A stretch of DNA of 64,000 nucleotides. It comes from a virus. The stretch's first letter is position 1, and each line of letters begins with the position of its first letter. Shown here piece after piece: positions 1 through 64,000 of this stretch. The notes under the pieces are model-generated. The model saw only the letters and a list, made by a program, of their open reading frames with translations. It was not told the DNA's origin and made no database searches. The stretch is taken from IMG/VR virus record IMGVR_UViG_3300028909_000017, positions 1 to 64,000 of that record; one strand, given 5' to 3'. A program made the position numbers and the translations under genes.

Positions 1-146
1 AAATCCGCTATTTTTTTAATTAAATTAACAGAAGATAAGTTTTTTGGAGCAGATGAATCTGACTTGGATTTAATTTGTAATTTATTACCAAAGTCATTGA
101 TTAATCTTTTCTCGTTATATTCAAATAATAGCTCTGATATTTTCAT
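1..146 (-). CDS. N-terminal part of an unknown protein with MKISEL leader (cut by window edge)
   Basis: The reading frame is open from an ATG at 146 to the window edge and encodes at least 48 residues beginning MKISELLFEYNEKR. No domain is recognisable in the visible part. The first residues follow the M-[RK]-[IL]-x-E-[IL] pattern seen at the start of many proteins between 20 and 31 kb. A late-promoter-like GATAAATAC lies 5 nt upstream of the ATG with no Shine-Dalgarno between, as for those genes. By analogy it may be a virion-packaged protein; that is inference. Confidence 0.6.
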   Translation of the reverse strand, partial: MKISELLFEYNEKRLINDFGNKLQIKSKSDSSAPKNLSSVNLIKKIAD

Positions 147-150
147 AATT

Positions 151-159
151 GTATTTATC
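151..159 (-). promoter_or_regulatory. T4-like late promoter box
   Basis: GATAAATAC on the minus strand, 5 nt before the ATG at 146. Transcription from it would start at about the ATG, giving a leaderless mRNA. Confidence 0.45.
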
Positions 160-186
160 TTTAATTGACTTAATTATATTCACTGA

Positions 187-855
187 TTACCAAATGTGTT
201 TAATTATCCAAGGCAACACACCTTTGGGGTGTGATAAATCATATTCTATTTTGGTAGATTGGATGGTAAATTCATTGGTATTGGTTATTAAATCATTTAA
301 ATTTTCTGGAATTTTTTTAATTTCGGTATTATTTTCAATTACATCTAGATCTGATAAATTTTTGTCGGCTCGACTAATTAATGGATTTACATTATCCACT
401 GTTTTTGATGAGGTTTTTAAAAATGTATTTACATTAGAAGTTATTTCTTTTTCTGAATTATCGGTTGTAATTGCAATTTTATTGGTATTTTTAATTAATA
501 AATTTGCATTATCTAAAATATTACCAAATTTTTTATAATAACCAGGAACAGTTTTTTCCAGATTAAATCTGTCATCTAATGATGCTGCATTAATATTATC
601 GATGGTAAGTCGCAAATCTAATAGGTCAGCACGAGTTATAGATAGTAATCCATTTTTGGAAACCAAATCTTCTGATGCAGTTTTTAAATTTATAGATGTT
701 TCATTTAAATTTTTAAGAGTATTATTAAGTGAATTAAAATCTATTCGTAAAAAACTAGTTCCAATGGAAATAGATCCAAAAGCGATAGCTATCCATCCTA
801 ATATTTTTGCATATGGTAAAATTACGGCTGAAATTGTATTTAATTTTTCAATCAT
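187..855 (-). CDS. Membrane-anchored coiled-coil protein, unknown function
   Basis: A 222-residue protein with one hydrophobic segment near the N-terminus (about residues 9-36), followed by a long Asn/Leu/Ser-rich stretch with heptad-like spacing that looks like an extended coiled coil. It resembles bacterial single-pass proteins with a long periplasmic or cytoplasmic rod, but no family motif is visible. It lies downstream of the 921-1382 gene on the same strand, separated from it by a terminator hairpin. A role in the envelope, such as lysis or superinfection control, is possible but not shown. Confidence 0.6.
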   Translation of the reverse strand: MIEKLNTISAVILPYAKILGWIAIAFGSISIGTSFLRIDFNSLNNTLKNLNETSINLKTASEDLVSKNGLLSITRADLLDLRLTIDNINAASLDDRFNLEKTVPGYYKKFGNILDNANLLIKNTNKIAITTDNSEKEITSNVNTFLKTSSKTVDNVNPLISRADKNLSDLDVIENNTEIKKIPENLNDLITNTNEFTIQSTKIEYDLSHPKGVLPWIIKHIW

Positions 856-872
856 TAACTTAATCTCATATG

Positions 873-901
873 AAAAAGGCCAATATTAAATTGGCCTTTT
901 T
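873..901 (-). terminator. Rho-independent terminator
   Basis: Hairpin AAAAGGCCAAT / ATTGGCCTTTT with flanking A and T runs. It lies just after the stop of the 921-1382 gene and could work in both directions. Confidence 0.75.
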
Positions 902-920
902 ATTAAACTGCAAATTATTT

Positions 921-1382
921 TTATGCAGTGGTTGTTGTTTTTACTGACGGAAGTAAAGTAAGAATAGCTTCGATTTCACCAATAATTGTGTTGACATATG
1001 CTGTAATTTCTGTAACTTTGGCTGAATTTTTTATAGCGGCGATTGATAATAATGCAGTGAAATTGGCCTTCAATGTTTCCAACGCTTCGGATAAATTAGA
1101 ACTTGAGTCTTCTTCTTTAATAAATTTGGTTACTACTGCCAAATCATTTTTGATTAGTGTAATTGCATTGGTAACTTCTGATCCTAGAGTTGCTCCTCCG
1201 ACCAGAGTAACAATATTTTCTACGATCGGAGCTCCAAATGCAATGTCCGTTTCAGCAATCTGTGCCCATGTTGGTTCTTCTTGAGAAAATTTTTTAAATA
1301 ATATTTTGATCTTTTCAAAATATGTTTTAAAAAATACTTTGGTCTTTTCAAAATATGTTTTTAGTGTAGAAAAAATTGACAT
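921..1382 (-). CDS. Unknown protein with amphipathic N-terminus
   Basis: A 153-residue protein. The first 35 residues hold two near-copies of a Lys/Phe-rich segment (TYFEKTKVFFK then TYFEKIKILFK), likely an amphipathic membrane-binding helix. The rest is Ala/Thr/Ile-rich and helical, ending in Thr-Ala. A strong Shine-Dalgarno (GGAGATAAAT) precedes the ATG. Its composition recalls the lipoprotein at 51014-51649 but it has no lipobox. Function unknown. Confidence 0.6.
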   Translation of the reverse strand: MSIFSTLKTYFEKTKVFFKTYFEKIKILFKKFSQEEPTWAQIAETDIAFGAPIVENIVTLVGGATLGSEVTNAITLIKNDLAVVTKFIKEEDSSSNLSEALETLKANFTALLSIAAIKNSAKVTEITAYVNTIIGEIEAILTLLPSVKTTTTA

Positions 1383-1450
1383 ATTTATCTCCTTGTTTTA
1401 TTTAGGAAGTTGATTTTACATTAACTGGAAAACATCGTTGTTTCATTTTG

Positions 1451-2014
1451 CTAGTTATTTTTGTGAGGAATATTATCGATGCCTGCTGCGTGCATTAGTG
1501 ATTGAATTAAATTATCTTGTGCTATTATACTTTCAGTTTGTATTCCTGCTAATGTTTGAATTTCAGTAATTGGTTTATTAAAACGTTCACGATATGCCCT
1601 AGGATATAATGGAACGCATGATTTTAAATTTTGTTTATTTAATTTGTGGTAATCTTCGTCATCCATATATTTGAATGACCAATCATTTATATTTAGTAAT
1701 GAACTTGCTGACAAGTCGGAAATTAATTTAAAAATTTGTTCTATTAATCTAAAACGTCGTAATACTTCGACAAAAACCAAATAGCTTCCGGGTTTAATTT
1801 CAGATTCAGAAATATCTGCGTCCAGTAAAAAGTCATATCCACGTTCAAAAAAATCAACTAAATCAATTCCTGCTTGTTTATCATTAATTAAAAAACTGAT
1901 AACTGCAATATTATCATCTTTGCCAATTTTACTGCAGAATTCATCGATATGCAATTTCGGCACTAATACTCGTGACAAATCTCCGACTTCAAATCCTTCT
2001 TTTAAATTATTCAT
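1451..2014 (-). CDS. Conserved T4-like phage protein, unknown function
   Basis: A 187-residue protein starting MNNLKEGFEVGDLSRVLVPKLH. From memory, proteins of this type (GFEVGDLSRVLVPK, then VNDKQA-like and FFERGYDF motifs) occur in T4-like phages of marine and environmental bacteria, but no function is established. The start overlaps the stop of the upstream 2007-2558 gene by 8 nt, so the two are translationally coupled and probably work together. The C-terminal 50 residues are hydrophilic and less conserved-looking. Confidence 0.7.
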   Translation of the reverse strand: MNNLKEGFEVGDLSRVLVPKLHIDEFCSKIGKDDNIAVISFLINDKQAGIDLVDFFERGYDFLLDADISESEIKPGSYLVFVEVLRRFRLIEQIFKLISDLSASSLLNINDWSFKYMDDEDYHKLNKQNLKSCVPLYPRAYRERFNKPITEIQTLAGIQTESIIAQDNLIQSLMHAAGIDNIPHKNN

Positions 2015-2558
2015 TTGGAATTCCTGTTGTCACATTATTATCTTGGGTTGCAACAGCTTTTTGAACACCCGCATGTGTATTAAGATCGTCCGTATATGCA
2101 TCTGAAATATCATCCATATCTATTTCATCATCCATAATTTCTAAACTTCCTTTAGTAATATCTTTTATTAAGTATTTGGGCATATCAATTGTAACTAACC
2201 ATACGGGTGATTTAATTAATTTGGGTTTTTTGATAGCTGGGCGAAAATCCGATTCTGATCGAACTTTAATTGGATATACCATAAATGCTTTTTTATATTC
2301 AATTATAGCTCCATAAGGAATTAATCTTTCCCCACCTGCAGGATCTGGCATTTTTGTTAACGGTGAAGTAAATGTACATTTTACTCTATAAGCAGATATT
2401 TTTGGTCCATCAACAAGTTCTAAGGTTTTCCAATTGGCGAATGCATATAAACCATTTTCATCAATAACTCTTTCAAATTCTTGAAGAATTTCCATAGAGC
2501 TAGGACTTAAACTTACCTGTTTAATGTTGTCAAGTACCGATCTTATATCAAATGCCAT
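2007..2558 (-). CDS. Conserved T4-like phage protein, unknown function
   Basis: A 183-residue protein. Residues about 25-100 carry the string EFERVIDENGLYAFANW and later MPDPAGGERLIPYG, a pattern I recall from conserved hypothetical proteins of T4-like environmental phages. The C-terminal 45 residues are acidic (IMDDEIDMDDISD) and probably disordered. It is the first gene of a two-gene unit with 1451-2014. A late-type box (CTAAATAC) and a Shine-Dalgarno (AGGTGA) lie upstream, so late expression and a virion role are plausible. Confidence 0.7.
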   Translation of the reverse strand: MAFDIRSVLDNIKQVSLSPSSMEILQEFERVIDENGLYAFANWKTLELVDGPKISAYRVKCTFTSPLTKMPDPAGGERLIPYGAIIEYKKAFMVYPIKVRSESDFRPAIKKPKLIKSPVWLVTIDMPKYLIKDITKGSLEIMDDEIDMDDISDAYTDDLNTHAGVQKAVATQDNNVTTGIPNE

Positions 2559-2572
2559 CTTTTCACCTAATT

Positions 2573-2580
2573 GTATTTAG
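2573..2580 (-). promoter_or_regulatory. T4-like late promoter box
   Basis: CTAAATAC on the minus strand, upstream of the 2007-2558 gene. There is room for a short leader with a Shine-Dalgarno site. Confidence 0.35.
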
Positions 2581-2688
2581 TTTTAATTTATCGCCCAGTA
2601 TTATTTATCGAAAATATTGATATTTTAAAGTCAAAATTTATTTTTGTAAATAATAGTGCAGTGAACAAAATTGGGGGACCATTATTCT

Positions 2689-3447
2689 ATGTCTAGAGCC
2701 AGAAAAAACGCCCGTAATAATGTTAAAAGTTTCGAAACTCAACCGAATTATAACCCAAATAAAATAAATTATACTACAAAAACGGGAATACGAAAAGAAG
2801 TACGAATTATTCCTAGAAATATTCATCAAGAAGAATATTTAGAATATTTATTAGACCCAGAAAAAATGATAATTTTGGCACATGGGCCAGCCGGATCGGG
2901 TAAAACGACCTTGGCAATGTTAGCAGCTATCAAAGCATTGTCCGAAAAAATTGTTAAAAAAATAATTTTATGTCGACCTGCTATAGCTATTGATAATGAG
3001 TCACATGGATTTTTGCCTGGGACAATTGAAGAAAAGATGGCCCCGTGGTTAATTCCACTATTTGATATTTTATTTGAATATTATTCAAAAAAAGAAATAG
3101 ATTTTATGGTGGAAAATAAAATTGTTGAAGTTACCCCATTAGCTTTTATGCGAGGTAGAAATTTAAAAAATTGTTTTGTGATCTTAGATGAATCACAAAA
3201 TGCAAGTTTATCACAAGTAAAGACAGTCATGACCCGTTTATGTGATGGATCAAAATTAATAATTACCGGTGATAATGATCAATCGGATAGAAAAACGGGG
3301 GAAAATGGATTGTTATTTTTTAAGAATGCATTAGAAAAATATGGTGAAAATAAATATATTTCTTCAATAGAATTTGATCATTCAGATATAGAAAGACACC
3401 CAGTTGTGGGTGTTGTTTTAGATATATTTGATATGGCCACAAATTAA
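2689..3447 (+). CDS. phoH: PhoH-like P-loop ATPase
   Basis: A 252-residue protein from the ATG at 2689; a TTG at 2671 is in frame but the GGGGG stretch just before 2681 fits as ribosome-binding site for the ATG. Walker A GPAGSGKT lies at residues 66-73 and Walker B VILDESQN at about 164-171, with the PhoH-type LCRPAIAI and ITGDNDQSD strings. PhoH proteins are cytoplasmic ATPases linked to RNA metabolism and are common in T4-like phages. It is an isolated plus-strand gene ending in a bidirectional terminator shared with the converging JAMM gene. Confidence 0.95.
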   Translation: MSRARKNARNNVKSFETQPNYNPNKINYTTKTGIRKEVRIIPRNIHQEEYLEYLLDPEKMIILAHGPAGSGKTTLAMLAAIKALSEKIVKKIILCRPAIAIDNESHGFLPGTIEEKMAPWLIPLFDILFEYYSKKEIDFMVENKIVEVTPLAFMRGRNLKNCFVILDESQNASLSQVKTVMTRLCDGSKLIITGDNDQSDRKTGENGLLFFKNALEKYGENKYISSIEFDHSDIERHPVVGVVLDIFDMATN

Positions 3448-3450
3448 AAT

Positions 3451-3480
3451 AACAAAAGGCCCTATATAGGGCCTTTTGTT
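3451..3480. terminator. Bidirectional terminator between phoH and the JAMM gene
   Basis: Perfect hairpin AACAAAAGGCCCTA / TAGGGCCTTTTGTT between converging genes. The last codons and stop (TKGPI then TAG) of the minus-strand gene are encoded inside it. Confidence 0.85.
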
Positions 3481-3938
3481 TCAGAGATTAATGTTTCTAT
3501 TTGTTCAAGTTTTTGATTAAAAAATACTATACCCCACTGAAATACTTTTTTTCGATCATTTAATACCATTATACCCATTACTTTATCTTCTAACGATTCA
3601 TCTATATATCCGTCAGTTAAAGATTCTTTATATTGTTCGCTGATAAAATCATTTTTATCGGTTGTGCTGTATGTTAATAATGCGTTAGGATGACTGTGAA
3701 TAGTTCCAAAATATTTTAATTTTGTTCCAGCCAATAATTCTTCAGATGCCCGATTATATATTAAATTTTCTGTTGTAGTTTTTATAACATTAATTTCATC
3801 TAATGCATGTATATATAAAGTTTCTAATATTTGCTTACCCATTAAAGCAGCTATACATTCACGCGGAAATGCGTTACGTGCTTTTTGTTTAAATTCATTA
3901 ACAATATCGTTATGAATTACAATTTGCTTTATAAGCAT
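3462..3938 (-). CDS. JAMM/MPN+ metalloprotease-like protein
   Basis: A 158-residue stand-alone JAB1/MPN-type domain. The zinc-site signature is complete: Glu27 (PRECIAAL), His81-Ser-His83-Pro (HSHP), Ser91 and Asp94, spaced as H-x-H-P-x6-S-x2-D. Enzymes of this type are zinc isopeptidases or peptidases that remove ubiquitin-like proteins or cleave tail or cell-wall substrates. Phage lambda tail protein K has a related domain fused to NlpC/P60, absent here. It is the last gene of a unit with 3947-4246 and the clamp loader, so a tail role is not suggested by context. Substrate unknown. Confidence 0.8.
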   Translation of the reverse strand: MLIKQIVIHNDIVNEFKQKARNAFPRECIAALMGKQILETLYIHALDEINVIKTTTENLIYNRASEELLAGTKLKYFGTIHSHPNALLTYSTTDKNDFISEQYKESLTDGYIDESLEDKVMGIMVLNDRKKVFQWGIVFFNQKLEQIETLISETKGPI

Positions 3939-3946
3939 ATTCGGAC

Positions 3947-4246
3947 CTAAATAGATATTGCTTGGTCAATTTGTGTTGGAAATTGTGAGTGATAATAATC
4001 GTAAATTTCGTGATATGTTGGATTATTAATTGATTTTCCATCAATAAAAAATCTACGACATTTTACTATTCGTTTTTCAGATAAATCTAAAATAATATTT
4101 GATTTCTTAAGATCGGAAAGTCGAATATTTTTAACGAGCGAAATACTTTCATCTGCTCCAAAATTTGATGGATCCTTGAAAAAATTTGGTTGGCTGGTTG
4201 ATTTTGGATTAACCGGATTAATTACGGTTGTTGAAGTTAGAAACAT
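3947..4246 (-). CDS. Unknown 99-aa protein downstream of the clamp loader
   Basis: No family recognised. It begins MFLTSTTVINPVNP, has a polar first third and a basic strand near residues 60-75 (EKRIVKCRRFFIDGK). A strong Shine-Dalgarno (GAAAGGAGAAAA) precedes the ATG. It lies 11 nt after the clamp-loader stop. T4 has the small loader subunit gp62 in this position, but gp62 is about twice as long and I see no similarity that would support that name. Confidence 0.6.
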   Translation of the reverse strand: MFLTSTTVINPVNPKSTSQPNFFKDPSNFGADESISLVKNIRLSDLKKSNIILDLSEKRIVKCRRFFIDGKSINNPTYHEIYDYYHSQFPTQIDQAISI

Positions 4247-4257
4247 TTTTCTCCTTT

Positions 4258-5187
4258 CTACAATTGGGTTAATTCTATAAGTGTGGCTGATGCCAAAATT
4301 TCAGCATCTGCACAAACGGGTATTTGACAAAGATTTTTCTTAATAATCAGAATTGCCTGATCTGTTTGTTCTGTGGTTTCCCCCCATAAAGATAAATTAT
4401 CATAGCAAAATCTAAAAAAATCTTCTAATTCCTCGGGTCTAATCTGACTGCAAATCAATTGTCGCGCTTCTCTAATTTTTCCCGATTTAAATAATGAAAT
4501 AGCATCAATTTTATAATCACTAGTCGATGAATTTTCATCTGTTGGATTAATTAATTTTCCATTAATTGAATTCTGCTGGCAATTATTAATACATTTACGT
4601 AAATCTGGCCATGTTCCTTTTACATAGTCATCTAAAATATCAGGATCAAATTCAATATTTTCTGCTATTAAAATTTCGGCCATTTTAACAGTAAATTCAG
4701 TAATGTCGAGTTTATTAATAGTTAGAGATTGGGTGCGTGAATGAATGGCTGGAATAATACGGTGTGGATAATTTCCGGTAATTAAAAAACGACTTGTCAT
4801 GGAAAATTCTTCCATAATACCCCGGAGTGCCGGTTGGGCCGATAACTGATTAAGTCCGTCGCCCTCATCTAAAACTACAATTTTCATTTTTCCAAATGGC
4901 ATTGTACTAACAAATGATGTGATTCGATCTCGCATGATATCGATATTTCTTTCACGACTTGCATTAATCCATAAAACATCATATGGATCGATATGCAATT
5001 CATTAATTAGTACATATGCAATTGTACTTTTGCCGGTCCCTGGTGGTCCAGTTATTAATAGATTCGGTACATCTTGATCTTTAACCCATTTTTCAATTTG
5101 TAATTTTTGAGTAGCATCACTAAAAATATAATCGGATAATTTAGTTGGACGATAGCGTTCCGTCCAAAGGCTGTTTTGAATTGTCAT
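4258..5187 (-). CDS. 44: Sliding-clamp loader large subunit (T4 gp44-like AAA+)
   Basis: A 309-residue AAA+ ATPase; T4 gp44 is 319. The start chosen is the ATG at 5187 (MTIQNSLWTERYRP), because WxERYRP is the canonical loader N-terminus and a promoter lies directly upstream; a longer frame to 5244 is inside the gp31-like gene. Walker A GPPGTGKS is at 47-54, Walker B VVLDEGD at 104-110, sensor 1 FLITGNY at 134-140, and an arginine-finger SRT at 150-152. The protein loads the DNA polymerase clamp at primer ends in the cytoplasm. Confidence 0.95.
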   Translation of the reverse strand: MTIQNSLWTERYRPTKLSDYIFSDATQKLQIEKWVKDQDVPNLLITGPPGTGKSTIAYVLINELHIDPYDVLWINASRERNIDIMRDRITSFVSTMPFGKMKIVVLDEGDGLNQLSAQPALRGIMEEFSMTSRFLITGNYPHRIIPAIHSRTQSLTINKLDITEFTVKMAEILIAENIEFDPDILDDYVKGTWPDLRKCINNCQQNSINGKLINPTDENSSTSDYKIDAISLFKSGKIREARQLICSQIRPEELEDFFRFCYDNLSLWGETTEQTDQAILIIKKNLCQIPVCADAEILASATLIELTQL

Positions 5188-5193
5188 ATTAAA

Positions 5194-5222
5194 ATTATAG
5201 CAGTTACTTGCCCATAATGCAA
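5194..5222 (-). promoter_or_regulatory. Sigma-70-type promoter inside the co-chaperonin gene
   Basis: TTGCAT (5217-5222), 17 nt, TATAAT (5194-5199) with an extended TGC before the -10. It overlaps the last codons of the upstream gene and serves the clamp loader. The -10 ends only 6 nt before its ATG, so the mRNA would be nearly leaderless. Confidence 0.7.
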
Positions 5223-5578
5223 TTATTTTTTGGGTCAATTTCAATAGATGAAGTTAAAAGAATATCTGTTGGATCAACCCGACGTAATACAAATTCTTCA
5301 TTACCTGAATTTATAGTGAACCCCCGGGACCATCTGCCGTGCGCGATTAAAATCCATTGTCCCGGCGTTACATCTTTATTTTCTGGGCCAACAGCATATA
5401 TTTTCGCCCATCTGGGATGAATACCACGATCCTTTTTATCGTCATCCATTACGACAATTCCCATAGGTGTTATTTGCTCACCAAAATATAAATTTTTTAC
5501 TAATACGTCTTTATGAAGTGGAATTATTTCGGTTGCATTTATTACAGGGGTAATTTCATTTTGCTTCATTTTTGGCAT
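5204..5578 (-). CDS. GroES-like co-chaperonin (T4 gp31 type)
   Basis: A 124-residue GroES fold: IPLHKDVLVKNLYFGEQITPMGIVV at about 20-44, which includes the mobile-loop region, then AKIYAVGPENKDVTPGQWIL at about 59-78. T4 gp31 replaces host GroES on GroEL so that the major capsid protein folds. Here the loop and the conserved V-G-P-(x)n-V-x-x-G-x-W pattern fit phage co-chaperonins. The ATG at 5578 has an AGGAAATAAT ribosome site. Confidence 0.85.
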   Translation of the reverse strand: MPKMKQNEITPVINATEIIPLHKDVLVKNLYFGEQITPMGIVVMDDDKKDRGIHPRWAKIYAVGPENKDVTPGQWILIAHGRWSRGFTINSGNEEFVLRRVDPTDILLTSSIEIDPKNNCIMGK

Positions 5579-5580
5579 AA

Positions 5581-5838
5581 TTATTTCCTATTTTTCTTTG
5601 GTCGATTGTCTTCAGATTTTGAAGTATCACTGATTGCAGGATCGGCGGATGTTACCGGCGCAGATGACGGTTTGACCGCATTTAATTTTGCCACGGTATT
5701 ACGAATAGACGTTATTTTTACTGGTTTTGCAGTTGGGGTTTTATTAATTGAAACTGGGTTCTTATCTGTATTTGCAGCCCGTAATGCATTCATATTTAGT
5801 TTTCTTCCTCGTGCGGTTACAACATAATTTTTAGCCAT
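5581..5838 (-). CDS. Small basic conserved phage protein
   Basis: 85 residues starting MAKNYVVTARGRKLNMNALRA. The ARGR-x(4)-MNALRAAN string recalls small proteins encoded next to replication genes in T4-like environmental phages. The rest is Lys/Pro/Ser-rich and likely disordered, ending KKNRK. Its ATG overlaps the stop of the upstream DnaE-palm-like gene (TAATG), and it lies 2 nt before the gp31-like gene, so these three form one unit. Function unknown. Confidence 0.65.
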   Translation of the reverse strand: MAKNYVVTARGRKLNMNALRAANTDKNPVSINKTPTAKPVKITSIRNTVAKLNAVKPSSAPVTSADPAISDTSKSEDNRPKKNRK

Positions 5839-6362
5839 TATTTCTCCCTTAAGAAATCTCGTACATTAAGATTATATTTTAAACTATCTACCTTATGAAT
5901 TCCCAATAAAAATAAACAATATGAAGCGCACGAGCTACCGCGACCAACTCCCCATACTATATTATTTTTGCTTGCTGTTTCCCGAAGGTATTTAAGATAT
6001 TTTAGTAAATCTAATAATTCAAATTTAATATATAACGATACTTCGTCCATAACCCTGTCTATTTGCAATTGGGTATTACATTGTTGATATAACCATTTTT
6101 CAATATCTAAATTTTTATATTCATCAGGCATTAGCCATATTTTTTGAAGCTCTTTATGATATTTATCCGACGACAAATCATATGATCTTTGTTCCCATAA
6201 TTTGATTTCAGGAACATCCAAAAAAGTTTCCGATTGCGCATGTTGATATTTTTCCCCATCTATAATAAAAAGATTTTTGAAATCTAAAGATGGATTTATT
6301 CGTAATGATTCTACTATTTCATTTTCGGTATATCCGACGGAACCATATTCATCATTTATCAT
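5838..6362 (-). CDS. Protein with a bacterial DnaE (polymerase III alpha) palm-like motif
   Basis: About 174 residues from the ATG at 6362, which overlaps the upstream stop; a longer start at 6392 is possible. Near the C-terminus it has WGVGRGSSCASYCLFLLGI then DSLKYNL. This matches the GxGRGSxxxS palm region and the following LKY of C-family polymerases, where it binds incoming nucleotide. The catalytic aspartates and the PHP domain of full DnaE are absent, so it cannot be a complete polymerase. A nucleotide- or DNA-binding role in phage replication is possible. Confidence 0.65.
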   Translation of the reverse strand: MINDEYGSVGYTENEIVESLRINPSLDFKNLFIIDGEKYQHAQSETFLDVPEIKLWEQRSYDLSSDKYHKELQKIWLMPDEYKNLDIEKWLYQQCNTQLQIDRVMDEVSLYIKFELLDLLKYLKYLRETASKNNIVWGVGRGSSCASYCLFLLGIHKVDSLKYNLNVRDFLREK

Positions 6363-7002
6363 TGGTTGGAAGTTCCTTATTGTTTCCACCATCTAATACA
6401 ACAATTTCGGGTTGTTCGACTTCAGGATCAAATTCGACATCTAATTTTTCTTCGTCATCGGAAATTTCAGGGCGATTCCAGTCAAGGTCAATTTCTTTCC
6501 AGGAAATTGCTTGTGTTATTTGGTCAAAATCGGTTGTTGATATATCTGATCTATTCCACCACGGAATAATATCTCTGCAATTTTCGCAATCGCATTGTTC
6601 AAATTCTGAAAAATCATCCACGGTATATCCAACTTTGGATAAATCACTTTTAATAACAATATTATCAATTATTAAATGTTCTTCAATAATAGCTGATAAT
6701 TTATGATATAAAATTATTCCAATGATATGATCAATCGGATCTTCTGGGAAAATAGCTAAATGATTAGGATTCCATATATTTACAATGTCTTCTAATTTTG
6801 GGTGTTCCAACGAAATTAGAAGACTATTTTCAAATATTTCTTTGATAAAAAATATAATTCTTTCCAGTGCAATATTTTGATAAGAACTATTTTCATCTAC
6901 TGTTATGAGGTTAATTACAACATGATATTTATTTGGTAAAATTCTATCGTCTTCACAAGTAATAATAGAAAAATCTACGTTGTAATTAAGTTTGGTATCC
7001 AT
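6352..7002 (-). CDS. Conserved phage protein with CxC and PWW motifs
   Basis: 216 residues. A central segment reads EQCDCENCRDIIPWWNRSDISTTD: the C-x-C-x-x-C cluster could bind a metal, and the PWWxRxD(I/L)ST string is one I associate with conserved hypothetical proteins of T4-like environmental phages. The C-terminal 50 residues are acidic. It sits between the dUTPase and the DnaE-palm-like gene and overlaps the latter, which suggests a replication-related role. No known fold assigned. Confidence 0.65.
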   Translation of the reverse strand: MDTKLNYNVDFSIITCEDDRILPNKYHVVINLITVDENSSYQNIALERIIFFIKEIFENSLLISLEHPKLEDIVNIWNPNHLAIFPEDPIDHIIGIILYHKLSAIIEEHLIIDNIVIKSDLSKVGYTVDDFSEFEQCDCENCRDIIPWWNRSDISTTDFDQITQAISWKEIDLDWNRPEISDDEEKLDVEFDPEVEQPEIVVLDGGNNKELPTNDK

Positions 7003-7008
7003 TATATA

Positions 7009-7215
7009 TTATCCTATATTAATAATTTCGGTTAAATTAATACCTGATACATTAGAATATTCTTGAAATTGTCTTTCGGATCTCATATCTTGCTCTTCTA
7101 AATATGCAGGTAAAATATTACGCGCTTGCAAAGATAAATTGTAATTAGACGAAAAAACAATTTTTTGTAATTTATTTATTTTTTCGTCTAATTCTTCATC
7201 CGTTAATTTTGACAT
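7009..7215 (-). CDS. Small helical protein, unknown
   Basis: 68 residues from the ATG at 7215 (MSKLTDEELDEKINKLQKIV); a TTG 18 nt upstream is in frame but has no better ribosome site. It is predicted all-helical and acidic at the start. It lies between dUTPase and the 6352-7002 gene with gaps of under 20 nt, so it is co-transcribed. No family recognised. Confidence 0.55.
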   Translation of the reverse strand: MSKLTDEELDEKINKLQKIVFSSNYNLSLQARNILPAYLEEQDMRSERQFQEYSNVSGINLTEIINIG

Positions 7216-7233
7216 TGAAACATCGATGTGCAA

Positions 7234-7779
7234 TTATTCCCCAGAACTTCCAAATCCTAACTCTGATCGTGTTGATTTTGGTAGTTCATTAACTTCAATA
7301 ATATTTACATCTGTTTTTACGGGCATAGGAATCATTTGAACAATTTTATCACCTGCGTGAATCGTATATGTTTTAGTTGAATTATTTGTTAGTAATACTT
7401 TTAATTCTCCAGTATAGCCGGCGTCAATTACTCCGCCCGAAACATTTATTCCCTTGGCGGCCATACTAGATCGATCTCGTAAAAGTAACCCGTAAGGCTG
7501 TGGCGAAAATTCTAGGCCATATTGTGAATCCCATACAAAATTTGCGGTATACCCATTAACACCGAGTATTTTTTCAATTAAATTTTTTGGCCTGTGGTGA
7601 TAATCAGGATCGGTATTTTCTATATATCTAGCGCTAATACCGGTATGAACCATATCCAATTGATGTGGTTTTAATGTAATTTCAGATAAGGCATATAAAT
7701 CAAATCCAAGATCTTCACCTGGAGTTGTTACTGTTGGTAATTTTGCATTTGATGATAATTTTTTAACAAGTAATGACAT
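7234..7779 (-). CDS. dut: Deoxyuridine triphosphatase (dUTPase)
   Basis: 181 residues with the trimeric dUTPase motifs in order: GEDLGFDLYA (1), RDRSSMAAKG (2), GVIDAGYTGELKVLL (3, with the catalytic Asp and Tyr), GDKIVQMI (4) and RSELGFGSSG (5). It hydrolyses dUTP to dUMP plus pyrophosphate, keeping uracil out of DNA and feeding thymidylate synthesis; ThyX is at 43607. It is about 30 residues longer than usual because of an insert between motifs 1 and 2. It has its own sigma-70 promoter. Confidence 0.95.
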   Translation of the reverse strand: MSLLVKKLSSNAKLPTVTTPGEDLGFDLYALSEITLKPHQLDMVHTGISARYIENTDPDYHHRPKNLIEKILGVNGYTANFVWDSQYGLEFSPQPYGLLLRDRSSMAAKGINVSGGVIDAGYTGELKVLLTNNSTKTYTIHAGDKIVQMIPMPVKTDVNIIEVNELPKSTRSELGFGSSGE

Positions 7780-7799
7780 AAATCTCCTTCTATCATTAA

Positions 7800-7828
7800 A
7801 TTATAGCAGTAATGATAGAAGGAGTCAA
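7800..7828 (-). promoter_or_regulatory. Sigma-70-type promoter of dut
   Basis: TTGACT (7823-7828), 17 nt, TATAAT (7800-7805), with TGC before the -10. It reads into dut. Confidence 0.75.
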
Positions 7829-7834
7829 TATGAG

Positions 7835-8587
7835 TTAGAAAGAAGATAATGCGGATCTTTTCCAAATAGACGTTGTCCCATCATAATTGGAAGAGCAAAT
7901 ATATATGTAATTAGCATCATAAGTAACCATGCCTGAAGTATCACCTAAAACACCTATGCTTGATGTAGGAGTAGATGATTTGGCGACAGCCGAACTATTT
8001 TTTCGAGTTAATGTCCAATTTATTCCATCGGGTGTTCCTAGGGTAAGAAAATGTGGCCCCGCAGATTCAAAATTTATAATATTAGATGAAGAATTGAAAC
8101 CCGGAATTGTGTTTTTTGGGGTTAATGTTAATCCATTAAAACTTAAATTATGTGCGGTATTGGTGATTGTTATTTGTAAATTAAGTTCTGAATATCCTAA
8201 ATTAGGAAAATTAATAGGATTTACAATTGTTGTTAATGTAGATGACCCACCGAGAGAAATAGTATGATATGTTCCTAAATTAAAATCAAAATTTTCTGTG
8301 GTACCTGTGGTCAATACACCATGATTATATATTGTCAACCCGGAATTATTTATGCTAACATTTGCTATACCCATTCCACCAAAATTATTAACAGAAACAT
8401 TAGAATTTCCGTATGTTAATGGTGCTGTAACAACGACTTTATTTAATAGATCATTAATTTCAATAACTGTCTCTGCAAAATTTTGTTGTGTAGCTAAAAA
8501 ATTGGATCGAAAGCCCTGAGAGGATTGATTTACCCCGGCAATCGGATAAGTTGAATCAATTAAACTTGGATTAATTTGCGAACTCAT
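7835..8587 (-). CDS. Fibre/virion surface protein with receptor-tip-like C-terminus
   Basis: 250 residues, rich in Asn, Ser, Thr and Gly with many short beta repeats. It starts MSSQINPSLIDSTYPIAG and has the helical segment GFRSNFLATQQNFAETVIEI, the kind of N-terminal module that recurs in phage fibre proteins. The end, YIYICSSN then TSIWKRSALSSF, resembles the end of the esterase fibre at 48105-50345 (FYVCTATSTIKRAALTTF), suggesting a shared tip domain. A perfect late box and a GGAG ribosome site precede it. Likely adhesion. Confidence 0.75.
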   Translation of the reverse strand: MSSQINPSLIDSTYPIAGVNQSSQGFRSNFLATQQNFAETVIEINDLLNKVVVTAPLTYGNSNVSVNNFGGMGIANVSINNSGLTIYNHGVLTTGTTENFDFNLGTYHTISLGGSSTLTTIVNPINFPNLGYSELNLQITITNTAHNLSFNGLTLTPKNTIPGFNSSSNIINFESAGPHFLTLGTPDGINWTLTRKNSSAVAKSSTPTSSIGVLGDTSGMVTYDANYIYICSSNYDGTTSIWKRSALSSF

Positions 8588-8606
8588 TTATTATCTCCTG
8601 CAAACT

Positions 8607-8614
8607 TATTTATA
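8607..8614 (-). promoter_or_regulatory. T4-like late promoter box
   Basis: TATAAATA, a perfect match to the T4 late -10, upstream of the 7835-8587 fibre gene with room for the GCAGGAGAT ribosome site. Confidence 0.65.
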
Positions 8615-11600
8615 CGCCGACATTAGGACGGCCTATTAGTGATGAATTTTTGAATTTTAGATATATTGAGCCATCGTCTTCGTTTAAAAATTTGTCGCTC
8701 ACATCAAAAAATGAAAAATCATCAAACGATGTCCCAACAGTAATATTTGACGAATCAAATTTTGTTAGTTCTGATTCATTCCATTTATTATTTAACACAT
8801 TCCAGTTTTTTAAAAGTCCGGAATTCCATATATATCTATCTGTTTGTGCTTGTATAGTATTTAATGATGGACCAATATTATCATAATATTGTTGAAGATA
8901 AAATAATATTTTTATTCCTTGCCCGGGTAAGACATACAATAATGGGATTGACGGAATAAAACCTAATTGAGTTCCATTAGGTTGATTGTCAGTCATCCAT
9001 GTTGGCAGATATTTATCGTCAAATCCGTTTATTGTTTTATTTAATTGTGAGATCATATTTGGAATAGTTGCGGGATATAATTCTGTTTGTTTCGTCATAC
9101 TAACATCAAGAATATATGAGTCGGCATTTATTATAGTTTGATCGACTGTTATTTCGGGTGTCATTATATTTGTGGTTATTGGGCCGTAATATGTATTATT
9201 TTGATCATCCGTATATTCATCTTTGGGTTGGATATATATTACTTCGTAACCATCTGTTGTACTTTGTGCCCATTTTAAGTTTGTCAATAAAAATGTTTTA
9301 TTATTATGATATTTTGCCATTGCTGCAATAATATTGTCTGGTAATACAGGTGAAATTCCGTATGCCATTAGCATTCTTGCATGAGTTTGTTTACCAAAAT
9401 AAAAATCGTTCGGCCGATAAATTGCTGAATTCGGAACGATGGATTGAATATTTAATGGAGAAAATAATGTGTTATGATCGTTATCTGATAATAAGAATTC
9501 CAAATTTAAATTAGTTTTTGGTTGATTAGATACAAAATTAGATGTCGGACTTAACAAAATAGAAAATTGCTTGTCGGATGTGATTATGGTTTGATAATCA
9601 TTATCTGATATATCATTAATTTCTACAATGTCCGTTATCAAATAGATAATAGCTGTTAAATTGGAATCTGATGTTGTTAGATATAAATTAGTCGAGTCAC
9701 TGCCTGTAAACCAAATTTCTCCTGCGCTTGTCATTTGAATAATAGCAGCCGAAGGAGTAACTCCTAATCCGTGAGAAATAGATATATTTCCTGAAGTTGC
9801 TGGGGAAATATTTAATGGCGTAATTGTTGAATTTAAAATTGCTTTAAATTTGGATGGGGTTATCCACGGATTGTTGGGCAAAGGAAATTCTGATGTAAAA
9901 GATTTGTTGGTTCCGATTGATGCAGTAACATTAAATTTAAATTCGAGGTCAAATGTCGTAATGCTACTATCTAAAATAGTAAAATCATTAAAACTAAACC
10001 ATTGTGTACTCGGTATCCCAACAATTGTACCATCCGCGTTTAATTCCAATCCAACCGGCATATTACCATCTGCTAAGGAATAAAAAATTGGATTAGTGGG
10101 TGAAATATTTGTTTTTCCGATTATTGTTACATCCGGTACGGCTGTATAATATTCGCCAGGATATGTAACAATAATATTTGATATTTCACCATTAGAAATA
10201 GTTACAGTAGCATTTGCGCTTGCTGTTTCACCAGTATATCCAAAACCAACAGTCGCAGAATCATAAAATTTTCCAGTATTTGTTATAATAACCGAATCAA
10301 TACCAAAATTAAGATCAATTAATGCATTCTTTCCATTTGGATTTAACCAGGTAATATTTGACATATTAGGTAATGTTGTGTATTTTTGATTTTCGTTTAG
10401 TATATTTAAATCTGTTATAGTCCCATTTGAATCCACATTTGTTACAATAATTATTGCTTCATTAGAACATATTCCACCGGAAATAGTAAATGTATTTCCA
10501 TTAGAAAAATTATATCCACCGTCAATAATGTCTGCGCCAATTACTCTCATTGTTGCATACGCTGCGGCATTAGAACCATTGGGGATCTGAAATGGATCAA
10601 TAATATTAGCAGTTACCGATAATGTACTCGGCATACCCGGTATTATGTTACCCAGCAATGCTGGACTATTCCATTGAATATTTTTTTCCGAATCATTTTG
10701 CAAAGTCAAATATACAGGTAATATAGTTTGATATGGATTAGCTGAATGTGAATTTTCAGTAATAGTTTTAAATGCGCGTATTTCAAATTCATATGGATAA
10801 CTTTGTGCAAAAAAGGGATCAATATATCCTGTTAGCCATCCAGAAGAGGTATTAAGTATAATATTTCCGGGAATATTACTGCCATTAATTAATTGATAAT
10901 TTATTTCATCTGATTCAAAATCAATTGCATTAAATTTGTATTGTAATTTATCACCGGTTATATTTCCTATATTAATATATGAATTTCCGATTGCATCCAA
11001 AAAAATAGGAGAATGATAATTTGGAAGTGATGTATTTGCATGGATATTACTATATAGATCACTGCGCATTATAGTCATATTATAATTTGCGGATATTGTG
11101 TCGGTGTAATTAATTCCTATGGAAATATTGGCATAATCAATACTATTAGGTACATTACTTGTATTGGGTAAAATGTATAGAATTTCTGGATTAATAACCC
11201 CCGAAATTATTCCGTCGGATGTTAATGTAAGATTGGATGGTAAATTATTAATCAATGATAAATTAATATTACCGGGAAGAGTTGAAATTGGAGATACATT
11301 TGCAGAAATCCATGTTCCATCTGGAAAGATTCCTAAATTTTTCAATGGTAAAATTGGCATTAATTCGTTATCATTAATTACTATTGAAAATGTTCGGTCA
11401 GCGATATTACCATTGCTATCAATTGCTCGAATTGTAAATGAATAGTTTCCGGAATTTACAAAAGAATTTACTAATCCCCATACACCTGGAGTTGAACCTA
11501 TAATACCACCCGTGGGAAGAATTAAATCCCTGGGCAGACTTCCGGATATTATAGAATAAGTTGTATATAAATTTTCCGTGTCGCATGACAACGTAATATT

Positions 11601-11660
11601 TGCGTTAGCACCATGATCTAACGTCGCAATTATTCCGGGAGAGGTTATCCAATTTGCCAT
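8610..11660 (-). CDS. Large virion surface protein with Ig-like/cadherin-like repeats
   Basis: 1016 residues. The N-terminal part holds repeats of the type YSIISGSLPRDLIL(x)n-GIIGSTP(x)n-YSFTIRAIDSNGN, which matches putative Ig (He_PIG-type) domains; similar units recur around residues 100-380 and 500-600. The middle and C-terminal parts are Asn-rich beta structure. No enzyme motif is visible. Proteins like this form large surface or fibre structures in T4-like environmental phages. Its start overlaps the stop of the 11660-12535 fibre gene, so they are co-expressed late. The longest intact gene in the window. Confidence 0.8.
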   Translation of the reverse strand: MANWITSPGIIATLDHGANANITLSCDTENLYTTYSIISGSLPRDLILPTGGIIGSTPGVWGLVNSFVNSGNYSFTIRAIDSNGNIADRTFSIVINDNELMPILPLKNLGIFPDGTWISANVSPISTLPGNINLSLINNLPSNLTLTSDGIISGVINPEILYILPNTSNVPNSIDYANISIGINYTDTISANYNMTIMRSDLYSNIHANTSLPNYHSPIFLDAIGNSYINIGNITGDKLQYKFNAIDFESDEINYQLINGSNIPGNIILNTSSGWLTGYIDPFFAQSYPYEFEIRAFKTITENSHSANPYQTILPVYLTLQNDSEKNIQWNSPALLGNIIPGMPSTLSVTANIIDPFQIPNGSNAAAYATMRVIGADIIDGGYNFSNGNTFTISGGICSNEAIIIVTNVDSNGTITDLNILNENQKYTTLPNMSNITWLNPNGKNALIDLNFGIDSVIITNTGKFYDSATVGFGYTGETASANATVTISNGEISNIIVTYPGEYYTAVPDVTIIGKTNISPTNPIFYSLADGNMPVGLELNADGTIVGIPSTQWFSFNDFTILDSSITTFDLEFKFNVTASIGTNKSFTSEFPLPNNPWITPSKFKAILNSTITPLNISPATSGNISISHGLGVTPSAAIIQMTSAGEIWFTGSDSTNLYLTTSDSNLTAIIYLITDIVEINDISDNDYQTIITSDKQFSILLSPTSNFVSNQPKTNLNLEFLLSDNDHNTLFSPLNIQSIVPNSAIYRPNDFYFGKQTHARMLMAYGISPVLPDNIIAAMAKYHNNKTFLLTNLKWAQSTTDGYEVIYIQPKDEYTDDQNNTYYGPITTNIMTPEITVDQTIINADSYILDVSMTKQTELYPATIPNMISQLNKTINGFDDKYLPTWMTDNQPNGTQLGFIPSIPLLYVLPGQGIKILFYLQQYYDNIGPSLNTIQAQTDRYIWNSGLLKNWNVLNNKWNESELTKFDSSNITVGTSFDDFSFFDVSDKFLNEDDGSIYLKFKNSSLIGRPNVGV

Positions 11661-12535
11661 TATATTCCTACTGTTACCAATGGAGTTATCGCATAATATA
11701 TATTTGATGCTTCACTAAATAAAAATTTTTGGGTGCTATAACTATTTGCATTTATATTAAAATTATCGGCATTAATATTTCCCGCTCCCAAAAAATTATT
11801 AGGCCATGTCCAGTAATTATTACCTGTACTCTGATTTATTAAAAAAGTATATTCACGCCCGTCAATTCCATTTAATATAATAGAAGAATCTATATTAGCT
11901 GTAAGAGTAATTATTTGATTTGTACTTGTTAACAAATTAATTATTGGAGAAGAATTTGAAATAGTAATATGTGATGGTGGTCCAAAAATAATATTACCAT
12001 TTAATATAATTTCATTAGTATTTATTAAATTTGTTGAAACAGATGTTGTTACTGACAATGAAGATCCATTAGATGTTATTCCGGATAGAGCTCCATATAA
12101 TCCATTTTGATTTACAATAAGTTGATTCGGCAATCCCGGAGCATCACTTCCTCCCCCTCCTCCACTCGAAATATTTGCCCACGATGTTGTTCCGTTTCCA
12201 TTACTTATTAATGATTGACCATATAATCCTGGGGTCATTGGTAAATAATATTCATCATTAATAATTAATGATCCAGCAAAAATTGATCCGTTTGCGGTTA
12301 GATTTGCAAAAAAACCACTTCCCGTGTTATCACGAACTACCAATGAATTAGGAATATCGGGTACAGATATATTGTTTAGGGCTGCAATAATAACCGGGGA
12401 AGCATTAGCTAAAACATTTGCAACTAATGACATATTTGAATAATTTGTATTAATTTTGGAGAATGCCGTTCGTAAACTATCTCCCGTATTATCATTAGCA
12501 AATTGCCCAATATTTATTGGCGTAAAAGTTCCCAT
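11660..12535 (-). CDS. Fibre-like virion protein
   Basis: 291 residues, starting MGTFTPINIGQFANDNTGDSLRTAF, a module (NDGTGDSLRxAFxKIN) common at the start of phage fibre and baseplate-attached proteins. A Gly-rich hinge (SSGGGGGSDAPGLPNQL) separates the N-terminal half from a beta-rich C-terminal half. It heads the late unit with the 1016-residue protein. A late box (GATAAATAC) and a GGAG ribosome site lie upstream. Confidence 0.75.
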   Translation of the reverse strand: MGTFTPINIGQFANDNTGDSLRTAFSKINTNYSNMSLVANVLANASPVIIAALNNISVPDIPNSLVVRDNTGSGFFANLTANGSIFAGSLIINDEYYLPMTPGLYGQSLISNGNGTTSWANISSGGGGGSDAPGLPNQLIVNQNGLYGALSGITSNGSSLSVTTSVSTNLINTNEIILNGNIIFGPPSHITISNSSPIINLLTSTNQIITLTANIDSSIILNGIDGREYTFLINQSTGNNYWTWPNNFLGAGNINADNFNINANSYSTQKFLFSEASNIYYAITPLVTVGI

Positions 12536-12552
12536 TGATTTCTCCGTATATT

Positions 12553-12561
12553 GTATTTATC
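12553..12561 (-). promoter_or_regulatory. T4-like late promoter box
   Basis: GATAAATAC on the minus strand, upstream of the 11660-12535 fibre gene; leaves space for a ribosome site. Confidence 0.5.
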
Positions 12562-12572
12562 TAATTACAATC

Positions 12573-12604
12573 AAAAAGGATGCCTAATATTAGGCATCCT
12601 TTAT
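12573..12604 (-). terminator. Terminator after the small-paralogue cluster
   Basis: Hairpin AAAGGATGCCTAAT / ATTAGGCATCCTTT directly at the 3' end of the last small gene (stop at 12601). It insulates the cluster from the late fibre genes. Confidence 0.8.
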
Positions 12605-12786
12605 TGTGATAATTTTTCTTCTATTTCTTTTGCTATATATTGTCTAACACCCAACCAAGCATTTTGGTAAGAACTCATTGGAATTGAACATATACTCCAA
12701 TTATTAATTATTATTTGATAACCTGATCTTGATTTAAATAATTTTGCAGATGGATATATTGAAAGAACAAATTCTTTATCAGACAT
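12601..12786 (-). CDS. Small orphan paralogue, family A (copy A1)
   Basis: 61 residues from the ATG at 12786 (MSDKEFVLSIYPSA). Family A proteins share a start like (D/N)KEFVLSIYP(T/S/D)A, a variable beta-like middle, and an end with A-W, about ten residues, then a helix finishing in K-L. Here the conserved Trp is in NAWLGVRQYI and the end is EEKLSQ. The ATG lies inside the stop region of A2 (GATGTCTGA), so translation is coupled. No known function. Confidence 0.75.
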   Translation of the reverse strand: MSDKEFVLSIYPSAKLFKSRSGYQIIINNWSICSIPMSSYQNAWLGVRQYIAKEIEEKLSQ

Positions 12787-12976
12787 CACTTTCTAATTTC
12801 TTTGCAATTTTATTTTTAATAGCAATTGCTACTTCTTCCCAGGCTGCCTCCTCGGAAATACAATAACCAGATAAATTTAAATCACTATTATTCCATACAA
12901 CATATAAATTTATCCATGTGGCTTGAATAATTTTTGCAGTTGGATATATTGAAAGAACAAATTCTTTATCAGTCAT
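12779..12976 (-). CDS. Small orphan paralogue, family A (copy A2)
   Basis: 65 residues, MTDKEFVLSIYPTAK at the start, AAWEEVAIAI near the end, finishing KKLESDV. The 5' 30 bp is nearly identical in DNA to A1 and A9, which points to recent duplication. Overlaps A3 by 8 nt. Confidence 0.75.
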   Translation of the reverse strand: MTDKEFVLSIYPTAKIIQATWINLYVVWNNSDLNLSGYCISEEAAWEEVAIAIKNKIAKKLESDV

Positions 12977-13244
12977 TGGATTCCAATCTTTTCACCATAT
13001 TGCCTTGAATATTTTTCCAGGCAATTTCCCATAGGTTACTGTTGTTATCTAGTAAAACTCCTTCGGGATAATATATAGTATCGGTTAATTTAATTACATT
13101 GTCAATATCGTCTTCGGTGAAAAGAAGAGGAATCTGATTTGATAAGATATAGGCGTATGCTGGGCCAGCTTCCGGCCATCCATACCACCTTAAGGTAGCA
13201 TAAGGATAAACCTTTTTTACTTGTATTTTAAAATCTGTAGACAA
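12969..13244 (-). CDS. Small orphan paralogue, family A (long copy A3)
   Basis: 91 residues with a TTG start; no in-frame ATG precedes the family motif. KKVYPYATLRWYGWPEAG is the family start, IAWKNIQGNMVKRLES the end. A 25-residue insert in the middle distinguishes it from the others. It overlaps the stop of infA by 17 nt. Confidence 0.65.
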   Translation of the reverse strand: MSTDFKIQVKKVYPYATLRWYGWPEAGPAYAYILSNQIPLLFTEDDIDNVIKLTDTIYYPEGVLLDNNSNLWEIAWKNIQGNMVKRLESND

Positions 13245-13443
13245 TTCTGGCCTGTTCTAGCGAATAGGGAGATAACTCAAGTTGGACCTCATCTCCGGGT
13301 TCGATACGAATATTATTTTTTCGAAGTCTTCCGCCTAGATATGCTGTAACGGTTTGACCACTGGGAATTTCTACTTCCCATTTGGTGTTTGGTAATACTT
13401 TGGTAATTTTTCCTCGTAAGGAAACTTGTTCATCTGAAGGCAA
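13228..13443 (-). CDS. infA: Translation initiation factor IF-1
   Basis: 71 residues, the normal IF-1 length, forming one OB-fold: GKITKVLPNTKWEVEIPSGQ, VTAYLGGRLRKNNIRI and GDEVQLELSPYSLEQARIVY align end to end with bacterial IF-1 (G-x-V-x-E-x-LPN, I-x-G-K-(M/L)RKNxIRI, GDxVxVELxPYDLxxGRI). IF-1 binds the 30S A-site and helps start codon selection. The start is a TTG with AGGAG 8 nt upstream. It is unrelated to its family A neighbours but overlaps A3. Phage IF-1 is rare and reported mainly in very large phages. Confidence 0.9.
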   Translation of the reverse strand: MPSDEQVSLRGKITKVLPNTKWEVEIPSGQTVTAYLGGRLRKNNIRIEPGDEVQLELSPYSLEQARIVYRF

Positions 13444-13458
13444 TTATATTCTCCTGTT

Positions 13459-13656
13459 CTATCTTTCTAACATATTTATCATTCGAAAATTAATTATTGA
13501 TTTGGCGTAATCCCATGCTTTATCCTCACTTGTCCAACTAATTGAAATTTGTGCATCATTAGATTTAATATAATGTAGTTCACTTAACAATGTTGATTTA
13601 GTGACGAAACATTTAGCATCCGGATAAATCGATTGTACGTATTCTTTGGAAGTCAT
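13459..13656 (-). CDS. Small orphan paralogue, family A (copy A4)
   Basis: 65 residues: MTSKEYVQSIYPDAK at the start, KAWDYAKSIINFRMINMLER at the end. The ATG overlaps the TGA of A5 by 4 nt (ATGA). Confidence 0.75.
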   Translation of the reverse strand: MTSKEYVQSIYPDAKCFVTKSTLLSELHYIKSNDAQISISWTSEDKAWDYAKSIINFRMINMLER

Positions 13657-13865
13657 GAGTTTATTTTTTCTAGGAATTCATGCATACATTTTCTTTTTGC
13701 ATATTCCCATGCTTGCATTTCGGTTTCATGAATTAATAAAGATAAAGGATATTCGTTTAAACAAATTCTGAAACCTACCGGTTTAACCTCGTCAGGGAAG
13801 CCAATGTATACCGTTATTAAATTGGCAGTTGGATAAATAGATTTTACGAATTCTTCATCATTCAT
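13653..13865 (-). CDS. Small orphan paralogue, family A (copy A5)
   Basis: 70 residues: MNDEEFVKSIYPTAN at the start, QAWEYAKRKCMHEFLEKINS at the end. Overlaps both neighbours by 4 nt. Confidence 0.75.
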   Translation of the reverse strand: MNDEEFVKSIYPTANLITVYIGFPDEVKPVGFRICLNEYPLSLLIHETEMQAWEYAKRKCMHEFLEKINS

Positions 13866-14143
13866 AATAGCAATTTTATATATATTTCTGCTTCCTTGAG
13901 ATTATTAAAAATACCTATTTTAATTTTTTTATAATCGTTTTCCGAATAATAAGCATGAATTACTTTAATTTTTGGAAGTAAAATTCCACAATAATAAAAT
14001 TCATATCTATTAAATGTGTCAACCTTTATTGCTGTGACGCAATTATTATGAAATTCATTATATTTATTTTGAAAATAAAGGAATAATGAAAAACCAATAG
14101 AAAATGATGCAAATATTAAGGTAACATTCGTTATTATTTGCAT
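13862..14143 (-). CDS. Membrane-anchored relative of the small-paralogue families (A6)
   Basis: 93 residues with a hydrophobic segment at about 5-24 (TLIFASFSIGFSLFLYF), then a domain ending FNNLKEAEIYIKLLL. It lacks the SIYP start motif, but the ending resembles A11 (NEAKLYVNLLK) and family B at 35 kb (EAEDYLL). It may be a fused or ancestral form that tethers the domain to the membrane. Overlaps A5 and A7. Confidence 0.6.
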   Translation of the reverse strand: MQIITNVTLIFASFSIGFSLFLYFQNKYNEFHNNCVTAIKVDTFNRYEFYYCGILLPKIKVIHAYYSENDYKKIKIGIFNNLKEAEIYIKLLL

Positions 14144-14349
14144 AATTTCTTTACCATTTCAATTTCCAAATTTCGTTTAGCTGAATGTCAAGCCAATTCA
14201 GGTGAACTACCCTATCCCAACATTCTGTTTCCATATTTTTCAAAATTTTCAACGGTCATCCGGTGTTCCCATATAACGACAAAACCATTGTGAGATGTTA
14301 TTTCGGCCAAGTCGGGATAAACATATTTAATTAATTCAACATCGGTCAT
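14134..14349 (-). pseudogene. Family A copy A7 with two in-frame stop codons
   Basis: The frame reads MTDVELIKYVYPDLAE and ends EMVKKLCK, so its whole length is recognisable, but a TAG falls after RMLG and a TGA replaces the Trp of the A-W motif (ELA-stop-HSAKRN). Both could arise from TGG by G-to-A changes. Only a 43-residue product is possible without readthrough. Confidence 0.65.
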
Positions 14350-14353
14350 AGAA

Positions 14354-14551
14354 TCATCTTTTCCTCGAATGTTTAATTAATTTTGCATACCATTTCCAAG
14401 CTGATTGCTCTGATTGAAAACCTGATAATTTACCGCCATTTTGCAGTTCGGTTCTATAGTTTATGGGAGTTTCAATACAACATCCATACTTTTTGTAATA
14501 CATACAAATTGTTCTTGGATATACCGACAGAACAAATTCTTTATCCGTCAT
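14354..14551 (-). CDS. Small orphan paralogue, family A (copy A8)
   Basis: 65 residues: MTDKEFVLSVYPRT at the start, SAWKWYAKLIKHSRKR at the end. The ATG overlaps the TGA of A9 by 4 nt. Confidence 0.75.
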   Translation of the reverse strand: MTDKEFVLSVYPRTICMYYKKYGCCIETPINYRTELQNGGKLSGFQSEQSAWKWYAKLIKHSRKR

Positions 14552-14751
14552 GAATTTAATTTCCTTGCAAGTTGCTCACCAATTTTATCTTTTGCATTTT
14601 TCCATGCTTCAATACTCGTATTTCCTTCGCTTATCATTACAGAGTCGGCATTTCCCGGATAAGGAAAAGAAGAAAAAATTACGACACTGTATTGAGAGTA
14701 AGAAATTATTGCAGTTGGAATTATTGAAAGAACAAATTCTTTATCGGTCAT
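14548..14751 (-). CDS. Small orphan paralogue, family A (copy A9)
   Basis: 67 residues: MTDKEFVLSIIPTA at the start (Tyr of SIYP replaced by Ile), EAWKNAKDKIGEQLARKLNS at the end. Overlaps A8 and A10 by 4 nt. Confidence 0.75.
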   Translation of the reverse strand: MTDKEFVLSIIPTAIISYSQYSVVIFSSFPYPGNADSVMISEGNTSIEAWKNAKDKIGEQLARKLNS

Positions 14752-14954
14752 AATATTAATTTATCTTTCATATTTTTCCGAATAAATTTTGCTGCTTTAT
14801 CCCATGCTAGTTTTTCCGATCTTGAGTCCAGTAGTATGCGCATCGTTCCTTGAACGTAAAAATTTTTATCGGTATTATTTGATCGATAAATACCAACAAT
14901 TTTTGCATCTGGATATACCGCTAAAACAAAATCCTTATTTGAGCAAATTGACAT
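14748..14954 (-). CDS. Small orphan paralogue, family A (copy A10)
   Basis: 68 residues from the ATG at 14954 (MSICSNKDFVLAVYPDAK); a start at 14969 is also possible. LAWDKAAKFIRKNMKDKLIL is the family ending. It overlaps A11 by 20 nt or more. Confidence 0.7.
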   Translation of the reverse strand: MSICSNKDFVLAVYPDAKIVGIYRSNNTDKNFYVQGTMRILLDSRSEKLAWDKAAKFIRKNMKDKLIL

Positions 14955-15183
14955 AAAGTTTTGCCTCATTCATGGTTTTAAATGTTGCAATTTTTTCCGA
15001 TGTACACTCCACCGATAAAATACTTGAAATTCGATAAACACCAATCAAGCGATATAAAAATCCACATCTTTTAAATTGATAGGATATTGTTGTTATTTCC
15101 ATCATGCGTGAAATAACATTCGATTTATTTTTAATAATGGCCGGAGTATGATGCAAAATTACTTCGGCCATTGAACTCTTCAT
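14935..15183 (-). CDS. Divergent relative of the small-paralogue families (A11)
   Basis: 82 residues with no SIYP motif. The second half (CGFLYRLIGVYRISSIL then FKTMNEAKLYVNLLK) matches A6 and the broken A13. Its ATG overlaps the stop of the 395-residue protein (TAATG), so the whole cluster is one operon behind that gene. Confidence 0.6.
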   Translation of the reverse strand: MKSSMAEVILHHTPAIIKNKSNVISRMMEITTISYQFKRCGFLYRLIGVYRISSILSVECTSEKIATFKTMNEAKLYVNLLK

Positions 15184-16370
15184 TACTTAATAGCTTTCAG
15201 TAGAATAGTATCCCCATTTAACCGTTCACGTAAATTTGTTTTAACAGATTTGATATTTTCCAGCCAGCGAACAGCAGCGGCTTTACCAAGACTGTTAAAT
15301 TGCTTTAGTTGCTCGGGCATTTTGCGTAATGTTTTTTGGATTGACTTTGCTGGATCAATGTTTAAAATTTTGCTGCCCTTAATATCCAGCGTTGAATTAC
15401 CCAACGCTACATAATGACCAATTTTTCTCTGTTTTACATTTACAACCCATAGTTCGGTTGATTTAAGGATTACAGTTGGATCAATGCTGGTCAGTCCTGT
15501 TTCGGGATGTATTGGTAAATAGCGCAATTTGCTAACAATTTTGGCAGGGGTTGTCGCTTTCTTCTTACGAGTTTTGCGGGTACTCTTCTTCATTTGACCG
15601 AAAGAAGAAATATCGGAAATAGCAGACTCCCACCAAGAAATGCATGCCTTAATCTGCCTGCGACTTAACTGACTGTATGCTTCTGTGATCTGATCATTCT
15701 TACCAATGAGCCTATACTCTTCCAAAAACTTATTGGCATAAGCAATAAGATCCTTTGTACGATTGGCCGGAACAGTTGTTTCGGGGTCGGCCAAAATATT
15801 CAGAATCGTGCGTTTGTTGGTTGATACATAATCATTTTGAATAAATTCATCAAAATGTGCATCGATTGTTCCCATTGCAATTTTCAATTTTGCGGCAATA
15901 AAATCTTGAATATTGGGTTTGTTAATTTTTTCAACAATTTCCCCGGTTTGCGCAGGCATATTGTCAAGACTTTTTCTGATCTGCTTAATCAAAAAACGAC
16001 GTTCGTGAAATCGGAGTCTAAGGCCAACATGAGCCATTCGAATGAGCCATGAAGGAGTGTGCTCCAATGGAGAATTGCTGTCTTTGAGAGCCGAGATAAG
16101 TTCAGGGAAATGGCCTGACATTCCTAACGCTTTCAACGCCAATTCCCGACCATGCTTGCCATCTTGATATGAATACCAGGCATATGCCTGCCCCAACTTC
16201 ATTTGATATTCATCATATGACCATGCATTCTGCTCTTCAACCGTGGGCCACGTTGGTTCCGTTAGGCCGATGTATTTTGCACCATCGCCATTGAAACGGA
16301 TCGGATGAACAGTTGAATTACGAACGTTTGCAAAAGACCTAATTGCGCGTTTTTGTGTAGTTGTTGCCAT
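15183..16370 (-). CDS. Conserved large-phage protein, 395 aa, function unknown
   Basis: A basic protein with a Ser/Lys/Arg/Thr-rich linker at about residues 258-275 (MKKSTRKTRKKKATTPAK) joining a helical N-terminal part to a mixed C-terminal domain (SKLRYLPIHPETGLTSIDP and LWVVNVKQRKIGHY). I recall similar C-terminal domains in conserved hypothetical proteins of T4-like environmental phages. The basic linker suggests nucleic-acid contact. Its GC content is higher than the surrounding small genes. Its own promoter lies at 16377-16405; the AAA+ gene is transcribed away from it. Confidence 0.7.
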   Translation of the reverse strand: MATTTQKRAIRSFANVRNSTVHPIRFNGDGAKYIGLTEPTWPTVEEQNAWSYDEYQMKLGQAYAWYSYQDGKHGRELALKALGMSGHFPELISALKDSNSPLEHTPSWLIRMAHVGLRLRFHERRFLIKQIRKSLDNMPAQTGEIVEKINKPNIQDFIAAKLKIAMGTIDAHFDEFIQNDYVSTNKRTILNILADPETTVPANRTKDLIAYANKFLEEYRLIGKNDQITEAYSQLSRRQIKACISWWESAISDISSFGQMKKSTRKTRKKKATTPAKIVSKLRYLPIHPETGLTSIDPTVILKSTELWVVNVKQRKIGHYVALGNSTLDIKGSKILNIDPAKSIQKTLRKMPEQLKQFNSLGKAAAVRWLENIKSVKTNLRERLNGDTILLKAIK

Positions 16371-16376
16371 GTATTA

Positions 16377-16405
16377 ATCATATTGCTTTTGTACTCGTTT
16401 GTCAA
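16377..16405 (-). promoter_or_regulatory. Sigma-70-type promoter for the 395-aa gene
   Basis: TTGACA (16400-16405), 17 nt, TATGAT (16377-16382). The -10 ends 6 nt before the ATG at 16370, so the transcript should be leaderless. Confidence 0.65.
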
Positions 16406-16563
16406 CCGTAAAAATGATATTTTTGAAAAAATATTTAGATGCATGTTTTTGTGATTTTAAGTTGTTGATTTTAAAGGGTCGATTTACGTAAAATGGCCCG
16501 CAATGGCTCCACTGGAGGTTTTATGTGTCCCACTAGCGTTGAAAAGAGCTTAACGACAGAGTA

Positions 16564-16587
16564 AAAATTAAGTCCTTTGTTTTCAAC
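16564..16587 (+). promoter_or_regulatory. Upstream element of the early promoter module (copy 1)
   Basis: AAAATTAAGTCCTTTGTTTT followed by CAAC, ending exactly 23 bp before the -35 at 16611. The same element stands at the same distance before promoters at 32694, 39015 and 60167. Confidence 0.6.
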
Positions 16588-16610
16588 AGTAATTATTTTA
16601 ACTTTTTCGG

Positions 16611-16639
16611 TTGCATTCGGTATCGACCTTTGCTATAAT
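16611..16639 (+). promoter_or_regulatory. Sigma-70-type promoter P1 of the AAA+ gene
   Basis: TTGCAT (16611-16616), 17 nt, TATAAT (16634-16639) with TGC before the -10, followed by the ATTTCAGTGAG leader seen at other early promoters. Confidence 0.8.
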
Positions 16640-16673
16640 TATTTCAGTGAGAGGAACACATTTCACGTAAGAA

Positions 16674-16702
16674 TTGACAACGACATGCAACTTTGCTACA
16701 CT
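16674..16702 (+). promoter_or_regulatory. Sigma-70-type promoter P2 of the AAA+ gene
   Basis: TTGACA (16674-16679), 17 nt, TACACT (16697-16702), again with TTTGC before the -10. A second start point in tandem with P1. Confidence 0.65.
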
Positions 16703-16726
16703 AAATGAGTAGTGAAAGGACAGTAA

Positions 16727-17764
16727 ATGGCGACAGTGAAAATCATCCGTGGTTCATACCGTAATAATGAGGTTAAGAACCAAACGTTTACTCTGCTGAA
16801 AGGTTTTACTGTAACGTCGACTGGGGCGCATGTAACGGTTGACGGTACTCAAGTTTTTGGTCGTGAAAGTGTTCGTGTAAGGGTTTCCGGACCACGTGAT
16901 TTTGTCATTGACGAAACAGTCGATGAAGTATCGGAACAAGAAATCAATGGTGTTATTGACGATGAGCCAGAAATTGTTGAAACAGATGAACAGATTTTGG
17001 CTCGTATTAGCAAGCGTTTTGATATTCTCAATAAGTTGACGTTGGGAGCCCGTCAGGGAGATATTCGTGCATTGTTTGTAACCGGTGCTCCTGGAATTGG
17101 AAAGACCTTTGGTGTCGAGCAAACTTTGCAGAGCGCTGGGCTGGCAGAAGTTTTTTCTGATATGCCGCCCACATATGAAATTATCAGTGGTGCCGCCAGT
17201 GCGGTTGGTCTGTACATGAAACTGTATGAATTTCGAGCGGAAAATAATGTCCTGGTGTTTGATGATTGTGATTCAATTTTCACCGACGAGCTTTGCTTGA
17301 ATCTCATGAAAGCCGCTCTTGATACAAGCAAGCGGCGGATGATCCATTGGAATGTTGAATCATTTTCCCTCCGTAAGGATGATGTTCCTAATTCGTTTGA
17401 GTTCCAGGGGAGTGTAATTTTTATCAGCAATATTAATTTCAAGAAGGTTCGGTCCGAACGGACTCGTAGTCATCTAACAGCCCTGATGTCCAGAGCGCAT
17501 TTTTTGGATCTCACAATTCATACCGATCATGAAAAGTTGCTTCGAATTGAAGATTTGGTAACCAATCATCGTATGCTCGAGCAGTTTAAATTGAATGAAG
17601 ATATGAGCGTTAAGGTTATGGCTTTTATTCGTGAAAATGCATCGCGTTTTAACGAATTATCCCTGCGTACGGTTATTAAATTGGCGGGCTTGGCTCGGAC
17701 GTTTGGTGAAAATGACGAATGGCGTGAAGTTGCTTGCCTCAGCATGATGGGTAATGTTATTTAG
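16727..17764 (+). CDS. AAA+ ATPase of T4-like environmental phages
   Basis: 345 residues. Walker A GAPGIGKT at 120-127, Walker B VLVFDDCDS about 55 residues later, sensor 1 in VIFISNINF. The N-terminal 90 residues form a separate acidic beta-rich region (VRVRVSGPRDF). The closest idea is a stand-alone phage AAA ATPase of unknown substrate; it is not a clamp loader. Two strong tandem early promoters and a tight terminator make it a single-gene, highly expressed early unit. GC content is above that of its neighbours. Confidence 0.85.
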   Translation: MATVKIIRGSYRNNEVKNQTFTLLKGFTVTSTGAHVTVDGTQVFGRESVRVRVSGPRDFVIDETVDEVSEQEINGVIDDEPEIVETDEQILARISKRFDILNKLTLGARQGDIRALFVTGAPGIGKTFGVEQTLQSAGLAEVFSDMPPTYEIISGAASAVGLYMKLYEFRAENNVLVFDDCDSIFTDELCLNLMKAALDTSKRRMIHWNVESFSLRKDDVPNSFEFQGSVIFISNINFKKVRSERTRSHLTALMSRAHFLDLTIHTDHEKLLRIEDLVTNHRMLEQFKLNEDMSVKVMAFIRENASRFNELSLRTVIKLAGLARTFGENDEWREVACLSMMGNVI

Positions 17765-17788
17765 GAGGGGAAATCCCCTCCTAATTTT
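17761..17788 (+). terminator. Terminator of the AAA+ gene
   Basis: Hairpin TTAGGAGGGG / CCCCTCCTAA then TTTT, starting at the stop codon. Confidence 0.85.
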
Positions 17789-17800
17789 CAGTGGTGAAAA

Positions 17801-18052
17801 ATGGAAGAAACTTTAGGTAAATTACAGGATTTACTATCGTTATGGGAGGAAACTGGAATTCCTTTTTCGGCAGATTCTGCTCCACTTGAGGATAAATTGG
17901 ATGCGGTTAAACGAAATTATCGATCTATCGGTTGTCTATTAGATCAACCCGAAGATTTACAAATGGCAGCAGTTACTGCAGATTCAAGAGCATATACATA
18001 TATACGGCATCCATCAGAATCGGTTAAAATGTTTATGAAATTGCTGGGGTGA
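17801..18052 (+). CDS. Small protein with one DUF4116-like repeat
   Basis: 83 residues. The C-terminal third, DLQMAAVTADSRAYTYIRHPSESVKM, matches the repeat of the protein at 59615-60118 (QLxAVxxxGxxIxxIxNPSE), i.e. DUF4116-like. The N-terminal part is helical and acidic. It precedes the plus-strand cluster of family A genes and probably shares its transcript. Function unknown. Confidence 0.6.
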   Translation: MEETLGKLQDLLSLWEETGIPFSADSAPLEDKLDAVKRNYRSIGCLLDQPEDLQMAAVTADSRAYTYIRHPSESVKMFMKLLG

Positions 18053-18056
18053 ATTA

Positions 18057-18276
18057 ATGACTAACCGGGAATTTGTTCTTTCATTATATCCACTTGCAAA
18101 TGTTCGGATGATCATTAAGAAAGATAACGGCCTTAAATTATATAAGGTTATGGCTAAACCCCCATCATATATATTTCACTTCATGGATTTCCGGTTGGAC
18201 GGCAAATGAAGTAGAAGTATGGGATATTGCGTATCAGGCAATACAACGTAAATTTTTAAATCGGTTATCTAAATGA
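18057..18276 (+). pseudogene. Family A copy A12 with frameshift
   Basis: Starts MTNREFVLSLYPLAN, and its expected ending VWDIAYQAIQRKFLNRLSK is present but in another frame. Removing one C from the C5 run near 18155 restores a full-length family A protein. Either a decayed gene or a sequencing error at a homopolymer. Confidence 0.65.
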
Positions 18277-18633
18277 ATTACAAAGAGTTGATTTTGAATT
18301 TATGTTCCAACTTACGAGCGTAAAACCACCAACTTTAGTTAGTGAATATAAGCGAGTTAAATAGTTAATTTTAAAAGAATAAATACCCAAATGTTAAAGT
18401 CATTCAAATATCGATTAATACGTATCGATATGCAATTGGGACATATGTTGAATATAGTTGTGATTTAGAAGAATCCCATTCTCATTTTCATATAGGAAAA
18501 ATTACAGAGCGAATATATTGGAATAATTTACCGGCATATTGCAGGAGCTGGTATAGTTTTGGATGATGAAGTTATTCGAGAATTAACAACCGACGAAGCA
18601 ATGATTTACTTATTGGAAAAAAATGGCATCTAA
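18273..18633 (+). pseudogene. Family A/B relative (A13) interrupted by a TnpB-element fragment
   Basis: Begins MNYKELILNLC, is interrupted at about 18305 by a TnpB left-end fragment, and resumes in pieces ending IYRHIAGAGIVL then TTDEAMIYLLEKNGI, like A6 and A11. At least one more frameshift lies near 18560. The stop overlaps the ATG of the next gene. Confidence 0.5.
18311..18420 (+). mobile_element. Solo left-end fragment of an IS605-type TnpB element
   Basis: Reverse complement of the left end at about 21940-22050: TTACGAGCG, ACCACCAACTTTAGTTAGTG, then AATTTTAAAAGAATAAATAC and the first codons of tnpB (MLKSFKYRL). No right end is found on this copy. Confidence 0.7.
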
Positions 18634-18835
18634 AAAGGCTAGAATAGCAAAACAAAAGGTATTGCAAATATATCCCAGCGCACAATTGCGTCGAAAAGGA
18701 TCATATTGTTGCATTGGTGGATTATTTGATTTCGGGCCTGAGATGCGAGGATATTTTGCAAGTAATTCTGATAAAGCGTGGATAGTTGCACAAGAAGAAA
18801 TAAATGAACGATTCGTGAATACATTAGCACAATGA
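18623..18835 (+). CDS. Small orphan paralogue, family A (copy A14)
   Basis: 70 residues: AKQKVLQIYPSAQLRRKG at the start and KAWIVAQEEINERFVNTLAQ at the end, following the family pattern. Overlaps A15 by 4 nt (ATGA). Confidence 0.7.
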   Translation: MASKKARIAKQKVLQIYPSAQLRRKGSYCCIGGLFDFGPEMRGYFASNSDKAWIVAQEEINERFVNTLAQ

Positions 18836-19050
18836 AAAATTACAAAAATTTAGTTTTAGAAATATATCCTCTCGCTATATTGGTGAAATATGGATCAGGT
18901 GTATATAGAATAGTCAATAATGATTTATATGGATTTCATGGAACAGATGATTTAACCTATGATGGTGAATGGTCCGGAAATGAAGAAGATGCTTGGGCCG
19001 ATGCGTATAAATTTGTACAGACACAATTTTTAGAAAGGTTGTCCGAATGA
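18832..19050 (+). CDS. Small orphan paralogue, family A (copy A15)
   Basis: 72 residues: NLVLEIYPLAILVKYGSGVY at the start and DAWADAYKFVQTQFLERLSE at the end. Overlaps both neighbours by 4 nt. Confidence 0.75.
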   Translation: MKNYKNLVLEIYPLAILVKYGSGVYRIVNNDLYGFHGTDDLTYDGEWSGNEEDAWADAYKFVQTQFLERLSE

Positions 19051-19283
19051 TGTCTGATGTTGAAAAAGCGGTCAGGGAAAATATCCCTCATAAATATGAG
19101 GTTAAAAATATATGTGTATCTATTAATCCCGTTAGATATCAAGTTTATCAATTTTTTGATTCTTATGAATTTCGATCTGTAGCTAAAGTTGCTATCGGAA
19201 TTGACTCTAATACATATGAAGGCGCATGGAAAAATGCCTGGGAATTAATGCAGGTTAGAATTCTGAAACGGTTATTGCAATGA
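19047..19283 (+). CDS. Small orphan paralogue, family A (divergent copy A16)
   Basis: 78 residues; the start motif is weak (KAVRENIPHKYEVK) but the ending GAWKNAWELMQVRILKRLLQ is typical. Overlaps both neighbours by 4 nt. Confidence 0.65.
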   Translation: MMSDVEKAVRENIPHKYEVKNICVSINPVRYQVYQFFDSYEFRSVAKVAIGIDSNTYEGAWKNAWELMQVRILKRLLQ

Positions 19284-19582
19284 TGATGTTTCCTAGTAAC
19301 GATGTATATACCGTGGATGAATTATCTAGTGATGGAAAAATATCTAGAGATAAGGTACTTAAAATTTATTTCGATGCAGAATGTTTTGTAGTACCTGATA
19401 AAAATATAACAAATATCTTCAAGATTTGCCGGAAGAACAGTATGGTAAACAATCTTGAGGTTTATGATTTTCCAGAATATTCAAACATAATTTGTAATGG
19501 TTATTACGGAAGCGAAAATTCCGCTTGGATTGGCAGTTGGAAATACATACAAGAAAAAATAATGAGGCAATTAGAAAAATGA
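19280..19582 (+). CDS. Small orphan paralogue, family A (long copy A17)
   Basis: 100 residues: DKVLKIYFDAECFVVPDKN carries the family start after a 28-residue extension, and SAWIGSWKYIQEKIMRQLEK is the ending. Overlaps the phosphoesterase start by 4 nt. Confidence 0.7.
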   Translation: MMMFPSNDVYTVDELSSDGKISRDKVLKIYFDAECFVVPDKNITNIFKICRKNSMVNNLEVYDFPEYSNIICNGYYGSENSAWIGSWKYIQEKIMRQLEK

Positions 19583-20091
19583 ATATTTTCTTTTCAAGCG
19601 ATCATCATTTCGATCATGATAGAATTATTAATTATTGCAATAGGCCGTTTAGATATGTTGAGGAAATGAATGAACGATTAATTCACAATTGGAATGTACG
19701 AGTTAAGCCCGATGATGAAGTTTATTATTTGGGAGATTTTGGCCTGCGTGGGCCGGAACAATTATTACCTTTTAGACGTCGTATGAATGGCAATTGGAAG
19801 ATTTTTGTTGCAGGAAATCATGATAGAAAAACTGTATTATCAGATGGTGAATTAGCGGATAAAATAATTAAATTTTCGCCAACTACTTTTCATTTACTGA
19901 AGCTCGACAATATTAACTTTAGCTTGAGTCATTGTCCATTGAATATTATACCGGGAACGACAATTAATCTTTTCGGTCATACTCATCAACCTAATGCGCT
20001 GCAATCATCCAATTCGATTAATATTGGTGTGGATGCATGGAATATGTTTCCCGTTGAATTATCGGAAATTAAAAATCTAATTAAACCTTAA
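19579..20091 (+). CDS. Calcineurin-like metallophosphoesterase
   Basis: 170 residues from the ATG at 19579, which overlaps the previous stop. Metal-binding motifs appear in order: SSDHHFDHDR (1), YYLGDFG (2), VAGNHDRK (3), SLSHCPL and FGHTHQP (4, 5). This is a small single-domain phosphoesterase of the type found in many phages; substrates could be cyclic nucleotides or modified nucleotides. It shares an operon with family A genes. A second, different phosphoesterase lies at 42674. Confidence 0.85.
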   Translation: MNIFFSSDHHFDHDRIINYCNRPFRYVEEMNERLIHNWNVRVKPDDEVYYLGDFGLRGPEQLLPFRRRMNGNWKIFVAGNHDRKTVLSDGELADKIIKFSPTTFHLLKLDNINFSLSHCPLNIIPGTTINLFGHTHQPNALQSSNSINIGVDAWNMFPVELSEIKNLIKP

Positions 20092-20719
20092 AATAATTGG
20101 AAATTAAATCGATATAATATCTACTGATAGCTATATATTCTCCGTGTATAGCTATTTCGTTGCCTGATAATAAGGCTTCTGAAAGATTATTATTTTTAAA
20201 TCCAAAATCATTAATAAATTTATCTGATTCTTCTCTGGATGGAATATTTTTGATTGAATATTTTTTAACCGAATAGCAATTATATAATTCATTAGCTAGT
20301 ATTTTACTACTACCGATATCTGGTATTTTTTTACTCCAGGTAAAAGAAAAACCATTAATTGGGAATATTATATAGATCAATCCAAATTCCCTTGCCTGAC
20401 TTTCGGCAGTTGTGCATAAAATACTATTTGTCCTTAATGCAGTAAATCCTGATGTTTTTAAAAATAAATCTAACATTGCTTGCTGGGGTTGGGATTGCCC
20501 AGTGGGATTTCTATTTATCGGGGATTGAGTTTTGAATAATGGTGTTTTTGAAAATTTTGGATCAAGGCCACGATATAAAAAAGTTTCTGTTCCTTTTAAT
20601 GCCGTTAAAAATTCCGAGCAATTTTCATCAATATACTCTAGTGCCGTATAGATATCTTCTTCGGAAATTTCCGGTGGAGTCGGTTTTTTCTTTTTGAATA
20701 TTATTTCATTAATGCGCAT
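20081..20719 (-). CDS. Putative ADP-ribosyltransferase paralogue (ART-1)
   Basis: 212 residues. The seven paralogues share FLYRG (Arg50 here), about 45 residues later SLR(S/T)NSI (RTNS at 96-99), FPINGFSFTWS, and near the end a Glu-Ile-x-Ile-His-Gly block (Glu188). The order Arg, Ser/Asn-Ser, Glu matches the R-S-E triad of mono-ADP-ribosyltransferases such as T4 Alt/Mod, though the first Glu of ExE is missing. The protein begins MRINEII, a possible head-targeting leader. A late box 4 nt upstream suggests late, leaderless expression. Function is inferred. Confidence 0.6.
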   Translation of the reverse strand: MRINEIIFKKKKPTPPEISEEDIYTALEYIDENCSEFLTALKGTETFLYRGLDPKFSKTPLFKTQSPINRNPTGQSQPQQAMLDLFLKTSGFTALRTNSILCTTAESQAREFGLIYIIFPINGFSFTWSKKIPDIGSSKILANELYNCYSVKKYSIKNIPSREESDKFINDFGFKNNNLSEALLSGNEIAIHGEYIAISRYYIDLISNYFKV

Positions 20720-20723
20720 GTTT

Positions 20724-20732
20724 GTATTTATC
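20724..20732 (-). promoter_or_regulatory. T4-like late promoter box
   Basis: GATAAATAC, 4 nt before the ATG of ART-1. The TnpB element inserted directly upstream, so its end abuts this box. Confidence 0.5.
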
Positions 20733-21970
20733 GGTGAACTACCACGTCCTTAAGGACGTGGTATCCAGGAGCAATTGCTCCAAGAATTTGTTCCTGCTTC
20801 AATAATACATAATTAGGTATACCAGTTACACCATTAGAGGTATCTCCACAGGCGTTATATTCGGACAGTTCCTGCCCTATAATTTTAAGACCGAATGCTT
20901 TAATATTTAATGCGGCATTATAATCCCGATCAATAGATAAACCACATGACGGGCAATTATAAGTTCGCAGATTTAAAGGCATTTTTTGTTTATAACCACA
21001 AGAAGAACATATCTGTGAACTAGGAGCAAAGCGATTTATTTTAATCAATTGCCCACCTGCCCATTCGAGTTTATAAAACAAATAACCCAGGAACTGCGAC
21101 CATCCCTGATCTGAAATTGCCTTTGCAAGGCAGTGATTTTTAGTCATGTTCTTTACTGCAAGATCTTCACAAATAATAATTGAGTTTTCTTTGGCTATCT
21201 GAGAACTAATTTGATGAAGAAAATCTTTTCTTTGAAATCTTACTTTTCTATGTAACTGAGCTAATTTAATTTTTGCTTTTAATTGATTTTTACTACCTTT
21301 TTGTTTACGAGAATATTGTCTTTGGTATTTCTTTAATTTCTTTTCACTTGCTTTAAGATATTTTGGTGATTCATAAATCACTGCATTACTATCGACTATG
21401 AAAGTTTTAATTCCGAGATCTATTCCAGTTATGTCATTACCAATACTTTCGACTTGTTTTACTTCCGGGCAATAATCCGTTTCACAAAGGCATGACACAT
21501 ACCACTGTTCCACATCTCGTGTTATAGTTATAGATTTTAAATTGCCAATCATTTCCCGATGGCGAATCCATTTAATTTCACCCAATTTCGGTATTTTAAT
21601 GAATTTGGGTCCTATTTTAATATGCCCATTTGTTTGTGACATTCGTATGCCACTTGGAGTTTTATGCTTAGATTTAAATTTCGGAAATCCAAATTTTGAT
21701 TTATAGCAGTTCTTTAGTGCTTGATCTAATTGAATGCATGTTTGCTGTAATGATTGACTTGGAGCACTTATCCAATTATATTGCTTTTTTAAATCGGGCA
21801 ATTGATTTGCCATATCAAATTTAAAAATGAATTTCTTTTCTGCGTTATACCTTGTTATGTTTTGGTTAAGAAATTGGTTCCAAATAAATCTTAATTGCCC
21901 CCTGCCATTCGATCAAAGTTTTCTCTTGTCCGTTGGTTGGCATTAATCGATATTTGAATGACTTTAACAT
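20728..21970 (-). pseudogene. tnpB: TnpB RNA-guided nuclease, frameshifted near its N-terminus
   Basis: The main frame (21813-20728, 361 residues) has the RuvC-like region: GIDLGIKTFIV (first catalytic Asp), EDLAVKNM (Glu), and RDYNAALNI (last Asp), with a four-Cys zinc ribbon (CSSCGYK and CPSCG). The true start is MLKSFKYRLMPTNGQEKTL at 21970; it is joined to the main frame (FIWNQFLNQN) by a one-base shift near 21885. The C-terminus (HVLKDVVVHR) is encoded by the right-end hairpin and the stop lies in flanking DNA. TnpB cuts DNA guided by omega RNA. Confidence 0.85.
20734..20870 (-). ncRNA. Probable omega RNA (reRNA) of the TnpB element
   Basis: By analogy to known TnpB elements, the guide RNA scaffold is the 3' part of the tnpB transcript ending at the right end (GTAGTTCAC); the next bases outside, CGATAAATACAAACATGC, would be the guide. 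The 5' limit is approximate. Confidence 0.4.
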
Positions 21971-22050
21971 ATGTGTATTTATTCTTTTAAAATTAACTAC
22001 TTAACTCGATTATATTCACTAACTAAAGTTGGTGGTTATGCGCTCGTGAA
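20734..22050 (-). mobile_element. IS605/IS1341-type element carrying tnpB, no tnpA
   Basis: The right end at 20734-20763 is GTGAAC plus a perfect hairpin (TACCACGTCCTT / AAGGACGTGGTA). The left end at about 21975-22050 contains TTCACTAACTAAAGTTGGTG and TGCGCTCGTGAA. Related ends occur at 18311-18420 and 32855-33150. No transposase of the TnpA (Y1) type is present, so movement would need help in trans. Confidence 0.8.
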
Positions 22051-22062
22051 TTAGAGATAAAT

Positions 22063-23004
22063 ATGTTTATGGATAATTTAAACTTAATACCGGGTGAGCA
22101 AAAGATTTTTACTCGCACGCCAAAAAATATTGCAGCAAATAATATTTTTAAAACGAACGATAAAAATTTGCAGAAGAGATTAACCCATCTATGTAATTTT
22201 ATCGATGAAAATTGCTCGGAATTTTTGGGTTATGCAAAGCAAACCAAAAAATTATTATATCGTGGAATTAAAGATAAAACTGCCGGAAATATTTTTCTGG
22301 GATATTCAAGAAATAATCGCCATCCGAAGGATACAAATAGTACAATTCAAAAATTAGTTGATGAATATCTAACAATTGGTGGATTTAATGCATTGAGGTC
22401 AAATAGTATTTTTTGCATTGGAGATCCTAATGATACATCGGTATACGGTAAACCATTTTTAATTTTTCCGATTAATGGATTTGATTATTTATGGAGTATA
22501 GACCATTACGACTGGGTTATTTATCCTGCAACATTATCTCCCAATTTTCTAGAATTAGGTCAATTATTTAGTGATATTAGAAGATATTTTAATCATTCGG
22601 CACAATATGATGCTGTATCAGGAGATTTTAAAAATTTTTGGTATTCAGGACCAATCTATAATCTTTTAAATGACTTTATGAATACTTCAGATGGAGAAAA
22701 TTATATTTTTCAATTAGAACAATTGCAAAAATTATTTTCTGATATTGAAACAAAATATTCAGAATCTGGGCCAGCTATTACTAAATTTCTTGAGTCGAAT
22801 ATGTATTTTAAATCAGTTAATATGATTAATAATTCTTTAGATCCAAATATTGCATCTAAAGAATTTATACAATTTAATAAAATTACAAATACTCATTTCG
22901 AAACAGCTCTAAAACTTAATCATGAAATTTTAATTCATGGAAAATATGTAGCCGTAAATTATGAAATGTTTTATAGATATCTCAAAAATTATTTTTTGGA
23001 TTAA
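22063..23004 (+). CDS. Putative ADP-ribosyltransferase paralogue with insert (ART-2)
   Basis: 313 residues, the longest copy. It has LLYRGIKDK, ALRSNSIFC, FPINGFDYLWS and NHEILIHGKYVAV. A roughly 90-residue insert (around YDAVSGDFKNFWYSGPIYN) separates the middle and end motifs, partly resembling ART-5 (EIWFSGPAY). It is the only copy on the plus strand in this cluster, lacks the MRIxEI leader, and its start lies about 15 nt from the TnpB element left end, so its 5' end may have been replaced by the insertion. Confidence 0.55.
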   Translation: MFMDNLNLIPGEQKIFTRTPKNIAANNIFKTNDKNLQKRLTHLCNFIDENCSEFLGYAKQTKKLLYRGIKDKTAGNIFLGYSRNNRHPKDTNSTIQKLVDEYLTIGGFNALRSNSIFCIGDPNDTSVYGKPFLIFPINGFDYLWSIDHYDWVIYPATLSPNFLELGQLFSDIRRYFNHSAQYDAVSGDFKNFWYSGPIYNLLNDFMNTSDGENYIFQLEQLQKLFSDIETKYSESGPAITKFLESNMYFKSVNMINNSLDPNIASKEFIQFNKITNTHFETALKLNHEILIHGKYVAVNYEMFYRYLKNYFLD

Positions 23005-23702
23005 TTTCGACGTTGACTATTTGGTCTGATATAATTTCTTCCAATACCGCTAGCCGGTTTAGATTTTACACCTTTCATAATTGCTTGGGCTTCAATACTA
23101 GGTGGTGTCAATAAAAATTTATTAATTTTCTTTCTAGCAGAGTTTAGTTCATTTATATCAATATCTTCATTGTTATTATGTACTAACGCAAAAGTATTAC
23201 CAAATAATAATTTATATAAATCAATATTTTTAGATGTATTTTCATATGCTTCTTCAAAATAATCAAGATCAACTTTACGATTAATATCTTCCGGATTATT
23301 TGATGTTACTAGTCTACTCTTAATTCTTTGTTGGGCGATATTTTTGTCTACCTCTATAAAAAGCATAAATGTATTATAATAATTTTCTTTTAATTTTTTA
23401 TTTAGTCGGATAATTGAATCTGCATTTCGTCCCGTTGCATTTGCAATTAATCCTAGATAATTATCAGCATATAAATTAAGTCTTTTTTCTGTTGTCTGAC
23501 CGGCTTGGGGATAAGAATGGTTTAATGATTGAAGATACATAATAGTTTTATCAACGTTTAATGATTTTAAGCCGAGCGTTTGTAGTCCTAATAAATGTTC
23601 TATGGTAGTTTTACCACTTCCCGGAGCGCCGCATAAAAATATTGATCGAAAATTATATCGATCATACGGCCCCTCATTTAATAACACTTCATTTATTTTC
23701 AT
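23001..23702 (-). CDS. P-loop kinase with packaged-protein-type leader
   Basis: 233 residues. FRSIFLCGAPGSGKTTIEHLL gives Walker A (GAPGSGKT); an R-rich lid region follows (AQQRIKSRL). It resembles small phage kinases or zeta-toxin-like kinases; substrate unknown. It begins MKINEVLLNEGPYD: the MKIxEV leader is shared with the ART paralogues, and the LNEGPYD string recurs in phage P-loop proteins I recall. The basic C-terminus (NYIRPNSQRRN) may bind nucleic acid. It overlaps the broken ART-3 by 1 nt. Confidence 0.7.
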   Translation of the reverse strand: MKINEVLLNEGPYDRYNFRSIFLCGAPGSGKTTIEHLLGLQTLGLKSLNVDKTIMYLQSLNHSYPQAGQTTEKRLNLYADNYLGLIANATGRNADSIIRLNKKLKENYYNTFMLFIEVDKNIAQQRIKSRLVTSNNPEDINRKVDLDYFEEAYENTSKNIDLYKLLFGNTFALVHNNNEDIDINELNSARKKINKFLLTPPSIEAQAIMKGVKSKPASGIGRNYIRPNSQRRN

Positions 23703-24312
23703 TATTTTATCCCAAAATGTTTTGAAAGTAACTTATGGTATTTATCGGAAAGTGCAACATATTGGCCGTGAATTGTTATTTCATTTTTACTTTTAAGTGC
23801 CTGAGTGAAATTTGTATTCTTAAAATTCCAATATTTTATTAGTAAACTACCCGGATATGCCGTTAATGTATCTTCTATTTTACTGGCACCCATATCATTA
23901 ATTTTTGGGCTCCAAGTAAAAGAAAAACCATTAATAGGGAAAATATGAAATAATTCACCAAACCCATATTGATCATTATTGTCTGATGTGCAATACTATT
24001 GGATCGTAAAGAAGTGAACCCGGCTTGTTTTAAAATTTTATCTAATAGTATGATACTGTAGAAGCCGCTAACTGATTCACGATGGGTTGGAGTCATACTA
24101 AGAAATACTTTTGAAACGCCTGAATCATAATTTATTCTACGGTACAAAAATGTTTTTGCTTTTTTCATATCAATAATCGATTCATCACAATGAGAATCAA
24201 TGAAAGACATTATTTTATCGACATATTTTTCATAGCTTTTATATGCGCCATGCTCATCTGACCAATTGTCTGGAATTTTTTTCCCAAACGGTTTAATCTC
24301 ATCTATTCTCAT
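23702..24312 (-). pseudogene. Putative ADP-ribosyltransferase paralogue, frameshifted (ART-3)
   Basis: Starts MRIDEIKPFGKK; FLYRRINYD and SLRSNSI are in the first frame. The rest (HIFPINGFSFTWS then NEITIHGQYVALS) continues in another frame. Adding one T in the ATTGC at about 23990 restores the usual NSICTSDN spacing. Either a dead gene or a sequencing error. The 5' end overlaps ART-4 by 4 nt. Confidence 0.65.
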
Positions 24313-25016
24313 ACGGTTATTCCAAAATGTTTTTGTATTTGCTTGCCATATTCAAAATTAAAAACTATAGCTACATATTGCCCATGAATTGATATTTCGT
24401 GGTTACTTTTTAATGCTTGTGATAAATCGTCATTTTTATATTGCATGTCTTTAACGAATTTTGCAACTGATGGTTTAGGTAGATTGCCTGTATTAATGTC
24501 AGGTCGATTTGCTTCTGGGAAGATATAATATTTCGGAAATAATTTCTTTAATGTAGAACTTAATATGGTTGACCCTCCTACATCTCTGATAAAATTGCTC
24601 CAAGTAAATGAAAATCCATTTAAGGGGAATATAAAATATGGTGTACCCCAATCTTTAACAAAACTTAGATCTGTTGTAGTGCAAATTGAATTGGTTCTTA
24701 ATGATAAAAATCCTGCACTAGATAAAATTTTATCAAATATTTGTTGATGTTGTAAGCCTTGCCCCTGTGGAATTCTATGTTTCGGAGAAGTTGCAATAAA
24801 AATTTGTGGAGCTTTACCTTGTGGTATTGCTCGATATAAAAAGTTGTTGGACCGCCGAACAGCCGAGCAAAATTCCGAACAATGATTTTCAATAAATTCT
24901 AAAACATTTTCAATTTTTTCCGAAGAATAATTATTAATTCCTCCGATGTCGGGAGAGTAGACATCTATAATATCCCTTTTATTATCAATCGGTTTAATTA
25001 TTTCAAATAATCGCAT
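24309..25016 (-). CDS. Putative ADP-ribosyltransferase paralogue (ART-4)
   Basis: 235 residues from the ATG at 25016 (MRLFEIIKPID); a longer frame to 25061 lacks support because a late box (TATAAATAC) lies directly before this ATG. Key positions: Arg62 (FLYRA), Arg107-Thr-Asn-Ser110, FPLNGFSFTWS at 130-140, Glu207 in NHEISIHGQYVAI. This copy has all conserved blocks and is a good reference for the family. Confidence 0.6.
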   Translation of the reverse strand: MRLFEIIKPIDNKRDIIDVYSPDIGGINNYSSEKIENVLEFIENHCSEFCSAVRRSNNFLYRAIPQGKAPQIFIATSPKHRIPQGQGLQHQQIFDKILSSAGFLSLRTNSICTTTDLSFVKDWGTPYFIFPLNGFSFTWSNFIRDVGGSTILSSTLKKLFPKYYIFPEANRPDINTGNLPKPSVAKFVKDMQYKNDDLSQALKSNHEISIHGQYVAIVFNFEYGKQIQKHFGITV

Positions 25017-25020
25017 AATA

Positions 25021-25029
25021 GTATTTATA
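25021..25029 (-). promoter_or_regulatory. T4-like late promoter box
   Basis: TATAAATAC, 4 nt before the ATG of ART-4. The stop codon of ART-5 (TAA) is inside the box. Confidence 0.6.
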
Positions 25030-25774
25030 GTTTTTTGAAATATGCCGGACCAGAAAACCAAATTTCATTATTTCCTGGAAAATTTTTAATTTCCGACAAT
25101 TTTTTAACCTTAAATTTATTTTTATTTGGATCAAGCATGGCGTCTAACACAGCAGTAAACGAATTATAGTGATTTGATGAAGATATGTACTGATCGATTA
25201 TTTCAAAGATGTATTTAAATTCTAAATCATTCTTCGGATGTAATTTATAATTTTTCCATCTTATATCAAGTTTTCTTATTTCAGATCTTAATATTGGTAA
25301 ATCATCTTTAAAATTTGTCCCAAAGCATACATTAAGATCGTAAAAAAGTGAAGAAAACTCTCCTAGAGAATCTATATTGTTTGATTTTTCAAAAGACCAC
25401 CATAAATCTCCATCGGGACAAATTCCAATTATAGGATCACCAACCGGAAATACTTGATAGATTTTTCCATATGCGGAGCAGTCAATCATATCTGAAGAAC
25501 ATATGAAACTGTAGGATCTTTTCGGATAAATTTTCCATTTAGGTAAAATATAATCCATTAATAATGTATAATAATTTTTTGTGTTTACAGAAGTTCTTTT
25601 AAATAATTTAGAATTACCATACAGTAAACTACGTTCATTACGAATTCCACGATAAATTTTAAATGGGGAATTAAACTCAATTGGACATTTTTTCGATAGA
25701 AATTCATCGATATTATTTTTTGGAATTTTAACAGTCGATGTTCGACTTTTTGCTAATATTTCGGTTATTCTCAT
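25025..25774 (-). CDS. Divergent putative ADP-ribosyltransferase paralogue (ART-5)
   Basis: 249 residues starting MRITEILAKSR. The motifs are degenerate but in order: FKIYRGIRN, SYSFICSSDM in place of SLRSNSI, YQVFPVGD, and EIWFSGPAY at the very end in place of EIxIHGxY. It shares the WFSGPxY and central features with the insert of ART-2, so these two form a subgroup. It is co-transcribed with ART-6 upstream (2 nt gap). Confidence 0.5.
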   Translation of the reverse strand: MRITEILAKSRTSTVKIPKNNIDEFLSKKCPIEFNSPFKIYRGIRNERSLLYGNSKLFKRTSVNTKNYYTLLMDYILPKWKIYPKRSYSFICSSDMIDCSAYGKIYQVFPVGDPIIGICPDGDLWWSFEKSNNIDSLGEFSSLFYDLNVCFGTNFKDDLPILRSEIRKLDIRWKNYKLHPKNDLEFKYIFEIIDQYISSSNHYNSFTAVLDAMLDPNKNKFKVKKLSEIKNFPGNNEIWFSGPAYFKKL

Positions 25775-25776
25775 AT

Positions 25777-26451
25777 CTATTTCCTTTTAAATTTCGCGTC
25801 GATTAACGGTGCAAAATTATTATATGATATAGCTACATATTGCCCATGAATGGAAATTTCTTGGTTACGTATTAATGCTGCTTCGATATAATTATTATGA
25901 AATTTCCATTGGTCGATAAATTCTGTTGCATTCTCGTATGATAATTTTAGAATTGCACGATTTTCGTAGTTATCGCCGCTCGGCGCAAAATTTAATAGAG
26001 CTTGATGTAATTCATAATCTCCTCCGATGTCTTTAACTTTTTCACTCCAAGTATATGAAAAACTATTTAACGGAAAAATATAATATGGACTTCCCCATTG
26101 TCTTGCGGTCCATATTGTAGGTGTAACAGAAATTGATGTTGATCTTAATGATTTAAATCCAACTAATTTAAAAATATTATCCAATATTTTTTGTGTTGCC
26201 GGTGTTTGTCCTTGTGGCCGTCGATTAATTGGAGTCGTTGCAATAAAAATTTTGCCAGCAGAATTAATACCACGATATAGGAAAAAACCGGTTTGCTGAA
26301 AAACTTTAATAGCATCAGAACAATGCGTTGATATAAAATCTAATACATCTTTGATTTTATCGGCATCATACTGTTCAATATGTCCTACTCCCGCTTCCGA
26401 GTCATCAACTTTTTCAATATCAATCGGATTTATTAATTCAAATAATCTCAT
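25777..26451 (-). CDS. Putative ADP-ribosyltransferase paralogue (ART-6)
   Basis: 224 residues starting MRLFELINPIDIEK. FLYRGINSAGKIF, NRRPQGQ, SLRSTSISV, FPLNSFSYTWS and NQEISIHGQYVAIS are all present. The SLRSTSI block is the closest in the set to the canonical S-T-S motif of ADP-ribosyltransferases. A late box lies 4 nt upstream of the ATG. Confidence 0.65.
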   Translation of the reverse strand: MRLFELINPIDIEKVDDSEAGVGHIEQYDADKIKDVLDFISTHCSDAIKVFQQTGFFLYRGINSAGKIFIATTPINRRPQGQTPATQKILDNIFKLVGFKSLRSTSISVTPTIWTARQWGSPYYIFPLNSFSYTWSEKVKDIGGDYELHQALLNFAPSGDNYENRAILKLSYENATEFIDQWKFHNNYIEAALIRNQEISIHGQYVAISYNNFAPLIDAKFKRK

Positions 26452-26455
26452 ACTT

Positions 26456-26463
26456 GTATTTAT
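26456..26463 (-). promoter_or_regulatory. T4-like late promoter box
   Basis: ATAAATAC, 4 nt before the ATG of ART-6. Confidence 0.5.
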
Positions 26464-26488
26464 TTTTATTTTACTATATAATAATTAT

Positions 26489-27037
26489 ATGAATATTAAA
26501 AATTACCCCGATATAATGTTAGACCTGGAAACGCTGGCCACAACTCCAAATGCAAAAATTTTATCTATTTCGGCAGTTGCATTTGATCCACATGAATTAT
26601 CAGATGATTTAACACAAAATCCAAAGTTAGATTTACTATTGGATTTAGATGAACAAGAAAATCGGTACGAAGATCCTGATACCGTAGAATGGTGGGCAAA
26701 ACAAAGTCATGAAGTCCAGAATAAGATTTTTAGTGATACCGGTAGAGTAAAAGTTGATGATGCTATTTCTCAACTTTCAAAATTTGTATGGAATAAAGAT
26801 AGATTGTGGGCCCAAGGCATAGCGTTTGATTTTCCAATTCTTGAAAATTTATTTCGTGAACGCAAGAATAGTATTCCTTGGCAATATTATAAGGTTACTG
26901 ATAGTAGAACTATACGAGCATTGGTTGACTGTCCGGTATATAAAACATCACACGATTCTCTAGACGATTGTTATAATCAGATCAAGAGTGTCCAATATGT
27001 TTTACATGAATTAGGAATTACAAAATTTGTTAGATAG
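26489..27037 (+). CDS. dexA: DexA-like 3'-5' exonuclease
   Basis: 182 residues from the ATG at 26489. DEDD exonuclease motifs: IMLDLETLATTPNAKI (Asp, Glu), WAQGIAFDFPIL (Asp) and HDSLDDCYNQI (His, Asp). The LxDLETLxTxPxAxI start and the length match T4 exonuclease A. It degrades single-stranded DNA 3' to 5', helping recycle host DNA. It is followed 3 nt later by 27041-27676, probably one operon. Confidence 0.85.
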   Translation: MNIKNYPDIMLDLETLATTPNAKILSISAVAFDPHELSDDLTQNPKLDLLLDLDEQENRYEDPDTVEWWAKQSHEVQNKIFSDTGRVKVDDAISQLSKFVWNKDRLWAQGIAFDFPILENLFRERKNSIPWQYYKVTDSRTIRALVDCPVYKTSHDSLDDCYNQIKSVQYVLHELGITKFVR

Positions 27038-27040
27038 ATA

Positions 27041-27676
27041 ATGGAAAATATTGAATTAACGGGTAGACAACGATTTAATGAAACCTGGCTTTTTGAAATG
27101 CCGTATGGGATAGGAAGTTTTCAAAATTTTGATGGAATTGTTTTTAATATTACCGATCTTTTAGATAATAGACAAATTCCGGAAAATTTGGGTAATAATC
27201 TTAATCGAATTCAATTGAACAATACTGCATATTTTTGGATGGAAAGAGATAATGTAATTCAACTTGGCGTGGAATTACAGAAACACCCAGAAGGATGGTC
27301 GGTTGCAATGACTGGAAAAAATCCACGGTTAAAAAGAAAACCACCATTTGCAAGTGATCTATATTGCGAAATTTTAAAATACCTAAAAAGTAGTATTCGA
27401 TTACTCAGCGATACACAGTTAAGCGATGAGGGTTTTGACATTTGGAAGCGTTTATTGAAGGATGGAAATACAATATCGATTTATGACAAAAATTTACCGG
27501 GAAAAACTTTTAAAACGATTCACACGGAAGAAGAATTAGAAAATTATTTTTCAAAGACAGATTTAAACTGCAAGGATTATCAATATATTTTAACCGAAAC
27601 TAGTTATTTGGCCGAAATGAGATCAAATTTTAATACTCGAAGATATCGAGAATTGTCAGGATTATTGATGGAGTAA
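27041..27676 (+). CDS. Conserved phage protein, unknown function
   Basis: 211 residues. It starts with a segment ending ETWLFEMPYGIGSF, then contains HPEGWSVAMTGKNP and RLLSDTQLSDEGFDIWKRLL, strings I associate with conserved hypothetical proteins of T4-like environmental phages. The (S/T)DxQLSxxGxxIWKRL block looks like an active-site or binding segment but the chemistry is unknown. The end, YQYILTETSYL, is similarly conserved. Co-transcribed with dexA. Confidence 0.6.
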   Translation: MENIELTGRQRFNETWLFEMPYGIGSFQNFDGIVFNITDLLDNRQIPENLGNNLNRIQLNNTAYFWMERDNVIQLGVELQKHPEGWSVAMTGKNPRLKRKPPFASDLYCEILKYLKSSIRLLSDTQLSDEGFDIWKRLLKDGNTISIYDKNLPGKTFKTIHTEEELENYFSKTDLNCKDYQYILTETSYLAEMRSNFNTRRYRELSGLLME

Positions 27677-27705
27677 AAAAGGAGACCTATATAGGTCTCC
27701 TTTTT
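27675..27705. terminator. Bidirectional terminator
   Basis: Hairpin AAAAAAGGAGACCTA / TAGGTCTCCTTTTT between converging genes. Confidence 0.85.
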
Positions 27706-28427
27706 CAGTCTTTAACAACGTTTCCATTTGGACCAAGTTTGCCCTCTACTCCAATAGTCGGTAATTCTAATAGATTGGGCCCATCAAAATATTTCAGCAA
27801 TAAATGTTCTATATCTTTATATTGATTAATATCGAGTGATGAAGTAAATTCTTCGATCATTAAATTGTATCTTGACAAAACCAATGATGTATTTTTTGCA
27901 TCCCATGACCATAACCGCGACATTAATTGATAAATTAATCCACCGGTAGTTTGTGGGGGGAATTGACTCAATCTTCGTTTACAAAAGATATATTTATTTG
28001 ATTTATTGAAATTTTCGATATTAAAACTGTCAGATAATAAATATCTTCCGCTAAGTTTAAAAACACGATCAATACCATTTAACATTTGTGGTTGTTTGGT
28101 TAGAATAAAATCCAAAGTTTTACATGTTACTATCATTTCGGTAAAGTTTTTAACTATGTCGAAATTTTTGCCATATAATTTATATATTTGTTGTACTGTT
28201 TTATCATCATTATAATTAATTAATCCGGTTAAATGAGGTCCAATTAATAATGATTCATTTTCAGATAATGCTGCTTCGGCTCCGCTGTCTGAAACAATAA
28301 TTTGAGCATCAGGAATTTTCGCTGTAATACTTTTTAATGTATCAATTGTTTGATTTAATCGTTCTTCGGCTGAAAAAACTCCATGAACTGTGTGGATGGC
28401 CGATGATACTAGAAATAATGTTTTCAT
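27705..28427 (-). CDS. Putative glycosyltransferase-like protein
   Basis: 240 residues. It begins TLFLVSSAIHTVHGVFSAEERLNQT and has VFKLSGRYLLSDSFN and FPPQTTGGLIYQL. The layout (a Rossmann-like start, then FKLSGRY) resembles sugar-nucleotide-dependent transferases of environmental phages, from general memory rather than a firm motif. It overlaps or abuts the next upstream gene (2 nt gap), a second protein of similar type. Possible targets are virion proteins, DNA bases or the cell surface. Confidence 0.45.
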   Translation of the reverse strand: MKTLFLVSSAIHTVHGVFSAEERLNQTIDTLKSITAKIPDAQIIVSDSGAEAALSENESLLIGPHLTGLINYNDDKTVQQIYKLYGKNFDIVKNFTEMIVTCKTLDFILTKQPQMLNGIDRVFKLSGRYLLSDSFNIENFNKSNKYIFCKRRLSQFPPQTTGGLIYQLMSRLWSWDAKNTSLVLSRYNLMIEEFTSSLDINQYKDIEHLLLKYFDGPNLLELPTIGVEGKLGPNGNVVKD

Positions 28428-28429
28428 TG

Positions 28430-29263
28430 TTACTCCAGATTAAAAATGTTAGGATATCTTTTAGCAAAGTTATTACGTAATAGAATCCAATGTTCTAATA
28501 ATTCAAAATGTTTTCCAGAAATTGCGGCTAATTTGATAGCTGACAATGCTCGTATTTCATCCATTATTTCTTCAGGTAATTTTGTTTTGTTTAATAATTC
28601 TTCTTTGGAATATTGATAAATTTGATATTTAATGCCGGATGAGATATTAAGAAAAATTGAAAGTAATCGTTCAATTACGAATGTATAATAAGGTAAAGAA
28701 CCGTTTGGTCCGTAATGAGCTCCGGTGTCAAACATTAATTTTGAATCATTTGGATTATTTTTAACTTCATTAATAAAGTTATTTACAAATTTAAGATAAA
28801 CAGGCCAAAAAATATTATCACCCACAAAGTAATTGCATAATGCAAATGAAGTTGAATCCATTAAAATTTGATCGACATTAATTGGAATATTCATTCGATT
28901 CATTACCCGCTGAATTAGATCTGTTAATCCGGGATGACAATTATTACCTTGTACAATTACCGATGGAAATAAACATTCATTAAGGGGGCATGGGTTTACA
29001 ATATAAACATTTGTACTTCCGGGAGTTATCCAGTCATAGAATTTTTGCTCAGTTAAACCAGATTTTTCTGAAAATTTCGGACTTAAAAACCCCCAGTAAT
29101 CTAGTTGTTCTTTTTGCGCTAATTTAAAGCCTTCGTTGAAAATTGGAAATTCACATAATTTTGGATTTTCATTTTTTAAATTATCATATGGTACAAATGG
29201 TTTTTTTACTTTTTCCATTTGATCATTGAGATAACATATTTGGTATAATTTAATTTTAATCAT
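28430..29263 (-). CDS. Putative polysaccharide/glycosyl-modifying protein
   Basis: 277 residues. YQICYLNDQM at the start, LDYWGFLSPKFSEKSGL, YIVNPCPL, VQGNNCHPGL and FVIERLLSIFL recall bacterial proteins found in capsule and glycan gene clusters, often next to glycosyltransferases. No catalytic residues can be named. It forms a pair with 27705-28427, so a glycan-related function for both is a reasonable guess. Confidence 0.4.
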   Translation of the reverse strand: MIKIKLYQICYLNDQMEKVKKPFVPYDNLKNENPKLCEFPIFNEGFKLAQKEQLDYWGFLSPKFSEKSGLTEQKFYDWITPGSTNVYIVNPCPLNECLFPSVIVQGNNCHPGLTDLIQRVMNRMNIPINVDQILMDSTSFALCNYFVGDNIFWPVYLKFVNNFINEVKNNPNDSKLMFDTGAHYGPNGSLPYYTFVIERLLSIFLNISSGIKYQIYQYSKEELLNKTKLPEEIMDEIRALSAIKLAAISGKHFELLEHWILLRNNFAKRYPNIFNLE

Positions 29264-29294
29264 GATGATTAATTATAACATGTCTGACAATATA

Positions 29295-29303
29295 GATAAA
29301 TAC
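29295..29303 (+). promoter_or_regulatory. T4-like late promoter box
   Basis: GATAAATAC, 4 nt before the ATG at 29308 of the nucleotidyltransferase. Confidence 0.55.
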
Positions 29304-29307
29304 AAAT

Positions 29308-30017
29308 ATGAAGATAAAAGAAATTATATATGAAGGTGGTAATGTATGGTCCGGTTAATTGGCGACCATTCGTATTCGTCGTGAGCAAGTTCTTCCGACA
29401 GTTAAATTTTTAGAAAAAGTAACTGGATTACCGCTAGAAAATAATATGTTGGGTTCTACGGGCATTAAAGAAACATCAGGAGACATAGATTTGGCCGTGG
29501 ACAAATCTATAATAACCAAAGATGAATTACTTGCTAACATTAGGAAATGGACGGAAAAACATAATGTTACAGATATAATGCCGGCTAAAAAAGTCGGTAG
29601 TAGTGTGACTATGCGATGTCCAATATCTGGTAACCCTAGAAATCAATTCGTTCAAGTCGACCTTATGTTTTGCTCCAATATTGAATTTGCCCGATGGGCA
29701 ATAAGAGCTAATACGGATAGCAAATATAAAAATTTAGTTAAAAATAAATTGCTTTATAATTTGGCAAAATCAATGAATTTACGGTATCAAGAGCAGGAAG
29801 GGTTAACAACATTAGATACTAAAAAACTTTTAAAGAACGGAAATAATCCTGATTTTATCGCCAAAAATTATTAAATACTAAAGCTACGAGAAAAGATATT
29901 GAATCAGTAGAGGGCATTATGAATGCACTAAAAAATGATCCAAAAAAAGAAGATAAACTTCGGTTTGCATATCCGGCAGTATTAGCCGAAACCGGTGTCG
30001 ATTTGAGACAATTATGA
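29308..30017 (+). pseudogene. Nucleotidyltransferase-like protein, broken by an in-frame stop and a frameshift
   Basis: It begins MKIKEIIYEGGNVWSG, then an in-frame TAA at 29356, then LATIRIRREQVLPTVKFLE. The GSTGIKETSGDIDLAVD block is the G-S(x)n-D-x-D metal site of a polymerase-beta-type nucleotidyltransferase. The end (NTKATRKDIESVEGIMNALK) is in another frame, joined at the A5 run near 29872. The leader and gene layout match proteins of T4-like phages I recall. A short product could start at the TTG at 29359. Overlaps ART-7 by 4 nt. Confidence 0.6.
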
Positions 30018-30622
30018 AAATAAATGATTTTGAAAAATCTATTTCACTTCGATTATTGGAAATAGAAGAAGACGTAATAAATGATATTCTATCGAATTGT
30101 TCTAATTCGATTAAAGTCTTTAAAGAATATAATGAATTATTGTTTTCCGGGATGGTTAATAGAGGTACATATTTTACTTTTATAGATCATTCCCCAATTC
30201 ATAGGAGACCTAGGGGAATGTCGATAGATGAGCAGGAATATATAGATGAATGCCTAACATTAGCAGGTTTTAGCGCATTAAGAAGTAATAGTATATTTTG
30301 TATTTCTGATTATAGCCAGGCTAAAAATTTCGGAGATGCTTTTATAATTATTCCTATTAATGGATTTTCTTTTACAGGAATTAATAGCAGACGATATCTT
30401 AACTATGTCTCCCTTCCGGATATTTCAGGGGATGACGGTGTAACTATAGATATGGCAGATTTTATTGTACGTAACTATGGTTTTTTTCATGATGATTTTG
30501 CTCATGCAGTGTTTTCTGAGAATGAAGTAATGATTAATGGATCGTATCGAGCATTAAGATTAAAATCCCCCGGAACTAAGAGGATATTGAAAAAATTAGG
30601 GTTAGATATTAAACAAAGGTAA
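30014..30622 (+). CDS. ADP-ribosyltransferase paralogue lacking the motif Arg (ART-7)
   Basis: 202 residues starting MKINDFEKS. It keeps HRRPRGMS, ALRSNSIFC, IPINGFSFTG and NEVMINGSYRAL, but the FLYRG block reads LLFSG, so the conserved Arg is Ser45. If the family does ADP-ribosylation this copy is probably inactive or has changed activity. It is translationally coupled to the nucleotidyltransferase (ATGA). Confidence 0.55.
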   Translation: MKINDFEKSISLRLLEIEEDVINDILSNCSNSIKVFKEYNELLFSGMVNRGTYFTFIDHSPIHRRPRGMSIDEQEYIDECLTLAGFSALRSNSIFCISDYSQAKNFGDAFIIIPINGFSFTGINSRRYLNYVSLPDISGDDGVTIDMADFIVRNYGFFHDDFAHAVFSENEVMINGSYRALRLKSPGTKRILKKLGLDIKQR

Positions 30623-30630
30623 ATATAATC

Positions 30631-32133
30631 ATGAGATACGTTGAATTATTAGAAAGCGGCAGTCGAGGATTGTTTGTAAGATGTCAAGAAGCCGCGGCTG
30701 GAAAAAAAATTGTTTTCAAAAGTCAAGAAGGAAAAACAATTACAGCTATCGGAGTTGCTGTTTTGCCGGAAAAATTTGCATTTTATGAAAACGATACTAT
30801 AAATGATTTGCCGATTAATGCAAGGTCACTTCCTCCCTTTGAACAAAAGAAATTGTTAAAAACTGGTCAACAAAAATTAATGGATTCTCTGGAACAATAT
30901 CGGTTGACTGCAAAAATTACAAATAATAATTGGAATATTGTTAATAGTAATGGACGTTCAGCACTTATTACTTTATGGACAAATAATCGCAATCAATTAA
31001 TTGCTTATGTTAAATTGTTTCAGCAAAAAAGTTTAAGTGCAATTCCATTTTTTTGGAGTAATAGTGATTTTTCTAAAGATACCGGTTTTTCCATTGAAAA
31101 TGTTTCTCAATTAAAGGCTGCATTGAATTTAAAGCCTTCTACGGTTGTTGGGGTGGATGCAAGATTTTCTATTGATGATTTATTAGAACAAGTTTCAATT
31201 AATATTGTTGAACATACTGAATTACCTGCAGAAGTTATTAAACAAGTTCCACAATTATTAAGAAATGTTCAGTCTGGGTTCAGTGAACCAACGGCGAATG
31301 CTGCTCAATATATTAACTCGTATGAAGTTGATTTAGGAGAAACTGCCGCACCCATTGCATTTATGACTGGTCATTTTGTTTCGGGCGCATATAAACAGGT
31401 TGAAGATCAGTTGTTAAAACCATTGGGATCTAGCTGGAAGAAAATTAAGACCTGTTCGTTCCCGATGGCAGGTAATGAGCAATTAGTTGATAGTTATCTT
31501 AATATAAATGCTTCAACCAAAATAGGAATAAGTTCAAAAGATTCTGGTGGCGGCGCGGCTGCGAGCGTGACAAGTTTATCTTCAGTAATTGAAAAAAATC
31601 CTGAACGTTTTAAAGATTTATTAAATAAAAAAAAATACAAGTATTTGTTTAATGTAATTAACTTGATAAAAGAAAAATCCGCCGTTGAAGGTCCATTGGA
31701 ATTGGGCGTATTATATGGAATAATTGATCGAGCAGATCAAATTAAAATTTTAGAGGCAACCAACGATCCACATTTAATTAAATCAGATGTAACTAAAAAA
31801 TTACAAAAGTTATTAAATAACCCGATTTATAAGCCCAATACAAAATCGCCTAATTATATGATTGGCTATCATTTATTGACCGCTGTTGCTAATTTAGTAA
31901 CGGAACATTTGAATGAACAAGAAGATACGGTGACTGCATTTTTTAAAGAAATTTTATCTCGGTCAAACATGGTTCAGTGTAAAACAATAATGAAGTCGAC
32001 TGGATCTGCCGCTGCATTTATAGATTTTAATATAATTTGGCCACCCGTTTTTGAAGGCAAAGTGAAGTTTCAAAGTCAAAAAAATTACGGTTCTGGAAAA
32101 CCTGGTGGAAAAATATGCTTTAAAATAGGATAA
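30631..32133 (+). CDS. 500-aa protein with packaged-type leader, unknown function
   Basis: Starts MRYVELLESGSRG, again close to the M-R-x-x-E-(I/L) leader. It follows ART-7 by 8 nt. The middle holds a striking ISSKDSGGGAAASVTSL string at about residues 302-318, which looks like a nucleotide- or metal-binding loop but matches no family I can name with confidence. A late-like GTAAATA lies just before the ATG. Likely a virion-associated protein. Confidence 0.6.
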   Translation: MRYVELLESGSRGLFVRCQEAAAGKKIVFKSQEGKTITAIGVAVLPEKFAFYENDTINDLPINARSLPPFEQKKLLKTGQQKLMDSLEQYRLTAKITNNNWNIVNSNGRSALITLWTNNRNQLIAYVKLFQQKSLSAIPFFWSNSDFSKDTGFSIENVSQLKAALNLKPSTVVGVDARFSIDDLLEQVSINIVEHTELPAEVIKQVPQLLRNVQSGFSEPTANAAQYINSYEVDLGETAAPIAFMTGHFVSGAYKQVEDQLLKPLGSSWKKIKTCSFPMAGNEQLVDSYLNINASTKIGISSKDSGGGAAASVTSLSSVIEKNPERFKDLLNKKKYKYLFNVINLIKEKSAVEGPLELGVLYGIIDRADQIKILEATNDPHLIKSDVTKKLQKLLNNPIYKPNTKSPNYMIGYHLLTAVANLVTEHLNEQEDTVTAFFKEILSRSNMVQCKTIMKSTGSAAAFIDFNIIWPPVFEGKVKFQSQKNYGSGKPGGKICFKIG

Positions 32134-32140
32134 GACTAAG

Positions 32141-32177
32141 ATGCCAGCATCTACACCTTTCGGCTCCGCTGGCATCA
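32141..32177 (+). terminator. Hairpin after the 500-aa gene, possible terminator
   Basis: GATGCCAGC / GCTGGCATC with a 19-nt loop. The following T-run is poor, so termination is uncertain. Confidence 0.4.
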
Positions 32178-32320
32178 TTCACTACTGATCGCTATTTTTA
32201 AGGTTTACATTTTTAATTTTGAAATAGTCAGGTCATGTCCTTTTTGCGCCGCCCAACGCTCGTTGGCCTCCGTATTGAAACTGCATCATCCGCCGCTCTA
32301 TATAGATTTAAATTTCTAAA

Positions 32321-32643
32321 TTACCTTAGATATGTTGCTCCGTATAAAGTAACGCTTATTCCCCATCCATAATCTTTATCAAAAATATTACCTCTCTTGT
32401 GTTTAGCCGGTGCATTCCACCCTGCCGCTTTTAAATATCTCCATTTTCTTTGTTCACAAAACAATGAACCGACCGAGAGCCGGCTGAAATTCGGATGATC
32501 TTATAAAATTTTCCTCCTTCGGTAAATTCAAATGTGGGAACCGATGAATTGTCAAAATGCTTTTCAAAATACAATGAGGTTTCGAGTTGAATCTTATCAA
32601 TGAATCCACGAAGTTGTGTTGCTACCGTTTCATTGGCTTTCAT
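32321..32643 (-). pseudogene. Conserved small phage protein, frameshifted
   Basis: Starts at the ATG at 32643 (MKANETVATQLRG) after AGGAG. FYKIIRISAGSRSVHCFVNKENGDI is followed, one base out of frame, by KAAGWNAPAKHKRGNIFDK and ending YGATYLR. This order (SRSVxxFVDxxNGDIxKAAxWxAPAKxxRGN) is typical of a small conserved phage protein. Adding one T to the TTT near 32429 restores it. Confidence 0.65.
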
Positions 32644-32665
32644 ATCTGATCTCCTCACTGAAATA

Positions 32666-32694
32666 ATTATAGCAAATTGCAACCGATAATGCAA
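32666..32694 (-). promoter_or_regulatory. Early sigma-70-type promoter (module copy 2)
   Basis: TTGCAT (32689-32694), 17 nt, TATAAT (32666-32671), then the shared leader ATTTCAGTGAGGAGATCAG. Confidence 0.8.
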
Positions 32695-32717
32695 CCGAAA
32701 TAGTCAAAATAATCGAT

Positions 32718-32741
32718 GTTGAAAACAAAGGACTTAATTTT
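32718..32741 (-). promoter_or_regulatory. Upstream element of the early promoter module (copy 2)
   Basis: GTTGAAAACAAAGGACTT plus AATTTT on the plus strand, 23 bp upstream of the -35 at 32694. Confidence 0.6.
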
Positions 32742-32854
32742 CGATATAAGGGGTTGGGGTTAATTTGACATATTCAACCATGATCAGGGTATAATTGGGG
32801 TGACATAGGGAATATTTGACTATTTTGGCTCTTTAATTTCAGTTATCTACAAAT

Positions 32855-33010
32855 GTGAACTACCACGACCTAAAGGACATGGTTTCCGAAGCCATATGGC
32901 TTCATCTTTTATTCCTGCTTACTCGGAAGAAATATTTCTTCCTTCAATACATATCTGGAAATTAATTTCTTAATTTCCCCATTAGAGATATCTCCACAGG
33001 CGTGTGAGGA
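32855..33010 (-). ncRNA. Possible stand-alone omega RNA of the mini element
   Basis: The region between the tnpB 3' remnant and the right end is where the guide-RNA scaffold lies in full elements. Its guide would be the flank after GTAGTTCAC (ATTTGTAGATAACTGAA). Expression is not shown. Confidence 0.3.
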
Positions 33011-33150
33011 ATTACAAGTAATCCCGTTAATTTCCGAAGTTCCTTCGGTATTTTGAAATTATAATTGAGTTTCTTGGTTATCAAAACTCAATAATATTTA
33101 CACAACTCGCTTATATTCACTAACTAAAGTTGGTGGTTTTACGCTCGTAA
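32855..33150 (-). mobile_element. Non-autonomous mini TnpB element (right end, omega-RNA-like region and left end, no tnpB)
   Basis: Right end GTGAACTACCACGACCTAAA at 32855 and left end TTCACTAACTAAAGTTGGTG plus TTTACGCTCGTAA up to 33150, in the same orientation as the full element. The interior keeps only a tnpB 3' remnant (ATTAGAGATATCTCCACAGG) about 145 bp from the right end. The coding region for the nuclease is deleted. Confidence 0.7.
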
Positions 33151-33158
33151 GTTGGAAT

Positions 33159-33192
33159 AAAAGCCAGTCATATATGACTGGCTTTAAATTTT
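33159..33192 (-). terminator. Terminator downstream of queD
   Basis: Hairpin AAAGCCAGTCATA / TATGACTGGCTTT with A- and T-rich flanks. Confidence 0.75.
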
Positions 33193-33226
33193 AATACAAA
33201 AAGAAAATATATAGTTAATTATCTTC

Positions 33227-33751
33227 CTAGGAAAGTCGATATTCCGCGGCAGATGAGGGAGTTTCTTTTAAAACAACCGAATATAATTTCGCTTGATTGC
33301 CAGTTGCTTCTGAAATTTTAGGGTTCAGAATGTTAAAAAAATGTTTGGCTAATGATTCGGCCGTCGGATATTCATTAATAATGTATGTTTTTCCAAATGC
33401 GGTTTGCCCATTCCAAAAACTATTTTCATTAATGGTGCTAGAAATTTCTTCAATCCAATCGTAAAAAATATGATCCATTAATTTTTCGTCATATGCCATA
33501 TTAATAAATTTGTCGTCTTTTAACGATAAAATTAATGCATGATCACAAAATGCATCGATATTTTGCATCATTATTTCTTTTAAAAATCCATAGTCAAATA
33601 CCATTTGAGACTGTGGACCCGATTCAAATAGATCCCCAGATAAATAAACTGTCATTGAATATCGATGTCCATGCAGATTTCGACATTTACTTTCATGCAA
33701 TGGAACACGATGTGCAGAATCAAATTCAATAGTTTTACTAATTATATTCAT
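33227..33751 (-). CDS. queD: 6-carboxy-tetrahydropterin synthase (QueD/PTPS family)
   Basis: 174 residues. Zinc ligands His14, His27 and His29 (FDSAHRV, NLHGHRY), catalytic Cys23 (ESKCRNLHGH), then FCDHALIL and NEYPTAESLAKHFF, and the terminal Glu in LKETPSSAAEYR. QueD makes 6-carboxy-tetrahydropterin from dihydroneopterin triphosphate in the deazaguanine (preQ0) pathway. Phages use this pathway for tRNA queuosine or to put deazaguanines into DNA. No other pathway gene (folE, queE, queC, dpdA) is in the window. Confidence 0.9.
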   Translation of the reverse strand: MNIISKTIEFDSAHRVPLHESKCRNLHGHRYSMTVYLSGDLFESGPQSQMVFDYGFLKEIMMQNIDAFCDHALILSLKDDKFINMAYDEKLMDHIFYDWIEEISSTINENSFWNGQTAFGKTYIINEYPTAESLAKHFFNILNPKISEATGNQAKLYSVVLKETPSSAAEYRLS

Positions 33752-33768
33752 TAAAACTCCTTGTATTA

Positions 33769-33799
33769 ATTATAGCATATTAAAGGAATAAACTGTCAA
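33769..33799 (-). promoter_or_regulatory. Possible sigma-70-type promoter of queD
   Basis: TATAAT (33769-33774) with TGC before it; the best -35, TTGACA (33794-33799), is 19 nt away, so it is weaker than the others. It lies inside the 3' end of the upstream gene. Confidence 0.45.
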
Positions 33800-34184
33800 T
33801 TCTCATTCCGCATAAATTATTATTTCGATCATCAAGAAATATAACCTCAGATTCATTTTCAAAAATAAGTCTTTTATTTCGTTGATGTATAATTTTAAGA
33901 TTTGCATTGTTGATAATATCCTCATATATCTGGAAATTATTTACAATGATTATTGTTTGTTTATATTTTTCAATTTCATTAATAATATCAGAAATTTTCC
34001 ATTCACCGGGATACCATATATTATTATAATCAGACATTAATCGAGCGTATTGGTTACTTATTTGCTGTTTAATTCGAGATTCAATTATATTTAGATTTTC
34101 ATCATCCCATTCTTCCGGATGTGAAAATGGATTTAACATTTTAAGCAAAATACCTATTTCGATAGAATCTAAATTTATTATCAT
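33780..34184 (-). CDS. Unknown 134-aa protein
   Basis: Alternating hydrophobic strands and helices (KQTIIIVNNFQIYEDIINN, then KLIHQRN-like and EVIFLDDRNNNLCGM) suggest a small alpha/beta fold, possibly P-loop-like but with no Walker A. The ATG overlaps the stop of the exonuclease gene by 4 nt and the two are coupled. No family recognised. Confidence 0.6.
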   Translation of the reverse strand: MIINLDSIEIGILLKMLNPFSHPEEWDDENLNIIESRIKQQISNQYARLMSDYNNIWYPGEWKISDIINEIEKYKQTIIIVNNFQIYEDIINNANLKIIHQRNKRLIFENESEVIFLDDRNNNLCGMRIDSLFL

Positions 34185-34753
34185 CCGCGAATTCTCCGAA
34201 GCATCTCAATGTGAAGTTTTGCGAGTGACCACGCATCATATAATGCATTATGCGGTGTTCCTTCAAATGGAACATTAAGGTATTTTAATGCTTTTGACAA
34301 AGTTAATTTTGGTTTAATTGCATAGGTACTTCTGAAAATAACACCCAAATCCCAAATTCCAGTTGAACCCCATGGATTATCACATTTATATAAATTACAA
34401 TGTTCTACGATTGGATCATTATCTGATCCCCAAGCAAATGTAACTTTATTTCGGGGGCTAAACTCATTTCGGATGGTATTCATTACGTCCGGAAATCGCC
34501 GCCCATCTTTAATAAGTAATTCTTTAGTAATTTTTGTTAAATTAGTACAATATTCACTGACTTCAAAATTTTTATTTTCTGGCCGTATATAATAATTAGC
34601 GGTTCTAGAAACGGTAAGTGAAATCGTGTCGATTTCAACCAAACCGATTTGGGTAATATGTTTGGTTTGATTTGCTGGACATTCGCCATTCGGCCAACAT
34701 AACATTTCTAAATCAATATATGCAATTTTTTGTGATGTTAAATTTTGAGACAT
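34181..34753 (-). CDS. DEDDh 3'-5' exonuclease
   Basis: 190 residues. KIAYIDLEMLCW (Asp, Glu), TFAWGSDNDPIVEH (Asp) and HNALYDAWSLAKLH (His, Asp) give the full DEDDh set of the DnaQ/RNase T superfamily. Unlike the DexA-like enzyme at 26489 it has the NxTKITxELL string of oligoribonuclease/RNase T-like proteins, so RNA trimming or nanoRNA turnover is possible. It is coupled to the unknown gene at 33780. Confidence 0.8.
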   Translation of the reverse strand: MSQNLTSQKIAYIDLEMLCWPNGECPANQTKHITQIGLVEIDTISLTVSRTANYYIRPENKNFEVSEYCTNLTKITKELLIKDGRRFPDVMNTIRNEFSPRNKVTFAWGSDNDPIVEHCNLYKCDNPWGSTGIWDLGVIFRSTYAIKPKLTLSKALKYLNVPFEGTPHNALYDAWSLAKLHIEMLRRIRG

Positions 34754-34766
34754 TTCTTTTTCTTTC

Positions 34767-34957
34767 TTAAAGACTTAATTTTTTAATTAGTAAGGCATCA
34801 TTTGCTTCTTGTTCGGTATCATATCGACCTTTAATATTAAACCATAGTCCAGAAATATTAACCTGAATTATGAATAAATTTTTTGAGGTACGATGCACTC
34901 GAGAATTGTTTTCAATAAGCAATTTATCGGATATATATAATGTAATAATTTTTTCAT
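34767..34957 (-). pseudogene. Small orphan paralogue, family B (copy B1, frameshifted)
   Basis: The frame ITLYISDKLLIENNSRVH and the ending DTEQEANDALLIKKLSL are intact, but the ATG (overlapping the TGA of B2) is one base out of frame. Adding one A to the A6 run after ATG restores it. Family B proteins (60-70 residues) end in (S/T)xxEA(E/N)D(Y/A)LLIxxLS(E/L). Confidence 0.6.
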
Positions 34958-35154
34958 AATGATAATTTTTTGATTAGTAAGGCATCATTTGCTTCTTGTT
35001 CGGTATCATATCTATCTCTTAGCCACCACCATTCTTCACCAAATTGTACCTGAATTCCAAACAAATTACCTTTCGATGGATAAATTCTGGTCGTATGATT
35101 GAGAATTGCTCCATCCACCATATACCACTCCAACCTAGTTTTAATGGTTTTCAT
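34954..35154 (-). CDS. Small orphan paralogue, family B (copy B2)
   Basis: 66 residues: LEWYMVDGAILNHTTRIYP at the start, a WWWLRDRY strand, and DTEQEANDALLIKKLSL at the end. Its last 45 bp are almost identical to those of B1, so the two duplicated recently. Confidence 0.7.
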   Translation of the reverse strand: MKTIKTRLEWYMVDGAILNHTTRIYPSKGNLFGIQVQFGEEWWWLRDRYDTEQEANDALLIKKLSL

Positions 35155-35156
35155 AA

Positions 35157-35335
35157 TTATTCCGATAATTTTAAAATCAATAAATAATCTTCTGCTTCTT
35201 TTCGGAAATTAAACGGTTTATCTACATATGTAAACCATCCGACTCTGAGAATATTTTTTATGCTGAAATAATGACGCCGCTCTTCAATTAAATATTCTTT
35301 ATAGAATTAATTCGAAGTCCAGATTTATCAATCAT
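35157..35335 (-). pseudogene. Small orphan paralogue, family B (copy B3, frameshifted)
   Basis: MIDKSGLRINSIK is followed, one base out of frame, by EYLIEERRHYFSIKN and the ending FRKEAEDYLLILKLSE. One extra A in the AAAG near 35297 would restore the frame. Confidence 0.6.
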
Positions 35336-35340
35336 GTTCT

Positions 35341-35533
35341 TCACTCTTCTAATTTCAAAATTAATAGGTCATCTTCGGCTGATCGGAGGGTTTTTATATC
35401 GTTTATTCTTGTAAATCCATGCATATGCAACTTGATTTGTTCCAGCCGGGTGGTATAAAATCCTGAATTTAATAGACCATCAATTATTACCATACTGTTC
35501 TATTTTATATTCTTTATTAGTCCTAACATTCAT
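35341..35533 (-). pseudogene. Small orphan paralogue, family B (copy B4, frameshifted)
   Basis: MNVRTNKEYKIEQYGN continues one base out of frame as DGLLNSGFYTTRLEQIK, ending LRSAEDDLLILKLEE. The second frame alone can give a 50-residue product from the ATG at 35493. Confidence 0.55.
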
Positions 35534-35715
35534 TCTGATAATCTCGAAATCAATAAATAATCTTCTGCTTCCCTTTTTGTTGAAAAGGTTGGAACTAATA
35601 TTGATCCAATCGGCCATAACCAATACCATGTCGGTATATAATGTAACTCATCGATTGAATCTTTGAATTGAACCCCCCAACATTTTCCTAATGGGTGGAT
35701 TCTATATTTAATCAT
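35530..35715 (-). CDS. Small orphan paralogue, family B (copy B5)
   Basis: 61 residues: MIKYRIHPLGKCWGVQF at the start, YIPTWYWLWPIGS, then STKREAEDYLLISRLSE. Overlaps both neighbours by 4 nt. Confidence 0.7.
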   Translation of the reverse strand: MIKYRIHPLGKCWGVQFKDSIDELHYIPTWYWLWPIGSILVPTFSTKREAEDYLLISRLSE

Positions 35716-35882
35716 TTTTGAACAGTTTTACTTTTCTTGGGAATATAGGTAACAAGAAAAGTAAAACTGCCGTCCTTATTTCTGGTATAATTCAACACAC
35801 CTTTAATTTTTTGGGTATGCAATTCATCGATAAAATCGAGCGCAGCAATAGTAGAAGTAAACTCAGAAATTTTTTCTTTCAT
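35712..35882 (-). CDS. Small protein upstream of family B, unknown
   Basis: 56 residues starting MKEKISEFTSTIAAL, with a C-terminal strand GSFTFLVTYIPKKSKTVQK. It does not carry the family B ending. The stop overlaps the B5 start (ATGA). Confidence 0.55.
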   Translation of the reverse strand: MKEKISEFTSTIAALDFIDELHTQKIKGVLNYTRNKDGSFTFLVTYIPKKSKTVQK

Positions 35883-35907
35883 TGTGATACCTTTCTTATT
35901 TGGATGA

Positions 35908-36117
35908 TTATGAAATTAATTTTTCGATTAAAATAGCAGCCTCGGCTTCTTCGCGAGACGAGAATATTTCAAATGAAGTAGAATGTAATGTTCTTGCAAA
36001 TAGTGTATCCCAATGTTTTACTTCGACTAATACACCGTTCGGAATAATAGACATATCATCTATAATTTCAAATGTTCGAACATATTTTGGGTTGACAATG
36101 TACGATAGCTTACCCAT
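35908..36117 (-). CDS. Small orphan paralogue, family B (copy B6)
   Basis: 69 residues from the ATG at 36117 (MGKLSYIVNPKYV), which overlaps the upstream stop (TAATG). Ends SSREEAEAAILIEKLIS, the family B pattern. Confidence 0.65.
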   Translation of the reverse strand: MGKLSYIVNPKYVRTFEIIDDMSIIPNGVLVEVKHWDTLFARTLHSTSFEIFSSREEAEAAILIEKLIS

Positions 36118-36407
36118 TATTGATATGCTTTCTTTTCCGGTAAGCCAACCAACCATTCAATATTGATTTTGCGAATCTTTTCGGTTGGTTCACCTTCATC
36201 GAGTAATCCATTCCAAATAACAGCAAATTCACGGGTGGGTTTTTCGGGTGCATCTGTAACTAAAAATTGATCGGTTGAATAATCAAAAACATCAAACGAG
36301 TCAATTGGCGCAGAATCATTATGTGCCGGCATTACAATAACGTGGTGACCAGCAATTCGAATCTTTTCGTCAACTTCATTTTTTAATTCATTCATCCAAT
36401 TTGACAT
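36117..36407 (-). CDS. Unknown 96-aa protein
   Basis: Starts MSNWMNELKNEVDEKIR; a middle beta-rich segment and a conserved-looking end KINIEWLVGLPEKKAYQ. GCAGGA ribosome site. It is the first gene after the promoter at 36443-36471 and leads into family B, so it belongs to the same early unit. Confidence 0.6.
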   Translation of the reverse strand: MSNWMNELKNEVDEKIRIAGHHVIVMPAHNDSAPIDSFDVFDYSTDQFLVTDAPEKPTREFAVIWNGLLDEGEPTEKIRKINIEWLVGLPEKKAYQ

Positions 36408-36442
36408 ATTATCCTGCTTTCTGAACTATATAGTTCATTATC

Positions 36443-36471
36443 AGTTTAACATTATTTATACAATTTGTCAA
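36443..36471 (-). promoter_or_regulatory. Sigma-70-type promoter
   Basis: TTGACA (36466-36471), 17 nt, TAAACT (36443-36448). The -35 overlaps the stop of the upstream gene. Drives 36117-36407 and family B. Confidence 0.6.
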
Positions 36472-36662
36472 CGTGTAATTGAAGGTGACCAACCTAATCT
36501 TAAATTAAATCGTTGTACGGCTTTTTGCTTATGAAGATCGATTAATTCGACAGTATAAAAATCATCAACAATATCGCGTATTCGACCACGATAAAGAGAA
36601 TTACCTTCCTCAATTGAATGAACAGTGACAGCCGAACCGATTGAAAAGAATTCTTGTTTCAT
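36468..36662 (-). CDS. Small SH3/KOW-like beta protein
   Basis: 64 residues: GSAVTVHSIEEGNSLYRGRIRDI then YTVELID, a strand order like a small beta-barrel (SH3, Tudor or KOW). It is paralogous to 36741-37097 (GTKVTVHSLGLETPGEFRGI). Function unknown; nucleic-acid or protein binding is typical of such barrels. Confidence 0.6.
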   Translation of the reverse strand: MKQEFFSIGSAVTVHSIEEGNSLYRGRIRDIVDDFYTVELIDLHKQKAVQRFNLRLGWSPSITR

Positions 36663-36740
36663 GGTGATCCTTTGTATGCTCGTTAATTATCGTTTGGATG
36701 CAAGTATCGACAGTATTTCTTCTGCATTTTTTACAAGATT

Positions 36741-37097
36741 TTAATTTTTGCATACACGATCACCAATTTTATAAATGCCGCCACTGCTTTTGCTTCCCGT
36801 AGCAAGATTATTTAATTCACAATTTGATTGATTTAGGGCAGCGCTCATTTCTTGAATTAGCCTAATAGTCTTTTCATTATCATCCAACTTTAACGGCCAA
36901 CCAACTTCGATGCAAGCAGCGGGAATTGTATAGGTATTATATGTAGAATTTTTGACAAATGTATCAACCATTTCTACAATGTAAATTGTAACGACATCTT
37001 TAACAGAAATTCCACGAATAATTCCACGAAATTCTCCGGGTGTTTCCAGCCCAAGTGAATGCACGGTTACCTTTGTACCAAATTCAAGATATTTCAT
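36741..37097 (-). CDS. SH3/KOW-like beta protein with C-terminal extension
   Basis: 118 residues. The first 75 match the 36468-36662 protein (GTKVTVHS, FRGIIRGIS, IYIVEMVD); the last 40 are polar with one KIGDRVCKN repeat-like end. Strong GAGGAGATAA ribosome site. Confidence 0.6.
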   Translation of the reverse strand: MKYLEFGTKVTVHSLGLETPGEFRGIIRGISVKDVVTIYIVEMVDTFVKNSTYNTYTIPAACIEVGWPLKLDDNEKTIRLIQEMSAALNQSNCELNNLATGSKSSGGIYKIGDRVCKN

Positions 37098-37170
37098 TTA
37101 TCTCCTCTTTCGATTTCATACATTTGAGAATTCCGAGGTCCATTATTGTTCTTTGATCAAAATTGCATTT

Positions 37171-37353
37171 TTACGTATCACAATTCCGAACAGTGTTTGC
37201 TATAATTGCCCCCAAACCGATAAACCAACCACGATCAGTATAAATAATAGCAGGATCGTTTGGATGTGCAATGGCCCCATAGATAACCGTAATTCCCATT
37301 AAGATAAGAGCCATTGCCAATGATTTTAATGCCAAGTCAAATTGCTTCTTCAT
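37171..37353 (-). CDS. Small membrane protein
   Basis: 60 residues with two hydrophobic segments (about 12-27 and 43-53) joined by an acidic/polar loop. It lies 3 nt upstream of no known partner and just after cca in the same unit. Function unknown. Confidence 0.6.
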   Translation of the reverse strand: MKKQFDLALKSLAMALILMGITVIYGAIAHPNDPAIIYTDRGWFIGLGAIIANTVRNCDT

Positions 37354-37356
37354 GGA

Positions 37357-38682
37357 TTACCTTTCAAACCAAATTTTAATTTGCACAAGAGCAACGGCCT
37401 GTTCTTTTGTTGTTATTACTCCATCGAGCTGAGCCGTTTCTACAGCTTCCAACAAAATTTTAAAATTGGGACCTGGCTTCATTCCCATTTCAATTAGATC
37501 ATTACCAGTGAGCAATCTTTCGGGTCTCAATTCTTCCGGGGCCATACTTTCCAGAAAATTTTTGCAAAAATCATGATCGGTCAAATTGCCATTGCTGCCG
37601 AGACTGTCAAATTTATTAAGTTCAAGCAATTCACTAAAGTTGTCTGAACGAACAAATCTTTTCAATTTCGAAACATTCATGTGCGACGTATTAAAAAATC
37701 GCATATGGTTTGCAACCAGATCCGTCACGGTATCGACAACTTCGTTTGAAAATCGAAGATCGCGTAATGTATTTTTGGTCATCTTTGCTCCAACATGTTC
37801 ATGACCAAAAAATTGATTATGTCCAGTTGACGGATTACGCTTTGCTGTTACAGGCTTTCCCACGTCGTGAAAAAGTACGCCAAGCGCGAGGGTCAGAGAA
37901 CAATTGGGCTTCAAAAAGGAAAGCATTTTCAATGTATGATTCCACACATTTCCTTCCGGGTGCCATTTTTCATTCTGATCTACACCACGCATCCTGCAAA
38001 AATCAGGCAAAACATACTGAAGAATACCGGTTTCATCGAACAATTTAAATGCAACATCAACATTACCTCCAGTAAGAATCTTGCTTAATTCACCAGCGAT
38101 ACGATCGGCGGGCAATGTTTTAACGGACGATGCAAATTCTGTAATTGCGGCTTTTGTTTCTGATTCGATTGTAAATCCCAATCGAGCAGCGAATCGTACT
38201 GCCCGAAGCAAACGCAATGCATCTTCTTTGAAACGATTCTTTGGATTCCCTACCGTTCTTACTACCTTGTTATTGAGATCATCCAATCCGCCAACAAAAT
38301 CAAATACCTTGCCATTTTTATCCATAAGCAAAGCATTGATTGAAAAATCGCGTCTCAAAACATCTTCTTTGGGATCGTTGGTAAATTTTACGGAATCTGG
38401 ACGGCGTGAGTCAGAATAACTGCCATCTAACCGAAATGTCGCAGTTTCGAATTCATCACCATTCATTTTTACGAGTGATACACCAAAATTCTCCCCAACA
38501 AATTTTGATCCAGGGAAAATTTTAGCAACCTGATCGGGAGTAGCGGAGGTCGTGATGTCGTAATCATGCACCGGCAGATCGAGCAATGTATCTCGTACAC
38601 CCCCGCCAGCCAAGAAAGAGGTAAATCCTTCATTTTCAAGAATTTGCATTACTTTCATCGCATTGTTTTTGGTTGTCATCAT
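37357..38682 (-). CDS. cca: tRNA nucleotidyltransferase (CCA-adding enzyme)
   Basis: About 441 residues. The ATG at 38682 or 38679 is preferred over a GTG at 38694, since GAGGG sits between them. The class II nucleotidyltransferase core is present: GGGVRDTLL, HDYDITT (metal Asp pair), RRDFSINAL and EDALRLLRAVRFA, followed by an HD domain (LFHDVGKP). It builds or repairs the CCA end of tRNAs without a template. No tRNA gene is in the window, so the substrate is host tRNA or tRNAs elsewhere on the phage. GC content is higher than neighbours. Confidence 0.95.
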   Translation of the reverse strand: MMTTKNNAMKVMQILENEGFTSFLAGGGVRDTLLDLPVHDYDITTSATPDQVAKIFPGSKFVGENFGVSLVKMNGDEFETATFRLDGSYSDSRRPDSVKFTNDPKEDVLRRDFSINALLMDKNGKVFDFVGGLDDLNNKVVRTVGNPKNRFKEDALRLLRAVRFAARLGFTIESETKAAITEFASSVKTLPADRIAGELSKILTGGNVDVAFKLFDETGILQYVLPDFCRMRGVDQNEKWHPEGNVWNHTLKMLSFLKPNCSLTLALGVLFHDVGKPVTAKRNPSTGHNQFFGHEHVGAKMTKNTLRDLRFSNEVVDTVTDLVANHMRFFNTSHMNVSKLKRFVRSDNFSELLELNKFDSLGSNGNLTDHDFCKNFLESMAPEELRPERLLTGNDLIEMGMKPGPNFKILLEAVETAQLDGVITTKEQAVALVQIKIWFER

Positions 38683-38700
38683 TCCCTCACTCACAAATAT

Positions 38701-38729
38701 AGTATAGCAATTTTTGGTTTAATTGTCAA
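38701..38729 (-). promoter_or_regulatory. Sigma-70-type promoter of cca
   Basis: TTGACA (38724-38729), 17 nt, TATACT (38701-38706), with TTGC before the -10. Confidence 0.75.
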
Positions 38730-38734
38730 CCGAT

Positions 38735-38965
38735 TTAATTATTTTTCTCTACGGTACTGAGATAGAACACACTTCCGAACCCGCGTTCAGAATCGTGCTC
38801 AGTCGTTTGCCGGGTGATTTTAACAAGTCCTTTGTCTAACAAATTATTACGTGCATTAACGAGCCGCCCTCCAAAAGGACGTCTTTTAATGATCCCGTGC
38901 TCAATGTTTGCGTAGCCTTTCTTTTCAATTTCATCCATAATCATCTGTTCTGTCTTATTAATCAT
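38735..38965 (-). CDS. Small winged-helix-like protein
   Basis: 76 residues from the ATG at 38965 (MINKTEQMIMDEIEKKG). HGIIKRRPFGGRLVNARNNLLDKGLVKIT looks like the recognition helix and wing of a winged helix, followed by GSVFYLS. A similar layout occurs at 60332. It may bind DNA and act as an early regulator. It has a module-type early promoter with the 24-bp upstream element. Confidence 0.55.
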   Translation of the reverse strand: MINKTEQMIMDEIEKKGYANIEHGIIKRRPFGGRLVNARNNLLDKGLVKITRQTTEHDSERGFGSVFYLSTVEKNN

Positions 38966-38986
38966 TACCTTTACCTCATTGAAATA

Positions 38987-39015
38987 ATTATAGCAAAGTT
39001 CGGTACATATTGCAA
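38987..39015 (-). promoter_or_regulatory. Early sigma-70-type promoter (module copy 3)
   Basis: TTGCAA (39010-39015), 17 nt, TATAAT (38987-38992), then ATTTCAATGAGG. Confidence 0.8.
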
Positions 39016-39038
39016 CCGAAAAAGTCAAAATAATTATT

Positions 39039-39062
39039 GTTGAAAACAAAGGACTTAATTTT
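39039..39062 (-). promoter_or_regulatory. Upstream element of the early promoter module (copy 3)
   Basis: GTTGAAAACAAAGGACTT plus AATTTT, 23 bp from the -35 at 39015. Confidence 0.6.
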
Positions 39063-39152
39063 CCATTTACGGGGATTATTTTAGCTTGGCATGGTTATAT
39101 ATGGTTGAATGGTTGCTAGGGCAATGTCGGGCAAATTCATTGTTAATGCGGT

Positions 39153-39173
39153 AATTAAGTCCTTTGTTTTCAA
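39153..39173. repeat. Inverted copy of the promoter-module element
   Basis: AATTAAGTCCTTTGTTTTCA, facing copy 3 across a 90-bp gap that holds no gene. No promoter lies 23 bp beyond it on the plus strand that I can see. Confidence 0.5.
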
Positions 39174-39251
39174 TAAATCACTGTGATAATTTATAGATCA
39201 TCATTTGTTCACGAGGCAATAATACTGAAGCGCTTGAATAAATTGTAGATT

Positions 39252-39841
39252 TTATTCGGCCGAATTTATTTTTACAGTCATTGTCTTTTCGGTAAATTTA
39301 ATCACTTCACCGATTTGCATTTCATTACAACTTGTAAATGCGATCCAATCTCCTAAATAAATTGGACTGCCGATAATATCCAGCATGAATGTTATTACGG
39401 GTTTCGGTGGGGTTGCAACTCGCTTCTTTTTTGCATCGATTCGATCAAGTTTGATGGCCGATTTAATTTCTGATAAAATCGGATCAGATGCATCAACTAC
39501 CATATATAAATCGGATGTTGACCGTGCCCGGCGACTGTAAACAATACCTAAATTATCTTGACTATTTTTAAAATCGCCGGCACCCGCTTTGGAATATCCG
39601 TATTTAGATAAAATCTTGGAAATTCTATCGGTGCCATTTATATTACTACTAATGACAAATTTATAAGCAAGTTTTCTTTCTTCGGTTTCACATATACTCA
39701 AAATATATCCGGCATATTCTTGATTACATATCGGACATGATTTTGCCTGATTATAATTTGAATAAGAATAATCTTGGTATAATTTTGATGTATAAAAATG
39801 TTTATTTTTTGCAATATGCTAGAACATATATGCTCATTCAT
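39252..39841 (-). pseudogene. Zinc-ribbon/SH3-like protein, frameshifted (paralogue of 40065-40838)
   Basis: MNEHICSSILQK is followed, after one missing A in the A6 run at 39805-39810, by NKHFYTSKLYQDYSYSNY and SCPICNQEYAGYIL. The remainder (FMLDIIGSPIYLGDWIAF then GEVIKFTEKTMTV) is the same barrel as at the end of 40065-40838. From about 39701 the frame is open with no good ATG. Confidence 0.55.
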
Positions 39842-40043
39842 CCTCCCAAAATCCTTGTCTTTCATCAGTAAATCTTCGATTAATATATTTGATAATTTGT
39901 GCATGGGTTCTTGCCAGTGAACGAATCTTTCTTCGTTCGTGTTGATTTGACAATTTAGAAAATTCCAATAACGCCAAATATGCACGTGAATTTTTGGGAA
40001 AACTCCATTTTTGTGCGAGTTGATTTGCCAGAGTGTTTTTCAT
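39834..40043 (-). CDS. Small basic helical protein, unknown
   Basis: 69 residues: MKNTLANQLAQKWSFPKNS, then LSNQHERRKIRSLARTHAQI. An AGAGG ribosome site precedes it. Its end overlaps the start of the next gene by 8 nt. Confidence 0.55.
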   Translation of the reverse strand: MKNTLANQLAQKWSFPKNSRAYLALLEFSKLSNQHERRKIRSLARTHAQIIKYINRRFTDERQGFWEDE

Positions 40044-40064
40044 AATTTACCTCTTAGAGGAAAG

Positions 40065-40838
40065 TTATCCTAATGAAAGTTTATGTATCATCAATTGATT
40101 TTCATCCAGCACGACAATTTGGGATGAAGTAATGTTATATTTAATACATTGATTATTGGGGTTGCAATGCTCAATTTGAACAGTTTTGTTGGAAAATTTT
40201 AAAATTTTTCCATACCGTAAATAACCATATGCAACAAATCCGACATATTGACCCACGTGTAATTCCTTACCAATAAAATCACTGAACGTATTGATAATTT
40301 TGGGTTTTTTGGTAATGTTTGATTGCTGCTTTCGTATATTTGATAGCAAGCCAGCCATATCTTTTAATAATTTTGTATTATCCGATACGATAATCATTTT
40401 GATGGTTTTGTTTTTGGAATTAGGTATGAAGAAACAGAATTCATTGTCGTTTTGAAATGCAATTTCATAACCTTTACGGCTTTCATTAAGAACAAACCCA
40501 TATGAATTAATCAATTGGATGATTGAATTATTTGAAAATGATTTAATATATTTCATCGAGTCATGCGGTATATGGTCTGTAAATAAATTTACAGAAAATG
40601 TTTTGCAATTTATGGACGCCGAAGTATTTTTACGCAGGTCAACATAGTCAATTATCCAATCAGAAGTCGAATAGCCGAGTCTAATACAATCTGGGCAATT
40701 TCGGTCATACTTTAATTGAGCCAATCCCAGCCGTTCGATCCGTTCCTGATTGCAGACAAAATAATGATTATGACCGCACTTAGCCAATATCGGTTTAATA
40801 GTCAATATCGGTTTAAATGTACTATCAACATTTCCCAT
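40065..40838 (-). CDS. Zinc-ribbon plus SH3-like barrel protein, unknown
   Basis: 257 residues. N-terminal Cys/His pattern AKCGHNHYFVCNQ and NCPDC could bind zinc. A central domain follows, and the C-terminal part (DFIGKELHVGQYVGFVAYGYLRYGKILKF) is a small barrel shared with 39252-39841 and resembling 36468 and 36741. It is probably a phage-specific binding protein; target unknown. Confidence 0.55.
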   Translation of the reverse strand: MGNVDSTFKPILTIKPILAKCGHNHYFVCNQERIERLGLAQLKYDRNCPDCIRLGYSTSDWIIDYVDLRKNTSASINCKTFSVNLFTDHIPHDSMKYIKSFSNNSIIQLINSYGFVLNESRKGYEIAFQNDNEFCFFIPNSKNKTIKMIIVSDNTKLLKDMAGLLSNIRKQQSNITKKPKIINTFSDFIGKELHVGQYVGFVAYGYLRYGKILKFSNKTVQIEHCNPNNQCIKYNITSSQIVVLDENQLMIHKLSLG

Positions 40839-40890
40839 AAATTATCCTCCAGAAATTAAAAATCAGTGAATAGCCGAATATATCCAAAAG

Positions 40891-41226
40891 TTATCGTGGG
40901 ACGCAATAAAGTCGAATTTTTCCGTACGAATTTTTGATTTTAATTCCGAGAGTTTCCGCATATTGATCCAATTGATTAATATTTTGCACATTCGGCATAT
41001 AATTGATCGGACGATTTACGGCAACTGTGATGTGCGTTTTTCGATAATTAACAAACACTTCGGAATGAGGAAAGGCATCCATTGCTCGAGTGGAAATATT
41101 TTCGGCCAGACGAATCCTATCACGGCCATAAAGAGGACGATATTTTTCGTCGTCTGATTTCAACTGAATCATTGCATATACGGCTGAAGTTCGATTTACG
41201 CGCTCATCTGTTGAAACTTTCTGCAT
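40891..41226 (-). CDS. Unknown 111-aa protein
   Basis: The ATG at 41226 (MQKVSTDERVNRTSAVYAM) follows GGAAAGGG. The core (DRIRLAENISTRAMDAFPHSEVFVNYRKTHITVAV) alternates helix and strand like a ferredoxin-type fold. No family recognised. Confidence 0.55.
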   Translation of the reverse strand: MQKVSTDERVNRTSAVYAMIQLKSDDEKYRPLYGRDRIRLAENISTRAMDAFPHSEVFVNYRKTHITVAVNRPINYMPNVQNINQLDQYAETLGIKIKNSYGKIRLYCVPR

Positions 41227-41294
41227 ACTAACCCTTTCCATCTGAGATCATTATTAGATTGTTGCTTCCCGTACTAATTCAGTTTACGATGTAA

Positions 41295-41486
41295 TTAAAT
41301 TTGAACATCGTACTGTGCAAGCTCCTCTTTAACCTTCTCGTAAGGATACGCACCCGCAATCGATAGAAATACATTGTCAATTACCCTGTTTGGTACACCA
41401 TGTTTCTTTAGGTCACGGCCAAACCTCCAGCTAAAAAATCGAAATCGTAGCGATTTAAAATTTCTCTTAAGCCAATTCCAATTCAT
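41295..41486 (-). CDS. Small basic protein, unknown
   Basis: 63 residues: MNWNWLKRNFKSLRFRFFSWRF is strongly basic and aromatic, followed by a helical GVPNRVIDNVFLSIAG. It could bind membrane or nucleic acid. Own promoter at 41515-41543. Confidence 0.55.
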   Translation of the reverse strand: MNWNWLKRNFKSLRFRFFSWRFGRDLKKHGVPNRVIDNVFLSIAGAYPYEKVKEELAQYDVQI

Positions 41487-41514
41487 TTAATCACCTTTTC
41501 TCAACAACATAATC

Positions 41515-41543
41515 AGTATAGCAAATATCGGTTTGAGAGTCAA
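41515..41543 (-). promoter_or_regulatory. Sigma-70-type promoter
   Basis: TTGACT (41538-41543), 17 nt, TATACT (41515-41520). The -35 overlaps the stop of the upstream gene. Confidence 0.7.
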
Positions 41544-41719
41544 CTTATTTCGGGAAAAAGATCAACCTGATTAACGACAATGTCAATGAAGTTAGGCTTA
41601 AATCCAAAAGAATCTTCTAGTTGAGAAAGTTCATCATTTGACGGGTCATGATCAAAAGCTCTTAAAAATGTTGACCCGTCATAACCTTCGTCTTCAAATG
41701 CCAGCCAAATTTTTTGCAT
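41540..41719 (-). CDS. Small acidic protein, unknown
   Basis: 59 residues from the ATG at 41719 (MQKIWLAFEDEGYDGST), after GAGGAAATCAGAT. Very acidic (DHDPSNDELSQLEDSF). Small acidic early phage proteins often mimic DNA or bind host enzymes; no target is visible. Confidence 0.6.
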   Translation of the reverse strand: MQKIWLAFEDEGYDGSTFLRAFDHDPSNDELSQLEDSFGFKPNFIDIVVNQVDLFPEIS

Positions 41720-41741
41720 ATCTGATTTCCTCACTGAAATA

Positions 41742-41770
41742 ATTATAGCAAAGTTCGGTTAATATTGCAA
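41742..41770 (-). promoter_or_regulatory. Early sigma-70-type promoter
   Basis: TTGCAA (41765-41770), 17 nt, TATAAT (41742-41747), then ATTTCAGTGAGGAAATCAG. Near-identical to 41992-42020. Confidence 0.8.
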
Positions 41771-41771
41771 C

Positions 41772-41969
41772 CTAAAATTGAATTTTTTTGATGCGAATTT
41801 GAGGTTCATTGAGGGAATTGATGAATGCAGTGATCTGATAGGTATTATCATCCGCAAAAATATTAACGTGTTCGCAATCACCCGCCCGAACGATCGCTAA
41901 ATTTTGGACTGATTCGACTGTAATTGCTTCAATTGAATTAATACTTTCTCCGATTAGCAACTTTTTCAT
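41772..41969 (-). CDS. Small protein, unknown
   Basis: 65 residues from the ATG at 41969 (MKKLLIGESINSIEAIT), after GAGGAAC. Alternating strands suggest a compact beta fold. No family recognised. Confidence 0.6.
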   Translation of the reverse strand: MKKLLIGESINSIEAITVESVQNLAIVRAGDCEHVNIFADDNTYQITAFINSLNEPQIRIKKIQF

Positions 41970-41991
41970 ATCTGAGTTCCTCACTGAAATA

Positions 41992-42020
41992 ATTATAGCA
42001 ACGTTCGGTTAATATTGCAA
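41992..42020 (-). promoter_or_regulatory. Early sigma-70-type promoter
   Basis: TTGCAA (42015-42020), 17 nt, TATAAT (41992-41997). The 24-bp element occurs as an inverted pair beginning 24 bp upstream. Confidence 0.8.
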
Positions 42021-42044
42021 CCTAAAATTGAATTTTTTGCAATA

Positions 42045-42102
42045 AATAAGTCCTTTGTTTTCAACAAAATTAATAATTGTTGAAAACAAAGGACTTAATT
42101 TT
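42045..42102. promoter_or_regulatory. Inverted pair of the promoter-module element
   Basis: AAGTCCTTTGTTTTCAACA, 11 nt, TGTTGAAAACAAAGGACTT: perfect 19-bp arms. It could be a two-sided operator or, as RNA, a stable hairpin. Confidence 0.6.
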
Positions 42103-42187
42103 CTATTTTAGAGTATATTTTTAGATATGTATATAATAGTATAGCCGAGTGTTTATTGGGGTTATACCGAGCATTTTGTTAAAAATT

Positions 42188-42203
42188 ACCCTTTTGCTTT
42201 CAA
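42188..42203. repeat. Degenerate copy of the promoter-module element
   Basis: CCCTTTTGCTTTCAAC resembles the CCTTTGTTTTCAAC core, just upstream of the 42212 gene end. Possibly decayed. Confidence 0.3.
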
Positions 42204-42211
42204 CAGTTTAA

Positions 42212-42400
42212 TTATTCGTTTTCCTCGGTCTCTTCCTCATAATCTGCATGAATAAGATCCCGATATGATGGTTTATAACGAAGAGCCCGATCTTTCTTTG
42301 GGGTAATTGCAAATGACGCCTTGGGAGTTCCGATTCGATCTCGGGCGTTCGATTTGACAGCGCTTACTTTACTGAAAACATCCTTCTTTTTTCGTGTCAT
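42212..42400 (-). CDS. Small basic protein, unknown
   Basis: 62 residues, starting MTRKKKDVFSKVSAV and rich in Lys/Arg until an acidic end (EEETEENE). Its ATG touches the stop of the upstream membrane protein. Possibly nucleic-acid binding. Confidence 0.55.
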   Translation of the reverse strand: MTRKKKDVFSKVSAVKSNARDRIGTPKASFAITPKKDRALRYKPSYRDLIHADYEEETEENE

Positions 42401-42615
42401 TATCGACCCCTTCCCATTTGTCTCTTAATTTTTGCAGCCATACACATTGCCCAAAGTCCGCCAAAATATTCCAATGAGTGATTAAATCGTTCCTCTGGAG
42501 TGGCCGTTAGCATAAAGTGAATACGCCAGAGAACAATAAACAGCATGAATAAACAGAGGCCGGTGCATCCCAATAATGTTCCACCAATCAAAACCCACAT
42601 TACAAAATCAATCAT
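42400..42615 (-). CDS. Small membrane protein
   Basis: 71 residues with a long hydrophobic region at about 4-33 (one or two helices), then a basic tail (KIKRQMGRGR). Function unknown; early expression from the promoter at 42644-42672. Confidence 0.6.
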   Translation of the reverse strand: MIDFVMWVLIGGTLLGCTGLCLFMLFIVLWRIHFMLTATPEERFNHSLEYFGGLWAMCMAAKIKRQMGRGR

Positions 42616-42643
42616 GCAAACTCCATTTCCTAATCACAAATAT

Positions 42644-42672
42644 AGTATAGCAAAGGTCGAACCGAATGTCAA
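42644..42672 (-). promoter_or_regulatory. Sigma-70-type promoter
   Basis: TTGACA (42667-42672), 17 nt, TATACT (42644-42649), with TTTGC before the -10 as elsewhere. Confidence 0.75.
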
Positions 42673-42673
42673 C

Positions 42674-43285
42674 CTAAATTTCTGTTGTCTCTAACTCGTT
42701 GAGACATTGGAACTTGGTTCCATTAATTTCTTCAGTCAGAGATAAATGATAGTGGCCACAGAACCAATATTTGGGTTGGAATTGATCGAACATTGCTGAT
42801 AATGCTTGACCGGTTCGGGTGGGATGTAGATTGGCTGATCCGTCAATTGAATAAATGGATAATAGTTTTTTGGCAAATACCGAACACACATCATGTGTTA
42901 TCATGATTTCTGGTTTAAAATCTAAATATTGCTCCATGACTGTATCAAGTTCGGGTAGAGATAATTCTTCATCTCTCCACCATGACAGTCCTTCCCGTCG
43001 ATATTTATAATCTATCGACCAAGCACCGCCCATCCAAAATACTTTCCTATCTTCGATGATTTTACTTCCGTAATCACCCATATAATTGGGATGAATTTTA
43101 CAGACAGCAGGATTATCGTGATTCCCACGGAAAAATAATGCATTGGGTGGAAAAGTAGGAACGGTCGATTCACCGTGAAATCCAAGTCCAAAATCTCCGA
43201 TTTGAACTATTAATTTATCCGAATTTGTTACGGCTATTTTTTTAAATTCTTTAAATTTTCCATGAGTGTCGCCGCAAATTAGCAT
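42674..43285 (-). CDS. Calcineurin-like metallophosphoesterase
   Basis: 203 residues with the complete set: MLICGDTHGK (1), QIGDFGLGF (2), FFRGNHDNP (3), MITHDVC (4), FCGHYH (5). The GDTHG start and GGAWSIDYKYR loop differ from the enzyme at 19579, so it is a separate subfamily, similar to bacterial phosphoesterases of unknown substrate. It is followed 9 nt... downstream of the omega-like gene in the same unit. Confidence 0.85.
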   Translation of the reverse strand: MLICGDTHGKFKEFKKIAVTNSDKLIVQIGDFGLGFHGESTVPTFPPNALFFRGNHDNPAVCKIHPNYMGDYGSKIIEDRKVFWMGGAWSIDYKYRREGLSWWRDEELSLPELDTVMEQYLDFKPEIMITHDVCSVFAKKLLSIYSIDGSANLHPTRTGQALSAMFDQFQPKYWFCGHYHLSLTEEINGTKFQCLNELETTEI

Positions 43286-43294
43286 AGGACTCCT

Positions 43295-43582
43295 TTACCC
43301 GTTGAAAAGAATGTCATTCGGGTCAATTAAATCTTTGCTGGTCGGTTTGGATGGGTGATTCCATTTTAATTTGTCGGTACGAAATTCTTCTAGTGCAATT
43401 TTTGCGAATCGACTTTGAACAATTTCTTCGTGCCCGGGATCGAATTCCGGACTTAATCCTTTTTTAACTGGGTAACCTTTAATTAGTTGATTGACACGTT
43501 TCATAATAATGCCAGCCAATACAAATCGTGAACCGGCTTTTGATTCATGTTCTTGAATGGTAAGAATTTTTTCGTTAAGCAT
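43295..43582 (-). CDS. rpoZ: Probable RNA polymerase omega subunit (RpoZ/Rpb6 family)
   Basis: 95 residues. AGSRFVLAGIIMKRVNQLIKG matches the omega core (N/SRFxLVxxAxxRAxQLxxG), and SRFAKIALEEFRTDKLKW matches the second block (xxALxE(I/V)xxGKI.W) of omega proteins from several bacterial phyla. Omega binds the beta-prime subunit of RNA polymerase, aids assembly and contacts alarmone sites. A phage copy could replace or compete with host omega. The C-terminal 17 residues are extra. Identification rests on two motifs and length. Confidence 0.65.
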   Translation of the reverse strand: MLNEKILTIQEHESKAGSRFVLAGIIMKRVNQLIKGYPVKKGLSPEFDPGHEEIVQSRFAKIALEEFRTDKLKWNHPSKPTSKDLIDPNDILFNG

Positions 43583-43606
43583 CGTTTTCCTTGTAATTAT
43601 TTATTT

Positions 43607-44362
43607 TTAATCGGAGTATACTTCTGGAAATAGAACTTGATCGTAGTATGGATTTACAATTAATTCGGCTTCTTCATAAATCGATCCTTTATGAAGGAAT
43701 TTGTGTGGTTTAACTTGCTCTGGCAATGGAATTGCATTAAAAAATTGTGGTAAATATGTACGAAAATATCGAAGTAGTGGAATGGCAATTTGCCTCATTT
43801 GGGGATGTGCTGCGACGGGTGTTCGTTTCGAAAGAAAATTATTCCAACTTCCCAAATTTAATGTTGCAGCATATTCTGTTTTAACTCCGGTTGGAAGAAA
43901 ATATCTAGTTTTTTCGGGAGTCCAAGATCTATTTCTCCACCGAGCATATCGTTCATCGTCTTCATGCAGGTCAGATAAAAATTCATCCCAATATTCTCCG
44001 CCAACAGACATCCAAGGTGGAAGAATATATGCTACTCCTTTACCACTATAATCACAGTACCTCGTAGATTCTTGCAGGTAGGCGGCCATTCTGTGACGAA
44101 CTCCCTCGTGGGAAATTCCGCGGTCTGTAATGAATGTTACTGAAATAAAACGGTGTTCAGCAATACCTGTATGCCTATTTGTATTGAAAATTCTTTCGGG
44201 AAATGTTTTATATGAATCCTCAGTCATCTTACCTTCGGATTTGTAACATTTTCTTGTGAATAGTTCGATTTTTTTGGCCATGTGATCCGCAAGTGTAACC
44301 CCATTGGGAAGGATCATTTCTAACGAATCTTCAACGATTACCATTGGTTTAATTAATTTCAT
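43607..44362 (-). CDS. thyX: Flavin-dependent thymidylate synthase (ThyX)
   Basis: 251 residues. The ThyX signature R-H-R-x7-S is at 89-99 (RHRMAAYLQES), followed by TRYCDYSGKG, and the substrate region WNNFLSKRTPVAAHPQMRQIA carries the conserved Arg and His-Pro. It methylates dUMP using methylene-tetrahydrofolate and FAD. It complements the phage dUTPase at 7234, which supplies dUMP. Confidence 0.95.
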   Translation of the reverse strand: MKLIKPMVIVEDSLEMILPNGVTLADHMAKKIELFTRKCYKSEGKMTEDSYKTFPERIFNTNRHTGIAEHRFISVTFITDRGISHEGVRHRMAAYLQESTRYCDYSGKGVAYILPPWMSVGGEYWDEFLSDLHEDDERYARWRNRSWTPEKTRYFLPTGVKTEYAATLNLGSWNNFLSKRTPVAAHPQMRQIAIPLLRYFRTYLPQFFNAIPLPEQVKPHKFLHKGSIYEEAELIVNPYYDQVLFPEVYSD

Positions 44363-44384
44363 TAAATAATGTATCCTTTTAATC

Positions 44385-44594
44385 TTAATTATTAATTCTA
44401 TGGTTAAATGATTTTTCGATTAAATCACCGCATGTTAGACATGTATTGTGAAAGTATTCCACCGAACCATCAGAATGTGCAGTTCCATAAAAATTGGCTG
44501 AAATATTTACGATGTTGGTAAGTTTCCATTTTGTTCCGTCATATGTATGAATATGAGGGGTAGTTGTTTCGATTAGACCCCAGAGTATTTTCAT
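44385..44594 (-). CDS. Small protein with a Cys pair, unknown
   Basis: 69 residues from the ATG at 44594 (MKILWGLIETTTPHIHTYDG), chosen because GGAGAT lies 6 nt before it; a start at 44627 would fall inside the terminator. The end has CLTCGDLIEKSFNH, which with nearby His could hold a metal. No family recognised. Confidence 0.55.
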   Translation of the reverse strand: MKILWGLIETTTPHIHTYDGTKWKLTNIVNISANFYGTAHSDGSVEYFHNTCLTCGDLIEKSFNHRINN

Positions 44595-44609
44595 TATTTT
44601 ATCTCCATT

Positions 44610-44642
44610 ATTAAAAAAGGCAGGCATATGCCTGCCTTTTTT
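44610..44642 (-). terminator. Terminator
   Basis: Perfect hairpin AAAAAAGGCAGGCAT / ATGCCTGCCTTTTTT downstream of 44657-45151; both strands have T runs. Confidence 0.85.
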
Positions 44643-44656
44643 AAGAGTAATTTAAA

Positions 44657-45151
44657 TTACTTTGCAGCTTCAACTGCAATGCGATTTGAAATCTTTGAAG
44701 AATGGGCAATGGCCTTTGCACGAATACTACCAGCCTTTGCGGCGCGGGCAGAGTTTACAATCGTATTGACCAGCGTCGATGACTCGGATGGGGTTTCTGA
44801 TTCAACCTTTGGTGTCTTTACAGCCTTCACCTTGGGTGTGGCAACCTTCTTTTCCTTCGGAACCTTAATTGCCTTCACCTTAGGTACCTTGGGAGTATTT
44901 GCCGCCACAATTGCGGTTTCCTTCTCTTCTATAGCTTGAAGATTAACTCCCTCGGGAGTATTTGCCTTAAGATATGCAATGGCGTCAATCTTTGTCATTG
45001 GTTCGGGGAGGTCAACGAGAACAATTTCGGAATTTCCGGCACGTTCAAGCATCTTCAGGCGTGTTTTACGATCATTGGCGAAACGTGCCTTGTAAGAGCC
45101 TTCAAAAAGTGCTGAACCTGCAAGTGCATAAAGCTTATTATCAATAGCCAT
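44657..45151 (-). CDS. Protein with histone-H1-like Lys/Ala/Pro tail
   Basis: 164 residues. The N-terminal 60 form a small domain (GSALFEGSYKARFANDRKTRLKMLERAG). Residues about 80-125 repeat VPKVKAIKVPKEKKVATPKV-like units, as in H1-type or bacterial nucleoid proteins, and the end is Ala/Lys-rich. It may coat or bridge DNA. Strong early promoter and its own terminator imply high expression. GC content is higher than neighbours. Confidence 0.65.
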   Translation of the reverse strand: MAIDNKLYALAGSALFEGSYKARFANDRKTRLKMLERAGNSEIVLVDLPEPMTKIDAIAYLKANTPEGVNLQAIEEKETAIVAANTPKVPKVKAIKVPKEKKVATPKVKAVKTPKVESETPSESSTLVNTIVNSARAAKAGSIRAKAIAHSSKISNRIAVEAAK

Positions 45152-45255
45152 TTAATTTTTTCCTTTTCAGTTGAGTGCCGCTTTGCGGTCACCGGTTAAT
45201 GTTTTATGATGAATCGATCCGTCGCCGTAATCATCACAATTTCAATTACTTATAT

Positions 45256-45284
45256 AGTATAACAAAGTTCGATGTAAATGTCAA
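45256..45284 (-). promoter_or_regulatory. Sigma-70-type promoter
   Basis: TTGACA (45279-45284), 17 nt, TATACT (45256-45261). Drives the H1-like gene; overlaps the stop of the small gene upstream. Confidence 0.75.
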
Positions 45285-45439
45285 ATTTTATTTTTAATTA
45301 AATCGGCAATTTCAAGCATCAGCGACGCTATTCCAATTAGCATAAAGAAAAATGACAGTAACATTAGAAAAATTACAGAAAAATGCGGGAAAATACATGC
45401 GGTGCAACAAGCAAGAATGTTATACCAATCGTAAACCAT
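45281..45439 (-). CDS. Small membrane protein
   Basis: 52 residues from the ATG at 45439 (MVYDWYNILACCTACIF), with a long hydrophobic stretch (FSVIFLMLLSFFFMLIGIASL) and a polar end. It overlaps the 45373-45462 frame. No Shine-Dalgarno of its own; may be translated by coupling. Confidence 0.4.
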   Translation of the reverse strand: MVYDWYNILACCTACIFPHFSVIFLMLLSFFFMLIGIASLMLEIADLIKNKI

Positions 45440-45462
45440 CTGTATGTCCATTTATTTGTCAT
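45373..45462 (-). CDS. Very short membrane peptide
   Basis: 29 residues (MTNKWTYRWFTIGITFLLVA and nine more) placed perfectly after the early leader GTGAGGAGATCAA. Either a real leader peptide or the start of the next frame after a frameshift. Confidence 0.4.
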   Translation of the reverse strand: MTNKWTYRWFTIGITFLLVAPHVFSRIFL

Positions 45463-45482
45463 TTGATCTCCTCACTGAAATA

Positions 45483-45511
45483 ATTATAGCAAACCAACAA
45501 CCTTATGTCAA
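45483..45511 (-). promoter_or_regulatory. Early sigma-70-type promoter
   Basis: TTGACA (45506-45511), 17 nt, TATAAT (45483-45488), then ATTTCAGTGAGGAGATCAA. Confidence 0.8.
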
Positions 45512-45542
45512 GAGAAATTTTAAATTATTGAAATAATAGGAC

Positions 45543-45845
45543 TTATTCTACACTTCCTATACCCGGTACTTGATCGTAAACAGTACCAGTTGATTTAACT
45601 GCTCCTTCTCGAACGAGAAGCCGCCAACTACCATCTTTTATTCGAATTACATATCCCGATGGGATTTCTTCGGTTGGATTTGTTATTTTTCGCCATCCAC
45701 CACATGTACATTTGTAAGGCGGCATACGACCATTACAAGGATCAATGCATCCCCCAGCGATAACGGAACCATTTTTTACCATTCGATTGGCTTCAGAACC
45801 ACTTCGGGCCATTTTAAGGCTTACCAATGCTTTTACAATTTTCAT
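45543..45845 (-). CDS. S4-type RNA-binding domain protein with a Cys cluster
   Basis: 100 residues. KALVSLKMARSGSEANRMVKNGSVIAGG matches the S4 domain (LxxxGLxxSRxEAxRxIxxGxVxVNG), and EIPSGYVIRIKDGSWRLL its last strands. Between them is a CIDPCNGRMPPYKCTCGGW insert with four Cys, which could bind zinc. S4 domains bind structured RNA in ribosomal protein S4, tyrosyl-tRNA synthetase and stress factors. The target here may be rRNA or tRNA. Confidence 0.65.
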   Translation of the reverse strand: MKIVKALVSLKMARSGSEANRMVKNGSVIAGGCIDPCNGRMPPYKCTCGGWRKITNPTEEIPSGYVIRIKDGSWRLLVREGAVKSTGTVYDQVPGIGSVE

Positions 45846-45863
45846 TTTCCCACCACTTAAATA

Positions 45864-45892
45864 AGTATAGCAAATTGATCAATAAATGTCAA
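45864..45892 (-). promoter_or_regulatory. Sigma-70-type promoter of the S4-domain gene
   Basis: TTGACA (45887-45892), 17 nt, TATACT (45864-45869). Confidence 0.75.
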
Positions 45893-45970
45893 CCGAATAT
45901 ATATTCTTTATTTTTAGTAAAAAATCATAACCTTTTTAAATCAATAAAAAGAAAATTGCCGGTTGTTCGA

Positions 45971-45979
45971 CATAAATAC
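45971..45979 (+). promoter_or_regulatory. T4-like late promoter box
   Basis: CATAAATAC followed by GAGTAGAGG and the ATG at 45996. Confidence 0.5.
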
Positions 45980-45995
45980 GAGTAGAGGATTATTC

Positions 45996-46661
45996 ATGTC
46001 ATTACATCAAAATTCCAAAGTCAAAGTTCGGGCAGGATTGCAACAAAATTTGCCGCAATTATCTAAGGGAGAACTTGGCTGGGCAATAGACACACAACGA
46101 CTTTTTATTGGAAATGGAGAAGTTGTTGACGGTGCCCCATACGCAGGTAATACGGAAATTTCAACTGTTCCAAATAGTCTTGCTGGTTCGGCTGGATATC
46201 CGAGAGCCGGAATCCCTACTGGAATTATTGATGGGGTAAATAAAATTTTCACAGTCCCATTTACGCCAATACCAGAAACATTAATTGTTTTTAATAATAT
46301 CGCATTAATTCCTGGTGTCGGGTTCACAGCTAAAGGCAATATAATAACCTATACAACTGCTCCTGTTGTTGATGATAAATTATATTATTATTGCTGGCAA
46401 TATTTGGTTTACGTATCATCCAATGTAAATAGTGGGTCTTCATTATACGGAAGTCCAGTGGTTAGTGGAATCACTAACGGGGTCAATACTCTGTTTAGTT
46501 TAGCATCATTTCCGTCACAACCGTCTGCACTTATTTTAACATTGGGAGGAATAGCATTAACTCAGGGAGTAGATTATGATTATACACTTTCTGGCATCGA
46601 TATTATTATGAATTATGCTCCACCAACAGATTCAATTTTACGGGCGTATTACACAATTTAA
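45996..46661 (+). CDS. Virion structural protein with Mtd-like N-terminal module
   Basis: 221 residues from the ATG at 45996 (MSLHQNSKVKVRAGLQQNLP), after GTAGAGGA. QLSKGELGWAIDTQRLFIGNG is the L-x-x-GExGW(A/S)xDTxxLFIGNG module seen at the N-terminus of many phage receptor-binding and tail proteins. Two later segments (ITNGVNTLFSL and IIDGVNKIFTVPF) repeat. It begins a plus-strand late block with the fibre and esterase genes. Confidence 0.75.
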   Translation: MSLHQNSKVKVRAGLQQNLPQLSKGELGWAIDTQRLFIGNGEVVDGAPYAGNTEISTVPNSLAGSAGYPRAGIPTGIIDGVNKIFTVPFTPIPETLIVFNNIALIPGVGFTAKGNIITYTTAPVVDDKLYYYCWQYLVYVSSNVNSGSSLYGSPVVSGITNGVNTLFSLASFPSQPSALILTLGGIALTQGVDYDYTLSGIDIIMNYAPPTDSILRAYYTI

Positions 46662-46672
46662 ATGGGGAATTC

Positions 46673-48085
46673 ATGTTGAAAAAAATTTTATTTCTAACTT
46701 TTTTGTTATTTCCATTACTTGCCAGTTCTCAAACGGTTGCTGGAATACATAATGGTGGAACCGGAGCATCAACTGCTAATGGAGCAATGACTAATTTGGG
46801 AATGTCTCAGAGTGGAACAATCGGAACAGGATCCCAACACGATTCACTTTCAGGAACTCTTAATGTAGCTGGTACTATTATGTCGGGGACTTTACCAATT
46901 TATTCTGTACATATTGGACCATTGGGAATAATGACTTCATCTTGGAATTTTGACACAACTACGGCAGCATCGGCTTGCGCAAGTCTGGGAGCATGTGCGG
47001 GGGGAACAGTTACCTCCTTTACTGCATCTTCAGGCACTTGGCCGACATGGCTAGTTCCCACGATAACTAATTCAACTTCTGCTCCGGCTCTTTCGGTAGT
47101 CGCATCATCCATTCCTAATAGTGCTTTATTGAATCCTTCCACAACTGTGAACGGACAAACTTGTACATTAGGTGGAAATTGTACTATAAGTACAGGATCA
47201 GGCACAGTAACAATTTTTGGGGCGACAACGGGAAATTGGCCTTCTTGGTTGGTTCCATCTGTAACAAACCCTAATACGACTCCTTATTTATCAGTATCTG
47301 CTAGCGCAATTCCTAATAGTGCATTGGCTAACTCTTCAACTACAGTTAATGGGCAGAACTGCGTACTTGGCAGCAATTGTACAATAAGTATCGGATCAGG
47401 AACAATTACGGGTGTAAGTGCCGGAACCGGCCTTTCTGGTGGAGGAACAAGCGGTAACGTAACATTAACAAACTCCTCTCCAATGGTTTTTCCGGGATTG
47501 GCTGGTATTCCAAACTTTAATGGATCGGGATGGGGAACAAGTTATAGCACTTCGGGTAGCGGAACTGTTGTGGCTTTAGCAAATAATACTGCATTAACTG
47601 GAACTCCAACTGCACCAACACAACCATGCTTGCCTAATACCAATATTGCAACAACTGCATATGTTTCGAATTGCCCGACAGGAGCTGGTCAATCGGCCTT
47701 GAGTGCTCAGAGTGTTCGGCCGCTTTGCGACACTGTTACAGTCTCCGCTGTGACGGAAGTCGATTACACCGTGACCGGCGCGATCACGCTCTACGCCAAT
47801 GCCAGCTACTCGACTATCGCCGCAGGCATCACCGCGGCCGCCCAGAATCTTGCGCTTACACTTGCGGCAAACATCGAGCAGGACATAGTCCTGAGTCAGT
47901 GGCAATCAGCTCTCAGCGTGTCTGGCGTCTACGATATGCAACTGCCGCTAGCTGCGAACATCGGCGGTACACCACTCACCCCAACTTCTGACGGCAGTTT
48001 CTTGCTCACGGCGGGACAATGGGCAAACTGCACAGGCATCAACCTCACAATCGTTATGGGCACAACGAACCAACCAGTAAACTAG
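46673..48085 (+). CDS. Fibre protein with N-terminal signal-peptide-like segment; mosaic of AT- and GC-rich DNA
   Basis: 470 residues. A typical signal peptide (MLKKILFLTFLLFPLLASSQ) is followed by HNGGTGASTANGAMTNLG, a common fibre repeat, then two near-copies of SSGTWPTWLVPTITN / TTGNWPSWLVPSVTN. LTGTPTAPTQP(x)n-IATTAYV is another fibre signature. From about 47685 the DNA changes abruptly to GC-rich and the last 130 residues lose the Asn/Ser bias. The C-terminal part was probably swapped in by recombination. A fibre with a signal peptide is unusual. Confidence 0.75.
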   Translation: MLKKILFLTFLLFPLLASSQTVAGIHNGGTGASTANGAMTNLGMSQSGTIGTGSQHDSLSGTLNVAGTIMSGTLPIYSVHIGPLGIMTSSWNFDTTTAASACASLGACAGGTVTSFTASSGTWPTWLVPTITNSTSAPALSVVASSIPNSALLNPSTTVNGQTCTLGGNCTISTGSGTVTIFGATTGNWPSWLVPSVTNPNTTPYLSVSASAIPNSALANSSTTVNGQNCVLGSNCTISIGSGTITGVSAGTGLSGGGTSGNVTLTNSSPMVFPGLAGIPNFNGSGWGTSYSTSGSGTVVALANNTALTGTPTAPTQPCLPNTNIATTAYVSNCPTGAGQSALSAQSVRPLCDTVTVSAVTEVDYTVTGAITLYANASYSTIAAGITAAAQNLALTLAANIEQDIVLSQWQSALSVSGVYDMQLPLAANIGGTPLTPTSDGSFLLTAGQWANCTGINLTIVMGTTNQPVN

Positions 48086-50740
48086 TCCACAAGGAGACTT
48101 CAGAATGAAACGACTCGCCGCACTGCTTTTCCTAATCAGTTCCACGCTTATGTTTGCGCAGACGCAGATTGACCCGACTTATCAGATTAAATGGAATTTT
48201 CTTTCTGGTTCTGGCGCGCCTTCGATCAGTTGCACGCAGAATGGCAACTACACCGTCTACCCCTATGGCGCAGAGTGGGGACAATCTTATCAGGACACGA
48301 CGAATAATGTCGAGTACAAGTGTACGACCTCTGGGTGGGTAAAAAATCTTCCCGCAACTGGTGGCACGATTAACGGTGACATCCAGGTTACAGGTGCCGT
48401 CGTGGCTGGCGCTTCGGGCACTACCGTCTTAGCCGATGGAACACTGTGGAGCACAGGCAAAGCATATCTTCATACATGGCAGGGCAAGACAGGTTTGGTC
48501 GGGTCTGGTGCCGGTGTTGGCGGGGTTATCAGCTTTGGGATGTTAGGGGATTCATGGGTCCAGAATGGTTCTACTCGCTGGCCTCTTGCGGGGATTCTTC
48601 AGGGCACGTTTAACACAGCGGGCATCGGGTATGTGGCGTTCGACACGGCCTCGCGCGATACCGGCATCGCTATGACCACGCTCGGAACGTGGACAGAATG
48701 CGGTACTGGGTCTGCCTGTTATGGTCCGAGTGCGTCTCATGTTACTAGCTCCGATGTGGCGACCCCGGCAAGCAAATCATTTTCAGCTACCGCGCAGACT
48801 ATCGTTATCCACTATTTGCAGCAACCGGGCGGCGGCTCTTTCGGGTATCAAACCGATGGCGGTAGTTTTACGACGGTCAACACGGCCAATGCAACTTTAG
48901 CCTACGGGACGGTGACGATTTCAGGCTTATCTTTGGCGTCTCATACGCTCAATATTGTGATTACCAGCGCGGGCACGGCGGGAGTTATTCTCATGGGGGC
49001 CGATTGCCAGATCAACGCCTACCGGGGTATTCGCGTCCATAACCTTGGACACTCAGGGGCGCAGGTTGCCGATTTCCTTCGCGTTCCGCCGGCGATGTTC
49101 GAGGCTGGATTGACTGCGCTTGGGCTGGACATAATGACGATGACACTCGCCACCAATGACCAAGCTGCAAGCGTCCTTCCGGCCACGTATGGTGCTGGCC
49201 TGGGTACATTGATTACAGAGGCTCGCGCCGCCATTCCAACGCTTGACGTAATGCTGACTCCTTCAGTGGATAACGGGCGTACCACAAATACCTATCCAAT
49301 GAGTCAATACGTATTGGCTGCGCAGACTACGGCGCTAGCAAACAACACGGCATTTGTAAACGCGCTGAAGATCTTCCCGTCTTACGCTCAATCAGCGGCT
49401 TTAGGTCTCCAGAATGGTCTCATTCATTTGAATGCTGGTGGGGGTACTTCATTTGCCCGCGCTGTTGCCGGCGTTTTAATGGACTCCGTAGGAATGGGTG
49501 GACCGGCGCTGTACTACCCAGCAGGAAGCAATTATATGCACTCCCTGTCTAGTCCGTTCACCGGGTATTACATCAATGAGCCAACATCGGGCGCAAGTGG
49601 AAGCGGTGGGACATTTTCATCGCTACTTAACGATGGGGGCGGCAACGGGGGCACCACCACCCTGAAAACTACCTATGCCAATATCCTGATAAACGCAGGA
49701 CAATCCGGCTCATTGCGAAAGATTGATATTACGAGCGCTGGAATCGGTGAGCATATAAACACATCGGGGTTTGCGAAGTTTGATGTGGGGATTGGAGTGG
49801 TTGAACCGACAAGCTCAGGGGGAGGGGGATATACGGGTTTTACAAATGATGGGGGCAGCAACGGGGGCACCACCACTTTGAGCACAGCCTATGCCAATTT
49901 GGTTTTGAATGCCGGTGGTAGCACTAGGACAGTCGCTCTCACTACGAATGGCGTAGGGCTACACCTCGCGTCGGGTGGCAATGCTTCAAGCGACAACCAG
50001 TTTACTGCGCCTGCGTTTTGTTGGACTGGCACAGGTGGTCCATGCGCTACCTATACGCCAACCGGCACCGTATGGGCGCTAAATGCTCCGTCCGCGAATA
50101 TCACAATACAGGCGGGAACAAGTGGGCAGCCGCGCACCTTGAGCCTCTTTGGATCAAACGGCACAGGTATCACGATTTCAAGCACGGGTCTGACCACGAT
50201 GTCTGTACCCGCTGTAACTCCGCTTTCGAGCCCCGCATCTTCGTCGGCGACATGCACGGCGGGTCAGATGTGGGCGGATGCAACCTATTTTTACGTTTGC
50301 ACAGCTACCAGCACGATCAAGCGTGCTGCACTGACAACGTTCTAGGCACCGCTAAACCGGCTACAGTTTCAAAGGAGAAGTATGAAGAAAATCGCCTTGC
50401 TTTTGTTTATTCTCGCAGCGTGCATAGTCGCTCGGGGGCAAGCTATCACGCTGCCCGGTTTCACAACTCGATCTCTCTCGCCGGCTACGTATTGGGTGGC
50501 AACAAACATCAGTGTCGATCCAGCGCATCAATCTATCAGTTACACGACGCAAGGATACGCAAACCAGGCCACCTCTTCTAGGGCGTGTAAAGCAACTGGA
50601 AATGGCAACCACGGCAACCACGGTGGCGGACATCGCAGTAAGTGACATTTACACCTATCTGCCGAAGGTGCCCGCGCCTGCTGCAATAACTAATTTGGGC
50701 GGCCAGCTTCTCGGTCCACCTGTTGCGGGAGTAAATGCAC
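47680..50740. other. GC-rich foreign block within AT-rich phage DNA
   Basis: Codons switch from A/T-ending to G/C-ending at about 47685 (inside the first fibre) and back at about 50740 (inside a broken hydrolase gene). The block contains the esterase fibre. Such sharp borders inside genes point to recent acquisition of host-range genes. Confidence 0.8.
48105..50345 (+). CDS. Fibre/spike with SGNH (GDSL) esterase domain
   Basis: 746 residues. Signal peptide MKRLAALLFLISSTLMFAQ; then a beta module to about 130; then an SGNH hydrolase: GMLGDSW (Ser150), HNLGHSG (Gly, about 313), LATNDQ (Asn, about 349) and LIHLNAGG (His, about 438). Two repeats (NDGGGNGGTTTLKTTYAN and NDGGSNGGTTTLSTAYAN) follow, and the tip ends FYVCTATSTIKRAALTTF. 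Such enzymes remove acetyl groups from surface polysaccharide during adsorption. Entirely inside the GC-rich block. Confidence 0.8.
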   Translation: MKRLAALLFLISSTLMFAQTQIDPTYQIKWNFLSGSGAPSISCTQNGNYTVYPYGAEWGQSYQDTTNNVEYKCTTSGWVKNLPATGGTINGDIQVTGAVVAGASGTTVLADGTLWSTGKAYLHTWQGKTGLVGSGAGVGGVISFGMLGDSWVQNGSTRWPLAGILQGTFNTAGIGYVAFDTASRDTGIAMTTLGTWTECGTGSACYGPSASHVTSSDVATPASKSFSATAQTIVIHYLQQPGGGSFGYQTDGGSFTTVNTANATLAYGTVTISGLSLASHTLNIVITSAGTAGVILMGADCQINAYRGIRVHNLGHSGAQVADFLRVPPAMFEAGLTALGLDIMTMTLATNDQAASVLPATYGAGLGTLITEARAAIPTLDVMLTPSVDNGRTTNTYPMSQYVLAAQTTALANNTAFVNALKIFPSYAQSAALGLQNGLIHLNAGGGTSFARAVAGVLMDSVGMGGPALYYPAGSNYMHSLSSPFTGYYINEPTSGASGSGGTFSSLLNDGGGNGGTTTLKTTYANILINAGQSGSLRKIDITSAGIGEHINTSGFAKFDVGIGVVEPTSSGGGGYTGFTNDGGSNGGTTTLSTAYANLVLNAGGSTRTVALTTNGVGLHLASGGNASSDNQFTAPAFCWTGTGGPCATYTPTGTVWALNAPSANITIQAGTSGQPRTLSLFGSNGTGITISSTGLTTMSVPAVTPLSSPASSSATCTAGQMWADATYFYVCTATSTIKRAALTTF

Positions 50741-50985
50741 TCGGAGATTCTATATGTAATAATACCGGATCGACAGTCAATTCACTTTCGTTTGTATCCC
50801 TTTTCATGAATCAGGTGGGTGGTACACTTAATAATTTATGTGTAAGTGGTCAGTACATTCAAGATGAGCCGATTGACCTTTTCAATTCGGGGATATTTCC
50901 GACAGTCGCAAATAATCCCATTGAATTGGAAGAAGGTGGAAAGAATGATGTCGTTCATATTAAGCAAGTAAAAGAATATTGTTGA
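50382..50985 (+). pseudogene. Truncated and frameshifted SGNH hydrolase fibre
   Basis: It begins with a signal peptide (MKKIALLLFILAACIVARGQ), shifts frame near 50585, and continues VSDIYTYLPKVPAPAAITN, VNALGDSIC (GDS block), NLCVSG and EEGGKNDV (block III). It stops at 50985 before the Asp-His block. The GC-rich block ends inside it at about 50740. It looks like the remnant left by recombination between hydrolase genes. Confidence 0.65.
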
Positions 50986-50993
50986 TAAATAAT

Positions 50994-51001
50994 ATCAATA
51001 A
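50994..51001 (+). promoter_or_regulatory. T4-like late promoter box
   Basis: GATAAATA, followed by AAGAGGAGAAAATAATG of the lipoprotein gene. Confidence 0.45.
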
Positions 51002-51013
51002 GAGGAGAAAATA

Positions 51014-51649
51014 ATGGTTTTAAAAATGAAATATTTTACCAACGAGTGTTTAGCAGGATTACTTATGTGCATTTTAATGTTGTCGGCTTCATTTATGACA
51101 ATTGGATGTACAACTGCTCAAATTACCAATGTCGAAACAATAATTACAACAGATTTACCAACAATTATTTCTGGTGTAACTTCAATTCTATCACTTATTT
51201 CTGCACTATCAGCAACGTCAGGAACTAGTAATTCAACTACTTCACTGTCGGCCATAATTGCAGAAATTCAAGCTAAAGGTTCAAATGTGGAAACAATTCT
51301 CGCTAATTATAAAGCTGGAACCTCAACATGGGCTGACGTGATTGCTGCCGTTGATGCATTATATGTATCATCTTCCGCCACAATTGATTTAAGCGGAATT
51401 AAAAATTCTTCTTCACAAGCTCAGGCTAAAATTTGGCTGGCTGCAATTGACCTTGCAGTTAATACAATATATACCGCAGTTTTAACAACCCAAAACACTT
51501 CAACAGTTAAAACAAAATTAGCAGCACACAAAGATACTCTTCGTATGCAGGTATCTCAATGGACGCCGGAGCAAAAGCAGGAATTTGTTTCACAACTTAA
51601 ACCAGTAACCGGACTTACTACATTTGCACAGTACCAAGCGGCAATGTAA
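51014..51649 (+). CDS. Lipoprotein, unknown function
   Basis: 211 residues with a hydrophobic signal (about 13-31) ending in the lipobox MTIGC, so the Cys at 32 would be lipidated. The mature part is Thr/Ser/Ala/Ile-rich and helical, ending LTTFAQYQAAM. It follows the fibre genes and has a strong AGAGGAG site and its own terminator. Phage lipoproteins can block receptors (superinfection exclusion) or help lysis; neither is shown. Confidence 0.7.
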   Translation: MVLKMKYFTNECLAGLLMCILMLSASFMTIGCTTAQITNVETIITTDLPTIISGVTSILSLISALSATSGTSNSTTSLSAIIAEIQAKGSNVETILANYKAGTSTWADVIAAVDALYVSSSATIDLSGIKNSSSQAQAKIWLAAIDLAVNTIYTAVLTTQNTSTVKTKLAAHKDTLRMQVSQWTPEQKQEFVSQLKPVTGLTTFAQYQAAM

Positions 51650-51678
51650 TTTTTAATAGTTTAAATCCATTAAGCTAT

Positions 51679-51716
51679 TAAAATGGGCTGATATGTTTAA
51701 TCATATCAGCCCATTT
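51679..51716 (+). terminator. Terminator of the lipoprotein gene
   Basis: Long hairpin AAATGGGCTGATATG / CATATCAGCCCATTT. Confidence 0.85.
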
Positions 51717-51794
51717 ATCGTTTCTATTTAATTTTTAAATACATAATTATATATTTTATGTTCGCGGTCAAAATATTTTCTTTTGACATGGAAA

Positions 51795-52032
51795 TTATGG
51801 CCGCTCTTCATCATTATCAATTATCACCGTTACATTATTTTTGCAATGCCATGTTTGCCATCCATACGAGATAATTTCTTTTCCTTCACTATCAACCATT
51901 ATTTCATTTTGACTAAATGAACCAGCCATTTTAACACAGTTATGCTCTGGATTACGAACATATTTTGCTTTCGATGAAATACATCCAGATATAAATAATA
52001 TCATAAGCATGATAAGTTGTATTTTTTTATCA
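51795..52032 (-). pseudogene. Small lipoprotein, start out of frame by one A
   Basis: The frame open from 52010 gives MLMILFISGC, a lipobox with a very short signal. If one A is removed from the A6 run at 52022-52027, the ATG at 52032 gives MIKIQLIMLMILFISGC, a normal lipoprotein signal. The mature part (MAGSFSQNEIMVDSEGKE then SYGWQTWHCKNN) is unknown. Confidence 0.55.
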
Positions 52033-52035
52033 TTT

Positions 52036-52391
52036 TCTACCTTTTATTAATTCCTTTTTCTTTTTTGACTAAAATAGATGTAAGAATATTTAGAATATGT
52101 TTTACCGTGGGCTCATCTGATTTGTTCGATAGATTGTCGACATCGTCAGTAGATGAAATTATATATGTAATATCCATTTCCAATTGTTGAATTTCGGCTA
52201 ACCGTTCTTTTGTGAATCCGGCGTCCGCTTCCTACGCATCTTCCAGAGTTTTATGTCCATAATGACCTTCCATAAACCCCTGAATAGTAATATGATACCC
52301 ATGATCTCGTTCTCCCCCAAAACGGAGAATTATAAGTCCAAGTTTCTCTTACAAATTTTTCAGCCGAAGACATTGTATTGAATTTTTCCAT
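52036..52391 (-). pseudogene. Broken small gene, unknown
   Basis: MEKFNTMSSAEKFVRETW is followed, after one extra G in the G5 run near 52318, by GERDHGYHITIQGFMEGHYG, then an in-frame TAG at LEDA-stop-EADAGF and a helical end (EIQQLEMDITYIISST). Two lesions suggest a real pseudogene. No family recognised. Confidence 0.55.
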
Positions 52392-52394
52392 TAA

Positions 52395-52676
52395 TTATTC
52401 TTTCGAAATCTCTGAAATTACATAATTCTTGTAAACATCAACAACTTTACTTGGAATATTATATGCCGAAAGTGGATGATTTCGATTGCTGTCAACAACT
52501 ACACACCAATTACCATCGTGGCACCACGATTTAACTCTTTCCTCGGGAGATAAATTCTTGGAATTTCTTGCGGATATTATATTATTAAATAACATCCGAG
52601 CTACTTTTGGAATTGTTGGAGTTAATTCTATATATTTCCATTCTTCATCTGATAATTCATTAATTGGATATTGCAA
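52395..52676 (-). CDS. Unknown 93-aa protein
   Basis: Starts MQYPINELSDEEWKYIE, helical; CHDGNWCVVVDSNRNHP in the middle. It follows the 45-residue gene with a 3-nt gap. No family recognised. Confidence 0.55.
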   Translation of the reverse strand: MQYPINELSDEEWKYIELTPTIPKVARMLFNNIISARNSKNLSPEERVKSWCHDGNWCVVVDSNRNHPLSAYNIPSKVVDVYKNYVISEISKE

Positions 52677-52679
52677 ATA

Positions 52680-52817
52680 TTAAGCGGCCTTTTTGATCCC
52701 ATCTTTCCATGCTATTCGAATTTCATCTGGAGTATCTTCCCACCGTGAGTTACTGATGCAGTACGCCACTTCCGCCCCCAGTTTTAGTTGATTTTCTGTT
52801 AATGTTTTGTTTTGCAT
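52680..52817 (-). CDS. Small helical protein
   Basis: 45 residues: MQNKTLTENQLKLGAEVAYC then WEDTPDEIRIAWKDGIKKAA. The TPxxIRxAWxxGIKKA end is a pattern of small phage proteins. Too short for many gene finders but well placed in the operon. Confidence 0.5.
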   Translation of the reverse strand: MQNKTLTENQLKLGAEVAYCISNSRWEDTPDEIRIAWKDGIKKAA

Positions 52818-52840
52818 TATATCGTTTTCCTTAAAATTAT

Positions 52841-53014
52841 TTAAGATTGGAATAGCCCTTTTCCAGCAAGATAATTATTCAAAAATTTTATTGATTCATT
52901 GATTCCCGCATTAAAACCTTGATTATATTCGTCTTTGGGACGTAGTGTCCGAATGGCTCCGATTTCTGTTTTAATTCCTTCTAAAACAGTTTTGGTTTCT
53001 TCATTGATTTCCAT
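52841..53014 (-). CDS. Small helical protein
   Basis: 57 residues: MEINEETKTVLEGIKTEIGA then NQGFNAGINESIKFLNNYLA. It lies directly after the RNA ligase stop (2 nt), with GAGAGGATTAAT before it. Confidence 0.55.
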   Translation of the reverse strand: MEINEETKTVLEGIKTEIGAIRTLRPKDEYNQGFNAGINESIKFLNNYLAGKGLFQS

Positions 53015-53016
53015 TA

Positions 53017-54108
53017 TTAATCCTCTCGAAATGTTTCAGTTGATTTGGGTTCAATTAATTTCCAGATGGTATTAGATACATCTTTCCCATCTAACAAACC
53101 AAATAAAATTGCTGAATAATATTTGTGATCTGATTGCAAGAAATATCTAGCAATGTCCTTACGTGTAGAGAATACTGGCATACGATCAAAAATTCGTTGT
53201 GCATCCGTTAGAATTGTGTAGTAATCACCATCTAATTGAGAATTCCATTTTCGTAGCCAGGTTATAAATCCTGACGGCATTTTAGGATCGGTTAGCCAAG
53301 ATGAAATTTCATCATCCTTGCTCTCTTTTTTCAATTCCCAAATGCTACGGGGATTTAATCCAGTTAAAATTCTATGGAGCTCGCAATAATTTTCGAATTT
53401 TAACTTTACTTTAAGACCATTGTCGAAAGTTGCGACATACCCTTCTTGGTTGGGAATATTTTCACTCATGCAGGTATTCAATAATTTTTTATGATCTTGC
53501 ACAAGTTTAAGATTCATTGCTTGACAATAGGATTTTAAATCTGAACGAGATAATTCTTTACCGGTTGAATTATTAATTGCCCCGATAACAATTAGTCCCT
53601 CAAAATCATATTCAACAACAATACGATTTTCGGGATAAATTATTTCGGTTAAAAGAGTATATTCTTTTAATAAATCAAGTCGGGGATAATTTTTTTGTAA
53701 CCAATTAGTTGCCCACAATGATTGATCGCTCGCAAATGATCCACGTGTTGCAACATAATTTTGATCTTCCCATTTATATAAAATTCCCAGAGAACCATCC
53801 ATTTTTGTCGTAATCGAAGAAATATTAGTGGGTAGATTTTTTTCTAAAGTTTCAGGATGCCGATCATCATTAATGTTCCAAAATTTTGGAAACGGCCTAG
53901 CGATAATTTCCATTGTTTCAGTATTAAAAATTAACCCTCGGCAGATGTTCATTTCCTGACCCCAAACCAAATCTTTATCATATTGAGCGGTTGGGGTATA
54001 ATTTAAAATTGCGAGAGGGAATGAAGAATGAAATTTCCTCGAAATTTGGCGAGAATTTATCAATGATTCAAGTATATCGATATCTAAGATTTCATTTAAT
54101 TTCGTCAT
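53017..54108 (-). CDS. rnlA: RNA ligase 1 (T4 Rnl1 family)
   Basis: 363 residues. Nucleotidyltransferase motif I TKMDGSLG with Lys102, RGLIFN upstream, motif III-like LLTEIIYPENRIVV, motif IV EGYVATF and motif V LKVKLKF. The helical C-terminal domain is typical of T4 Rnl1. It seals 3'-OH and 5'-phosphate RNA ends after Pnkp (56623) has healed them, restoring tRNAs cut by host anticodon nucleases. Its start overlaps the stop of a 30-residue peptide gene. Confidence 0.9.
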   Translation of the reverse strand: MTKLNEILDIDILESLINSRQISRKFHSSFPLAILNYTPTAQYDKDLVWGQEMNICRGLIFNTETMEIIARPFPKFWNINDDRHPETLEKNLPTNISSITTKMDGSLGILYKWEDQNYVATRGSFASDQSLWATNWLQKNYPRLDLLKEYTLLTEIIYPENRIVVEYDFEGLIVIGAINNSTGKELSRSDLKSYCQAMNLKLVQDHKKLLNTCMSENIPNQEGYVATFDNGLKVKLKFENYCELHRILTGLNPRSIWELKKESKDDEISSWLTDPKMPSGFITWLRKWNSQLDGDYYTILTDAQRIFDRMPVFSTRKDIARYFLQSDHKYYSAILFGLLDGKDVSNTIWKLIEPKSTETFRED

Positions 54109-54184
54109 ACATATCTTCCTTTTTACATCCGTCTATCATGATTATACAAATTAATCCCATCATTATATTTGCTAATGTTGTCAT
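54092..54184 (-). CDS. 30-aa membrane peptide upstream of RNA ligase
   Basis: MTTLANIMMGLICIIMIDGC then KKEDMYDEIK. A strong GGGAGG site and a consensus promoter 20 nt upstream support expression. The IDGC could be a lipobox. Its stop overlaps the ligase ATG, so it may couple translation. Confidence 0.5.
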   Translation of the reverse strand: MTTLANIMMGLICIIMIDGCKKEDMYDEIK

Positions 54185-54203
54185 TATATTCCTCCCAACG
54201 ATT

Positions 54204-54232
54204 ATTATATGATACGAAACAGTTAATGTCAA
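54204..54232 (-). promoter_or_regulatory. Sigma-70-type promoter of the peptide/RNA ligase unit
   Basis: TTGACA (54227-54232), 17 nt, TATAAT (54204-54209). Confidence 0.75.
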
Positions 54233-54234
54233 AT

Positions 54235-54585
54235 TCATTCTTCTAATTTTTTTATTAATTCTTTGCTTTGTTCGATTTTGAAAAGTTCTACTGCCTTTAA
54301 CCCCCAATTCGGATCTTCCAACCATTCAATCGGCAATTTAAATTCATATCCACGCAAATAATTAATAATTATATAACTACTGTAAAATTTAATATCTATA
54401 ACGCCTATAACATCCGAGCCTTTTAAACGACTCCATATGTAACCTAAAGTTTTAAATCGAAGTTCTTGCCACTCCATATAAATTTGTGAAGCCCGATCTT
54501 CTATTGATTTCTTTCTTAGAAGAAAAGATCGATATGAACCTATAGTTGTTAGCTTATTCTGATAATTTTTCGATGAGAGCATCAT
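54235..54585 (-). CDS. Small orphan paralogue, family C (copy C1)
   Basis: 116 residues. The three tandem family C proteins share (I/L)Y(x)EWQ, a variable strand region, then (E/K)(L/I)PIEWLxDPNW and a helical end. Here: IYMEWQELRFKTLGYIWSRL, KLPIEWLEDPNWGLKAVELF, ending LIKKLEE. Overlaps C2 by 32 nt. Function unknown. Confidence 0.65.
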   Translation of the reverse strand: MMLSSKNYQNKLTTIGSYRSFLLRKKSIEDRASQIYMEWQELRFKTLGYIWSRLKGSDVIGVIDIKFYSSYIIINYLRGYEFKLPIEWLEDPNWGLKAVELFKIEQSKELIKKLEE

Positions 54586-54880
54586 TTTGAATTTCCACTA
54601 GATAATTTTTTAGATTTAATTCCCAATTATTATCATTCAACCATTCAATAGGAATTGGAATTTCGTATGGAGTATTTCTATTAATCCAAACGTAACTTCC
54701 TATAATTATTGATGTTTTTACAGGCGTTATTTCATATGTAATTTCCTGCGCCCAACAAATTTTTCGAATTATTTCAAGATATATTTGCTGCCAACGAATA
54801 TATAATTGCTCGGCTTTACGCAAATCACGTTTATTTTTACGCCAAATACGTACATTAGAAATTAAGGTATCTAATATCAT
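54554..54880 (-). CDS. Small orphan paralogue, family C (copy C2)
   Basis: 108 residues from the ATG at 54880 (MILDTLISNVRIWRKNKRD), just after the C3 stop. LYIRWQQIYLEIIRKI, IPIEWLNDNNWELNLKNYL, ending LIEKLSE. Confidence 0.65.
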   Translation of the reverse strand: MILDTLISNVRIWRKNKRDLRKAEQLYIRWQQIYLEIIRKICWAQEITYEITPVKTSIIIGSYVWINRNTPYEIPIPIEWLNDNNWELNLKNYLVEIQNDALIEKLSE

Positions 54881-54884
54881 TCTG

Positions 54885-55199
54885 CTAGTTTTTAACAAAT
54901 AATCGTTTTCTTTCACGCTCAAATCGTTTACGAAGCCAATCTTTCCAATTTGGATCACTTAAACAATGTTGCGGTATTTTAAGGGCTCCTTCTTTTCGGG
55001 CGTTAATGTAAACTTCTTTTTCATTATAGGTTATTGTGCGAATTGGAAAAATTGTTTTTTGGCTGTAATATCCTTTTCCTAAACCATGACCAACTTCTTC
55101 AAAACTGATTTTTTGCCAATCATTATAAATGATTTTTGAAATTTCTTTAATAATTTTATCATTTACAACTGTTTCTTGATAAGTTTTATCAGATATCAT
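54885..55199 (-). CDS. Small orphan paralogue, family C (copy C3)
   Basis: 104 residues: IIYNDWQKISFEEVGHGLGK, ALKIPQHCLSDPNWKDWLRK, with a basic end (RFERERKRLFVKN). The ATG overlaps the stop of the Rnl5-like ligase (TAATG). Confidence 0.65.
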   Translation of the reverse strand: MISDKTYQETVVNDKIIKEISKIIYNDWQKISFEEVGHGLGKGYYSQKTIFPIRTITYNEKEVYINARKEGALKIPQHCLSDPNWKDWLRKRFERERKRLFVKN

Positions 55200-56311
55200 T
55201 AAGATAAATCCTCTTCGGATGATTTATATTTCTGATTAAGCCATTTTAAATATAGCGGAAATCCACGTTTAGCAACTCTGGGAATTTCTGGAGCAATAAC
55301 AATTCCTTCTTTAATATGTAACTGCTTTCCAGATACTGTTTCCATACCGCCACTTAATTTTTCAAATACAGCGGGATCGAACGGTCCTCGATATAAAATA
55401 GGTACCCAATGTTGATTAATAAAATCATGCCCAAAATATTTTTCAACTTCATCAACCGAAAGTTCTCGACCATCAATTCTTAGTCGAAATAATTTAATAG
55501 TTGGAGATGTTTTCCCATAAGAAAAATTCTTTTGACACGGAATAACTTCCCCAATTAATTGTACATCGTGTTTGAATAAATAAAAATTCTCGGATTCAAC
55601 CCATTGGCATTGTATAAAATCAATTAATTTAGAATTTTCAAGTGCCTGCCAATATAAATTCTTTTCAGACCTTTCGATAATTTGATCTCTTGAATTAAAT
55701 CCTTTGCTTGAAACACCAATTTCCCCAGTTTTAGAAAAATAGGCATTTATTTGACTTCCATTAATTTTTTCCGAAACTATAACTTGCTCTTGTTTTCCAG
55801 TTGTGAATTCATCGGAAAACAGGCGGAATTGCTCGACATCGTGATGTGCTGCGGATGGTTCGAACTTAATTGAATCAAGGGAATTAATACTTCCTGCCAT
55901 ATTATAAGGAATTTGCGGTTCATATTTGTAAATATTAAGTTTTTCTGATAAGTCAATATTTAGAGGAATGTCATTAACCGAATCCCATTCAGGAACATTT
56001 TTCAGTACCCAATCAATAGGAATAGTAATTCCCTCGGAAAGTTCACCACGTAATCGAACCGATTTAACTCGATTTTTATCCGAACCAGAAAGATAACTAA
56101 TGCCTGTTTGGGAATTTACATATTCACTCTTAAGCGAATCCGGAAGAATAGCTCGTTCGGGAGCAAAGACAACTACATCCCCATTTTCATACTGTCCTTT
56201 TCCGACAACAAGTTGATGCATTCCAATTCGTCCAATTTGCATACGATCTGCATTCGGATGATCTAATAATTCAATTTTTGATCCAATAATTTCCCAAATA
56301 GCCATTTTCAT
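55199..56311 (-). CDS. RNA ligase with N-terminal OB domain (DRB0094/Rnl5-like)
   Basis: 370 residues. N-terminal region (LLDHPNADRMQIGRIG, VVGKGQYENGDVVVFAPE) is a tRNA-binding-type OB-fold. The ligase core has motif I SEKINGSQ (Lys182), motif IV KEGIVI and motif V LYLKWLNQKYK. This arrangement fits the Deinococcus-type RNA ligase, which joins a 3'-OH to a 5'-phosphate in nicked duplexes. It gives the phage two different RNA ligases plus Pnkp. The start may be the ATG at 56305. Confidence 0.85.
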   Translation of the reverse strand: MKMAIWEIIGSKIELLDHPNADRMQIGRIGMHQLVVGKGQYENGDVVVFAPERAILPDSLKSEYVNSQTGISYLSGSDKNRVKSVRLRGELSEGITIPIDWVLKNVPEWDSVNDIPLNIDLSEKLNIYKYEPQIPYNMAGSINSLDSIKFEPSAAHHDVEQFRLFSDEFTTGKQEQVIVSEKINGSQINAYFSKTGEIGVSSKGFNSRDQIIERSEKNLYWQALENSKLIDFIQCQWVESENFYLFKHDVQLIGEVIPCQKNFSYGKTSPTIKLFRLRIDGRELSVDEVEKYFGHDFINQHWVPILYRGPFDPAVFEKLSGGMETVSGKQLHIKEGIVIAPEIPRVAKRGFPLYLKWLNQKYKSSEEDLS

Positions 56312-56339
56312 TTACTCCATACTTAAATTTTAACATGCT

Positions 56340-56612
56340 TTATTTTTGATGAGGCAAAGTTGTATTGACTTTATTTAAGAACTCCAATGCGTCATTTTTA
56401 TCATTTGTGCAGTATGCATCTCCATCGAAATGCCAGGTCCAATGTGATTCAACACAAATTCGAGTTTTTCCGAAATCACCATATGTTTTAAGATAGTAGT
56501 AATCGATATTTTTTGGCTCAAAAAATATTGTTACTATAAAAATTAATGCAATGGCAATTAACAAAAAATAGAATAATTTTTCAGTATCACTCCATTTCCA
56601 ATTTTTAAACAT
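56340..56612 (-). CDS. Single-pass membrane protein, unknown
   Basis: 90 residues with one helix (about 13-31, FYFLLIAIALIFIVTIFF) and a 55-residue polar domain outside it containing two Cys and WTWHFDGDAYC. It sits between two RNA-repair genes. TATCTCC-type ribosome site present. Confidence 0.6.
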   Translation of the reverse strand: MFKNWKWSDTEKLFYFLLIAIALIFIVTIFFEPKNIDYYYLKTYGDFGKTRICVESHWTWHFDGDAYCTNDKNDALEFLNKVNTTLPHQK

Positions 56613-56622
56613 TTATATCTCC

Positions 56623-57558
56623 TTAAAAATTTCCAATAGCTCCGCAAAATTCACAGGTTTTCTTTTGATCAATTCCTACATTTGGACAATTTAATGAATG
56701 ATGTGGAGTTCCTCTTACTGGAATACACATCAATCCATTTTTCCTCCAGCAATCAGCAATAACGCGATTTCGGTCGTCAATTGTAAATTTAATTTGATCT
56801 TTTGGAACCATACCCAGTAATTCATTAAGAATCTCTTCTTTGATAATAAAATCGGATCGATTGTCCCAACCGTGCCTCATGAAAATATGATGAAAAGGAA
56901 TATTGTTCCGATTCATCCAATTTATTGTGGAATCACCACAGGTCGAATGTCTGCCAGAAACAAAGAAAATTGTATGATCTTCATAAAGACTTTGCACCCA
57001 TTTAACAATTACTGGATAAATTTTATCTTTTCCAACATGCAATTCATCATAAGGACTACGAATTCCATCTGAATTAGAAACTGTTCCATCAATATCGACC
57101 AAAATAATTGGTCTATTAATATCAAATGGTAATCTTTTACTCAGTAAAAATTGACGGGAGATTACTGCTCGCCCGACGTGTGATTTTCCAACCCGAATAT
57201 TATCGTTACGAACACAATCATCGAAACTTGTAGTCATGCGATGAATTCGAAAATTTACATTGTTACCAGCAAAATTTTCCCACGTTTTAACCGTATTTGG
57301 ATTTAGATGTGTATTATCTAATAGAATTGACTTGCCCTCTTTAAGGGCATCCGCCGCTCTAGATCTTTCAACTTGCGCAACGAATCTTTCGAATTTAAAA
57401 CCTGATGGGGCAGTTGGATCATTAACTAATTCGGTTCTTAAATCATCTCGATTTAATCGAATATAATTTGAATTTTTATTGACAAAATCTTTGGCGAATG
57501 TAGATTTTCCACTGCCTGATTCACCAATTAAAAGTAAAATTTCTTGACTGTTTAACAT
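56623..57558 (-). CDS. pseT: Polynucleotide 5'-kinase/3'-phosphatase (T4 Pnkp type)
   Basis: 311 residues. Kinase: Walker A GESGSGKS at 12-19 and LNRDDLR. Phosphatase: DIDGTVSN (Asp155 and Asp157) and DDRNRVIADCW. It removes 2',3'-cyclic phosphates or 3'-phosphates and phosphorylates 5'-OH ends of cut tRNAs, which the ligases then seal. Unlike T4 Pnkp it ends in CPNVGIDQKKTCEFCG, a possible zinc site. Confidence 0.92.
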   Translation of the reverse strand: MLNSQEILLLIGESGSGKSTFAKDFVNKNSNYIRLNRDDLRTELVNDPTAPSGFKFERFVAQVERSRAADALKEGKSILLDNTHLNPNTVKTWENFAGNNVNFRIHRMTTSFDDCVRNDNIRVGKSHVGRAVISRQFLLSKRLPFDINRPIILVDIDGTVSNSDGIRSPYDELHVGKDKIYPVIVKWVQSLYEDHTIFFVSGRHSTCGDSTINWMNRNNIPFHHIFMRHGWDNRSDFIIKEEILNELLGMVPKDQIKFTIDDRNRVIADCWRKNGLMCIPVRGTPHHSLNCPNVGIDQKKTCEFCGAIGNF

Positions 57559-57570
57559 ACCGATTCCTTG

Positions 57571-58251
57571 TTAGAAAAAAATATTCAATTTTTGAAAAAA
57601 TGAAGTTATTCCAAAAAATTTTGGTGATAATAATTGCTGTTGTACCGCAGTAATGTCCGACAGAATTTTAATACTTTCCGTCTGAGGTAATTTTGAAAAC
57701 ATAATTTTCCCTAATTTGCGAGAATTATGCAATCTAACTCCTGAAGACAATGTAAGCCAAAGTAATGTTTTCATTACTGCATTGCTATCATACAGATTTT
57801 TACGGATTTGAATTCTTTCCTCTTCATTCATTAAATGAAGTCTAGAAAAATCAATAACGTCGCCCTTGTCTCTGTTGCATGTTGCACACATCGTTTGTAA
57901 ATTGCCAAGATTTGTCGGCCCACCCAAAGATTTTGGAAAAATATGATCTTGCGTTAGAAGAACCAATGATCCGTTATCATTTCTTCCATAAATATTGAAA
58001 TGATAACTTTTTGGATTATTTTTAAGGTCATTTTGAAAGGCTTCTAGTCTCGCAATTGTACCGACAATTCCACATGAAACACAAACCGGGCTGCGAGTAA
58101 TGCAGCGTAATCGAGTAGAATTAATATTTGGAAGATAAACCTTATCTCCTACCTGTATTTCAATTGGCGGCATTGATCCAATAAGATGTGGTCTAATGTG
58201 TTCAAAAATTTTATCAGCCGACATTTCAACTGCAACAGAAACATATTGCAT
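57571..58251 (-). CDS. HNH endonuclease
   Basis: 226 residues. CVSCG, then LTQDHIFPKSLGGPTNLGNLQTMC and CNRDKGD form an HNH domain with two CxxC zinc pairs (DHI, N and the following H-equivalent Asn/Lys). It could be a homing enzyme or a packaging-linked nuclease. The flanking regions of about 80 and 70 residues are not recognised. Confidence 0.8.
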   Translation of the reverse strand: MQYVSVAVEMSADKIFEHIRPHLIGSMPPIEIQVGDKVYLPNINSTRLRCITRSPVCVSCGIVGTIARLEAFQNDLKNNPKSYHFNIYGRNDNGSLVLLTQDHIFPKSLGGPTNLGNLQTMCATCNRDKGDVIDFSRLHLMNEEERIQIRKNLYDSNAVMKTLLWLTLSSGVRLHNSRKLGKIMFSKLPQTESIKILSDITAVQQQLLSPKFFGITSFFQKLNIFF

Positions 58252-58268
58252 TAATTAAGACCTTTCTA

Positions 58269-58959
58269 CTATGAAATAACATCATTATAACGATAATGAT
58301 ATACTCTTTTTAATTGAGTTATTTTACCAATACTTTTTTCAGCAATTCCGGTTATATTATATATTTTTCCAACCTCATATTTCTGATCACTAAAAAAGAA
58401 AATAATGGAATAGGTTAAGTCAGGATAGGTAATAATTGCATTGGTTGCCCATGTTCCGAACCGGGCCTTGTAAATGCAATCAACAACATGAATTTGAAAT
58501 TCTTTTCCCCTTGCAAGATAATGGAACGCTATTTGAAATAAGGTCATCGAGATGCCGTCGTTGTTCCATTCGTTCATTATGTGTTTTATGTGATTCCGGA
58601 AGAGAAGCAATTAGTGGCAAGTCACCACCATTAATATCAATATTTTCAAGAGATGCAACTTTAACCGCAGCTTTGACAAAATTATTTGCATCGTCGGAAA
58701 AAACAAATCGAATCATTGCCCCGTAATCTTCTCGAATAGCTTTTCCTTGAGCGTAATCGTCTGATGTAATATCTGTTTGATCGCCATTGAGCAAAATTCT
58801 CATAATAGCAACATTAGTTAATTTACTTGACTGGGTTTTAATAGGGCTACGCAAGAAAGTGGAAACTATACTTCGTTTTACATATTCACCATTAATTCTT
58901 TGGGCAGCCGCTGCCGCTGCCCAAACCTGACTCGCCGGGAAAAATTTTTCAGTCATCAT
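58269..58959 (-). pseudogene. Conserved phage protein, frameshifted
   Basis: MMTEKFFPASQVWAAAAAA starts the first part; it ends DLISNSVPLSCKGKRISN in one frame while the natural continuation (EFQIHVVDCIYKARFGTWAT) is in another. Removing one A from the A4 run near 58505 joins them into about 229 residues. The SLPESHK(T/x)(H/Y) string is one I associate with conserved phage proteins. Function unknown. Confidence 0.65.
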
Positions 58960-59019
58960 AATCTCCATTCTGTTGTGGTTTGCACAGTTCTTTCCCGGTG
59001 GTTTAATTGAAAAATCTGT

Positions 59020-59202
59020 TTAGGTGATAATCAAAACAACATCGTTATCGGGATCCTTGACATTCAACACGCCATCAGGACGATAATGAAAATGCATGCC
59101 TTGCCCATGTAGAGCATGAGCCTTAGCAACAGTAATCTTTGTTTCGGTGCGTTTCGAATCACCGTTATCTACTACTTCGATGTAATCAGACTTCCTTGCC
59201 AT
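59020..59202 (-). CDS. Small protein, unknown
   Basis: 60 residues: MARKSDYIEVVDNGDSKRTE, then HFHYRPDGVLNVKDPDNDVV. The KxHALHGQGMHFHY cluster of His could bind a metal. No family recognised. Confidence 0.5.
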   Translation of the reverse strand: MARKSDYIEVVDNGDSKRTETKITVAKAHALHGQGMHFHYRPDGVLNVKDPDNDVVLIIT

Positions 59203-59252
59203 TTTTGATTCCTTTCAATTAATGGGTAATTGTTGTGATGCGGTAATTAACC

Positions 59253-59354
59253 CTACTTTTCCATCTTGTCCAAAATAAATTCATATATTCGACAGATTAA
59301 TAATATTGCTATCAAAAATCCAATGGATTTGGCGAACGTAAAAATTTCAAACAT
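59253..59354 (-). CDS. 33-aa membrane peptide
   Basis: MFEIFTFAKSIGFLIAILLI then CRIYEFILDKMEK. It has an AGAGGAATAAT site and a TTGACA-17-TAAAAT promoter just upstream, which supports expression. Confidence 0.5.
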   Translation of the reverse strand: MFEIFTFAKSIGFLIAILLICRIYEFILDKMEK

Positions 59355-59378
59355 ATTATTCCTCTACTTTCAAATACA

Positions 59379-59407
59379 ATTTTAACAGGGTTACAATTGA
59401 ATGTCAA
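59379..59407 (-). promoter_or_regulatory. Sigma-70-type promoter of the 33-aa peptide
   Basis: TTGACA (59402-59407), 17 nt, TAAAAT (59379-59384). Confidence 0.6.
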
Positions 59408-59557
59408 CTACAACTTCGGAACCGTGCGCAAATAGTCAATAACCTGTGTAAATGCAGTTGCTTGCCCTTGTCCGTAATCATCACTCAGATCCTTATTTTT
59501 CTCAATGACCTCAGTAGTAAGCCATACGATAAATTCATCTAGTTGTTCCTTCGACAT
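59408..59557 (-). CDS. Small acidic protein, unknown
   Basis: 49 residues from the ATG at 59557 (MSKEQLDEFIVWLTTEVIEK), after GAGGAGATCAGAT. Acidic and helical. Typical of short early phage proteins. Confidence 0.6.
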   Translation of the reverse strand: MSKEQLDEFIVWLTTEVIEKNKDLSDDYGQGQATAFTQVIDYLRTVPKL

Positions 59558-59580
59558 ATCTGATCTCCTCACTGAAATAA

Positions 59581-59609
59581 TTATAGCAAAGTTCGGTTTT
59601 AATGTCAAC
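59581..59609 (-). promoter_or_regulatory. Early sigma-70-type promoter
   Basis: TTGACA (59604-59609), 17 nt, TATAAT (59581-59586), then ATTTCAGTGAGGAGATCAG. A consensus promoter with extended -10. Confidence 0.85.
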
Positions 59610-59614
59610 CGAAA

Positions 59615-60118
59615 TTAATCAACTAATTTAACATACAGTTGCACATTAATTGTTGGATTCCTGATAAAGTCAATTGACGAGCCATCTTGTTGAACTGCGG
59701 CCAATTGGACTTGTTCAGATGGATTTTCGATATTTTGAATTACCCACCCATCTTGTTGAACTGCGGCCAATTGTACTTGCTCAGATGGATTTTCGATATT
59801 TTGAATTACCCACCCATCTTGTTGAACTGCGGTCAATTGGACTTGCTCAGATGGGTTTATAATATGTTGAATTGCATAGCCATTTTCGTGAACTGCGGTC
59901 AATTGGACTTGCTCAGATGGGTTTATAATATGTTGAATTGCATAGCCATTTTCGTGAACTGCGACCAATTGCAGTTGTTCAGATGGGTTTTTAATATATC
60001 GAATTGCATAGCCATTTTGCTGAACTGCGACCAATTGTAGTTGTTCAGATGGGTTTTTAATATATCGAATTGCATAGCCATTTTCCTGAACTGCCGCCAA
60101 TTGTTCCAATTCATTCAT
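59615..60118 (-). CDS. DUF4116-like repeat protein
   Basis: 167 residues made of seven 22-residue repeats, consensus EQ(L/V)QL(V/T/A)AV(x)3G(x)2I(x)2I(x)NPS. Such helix-turn repeats (DUF4116) are common in amoeba-infecting viruses and some bacteria; function unknown, probably protein binding. The last repeat decays (RNPTINVQLYVKLVD). A single related repeat occurs in 17801-18052. The gene starts right after the early promoter module, so it is an early gene. Confidence 0.8.
   Translation of the reverse strand: MNELEQLAAVQENGYAIRYIKNPSEQLQLVAVQQNGYAIRYIKNPSEQLQLVAVHENGYAIQHIINPSEQVQLTAVHENGYAIQHIINPSEQVQLTAVQQDGWVIQNIENPSEQVQLAAVQQDGWVIQNIENPSEQVQLAAVQQDGSSIDFIRNPTINVQLYVKLVD
59645..60106. repeat. 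Tandem 66-bp DNA repeat array
   Basis: Seven direct repeats of 66 bp inside the DUF4116-like gene; neighbouring pairs are almost identical (repeats 3/4 and 5/6), showing recent duplication and a likely copy-number-variable locus. Confidence 0.85.
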
Positions 60119-60138
60119 CTGATCTCCTCACTGAAATA

Positions 60139-60167
60139 ATTATAGCAAAGTTCGGTTTTAATGTCAA
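60139..60167 (-). promoter_or_regulatory. Early sigma-70-type promoter (module copy 4)
   Basis: TTGACA (60162-60167), 17 nt, TATAAT (60139-60144), then ATTTCAGTGAGGAGATCAG. Confidence 0.85.
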
Positions 60168-60190
60168 CCGAAATAGTTAAAATAATTAAT

Positions 60191-60214
60191 GTTGAAAACA
60201 AAGGACTTGATTTT
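60191..60214 (-). promoter_or_regulatory. Upstream element of the early promoter module (copy 4)
   Basis: GTTGAAAACAAAGGACTT plus GATTTT, 23 bp from the -35 at 60167. Confidence 0.6.
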
Positions 60215-60271
60215 CTCTTTAAGATGGTGGTGAATTTTCATGTACATTTGCTCGTATTTTGCCCTTAAGAG

Positions 60272-60305
60272 TCAAAAAGGGCCATTTTAACAAAAATGGC
60301 CCTTT
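60272..60305 (-). terminator. Terminator of the winged-helix-like gene
   Basis: Hairpin AAAAGGGCCATTTT / AAAATGGCCCTTTT. Confidence 0.8.
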
Positions 60306-60331
60306 TAAATCAACAACTTAAAATGTATGTT

Positions 60332-60580
60332 TTAGCGTACAAGAGATGCTCGTGACCCATACACGTCACGAGAACTTACCGCGTACTTTGTTCGACCATC
60401 AACAGTCTTTTGATCGGTACGAACAACAAGACCATAATTACGCAACTCTGAAATTCGAGCACGTAGATTATGAATATTATATAGTGTCTTTGCCTGTTCA
60501 GAAGTCAATGTACGTCCTGTTCCGCGCAGAAAATTATGCAGGAAAGAATTTTGTGAAACTGTAAGATTAGTAAAAGCCAT
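60332..60580 (-). CDS. Small winged-helix-like protein
   Basis: 82 residues. LTSEQAKTLYNIHNLRARISELRNYGLVVRTD fits helix-turn-helix plus wing, followed by GRTKYAVSSRD. Similar in layout to 38735-38965. Possible DNA-binding regulator. GGAGAATACAC site. Confidence 0.6.
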   Translation of the reverse strand: MAFTNLTVSQNSFLHNFLRGTGRTLTSEQAKTLYNIHNLRARISELRNYGLVVRTDQKTVDGRTKYAVSSRDVYGSRASLVR

Positions 60581-60627
60581 GTGTATTCTCCTTATATCTC
60601 AGAAATAAATAGCGTCAGAGGTGAGAT

Positions 60628-60783
60628 ATGAATGTAATTGTTATTGTTATTGTGGTTACGTTGATGATTATCTATGTATTAAGTGCGCAATCACCAGCAA
60701 AGAAAAAAGATATGATCGAACTCAAGAAATCTGCAAATAAAGCAGCCGATAAATTAGCGAAAGATGAAGATTCTAAAAATTAG
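60628..60783 (+). CDS. Small membrane protein
   Basis: 51 residues: MNVIVIVIVVTLMIIYVLSA is an N-terminal helix; the rest is Lys/Ala/Asp-rich (SANKAADKLAKDEDSKN). GAGGTGAGAT site. It is the only plus-strand gene in this stretch and converges on clpS with a 4-nt overlap. Confidence 0.6.
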   Translation: MNVIVIVIVVTLMIIYVLSAQSPAKKKDMIELKKSANKAADKLAKDEDSKN

Positions 60784-61091
60784 GATTCTTTGACTTCTAC
60801 TTTTAATGGATACCCATTACATTGAGCTTCTATTAATACAAGTGAAGATAAATGGGTTGCCAATTCTTTGGTTAAGCCACTTGCCGCGACTCCTGATCCA
60901 GTTAAATCAATTTTTTCCGTTAATTCCACGGCATCATCAATTGTATAATTGAAAATTTGTATTAACGTTTCCGCAACAAAATTTGACGGTGTTTTTTCAT
61001 CATTCAAATATATAATAGAATAGAGTAACGGAGGATTAATAGAATTATTTACTTTAATTTTTGTTTCAACATCTGCAATTGCTTCAGCCAT
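60780..61091 (-). CDS. clpS: ClpS-like protease adaptor
   Basis: 103 residues. PPLLYSIIYLNDEKTPSNFVAETLIQIFNY matches the ClpS core (PxxYxVxLxNDDxTPMEFVxxVLxxxF), and DDAVELTEKIDLTGSGVAA and the strand YPLKVEVKES match its second half (A-x-x-x-M-x-x-VHxxGxGVxG, then PLxxxxEx). ClpS delivers N-degron proteins to ClpA-type unfoldases. The conserved Met/His of the N-degron pocket are altered (ELTEKIDLTG), so binding may differ. It sits near Hsp20 and ClpX. Confidence 0.75.
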   Translation of the reverse strand: MAEAIADVETKIKVNNSINPPLLYSIIYLNDEKTPSNFVAETLIQIFNYTIDDAVELTEKIDLTGSGVAASGLTKELATHLSSLVLIEAQCNGYPLKVEVKES

Positions 61092-61105
61092 AAATATCCC
61101 TTCTG

Positions 61106-61135
61106 TTGGGGTGGTAGATCAATTTACCACCCCTA
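61106..61135 (-). terminator. Terminator after hsp20
   Basis: Hairpin GGGGTGGTAGAT / ATTTACCACCCC followed by TATTTAAAATT. Confidence 0.7.
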
Positions 61136-61147
61136 TTTAAAATTACT

Positions 61148-61588
61148 TTACTTGGTTGTAATGCTAATTTTTTGATTTTTCAAATGATCAGGCAATTTGT
61201 ATTCCAACTTAATACTCAAAATTCCATTTTGAAATTCTGCATTGGTTACAAATACATATTGATTTAATTTGAATTGTAAAAAGAATTCTCGGCGACCGAT
61301 TCCTCGATGAATAAATTCACGGGTATCGGTTGGTTTTTCCGAATTCTTAATACTTTCAATAGTTAGCAATCCATTTTCAGTTGAAATTGAAATATCTTTT
61401 GAATCAAAACCAGCAACCGCCAGTTCAACCAAATAATGTTCTTTATCAACGAGGATTAGATTAAACGGAGGGTAATTGCTTTCCGGCAAATGAAGGTCGG
61501 AAAATTCATCAGCGAATTTATCAAGTCCAATGAATAGTTTACGGAAGGTTGAATCAGAAAACGCAGGTGGAAGTAATAGTGTAGTCAT
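61148..61588 (-). CDS. Small heat-shock protein (Hsp20/alpha-crystallin)
   Basis: 146 residues. The alpha-crystallin domain spans about 40-140: YLVELAVAGFDSKDISISTENGLLTIE, then FIHRGIGRREFFLQFKL and FQNGILSIKLEY (the usual NGxLxIxL). The C-terminal I-x-I anchor is ISIT. Such holdases are common in T4-like environmental phages, where they may protect folding proteins. A perfect late box lies upstream. Confidence 0.92.
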   Translation of the reverse strand: MTTLLLPPAFSDSTFRKLFIGLDKFADEFSDLHLPESNYPPFNLILVDKEHYLVELAVAGFDSKDISISTENGLLTIESIKNSEKPTDTREFIHRGIGRREFFLQFKLNQYVFVTNAEFQNGILSIKLEYKLPDHLKNQKISITTK

Positions 61589-61650
61589 TTGTTTTTCTCC
61601 TATGTACAGCGAGTTTTAATTTTTGCTAGCCCTATCGGCACTAACAAACT

Positions 61651-61658
61651 TATTTATA
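61651..61658 (-). promoter_or_regulatory. T4-like late promoter box of hsp20
   Basis: TATAAATA, a perfect match, upstream of the hsp20 leader. Confidence 0.65.
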
Positions 61659-61686
61659 CTAATTATAATTTGTTTTTAAGTGTAAG

Positions 61687-62907
61687 TCAAGATTTTTTTG
61701 CAGCAGAATATAATTCTATCGATGGAATTTCACCGGATAATGTATTGGAATCAAAAATCATTTTGGAAATATTACGTGATTTATATTCAGATAGCAAATA
61801 TAAATGTTCCATCATAACAGATTCACATAATGTTCTTAAACCACGCACACCGGTTTTTTCTTTTTTGGATTTTTCAGCAACGGATTGTATAAATTCCGAG
61901 GTGAATTCTAAATCGATATTATCTATTTTAAAATAGAACTTGGTTTCATTCAATATACTATTATCTAATGTTGTTAGAATTTTTATTAATTCATCTACCG
62001 TTAACTCATTGGTATGCGTTTTAATAGGAAATCGACCAATAAATTCGGGAATTATCCCATATTCAATAAAATCATCGGACGAATATTCATTCACAACTTT
62101 TAATTTGGGTTGATTATTAAATCCAATACTCTTTTTTTGTTTTTCTTTAAGAGTAATAACATCTTTCATTCCAGAAAATGCTCCACCGGCAATGAAAAGT
62201 ATATTTGTTGTGTCGATTTCAACTGTCTGGGGAATTAATGATCTTTTAGATTCAGAACTTACAGGAATTCTTATTTTTGATCCTTCTACCATTTTTAATA
62301 ATGCAGATTGAATGCCGGCCACTTTGTTTTCGCCTGAACTGACTCTTCCGTGACCAATAGAAATTTTATCAATTTCATCTAAAAATACAATTCCATGTTC
62401 GACCGCATCAATATCACCATTCGCTTCTAAAACTAATCTGGAAATAATACTATCGACATTTTCACCAATGTATCCAGCTTCAGTTAATGTGGTTGCATCA
62501 ACGGTGATAAAAGGAACATTTAAAAATTTTGCAACCGTTCCGACTAATAAACTTTTTCCACTTCCACTCGGTCCAGTAATAATTAGATTACTTTTTTCGA
62601 TTTTTGCATCTGAATCATACAACATTCTTTTATAATGATTTGCAATAACAACACTAAGAGTTATTTTTGCTTCATTTTGTCCGACAATATATTTGTCCAA
62701 AAATTCACGAATTAGGATGGGATTTAAATGATCATTATTTATTTTTTCGGGTTTGTTTGTATCAGATTGATGTGTTGCTTTTGTTAATAGTTCGCTAAAT
62801 TTTGAAATACATTTGTCACAAATTAAATTTTCACCAATGCCGATTAATTTCGCACTTTCTGATCTAGTTTTATGGCAAAAATTACACTTGACATTATTAG
62901 TAGCCAA
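61687..62907 (-). CDS. clpX: ClpX-like AAA+ unfoldase
   Basis: 406 residues. N-terminal zinc finger (Cys8, Cys11, Cys30, Cys33), Walker A GPSGSGKS at 113-120, pore loop AGYIGE at 145-150, Walker B IVFLDEIDK, and an IGF loop at 262-264 (KKSIGFNN), the element that docks on ClpP. GVRGLRTLCE is the sensor-2 helix. With no clpP in the window, it could feed substrates to host ClpP or act alone as an unfoldase. Confidence 0.93.
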   Translation of the reverse strand: MATNNVKCNFCHKTRSESAKLIGIGENLICDKCISKFSELLTKATHQSDTNKPEKINNDHLNPILIREFLDKYIVGQNEAKITLSVVIANHYKRMLYDSDAKIEKSNLIITGPSGSGKSLLVGTVAKFLNVPFITVDATTLTEAGYIGENVDSIISRLVLEANGDIDAVEHGIVFLDEIDKISIGHGRVSSGENKVAGIQSALLKMVEGSKIRIPVSSESKRSLIPQTVEIDTTNILFIAGGAFSGMKDVITLKEKQKKSIGFNNQPKLKVVNEYSSDDFIEYGIIPEFIGRFPIKTHTNELTVDELIKILTTLDNSILNETKFYFKIDNIDLEFTSEFIQSVAEKSKKEKTGVRGLRTLCESVMMEHLYLLSEYKSRNISKMIFDSNTLSGEIPSIELYSAAKKS

Positions 62908-62932
62908 TTAATTCTCCGGTTATAATTATATT

Positions 62933-63115
62933 TTAGAATACAAAAAAATATTTTTTAAATGGGAATCCGTTCCGTTTGTGGGCAATATACAACCATATCG
63001 ATGCAACTACAATCAATAAGCACAATAATAAAATATAATGGTCTGTTATTTCACACAGGAAGGTTAATGATAAAAATAGTATTAACGGTAGTTGTTTAAG
63101 TAATGAAAAAATCAT
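62933..63115 (-). CDS. Small membrane protein
   Basis: 60 residues with two hydrophobic helices (about 2-21 and 28-45) and a basic end (HKRNGFPFKKYFF). Function unknown. Confidence 0.5.
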   Translation of the reverse strand: MIFSLLKQLPLILFLSLTFLCEITDHYILLLCLLIVVASIWLYIAHKRNGFPFKKYFFVF

Positions 63116-63194
63116 GGTTGAAGATCTCGATAAGGGTATTATTTAACTCATATGTTTCATATACATATTTATCCCTTATGTTAAAAATTCAGAA

Positions 63195-63662
63195 TTAAGA
63201 AATTGGCCGAAAATATTCTTCCCAGGTATAGTTACATAATTTTTTGAATTGATCGATTTTCATAAATTCACTATATAAACCAGAATCACAACATATTAAA
63301 ATACCAATACATTTTGCTTTGGGAGAGAATTTTTTAATAGAGGTAATTATTTCACATACAGTTTTACCTGAATCAATAAAATCATCCACAATAATATATT
63401 TTTTAGATTTTGAAAATCCTTCAACATCTTTGAGGCTATGAGAACCTGCGTTCTTTTTTCGTACCATAATCATGTTTTTATTTAATCGTAGGGCCATACT
63501 TGGTCCCAAAATAGTCCCACTCATTCCGCGGAAAGCAACACTATCATACGATAAATTAACAACACATTTTTTTGCTCGAATTAAAACCTTTCGAAGTGAA
63601 CCAGGATCTAATAATGCATCTAAATAAGAAGATTCAATATTGTCATTATCTAATCTTTTCAT
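63195..63662 (-). CDS. Phosphoribosyltransferase
   Basis: 155 residues. The PRPP-binding signature is YIIVDDFIDSGKTV (DDxxxxGxT), preceded by a flexible-loop region and by VAFRGMSGTILGP. It transfers phosphoribose to or from a base and could salvage nucleobases or act on tRNA or NAD precursors. Start overlaps nothing; it lies 1 nt after the phosphatase gene. Confidence 0.8.
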   Translation of the reverse strand: MKRLDNDNIESSYLDALLDPGSLRKVLIRAKKCVVNLSYDSVAFRGMSGTILGPSMALRLNKNMIMVRKKNAGSHSLKDVEGFSKSKKYIIVDDFIDSGKTVCEIITSIKKFSPKAKCIGILICCDSGLYSEFMKIDQFKKLCNYTWEEYFRPIS

Positions 63663-63663
63663 T

Positions 63664-64000
63664 CTACATCCTAACTAGAATGGCAGTTGCGTTATCATCT
63701 TTGGGAGTATTTTGAATAATTATATCGGCGGTTGTATCAGGATTATCAATTAGTTCAATCATATTATGAATTAATAAATCAGAATCGATATGTCCTGCAT
63801 CAAAAATTCCATCTGAGCCACACAAAATCCAACTATTTTCATTAATTGGGATTTGAAAAACTTCAGGATTACGATTTAAAATTGAATTAAAATCGGCATC
63901 ACCCAATGCTCGACTCATTTGCAATCCGCCATACCACGGTTTACGAGAATCACCAAGATATCCTTGCATAATAAATCCAGGATATTTTGTTACTGCTTTT
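63664..64000 (-). CDS. PP2C-type protein phosphatase (C-terminal part, cut by window edge)
   Basis: At least 111 residues; the frame stays open upstream to the window edge, so the start is outside. Motifs: GGLQMSRALGDADF (the SRxxGD motif), ILCGSDGIFDAG (DGxxD) and KDDNATAILVRM (DNxT), which give the metal-binding Asp residues of PP2C (PPM) phosphatases. It removes phosphate from Ser/Thr. A phage PP2C next to a phosphoribosyltransferase is unusual. Confidence 0.8.
   Translation of the reverse strand, partial: KAVTKYPGFIMQGYLGDSRKPWYGGLQMSRALGDADFNSILNRNPEVFQIPINENSWILCGSDGIFDAGHIDSDLLIHNMIELIDNPDTTADIIIQNTPKDDNATAILVRM

What the first reader, a model, noticed from the sequence alone, without database searches (positions are those of the whole stretch)
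20081..30622. Seven-member family of putative ADP-ribosyltransferases
Seven paralogues (20081, 22063, 23702, 24309, 25025, 25777, 30014) share FLYRG, SLRSNSI, FPINGFSFTWS and a final E-I-x-I-H-G block. The order Arg, Ser/Asn-Ser, Glu fits ADP-ribosyltransferases. T4 has three (Alt, ModA, ModB); seven diverged copies would be an unusually large effector set, perhaps aimed at different host proteins.
Basis: partly seen in the sequence, partly recalled or inferred. Interest (0 to 1): 0.85.

Follow-up and report, generated by a model that had tools for sequence, protein, structure and literature searches.

The report
Leader-tagged ART-like phage effector array
A giant bacteriophage carries a cluster of related, fast-diverging proteins that look like very distant ADP-ribosyltransferases and start with a short tag resembling the one phage T4 uses to pack proteins into its head, suggesting a pre-loaded kit of enzymes delivered into the bacterium with the DNA.

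Summary
The paralogues are real. Six intact copies and one frameshifted copy lie at 20081-30622, and an eighth lies at 67017-67799 of the same 125-kb viral contig. They fall into two subfamilies (phrog_11975 and phrog_12810, both 'unknown function') that recur as arrays of 4-13 copies in the jumbo-phage records searched, including Agrobacterium phage Atu_ph07. ADP-ribosyltransferase (ART) identity is plausible but not proven. R-S/T-E order, predicted topology and sub-significant profile matches to T4 Mod/Alt in the correct register support it. Both AlphaFold models are confident, yet Foldseek finds no ART (or any other match) in the PDB. It resembles T4 capsid-targeting sequences and contains the L/I-x-E cleavage motif of the gp21 prohead protease (115/145 members against 8.5% at internal methionines). 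The leader is phage-specific and shared with unrelated genes: zeta-toxin-like kinases, a Pfam-recognised ART, proteases, amidoligases. Best reading: an injected, head-packaged effector arsenal in which an ART-like family has repeatedly expanded. Packaging is inferred from sequence, not measured here.

The parts
20081..20719 (-). ART-like type A paralogue (212 aa); leader MRINEII, FLYRG, ALRTNSILCTT, FPINGFSFTWS, NEIAIHG
22063..23004 (+). ART-like type A paralogue (313 aa) with a long insert before the Glu strand; LLYRG, ALRSNSIFCIG, HEILIHG; no clear leader
23001..23702 (-). zeta-toxin-like P-loop kinase (233 aa) with leader MKINEVLLNE|G; the same kinase is fused to ART-like domains in Atu_ph07 gp053 and L065
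   Evidence: Pfam PF06414 2.6e-13
23702..24312 (-). frameshifted type A paralogue in two ORFs (23875-24312 and 23702-23893, shift at about 23963-23973); leader MRIDEIK
24309..25016 (-). ART-like type A paralogue (235 aa); leader MRLFEII; FLYRA; HEISIHG
25025..25774 (-). ART-like type B paralogue (249 aa, phrog_12810); leader MRITEIL; KIYRG, PKRSYSFICSS, NEIWFSG; AF2 pLDDT 90.7
25777..26451 (-). ART-like type A paralogue (224 aa); leader MRLFELI; FLYRG, SLRSTSISVT, QEISIHG; AF2 pLDDT 88.1, pTM 0.85
30014..30622 (+). ART-like type A paralogue (202 aa), Arg lost (LLFSG), Glu kept (NEVMING); leader-like MKINDFE
30631..32133 (+). 500-aa protein of unknown function with leader MRYVELLE|S directly downstream of the 30014 paralogue
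29308..29358 (+). leader ORF MKIKEIIYEGGNVWSG closed by an in-frame TAA, directly upstream of nucleotidyltransferase-like ORF 29359-29874, whose relative L038:5697 carries an intact leader

Best explanation
The cluster is one array of a jumbo-phage-specific effector family. Each protein is a short N-terminal targeting leader followed by one compact domain of ART-like topology. Proposed mechanism: the leader carries the protein into the prohead core, as the T4 Alt/IPIII capsid-targeting sequences do. A gp21-type prohead protease trims it after L/I-x-E. The mature protein is packed with the genome, injected at infection, and uses NAD+ to modify host targets (or hydrolyses NAD+). Repeated tandem duplication and fast divergence let each phage carry many versions for different targets or host alleles. 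Shown here: the paralogue family, the leader, its L/I-x-E motif, its phage-specificity and its sharing with unrelated enzymes, and a T4-type prohead protease in large relatives. Inferred: packaging, cleavage, injection, NAD+ use and targets.
For: LEADER: [LI]xE ends by residue 12 in 115/145 non-redundant members, against 60/703 internal-Met positions and 16% of shuffles. The leader DNA pattern occurs 26 times in this contig with 0 for the reversed-pattern control, and 13 against 0 in Atu_ph07. At comparable body identity, leaders are 48% identical within a contig and 21% between contigs, and 24 unrelated genes share their own contig's leader where 3.1 are expected. Leader-tagged non-members include zeta-like kinases, a C39 peptidase, amidoligases and an ART-PolyVal above its curated cut-off. 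Peptidase_S77 (T4 gp21) is present in 8/27 records, including Atu_ph07. In T4, the first 10 residues of IPIII suffice for packaging, and gp21 cuts after L/I-x-E (PMC9026906). Atu_ph07 virion mass spectrometry found 29 proteins in the CDS 31-76 cluster that contains the array gp053-063 (PMC6102473). ART: YRG Arg conserved at 93%/89%, Glu 96%/100%. Both models give the order beta(YRG)-beta-helix-beta(S/T)-helix-beta-beta-...-beta(E)-beta. hhalign: trimmed type A against T4 Mod E 1.7e-4 at YRG, while true homologues Mod against Alt give only 1.3e-4 and the best control 0.008. A separate local hit falls on the STS...A..F block.
Against: Foldseek against the PDB found nothing for either model (best E 0.7 and 1.3), although the same program recovers family members in the viral library. 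No member reaches an ART Pfam or PHROG family; the single DRAT hit is E 0.0025 in one member. Type B profile matches to T4 ARTs are no better than controls. The YRG Arg is lost in 30014 and is Lys in the eighth copy. The window's own leaders fit L/I-x-E at residues 3-5 but lack the longer IPIII form, and no prohead protease was found on this 125-kb fragment. Which Atu_ph07 array members are in the virion could not be read.
Confidence: 0.55

Rival explanations
1. Head-packaged, injected effectors as above, but the domain is not an ART: it is a new enzyme fold with a conserved three-Arg/Glu pocket that uses another substrate.
For: No ART match by Foldseek to the PDB for two confident models. Extra near-invariant residues not typical of T4 ARTs: R77, R103, P127 and D141 in type A; R60, S62, R86 and D123 in type B.
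Against: YRG...S/T...A..[YF]G...E order, size and secondary-structure order match ARTs. In-register sub-significant matches to Mod, Alt and FRG profiles.
Confidence: 0.25
2. The leader is not a packaging signal. The proteins are ordinary early-expressed ARTs like ModA/ModB, and the shared N-terminus reflects gene duplication or a translation-start preference.
For: The window leaders are short and AT-rich, and ModA/ModB act without packaging. No direct proteomic assignment was available here.
Against: The leader is shared with unrelated genes of the same phage and differs between phages at the amino-acid level, which neither duplication of the ART gene nor codon preference explains. L/I-x-E is strongly enriched. 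The array lies inside a mass-spectrometry-confirmed virion gene cluster in Atu_ph07.
Confidence: 0.15
3. Structural or scaffolding proteins: internal head proteins without enzymatic activity, expanded for DNA condensation or core assembly.
For: Leader and virion-cluster location fit any internal head protein. Several window copies have changed the YRG motif.
Against: Strongly conserved polar residues (Arg, Arg, Arg, Asp, Glu) suggest an active site. Fusions to zeta-like kinases and leader-sharing with clear enzymes. Rapid within-phage diversification is typical of arms-race effectors.
Confidence: 0.05

Closest known systems
Phage T4 Alt (head-packaged RNA polymerase ADP-ribosyltransferase)
   Same: Proposed delivery route (propeptide, prohead core, gp21 processing, injection). 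Alt starts MELITEL, like MRITEIL here; YR(S/G), STS and E order.
   Different: No significant sequence or fold match; single compact domain of 200-310 aa instead of 682 aa; 4-13 copies per phage; lacks the ExE form (second Glu only) and has extra conserved Args.
Phage T4 ModA/ModB
   Same: Size, [YW]RG, S/T block followed by A..F, Glu strand near the C-terminus; best profile match.
   Different: Mod proteins have no packaging leader and come as one pair; the match is sub-significant.
T4 internal proteins IPI-III and their capsid-targeting sequences
   Same: About 10-residue N-terminal tag ending in L/I-x-E (MITFKQFLSE in L037/L048/L067 resembles the T4 tag) shared by unrelated cargo.
   Different: Here the tag sits on many genes per phage, with a different phage-specific version in each lineage.
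FRG domain (PF08867, ART superfamily, antiviral/NADase candidate)
   Same: hhalign aligns helix-YRG-...-R over 67-102 columns at E 0.007-0.013, placing the family's second conserved Arg near FRG's PSLxR Arg.
   Different: Not significant and partly lost on trimming; FRG is found in bacterial proteins, this family is essentially phage-only (one small MAG contig).
phrog_11975 / phrog_12810
   Same: These are the family itself; the members scanned match one or both.
   Different: No function was assigned to either PHROG.

Membership tests
ART superfamily (R-S-E clade, T4 Alt/ModA/ModB type) | Conserved Arg on the first core strand ([YW]R[GS]) | tested here: met
   R at 93% (type A) and 89% (type B, rest mostly Lys); lost or changed in two of eight copies of this contig
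ART superfamily (R-S-E clade, T4 Alt/ModA/ModB type) | STS-like Ser/Thr on the second core strand | tested here: inconclusive
   Block RSNSIFCT / RSxSICST present, but the candidate Ser is Gly in 25% of type A; C[ST][TS] in type B
ART superfamily (R-S-E clade, T4 Alt/ModA/ModB type) | Catalytic Glu on the fifth core strand, often ExE | tested here: inconclusive
   One Glu at 96-100% at the strand start; the first E of ExE is absent
ART superfamily (R-S-E clade, T4 Alt/ModA/ModB type) | Split-sheet ART fold | tested here: inconclusive
   Order of strands and helices fits in both models, but Foldseek against the PDB gives no ART match
ART superfamily (R-S-E clade, T4 Alt/ModA/ModB type) | Significant sequence-profile match to a known ART family | tested here: not met
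   No Pfam/PHROG ART family reached; hhalign to Mod/Alt only sub-significant, best E 1.7e-4 with probability 49%. Hence not filed as a member, only as ART-like
ART superfamily (R-S-E clade, T4 Alt/ModA/ModB type) | NAD+ dependent ADP-ribosyl transfer | not testable with these tools
   needs biochemistry
T4-type capsid-targeted internal head proteins | Short N-terminal leader with L/I-x-E cleavage motif | tested here: met
   115/145 against 8.5% null; phage-specific and shared with unrelated cargo
T4-type capsid-targeted internal head proteins | gp21-type prohead protease encoded by the same phage | tested here: inconclusive
   Found in 8/27 records including Atu_ph07 and several of the largest; not on this 125-kb fragment
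T4-type capsid-targeted internal head proteins | Protein present and N-terminally cleaved in mature virions | not testable with these tools
   Atu_ph07 virion cluster CDS 31-76 includes the array (PMC6102473), but the protein list (its Table S5) was not readable

The most novel reading that the evidence does not exclude
Jumbo phages of several lineages use a lineage-specific T4-like capsid-targeting tag as a bar code for a large injected arsenal (about 20 tagged genes in this contig). Its backbone is a hitherto unrecognised, repeatedly expanded ART-like (or wholly new) enzyme family, often paired or fused with zeta-toxin-like kinases. The tag makes the injected proteome of uncultured phages readable from sequence.
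Probability: 0.5. Interest if true: 0.85.

Novelty: new variant of a known kind. Interest (0 to 1): 0.74.

Why it matters
T4 injects Alt and three internal proteins. Here many tagged proteins per phage, with an ART-like family amplified to 4-13 copies, suggest that jumbo phages deliver a broad enzymatic attack before any gene is expressed. The leader gives a simple sequence test for which of the many unknown jumbo-phage proteins are injected. Two PHROGs of unknown function gain a testable hypothesis, and reanalysis of published virion proteomics could confirm or kill it.

Tried and rejected
Pfam, PHROG and PDB-sequence searches with single members and profiles: no ART. The DRAT lead (E 0.0025) was followed across 36 records, gave one weak hit extending past a stop codon, and was dropped as chance. 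Foldseek against the PDB was negative twice; the viral library served as a positive control and showed the tool works. The first hhalign run was in global mode by mistake and was discarded, then redone locally with controls. FRG looked attractive at full length but weakened after trimming, so it is kept only as a lead. Cellular origin: one scan of 84,980 species found a single 5.8-kb MAG contig, so the family is treated as phage-specific. The first search for related loci attempts found nothing until closer alignments were used.
Full report
1. What is there. The window is the first 64 kb of G000, a 125,414-bp IMG/VR virus contig. They are intact at 20081-20719(-), 22063-23004(+), 24309-25016(-), 25025-25774(-), 25777-26451(-) and 30014-30622(+), plus one copy at 23702-24312(-) broken by a single frameshift. 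An eighth lies at 67017-67799(-). Pairwise blastp E-values reach 1e-54. All match phrog_11975; 25025 and the eighth copy belong to a second clade (phrog_12810 for 25025), which profile comparison shows is homologous to the first (hhalign 99.7%). Motifs are less uniform than stated: YRG becomes YRA, YRR, FSG or YKG in four of the eight copies.

2. Relatives. Agrobacterium phage Atu_ph07 (490 kb) has a tandem array gp053-gp063 of the same family, with two-domain (gp054) and zeta-kinase-fused (gp053) members. IMG/VR scans gave 59 loci with about 170 distinct members. Searched records hold 4-13 copies each. A tree of 119 members shows the two old clades, each expanding separately inside individual phages: three window type A copies (support 95), four Atu_ph07 type A (97), four Atu_ph07 type B (98), four copies in L017 (99) and four in L028 (99) (quick tree, careful search not finished). 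One scan of 84,980 bacterial and archaeal species found one small MAG contig. The family is therefore a phage-specific, repeatedly amplified, fast-evolving one.

3. The leader. Nearly every member begins with a short tag: M[RK][IL]xE[IL] in this contig, M[RK]W[HEQD]QL[TNI]E in Atu_ph07, MRAIELYE in L047, MITFKQFL.E in L037/L048/L067, M[RK]FK.YL.E in L026 and M[RK][LF][QN][QK]Y in L043. [LI]xE ends by residue 12 in 115 of 145 non-redundant members, against 8.5% at internal methionines and 16% in shuffles. DNA patterns for the tag occur 26 times here and 13 times in Atu_ph07, with no match to the reversed pattern; about five of the 26 here open no gene of length. Leaders of paralogues in one contig are 48% identical while those in different contigs with similarly diverged bodies are 21% identical, and 24 non-member genes share their own contig's tag where 3.1 are expected. 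Tagged non-members include zeta-toxin-like kinases (window 23001-23702, PF06414 2.6e-13; L026, L043), an ART-PolyVal protein above its curated cut-off (L047:2995, MRYIELSE), a C39 peptidase, amidoligases (one at 88088-89263 of this contig) and nucleotidyltransferases. In the models the first 10-20 residues are of low confidence (about pLDDT 50), as expected of a removable tag.

4. Comparison with T4. T4 internal proteins carry 10-19-residue capsid-targeting propeptides; 10 residues of IPIII suffice; gp21 cuts after L/I-x-E; Alt is packed and injected (PMC9026906). Gp21-type proteases (PF03420) are in 8 of 27 records, including Atu_ph07 at 2.6e-22. The Atu_ph07 array lies inside the CDS 31-76 cluster in which 29 proteins were found in virions by mass spectrometry (PMC6102473); the list itself was not readable, so membership of the array is not shown. 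Alt's own N-terminus, MELITEL, is close to MRITEIL in this window.

5. Is the domain an ART? For: a conserved YRG Arg, a Ser/Thr block followed by A..[YF]G, and a near-invariant Glu at the start of a C-terminal strand, in ART order. Two confident models (pLDDT 88.1 and 90.7) give the same strand/helix order, which fits the published ART core description (PMC9503650). hhalign places type A on T4 Mod at YRG (E 1.7e-4 trimmed) and on the S/T...A..F block (E 8e-4), where true homologues Mod and Alt reach only 1.3e-4 and the best of 19 control families 0.008-0.014. Against: Foldseek found nothing in the PDB for either model while recovering family members in the viral library at TM 0.5-0.7; no Pfam or PHROG ART family is reached; type B is not above controls. 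I put ART-like fold at about 0.65-0.7 and leader-directed packaging at about 0.75.

6. Mechanism. Most likely: synthesised late, drawn into the prohead core by the leader, trimmed, packed, injected, then acting on host proteins or NAD+ at once. Expansion and loss of Arg in some copies suggest target diversification and pseudo-enzymes. Shown: family, leader, statistics, protease in relatives. Inferred: packaging, cleavage, injection, chemistry, targets.

7. Novelty. ARTs in jumbo phages and packaged ARTs in myoviruses are known in general (PMC7824862, PMC9503650), and at least 10 ARTs in Bacillus phage G has been reported. I found no description of this family as ARTs, nor of a lineage-specific capsid-targeting tag marking a large mixed effector set, in the papers that could be searched; subscription papers were not covered.

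Noticed in passing
window 20728-21813 (-): IS605 OrfB/TnpB-like gene (PF01385 1.6e-24, PF07282 6e-23) sits inside the array between two ART-like copies and lacks the leader.
   Followed up: no
window 29308-29874 (+): A 16-aa leader peptide MKIKEIIYEGGNVWSG is separated by an in-frame TAA from a nucleotidyltransferase-like ORF; the relative L038:5697 (32%) has an unbroken leader MLPKFSSFISEGGN, and the relative gp065 lies next to the ART-like array in Atu_ph07.
   Followed up: partly
window 27041-27676 and contig 90124-90798, 91262-91450, 92188-92547, 93376-93660, 98082-98753, 118133-118801: A second paralogue family (about 7 copies, several broken) with a conserved R..FNE[ST][WFY]L.E.P stretch after the leader, perhaps a second L-x-E processing site.
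   Followed up: no
G000 96796-97515 (-): Leader-tagged protein with a VAHELTHILQDHL metalloprotease-like motif (weak eCIS_core / DUF2201 Pfam matches).
   Followed up: partly
window 48000-50500: GC rises to 54% against about 31-35% elsewhere, over a large surface-protein-like gene and neighbours: probably recently acquired.
   Followed up: no
window 53017-57558: Run of RNA-ligase-like and polynucleotide-kinase-like genes (by eye), suggesting an RNA-repair cassette.
   Followed up: no
L047: One phage locus carries at least three other ART-like proteins with the same leader (L047:2995 ART-PolyVal, L047:11079 PARP-like 0.0016, L047:6021 YHGT), next to a leader-tagged cytidylyltransferase-like protein (L047:2429), perhaps an injected NAD+ toolkit.
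   Followed up: partly
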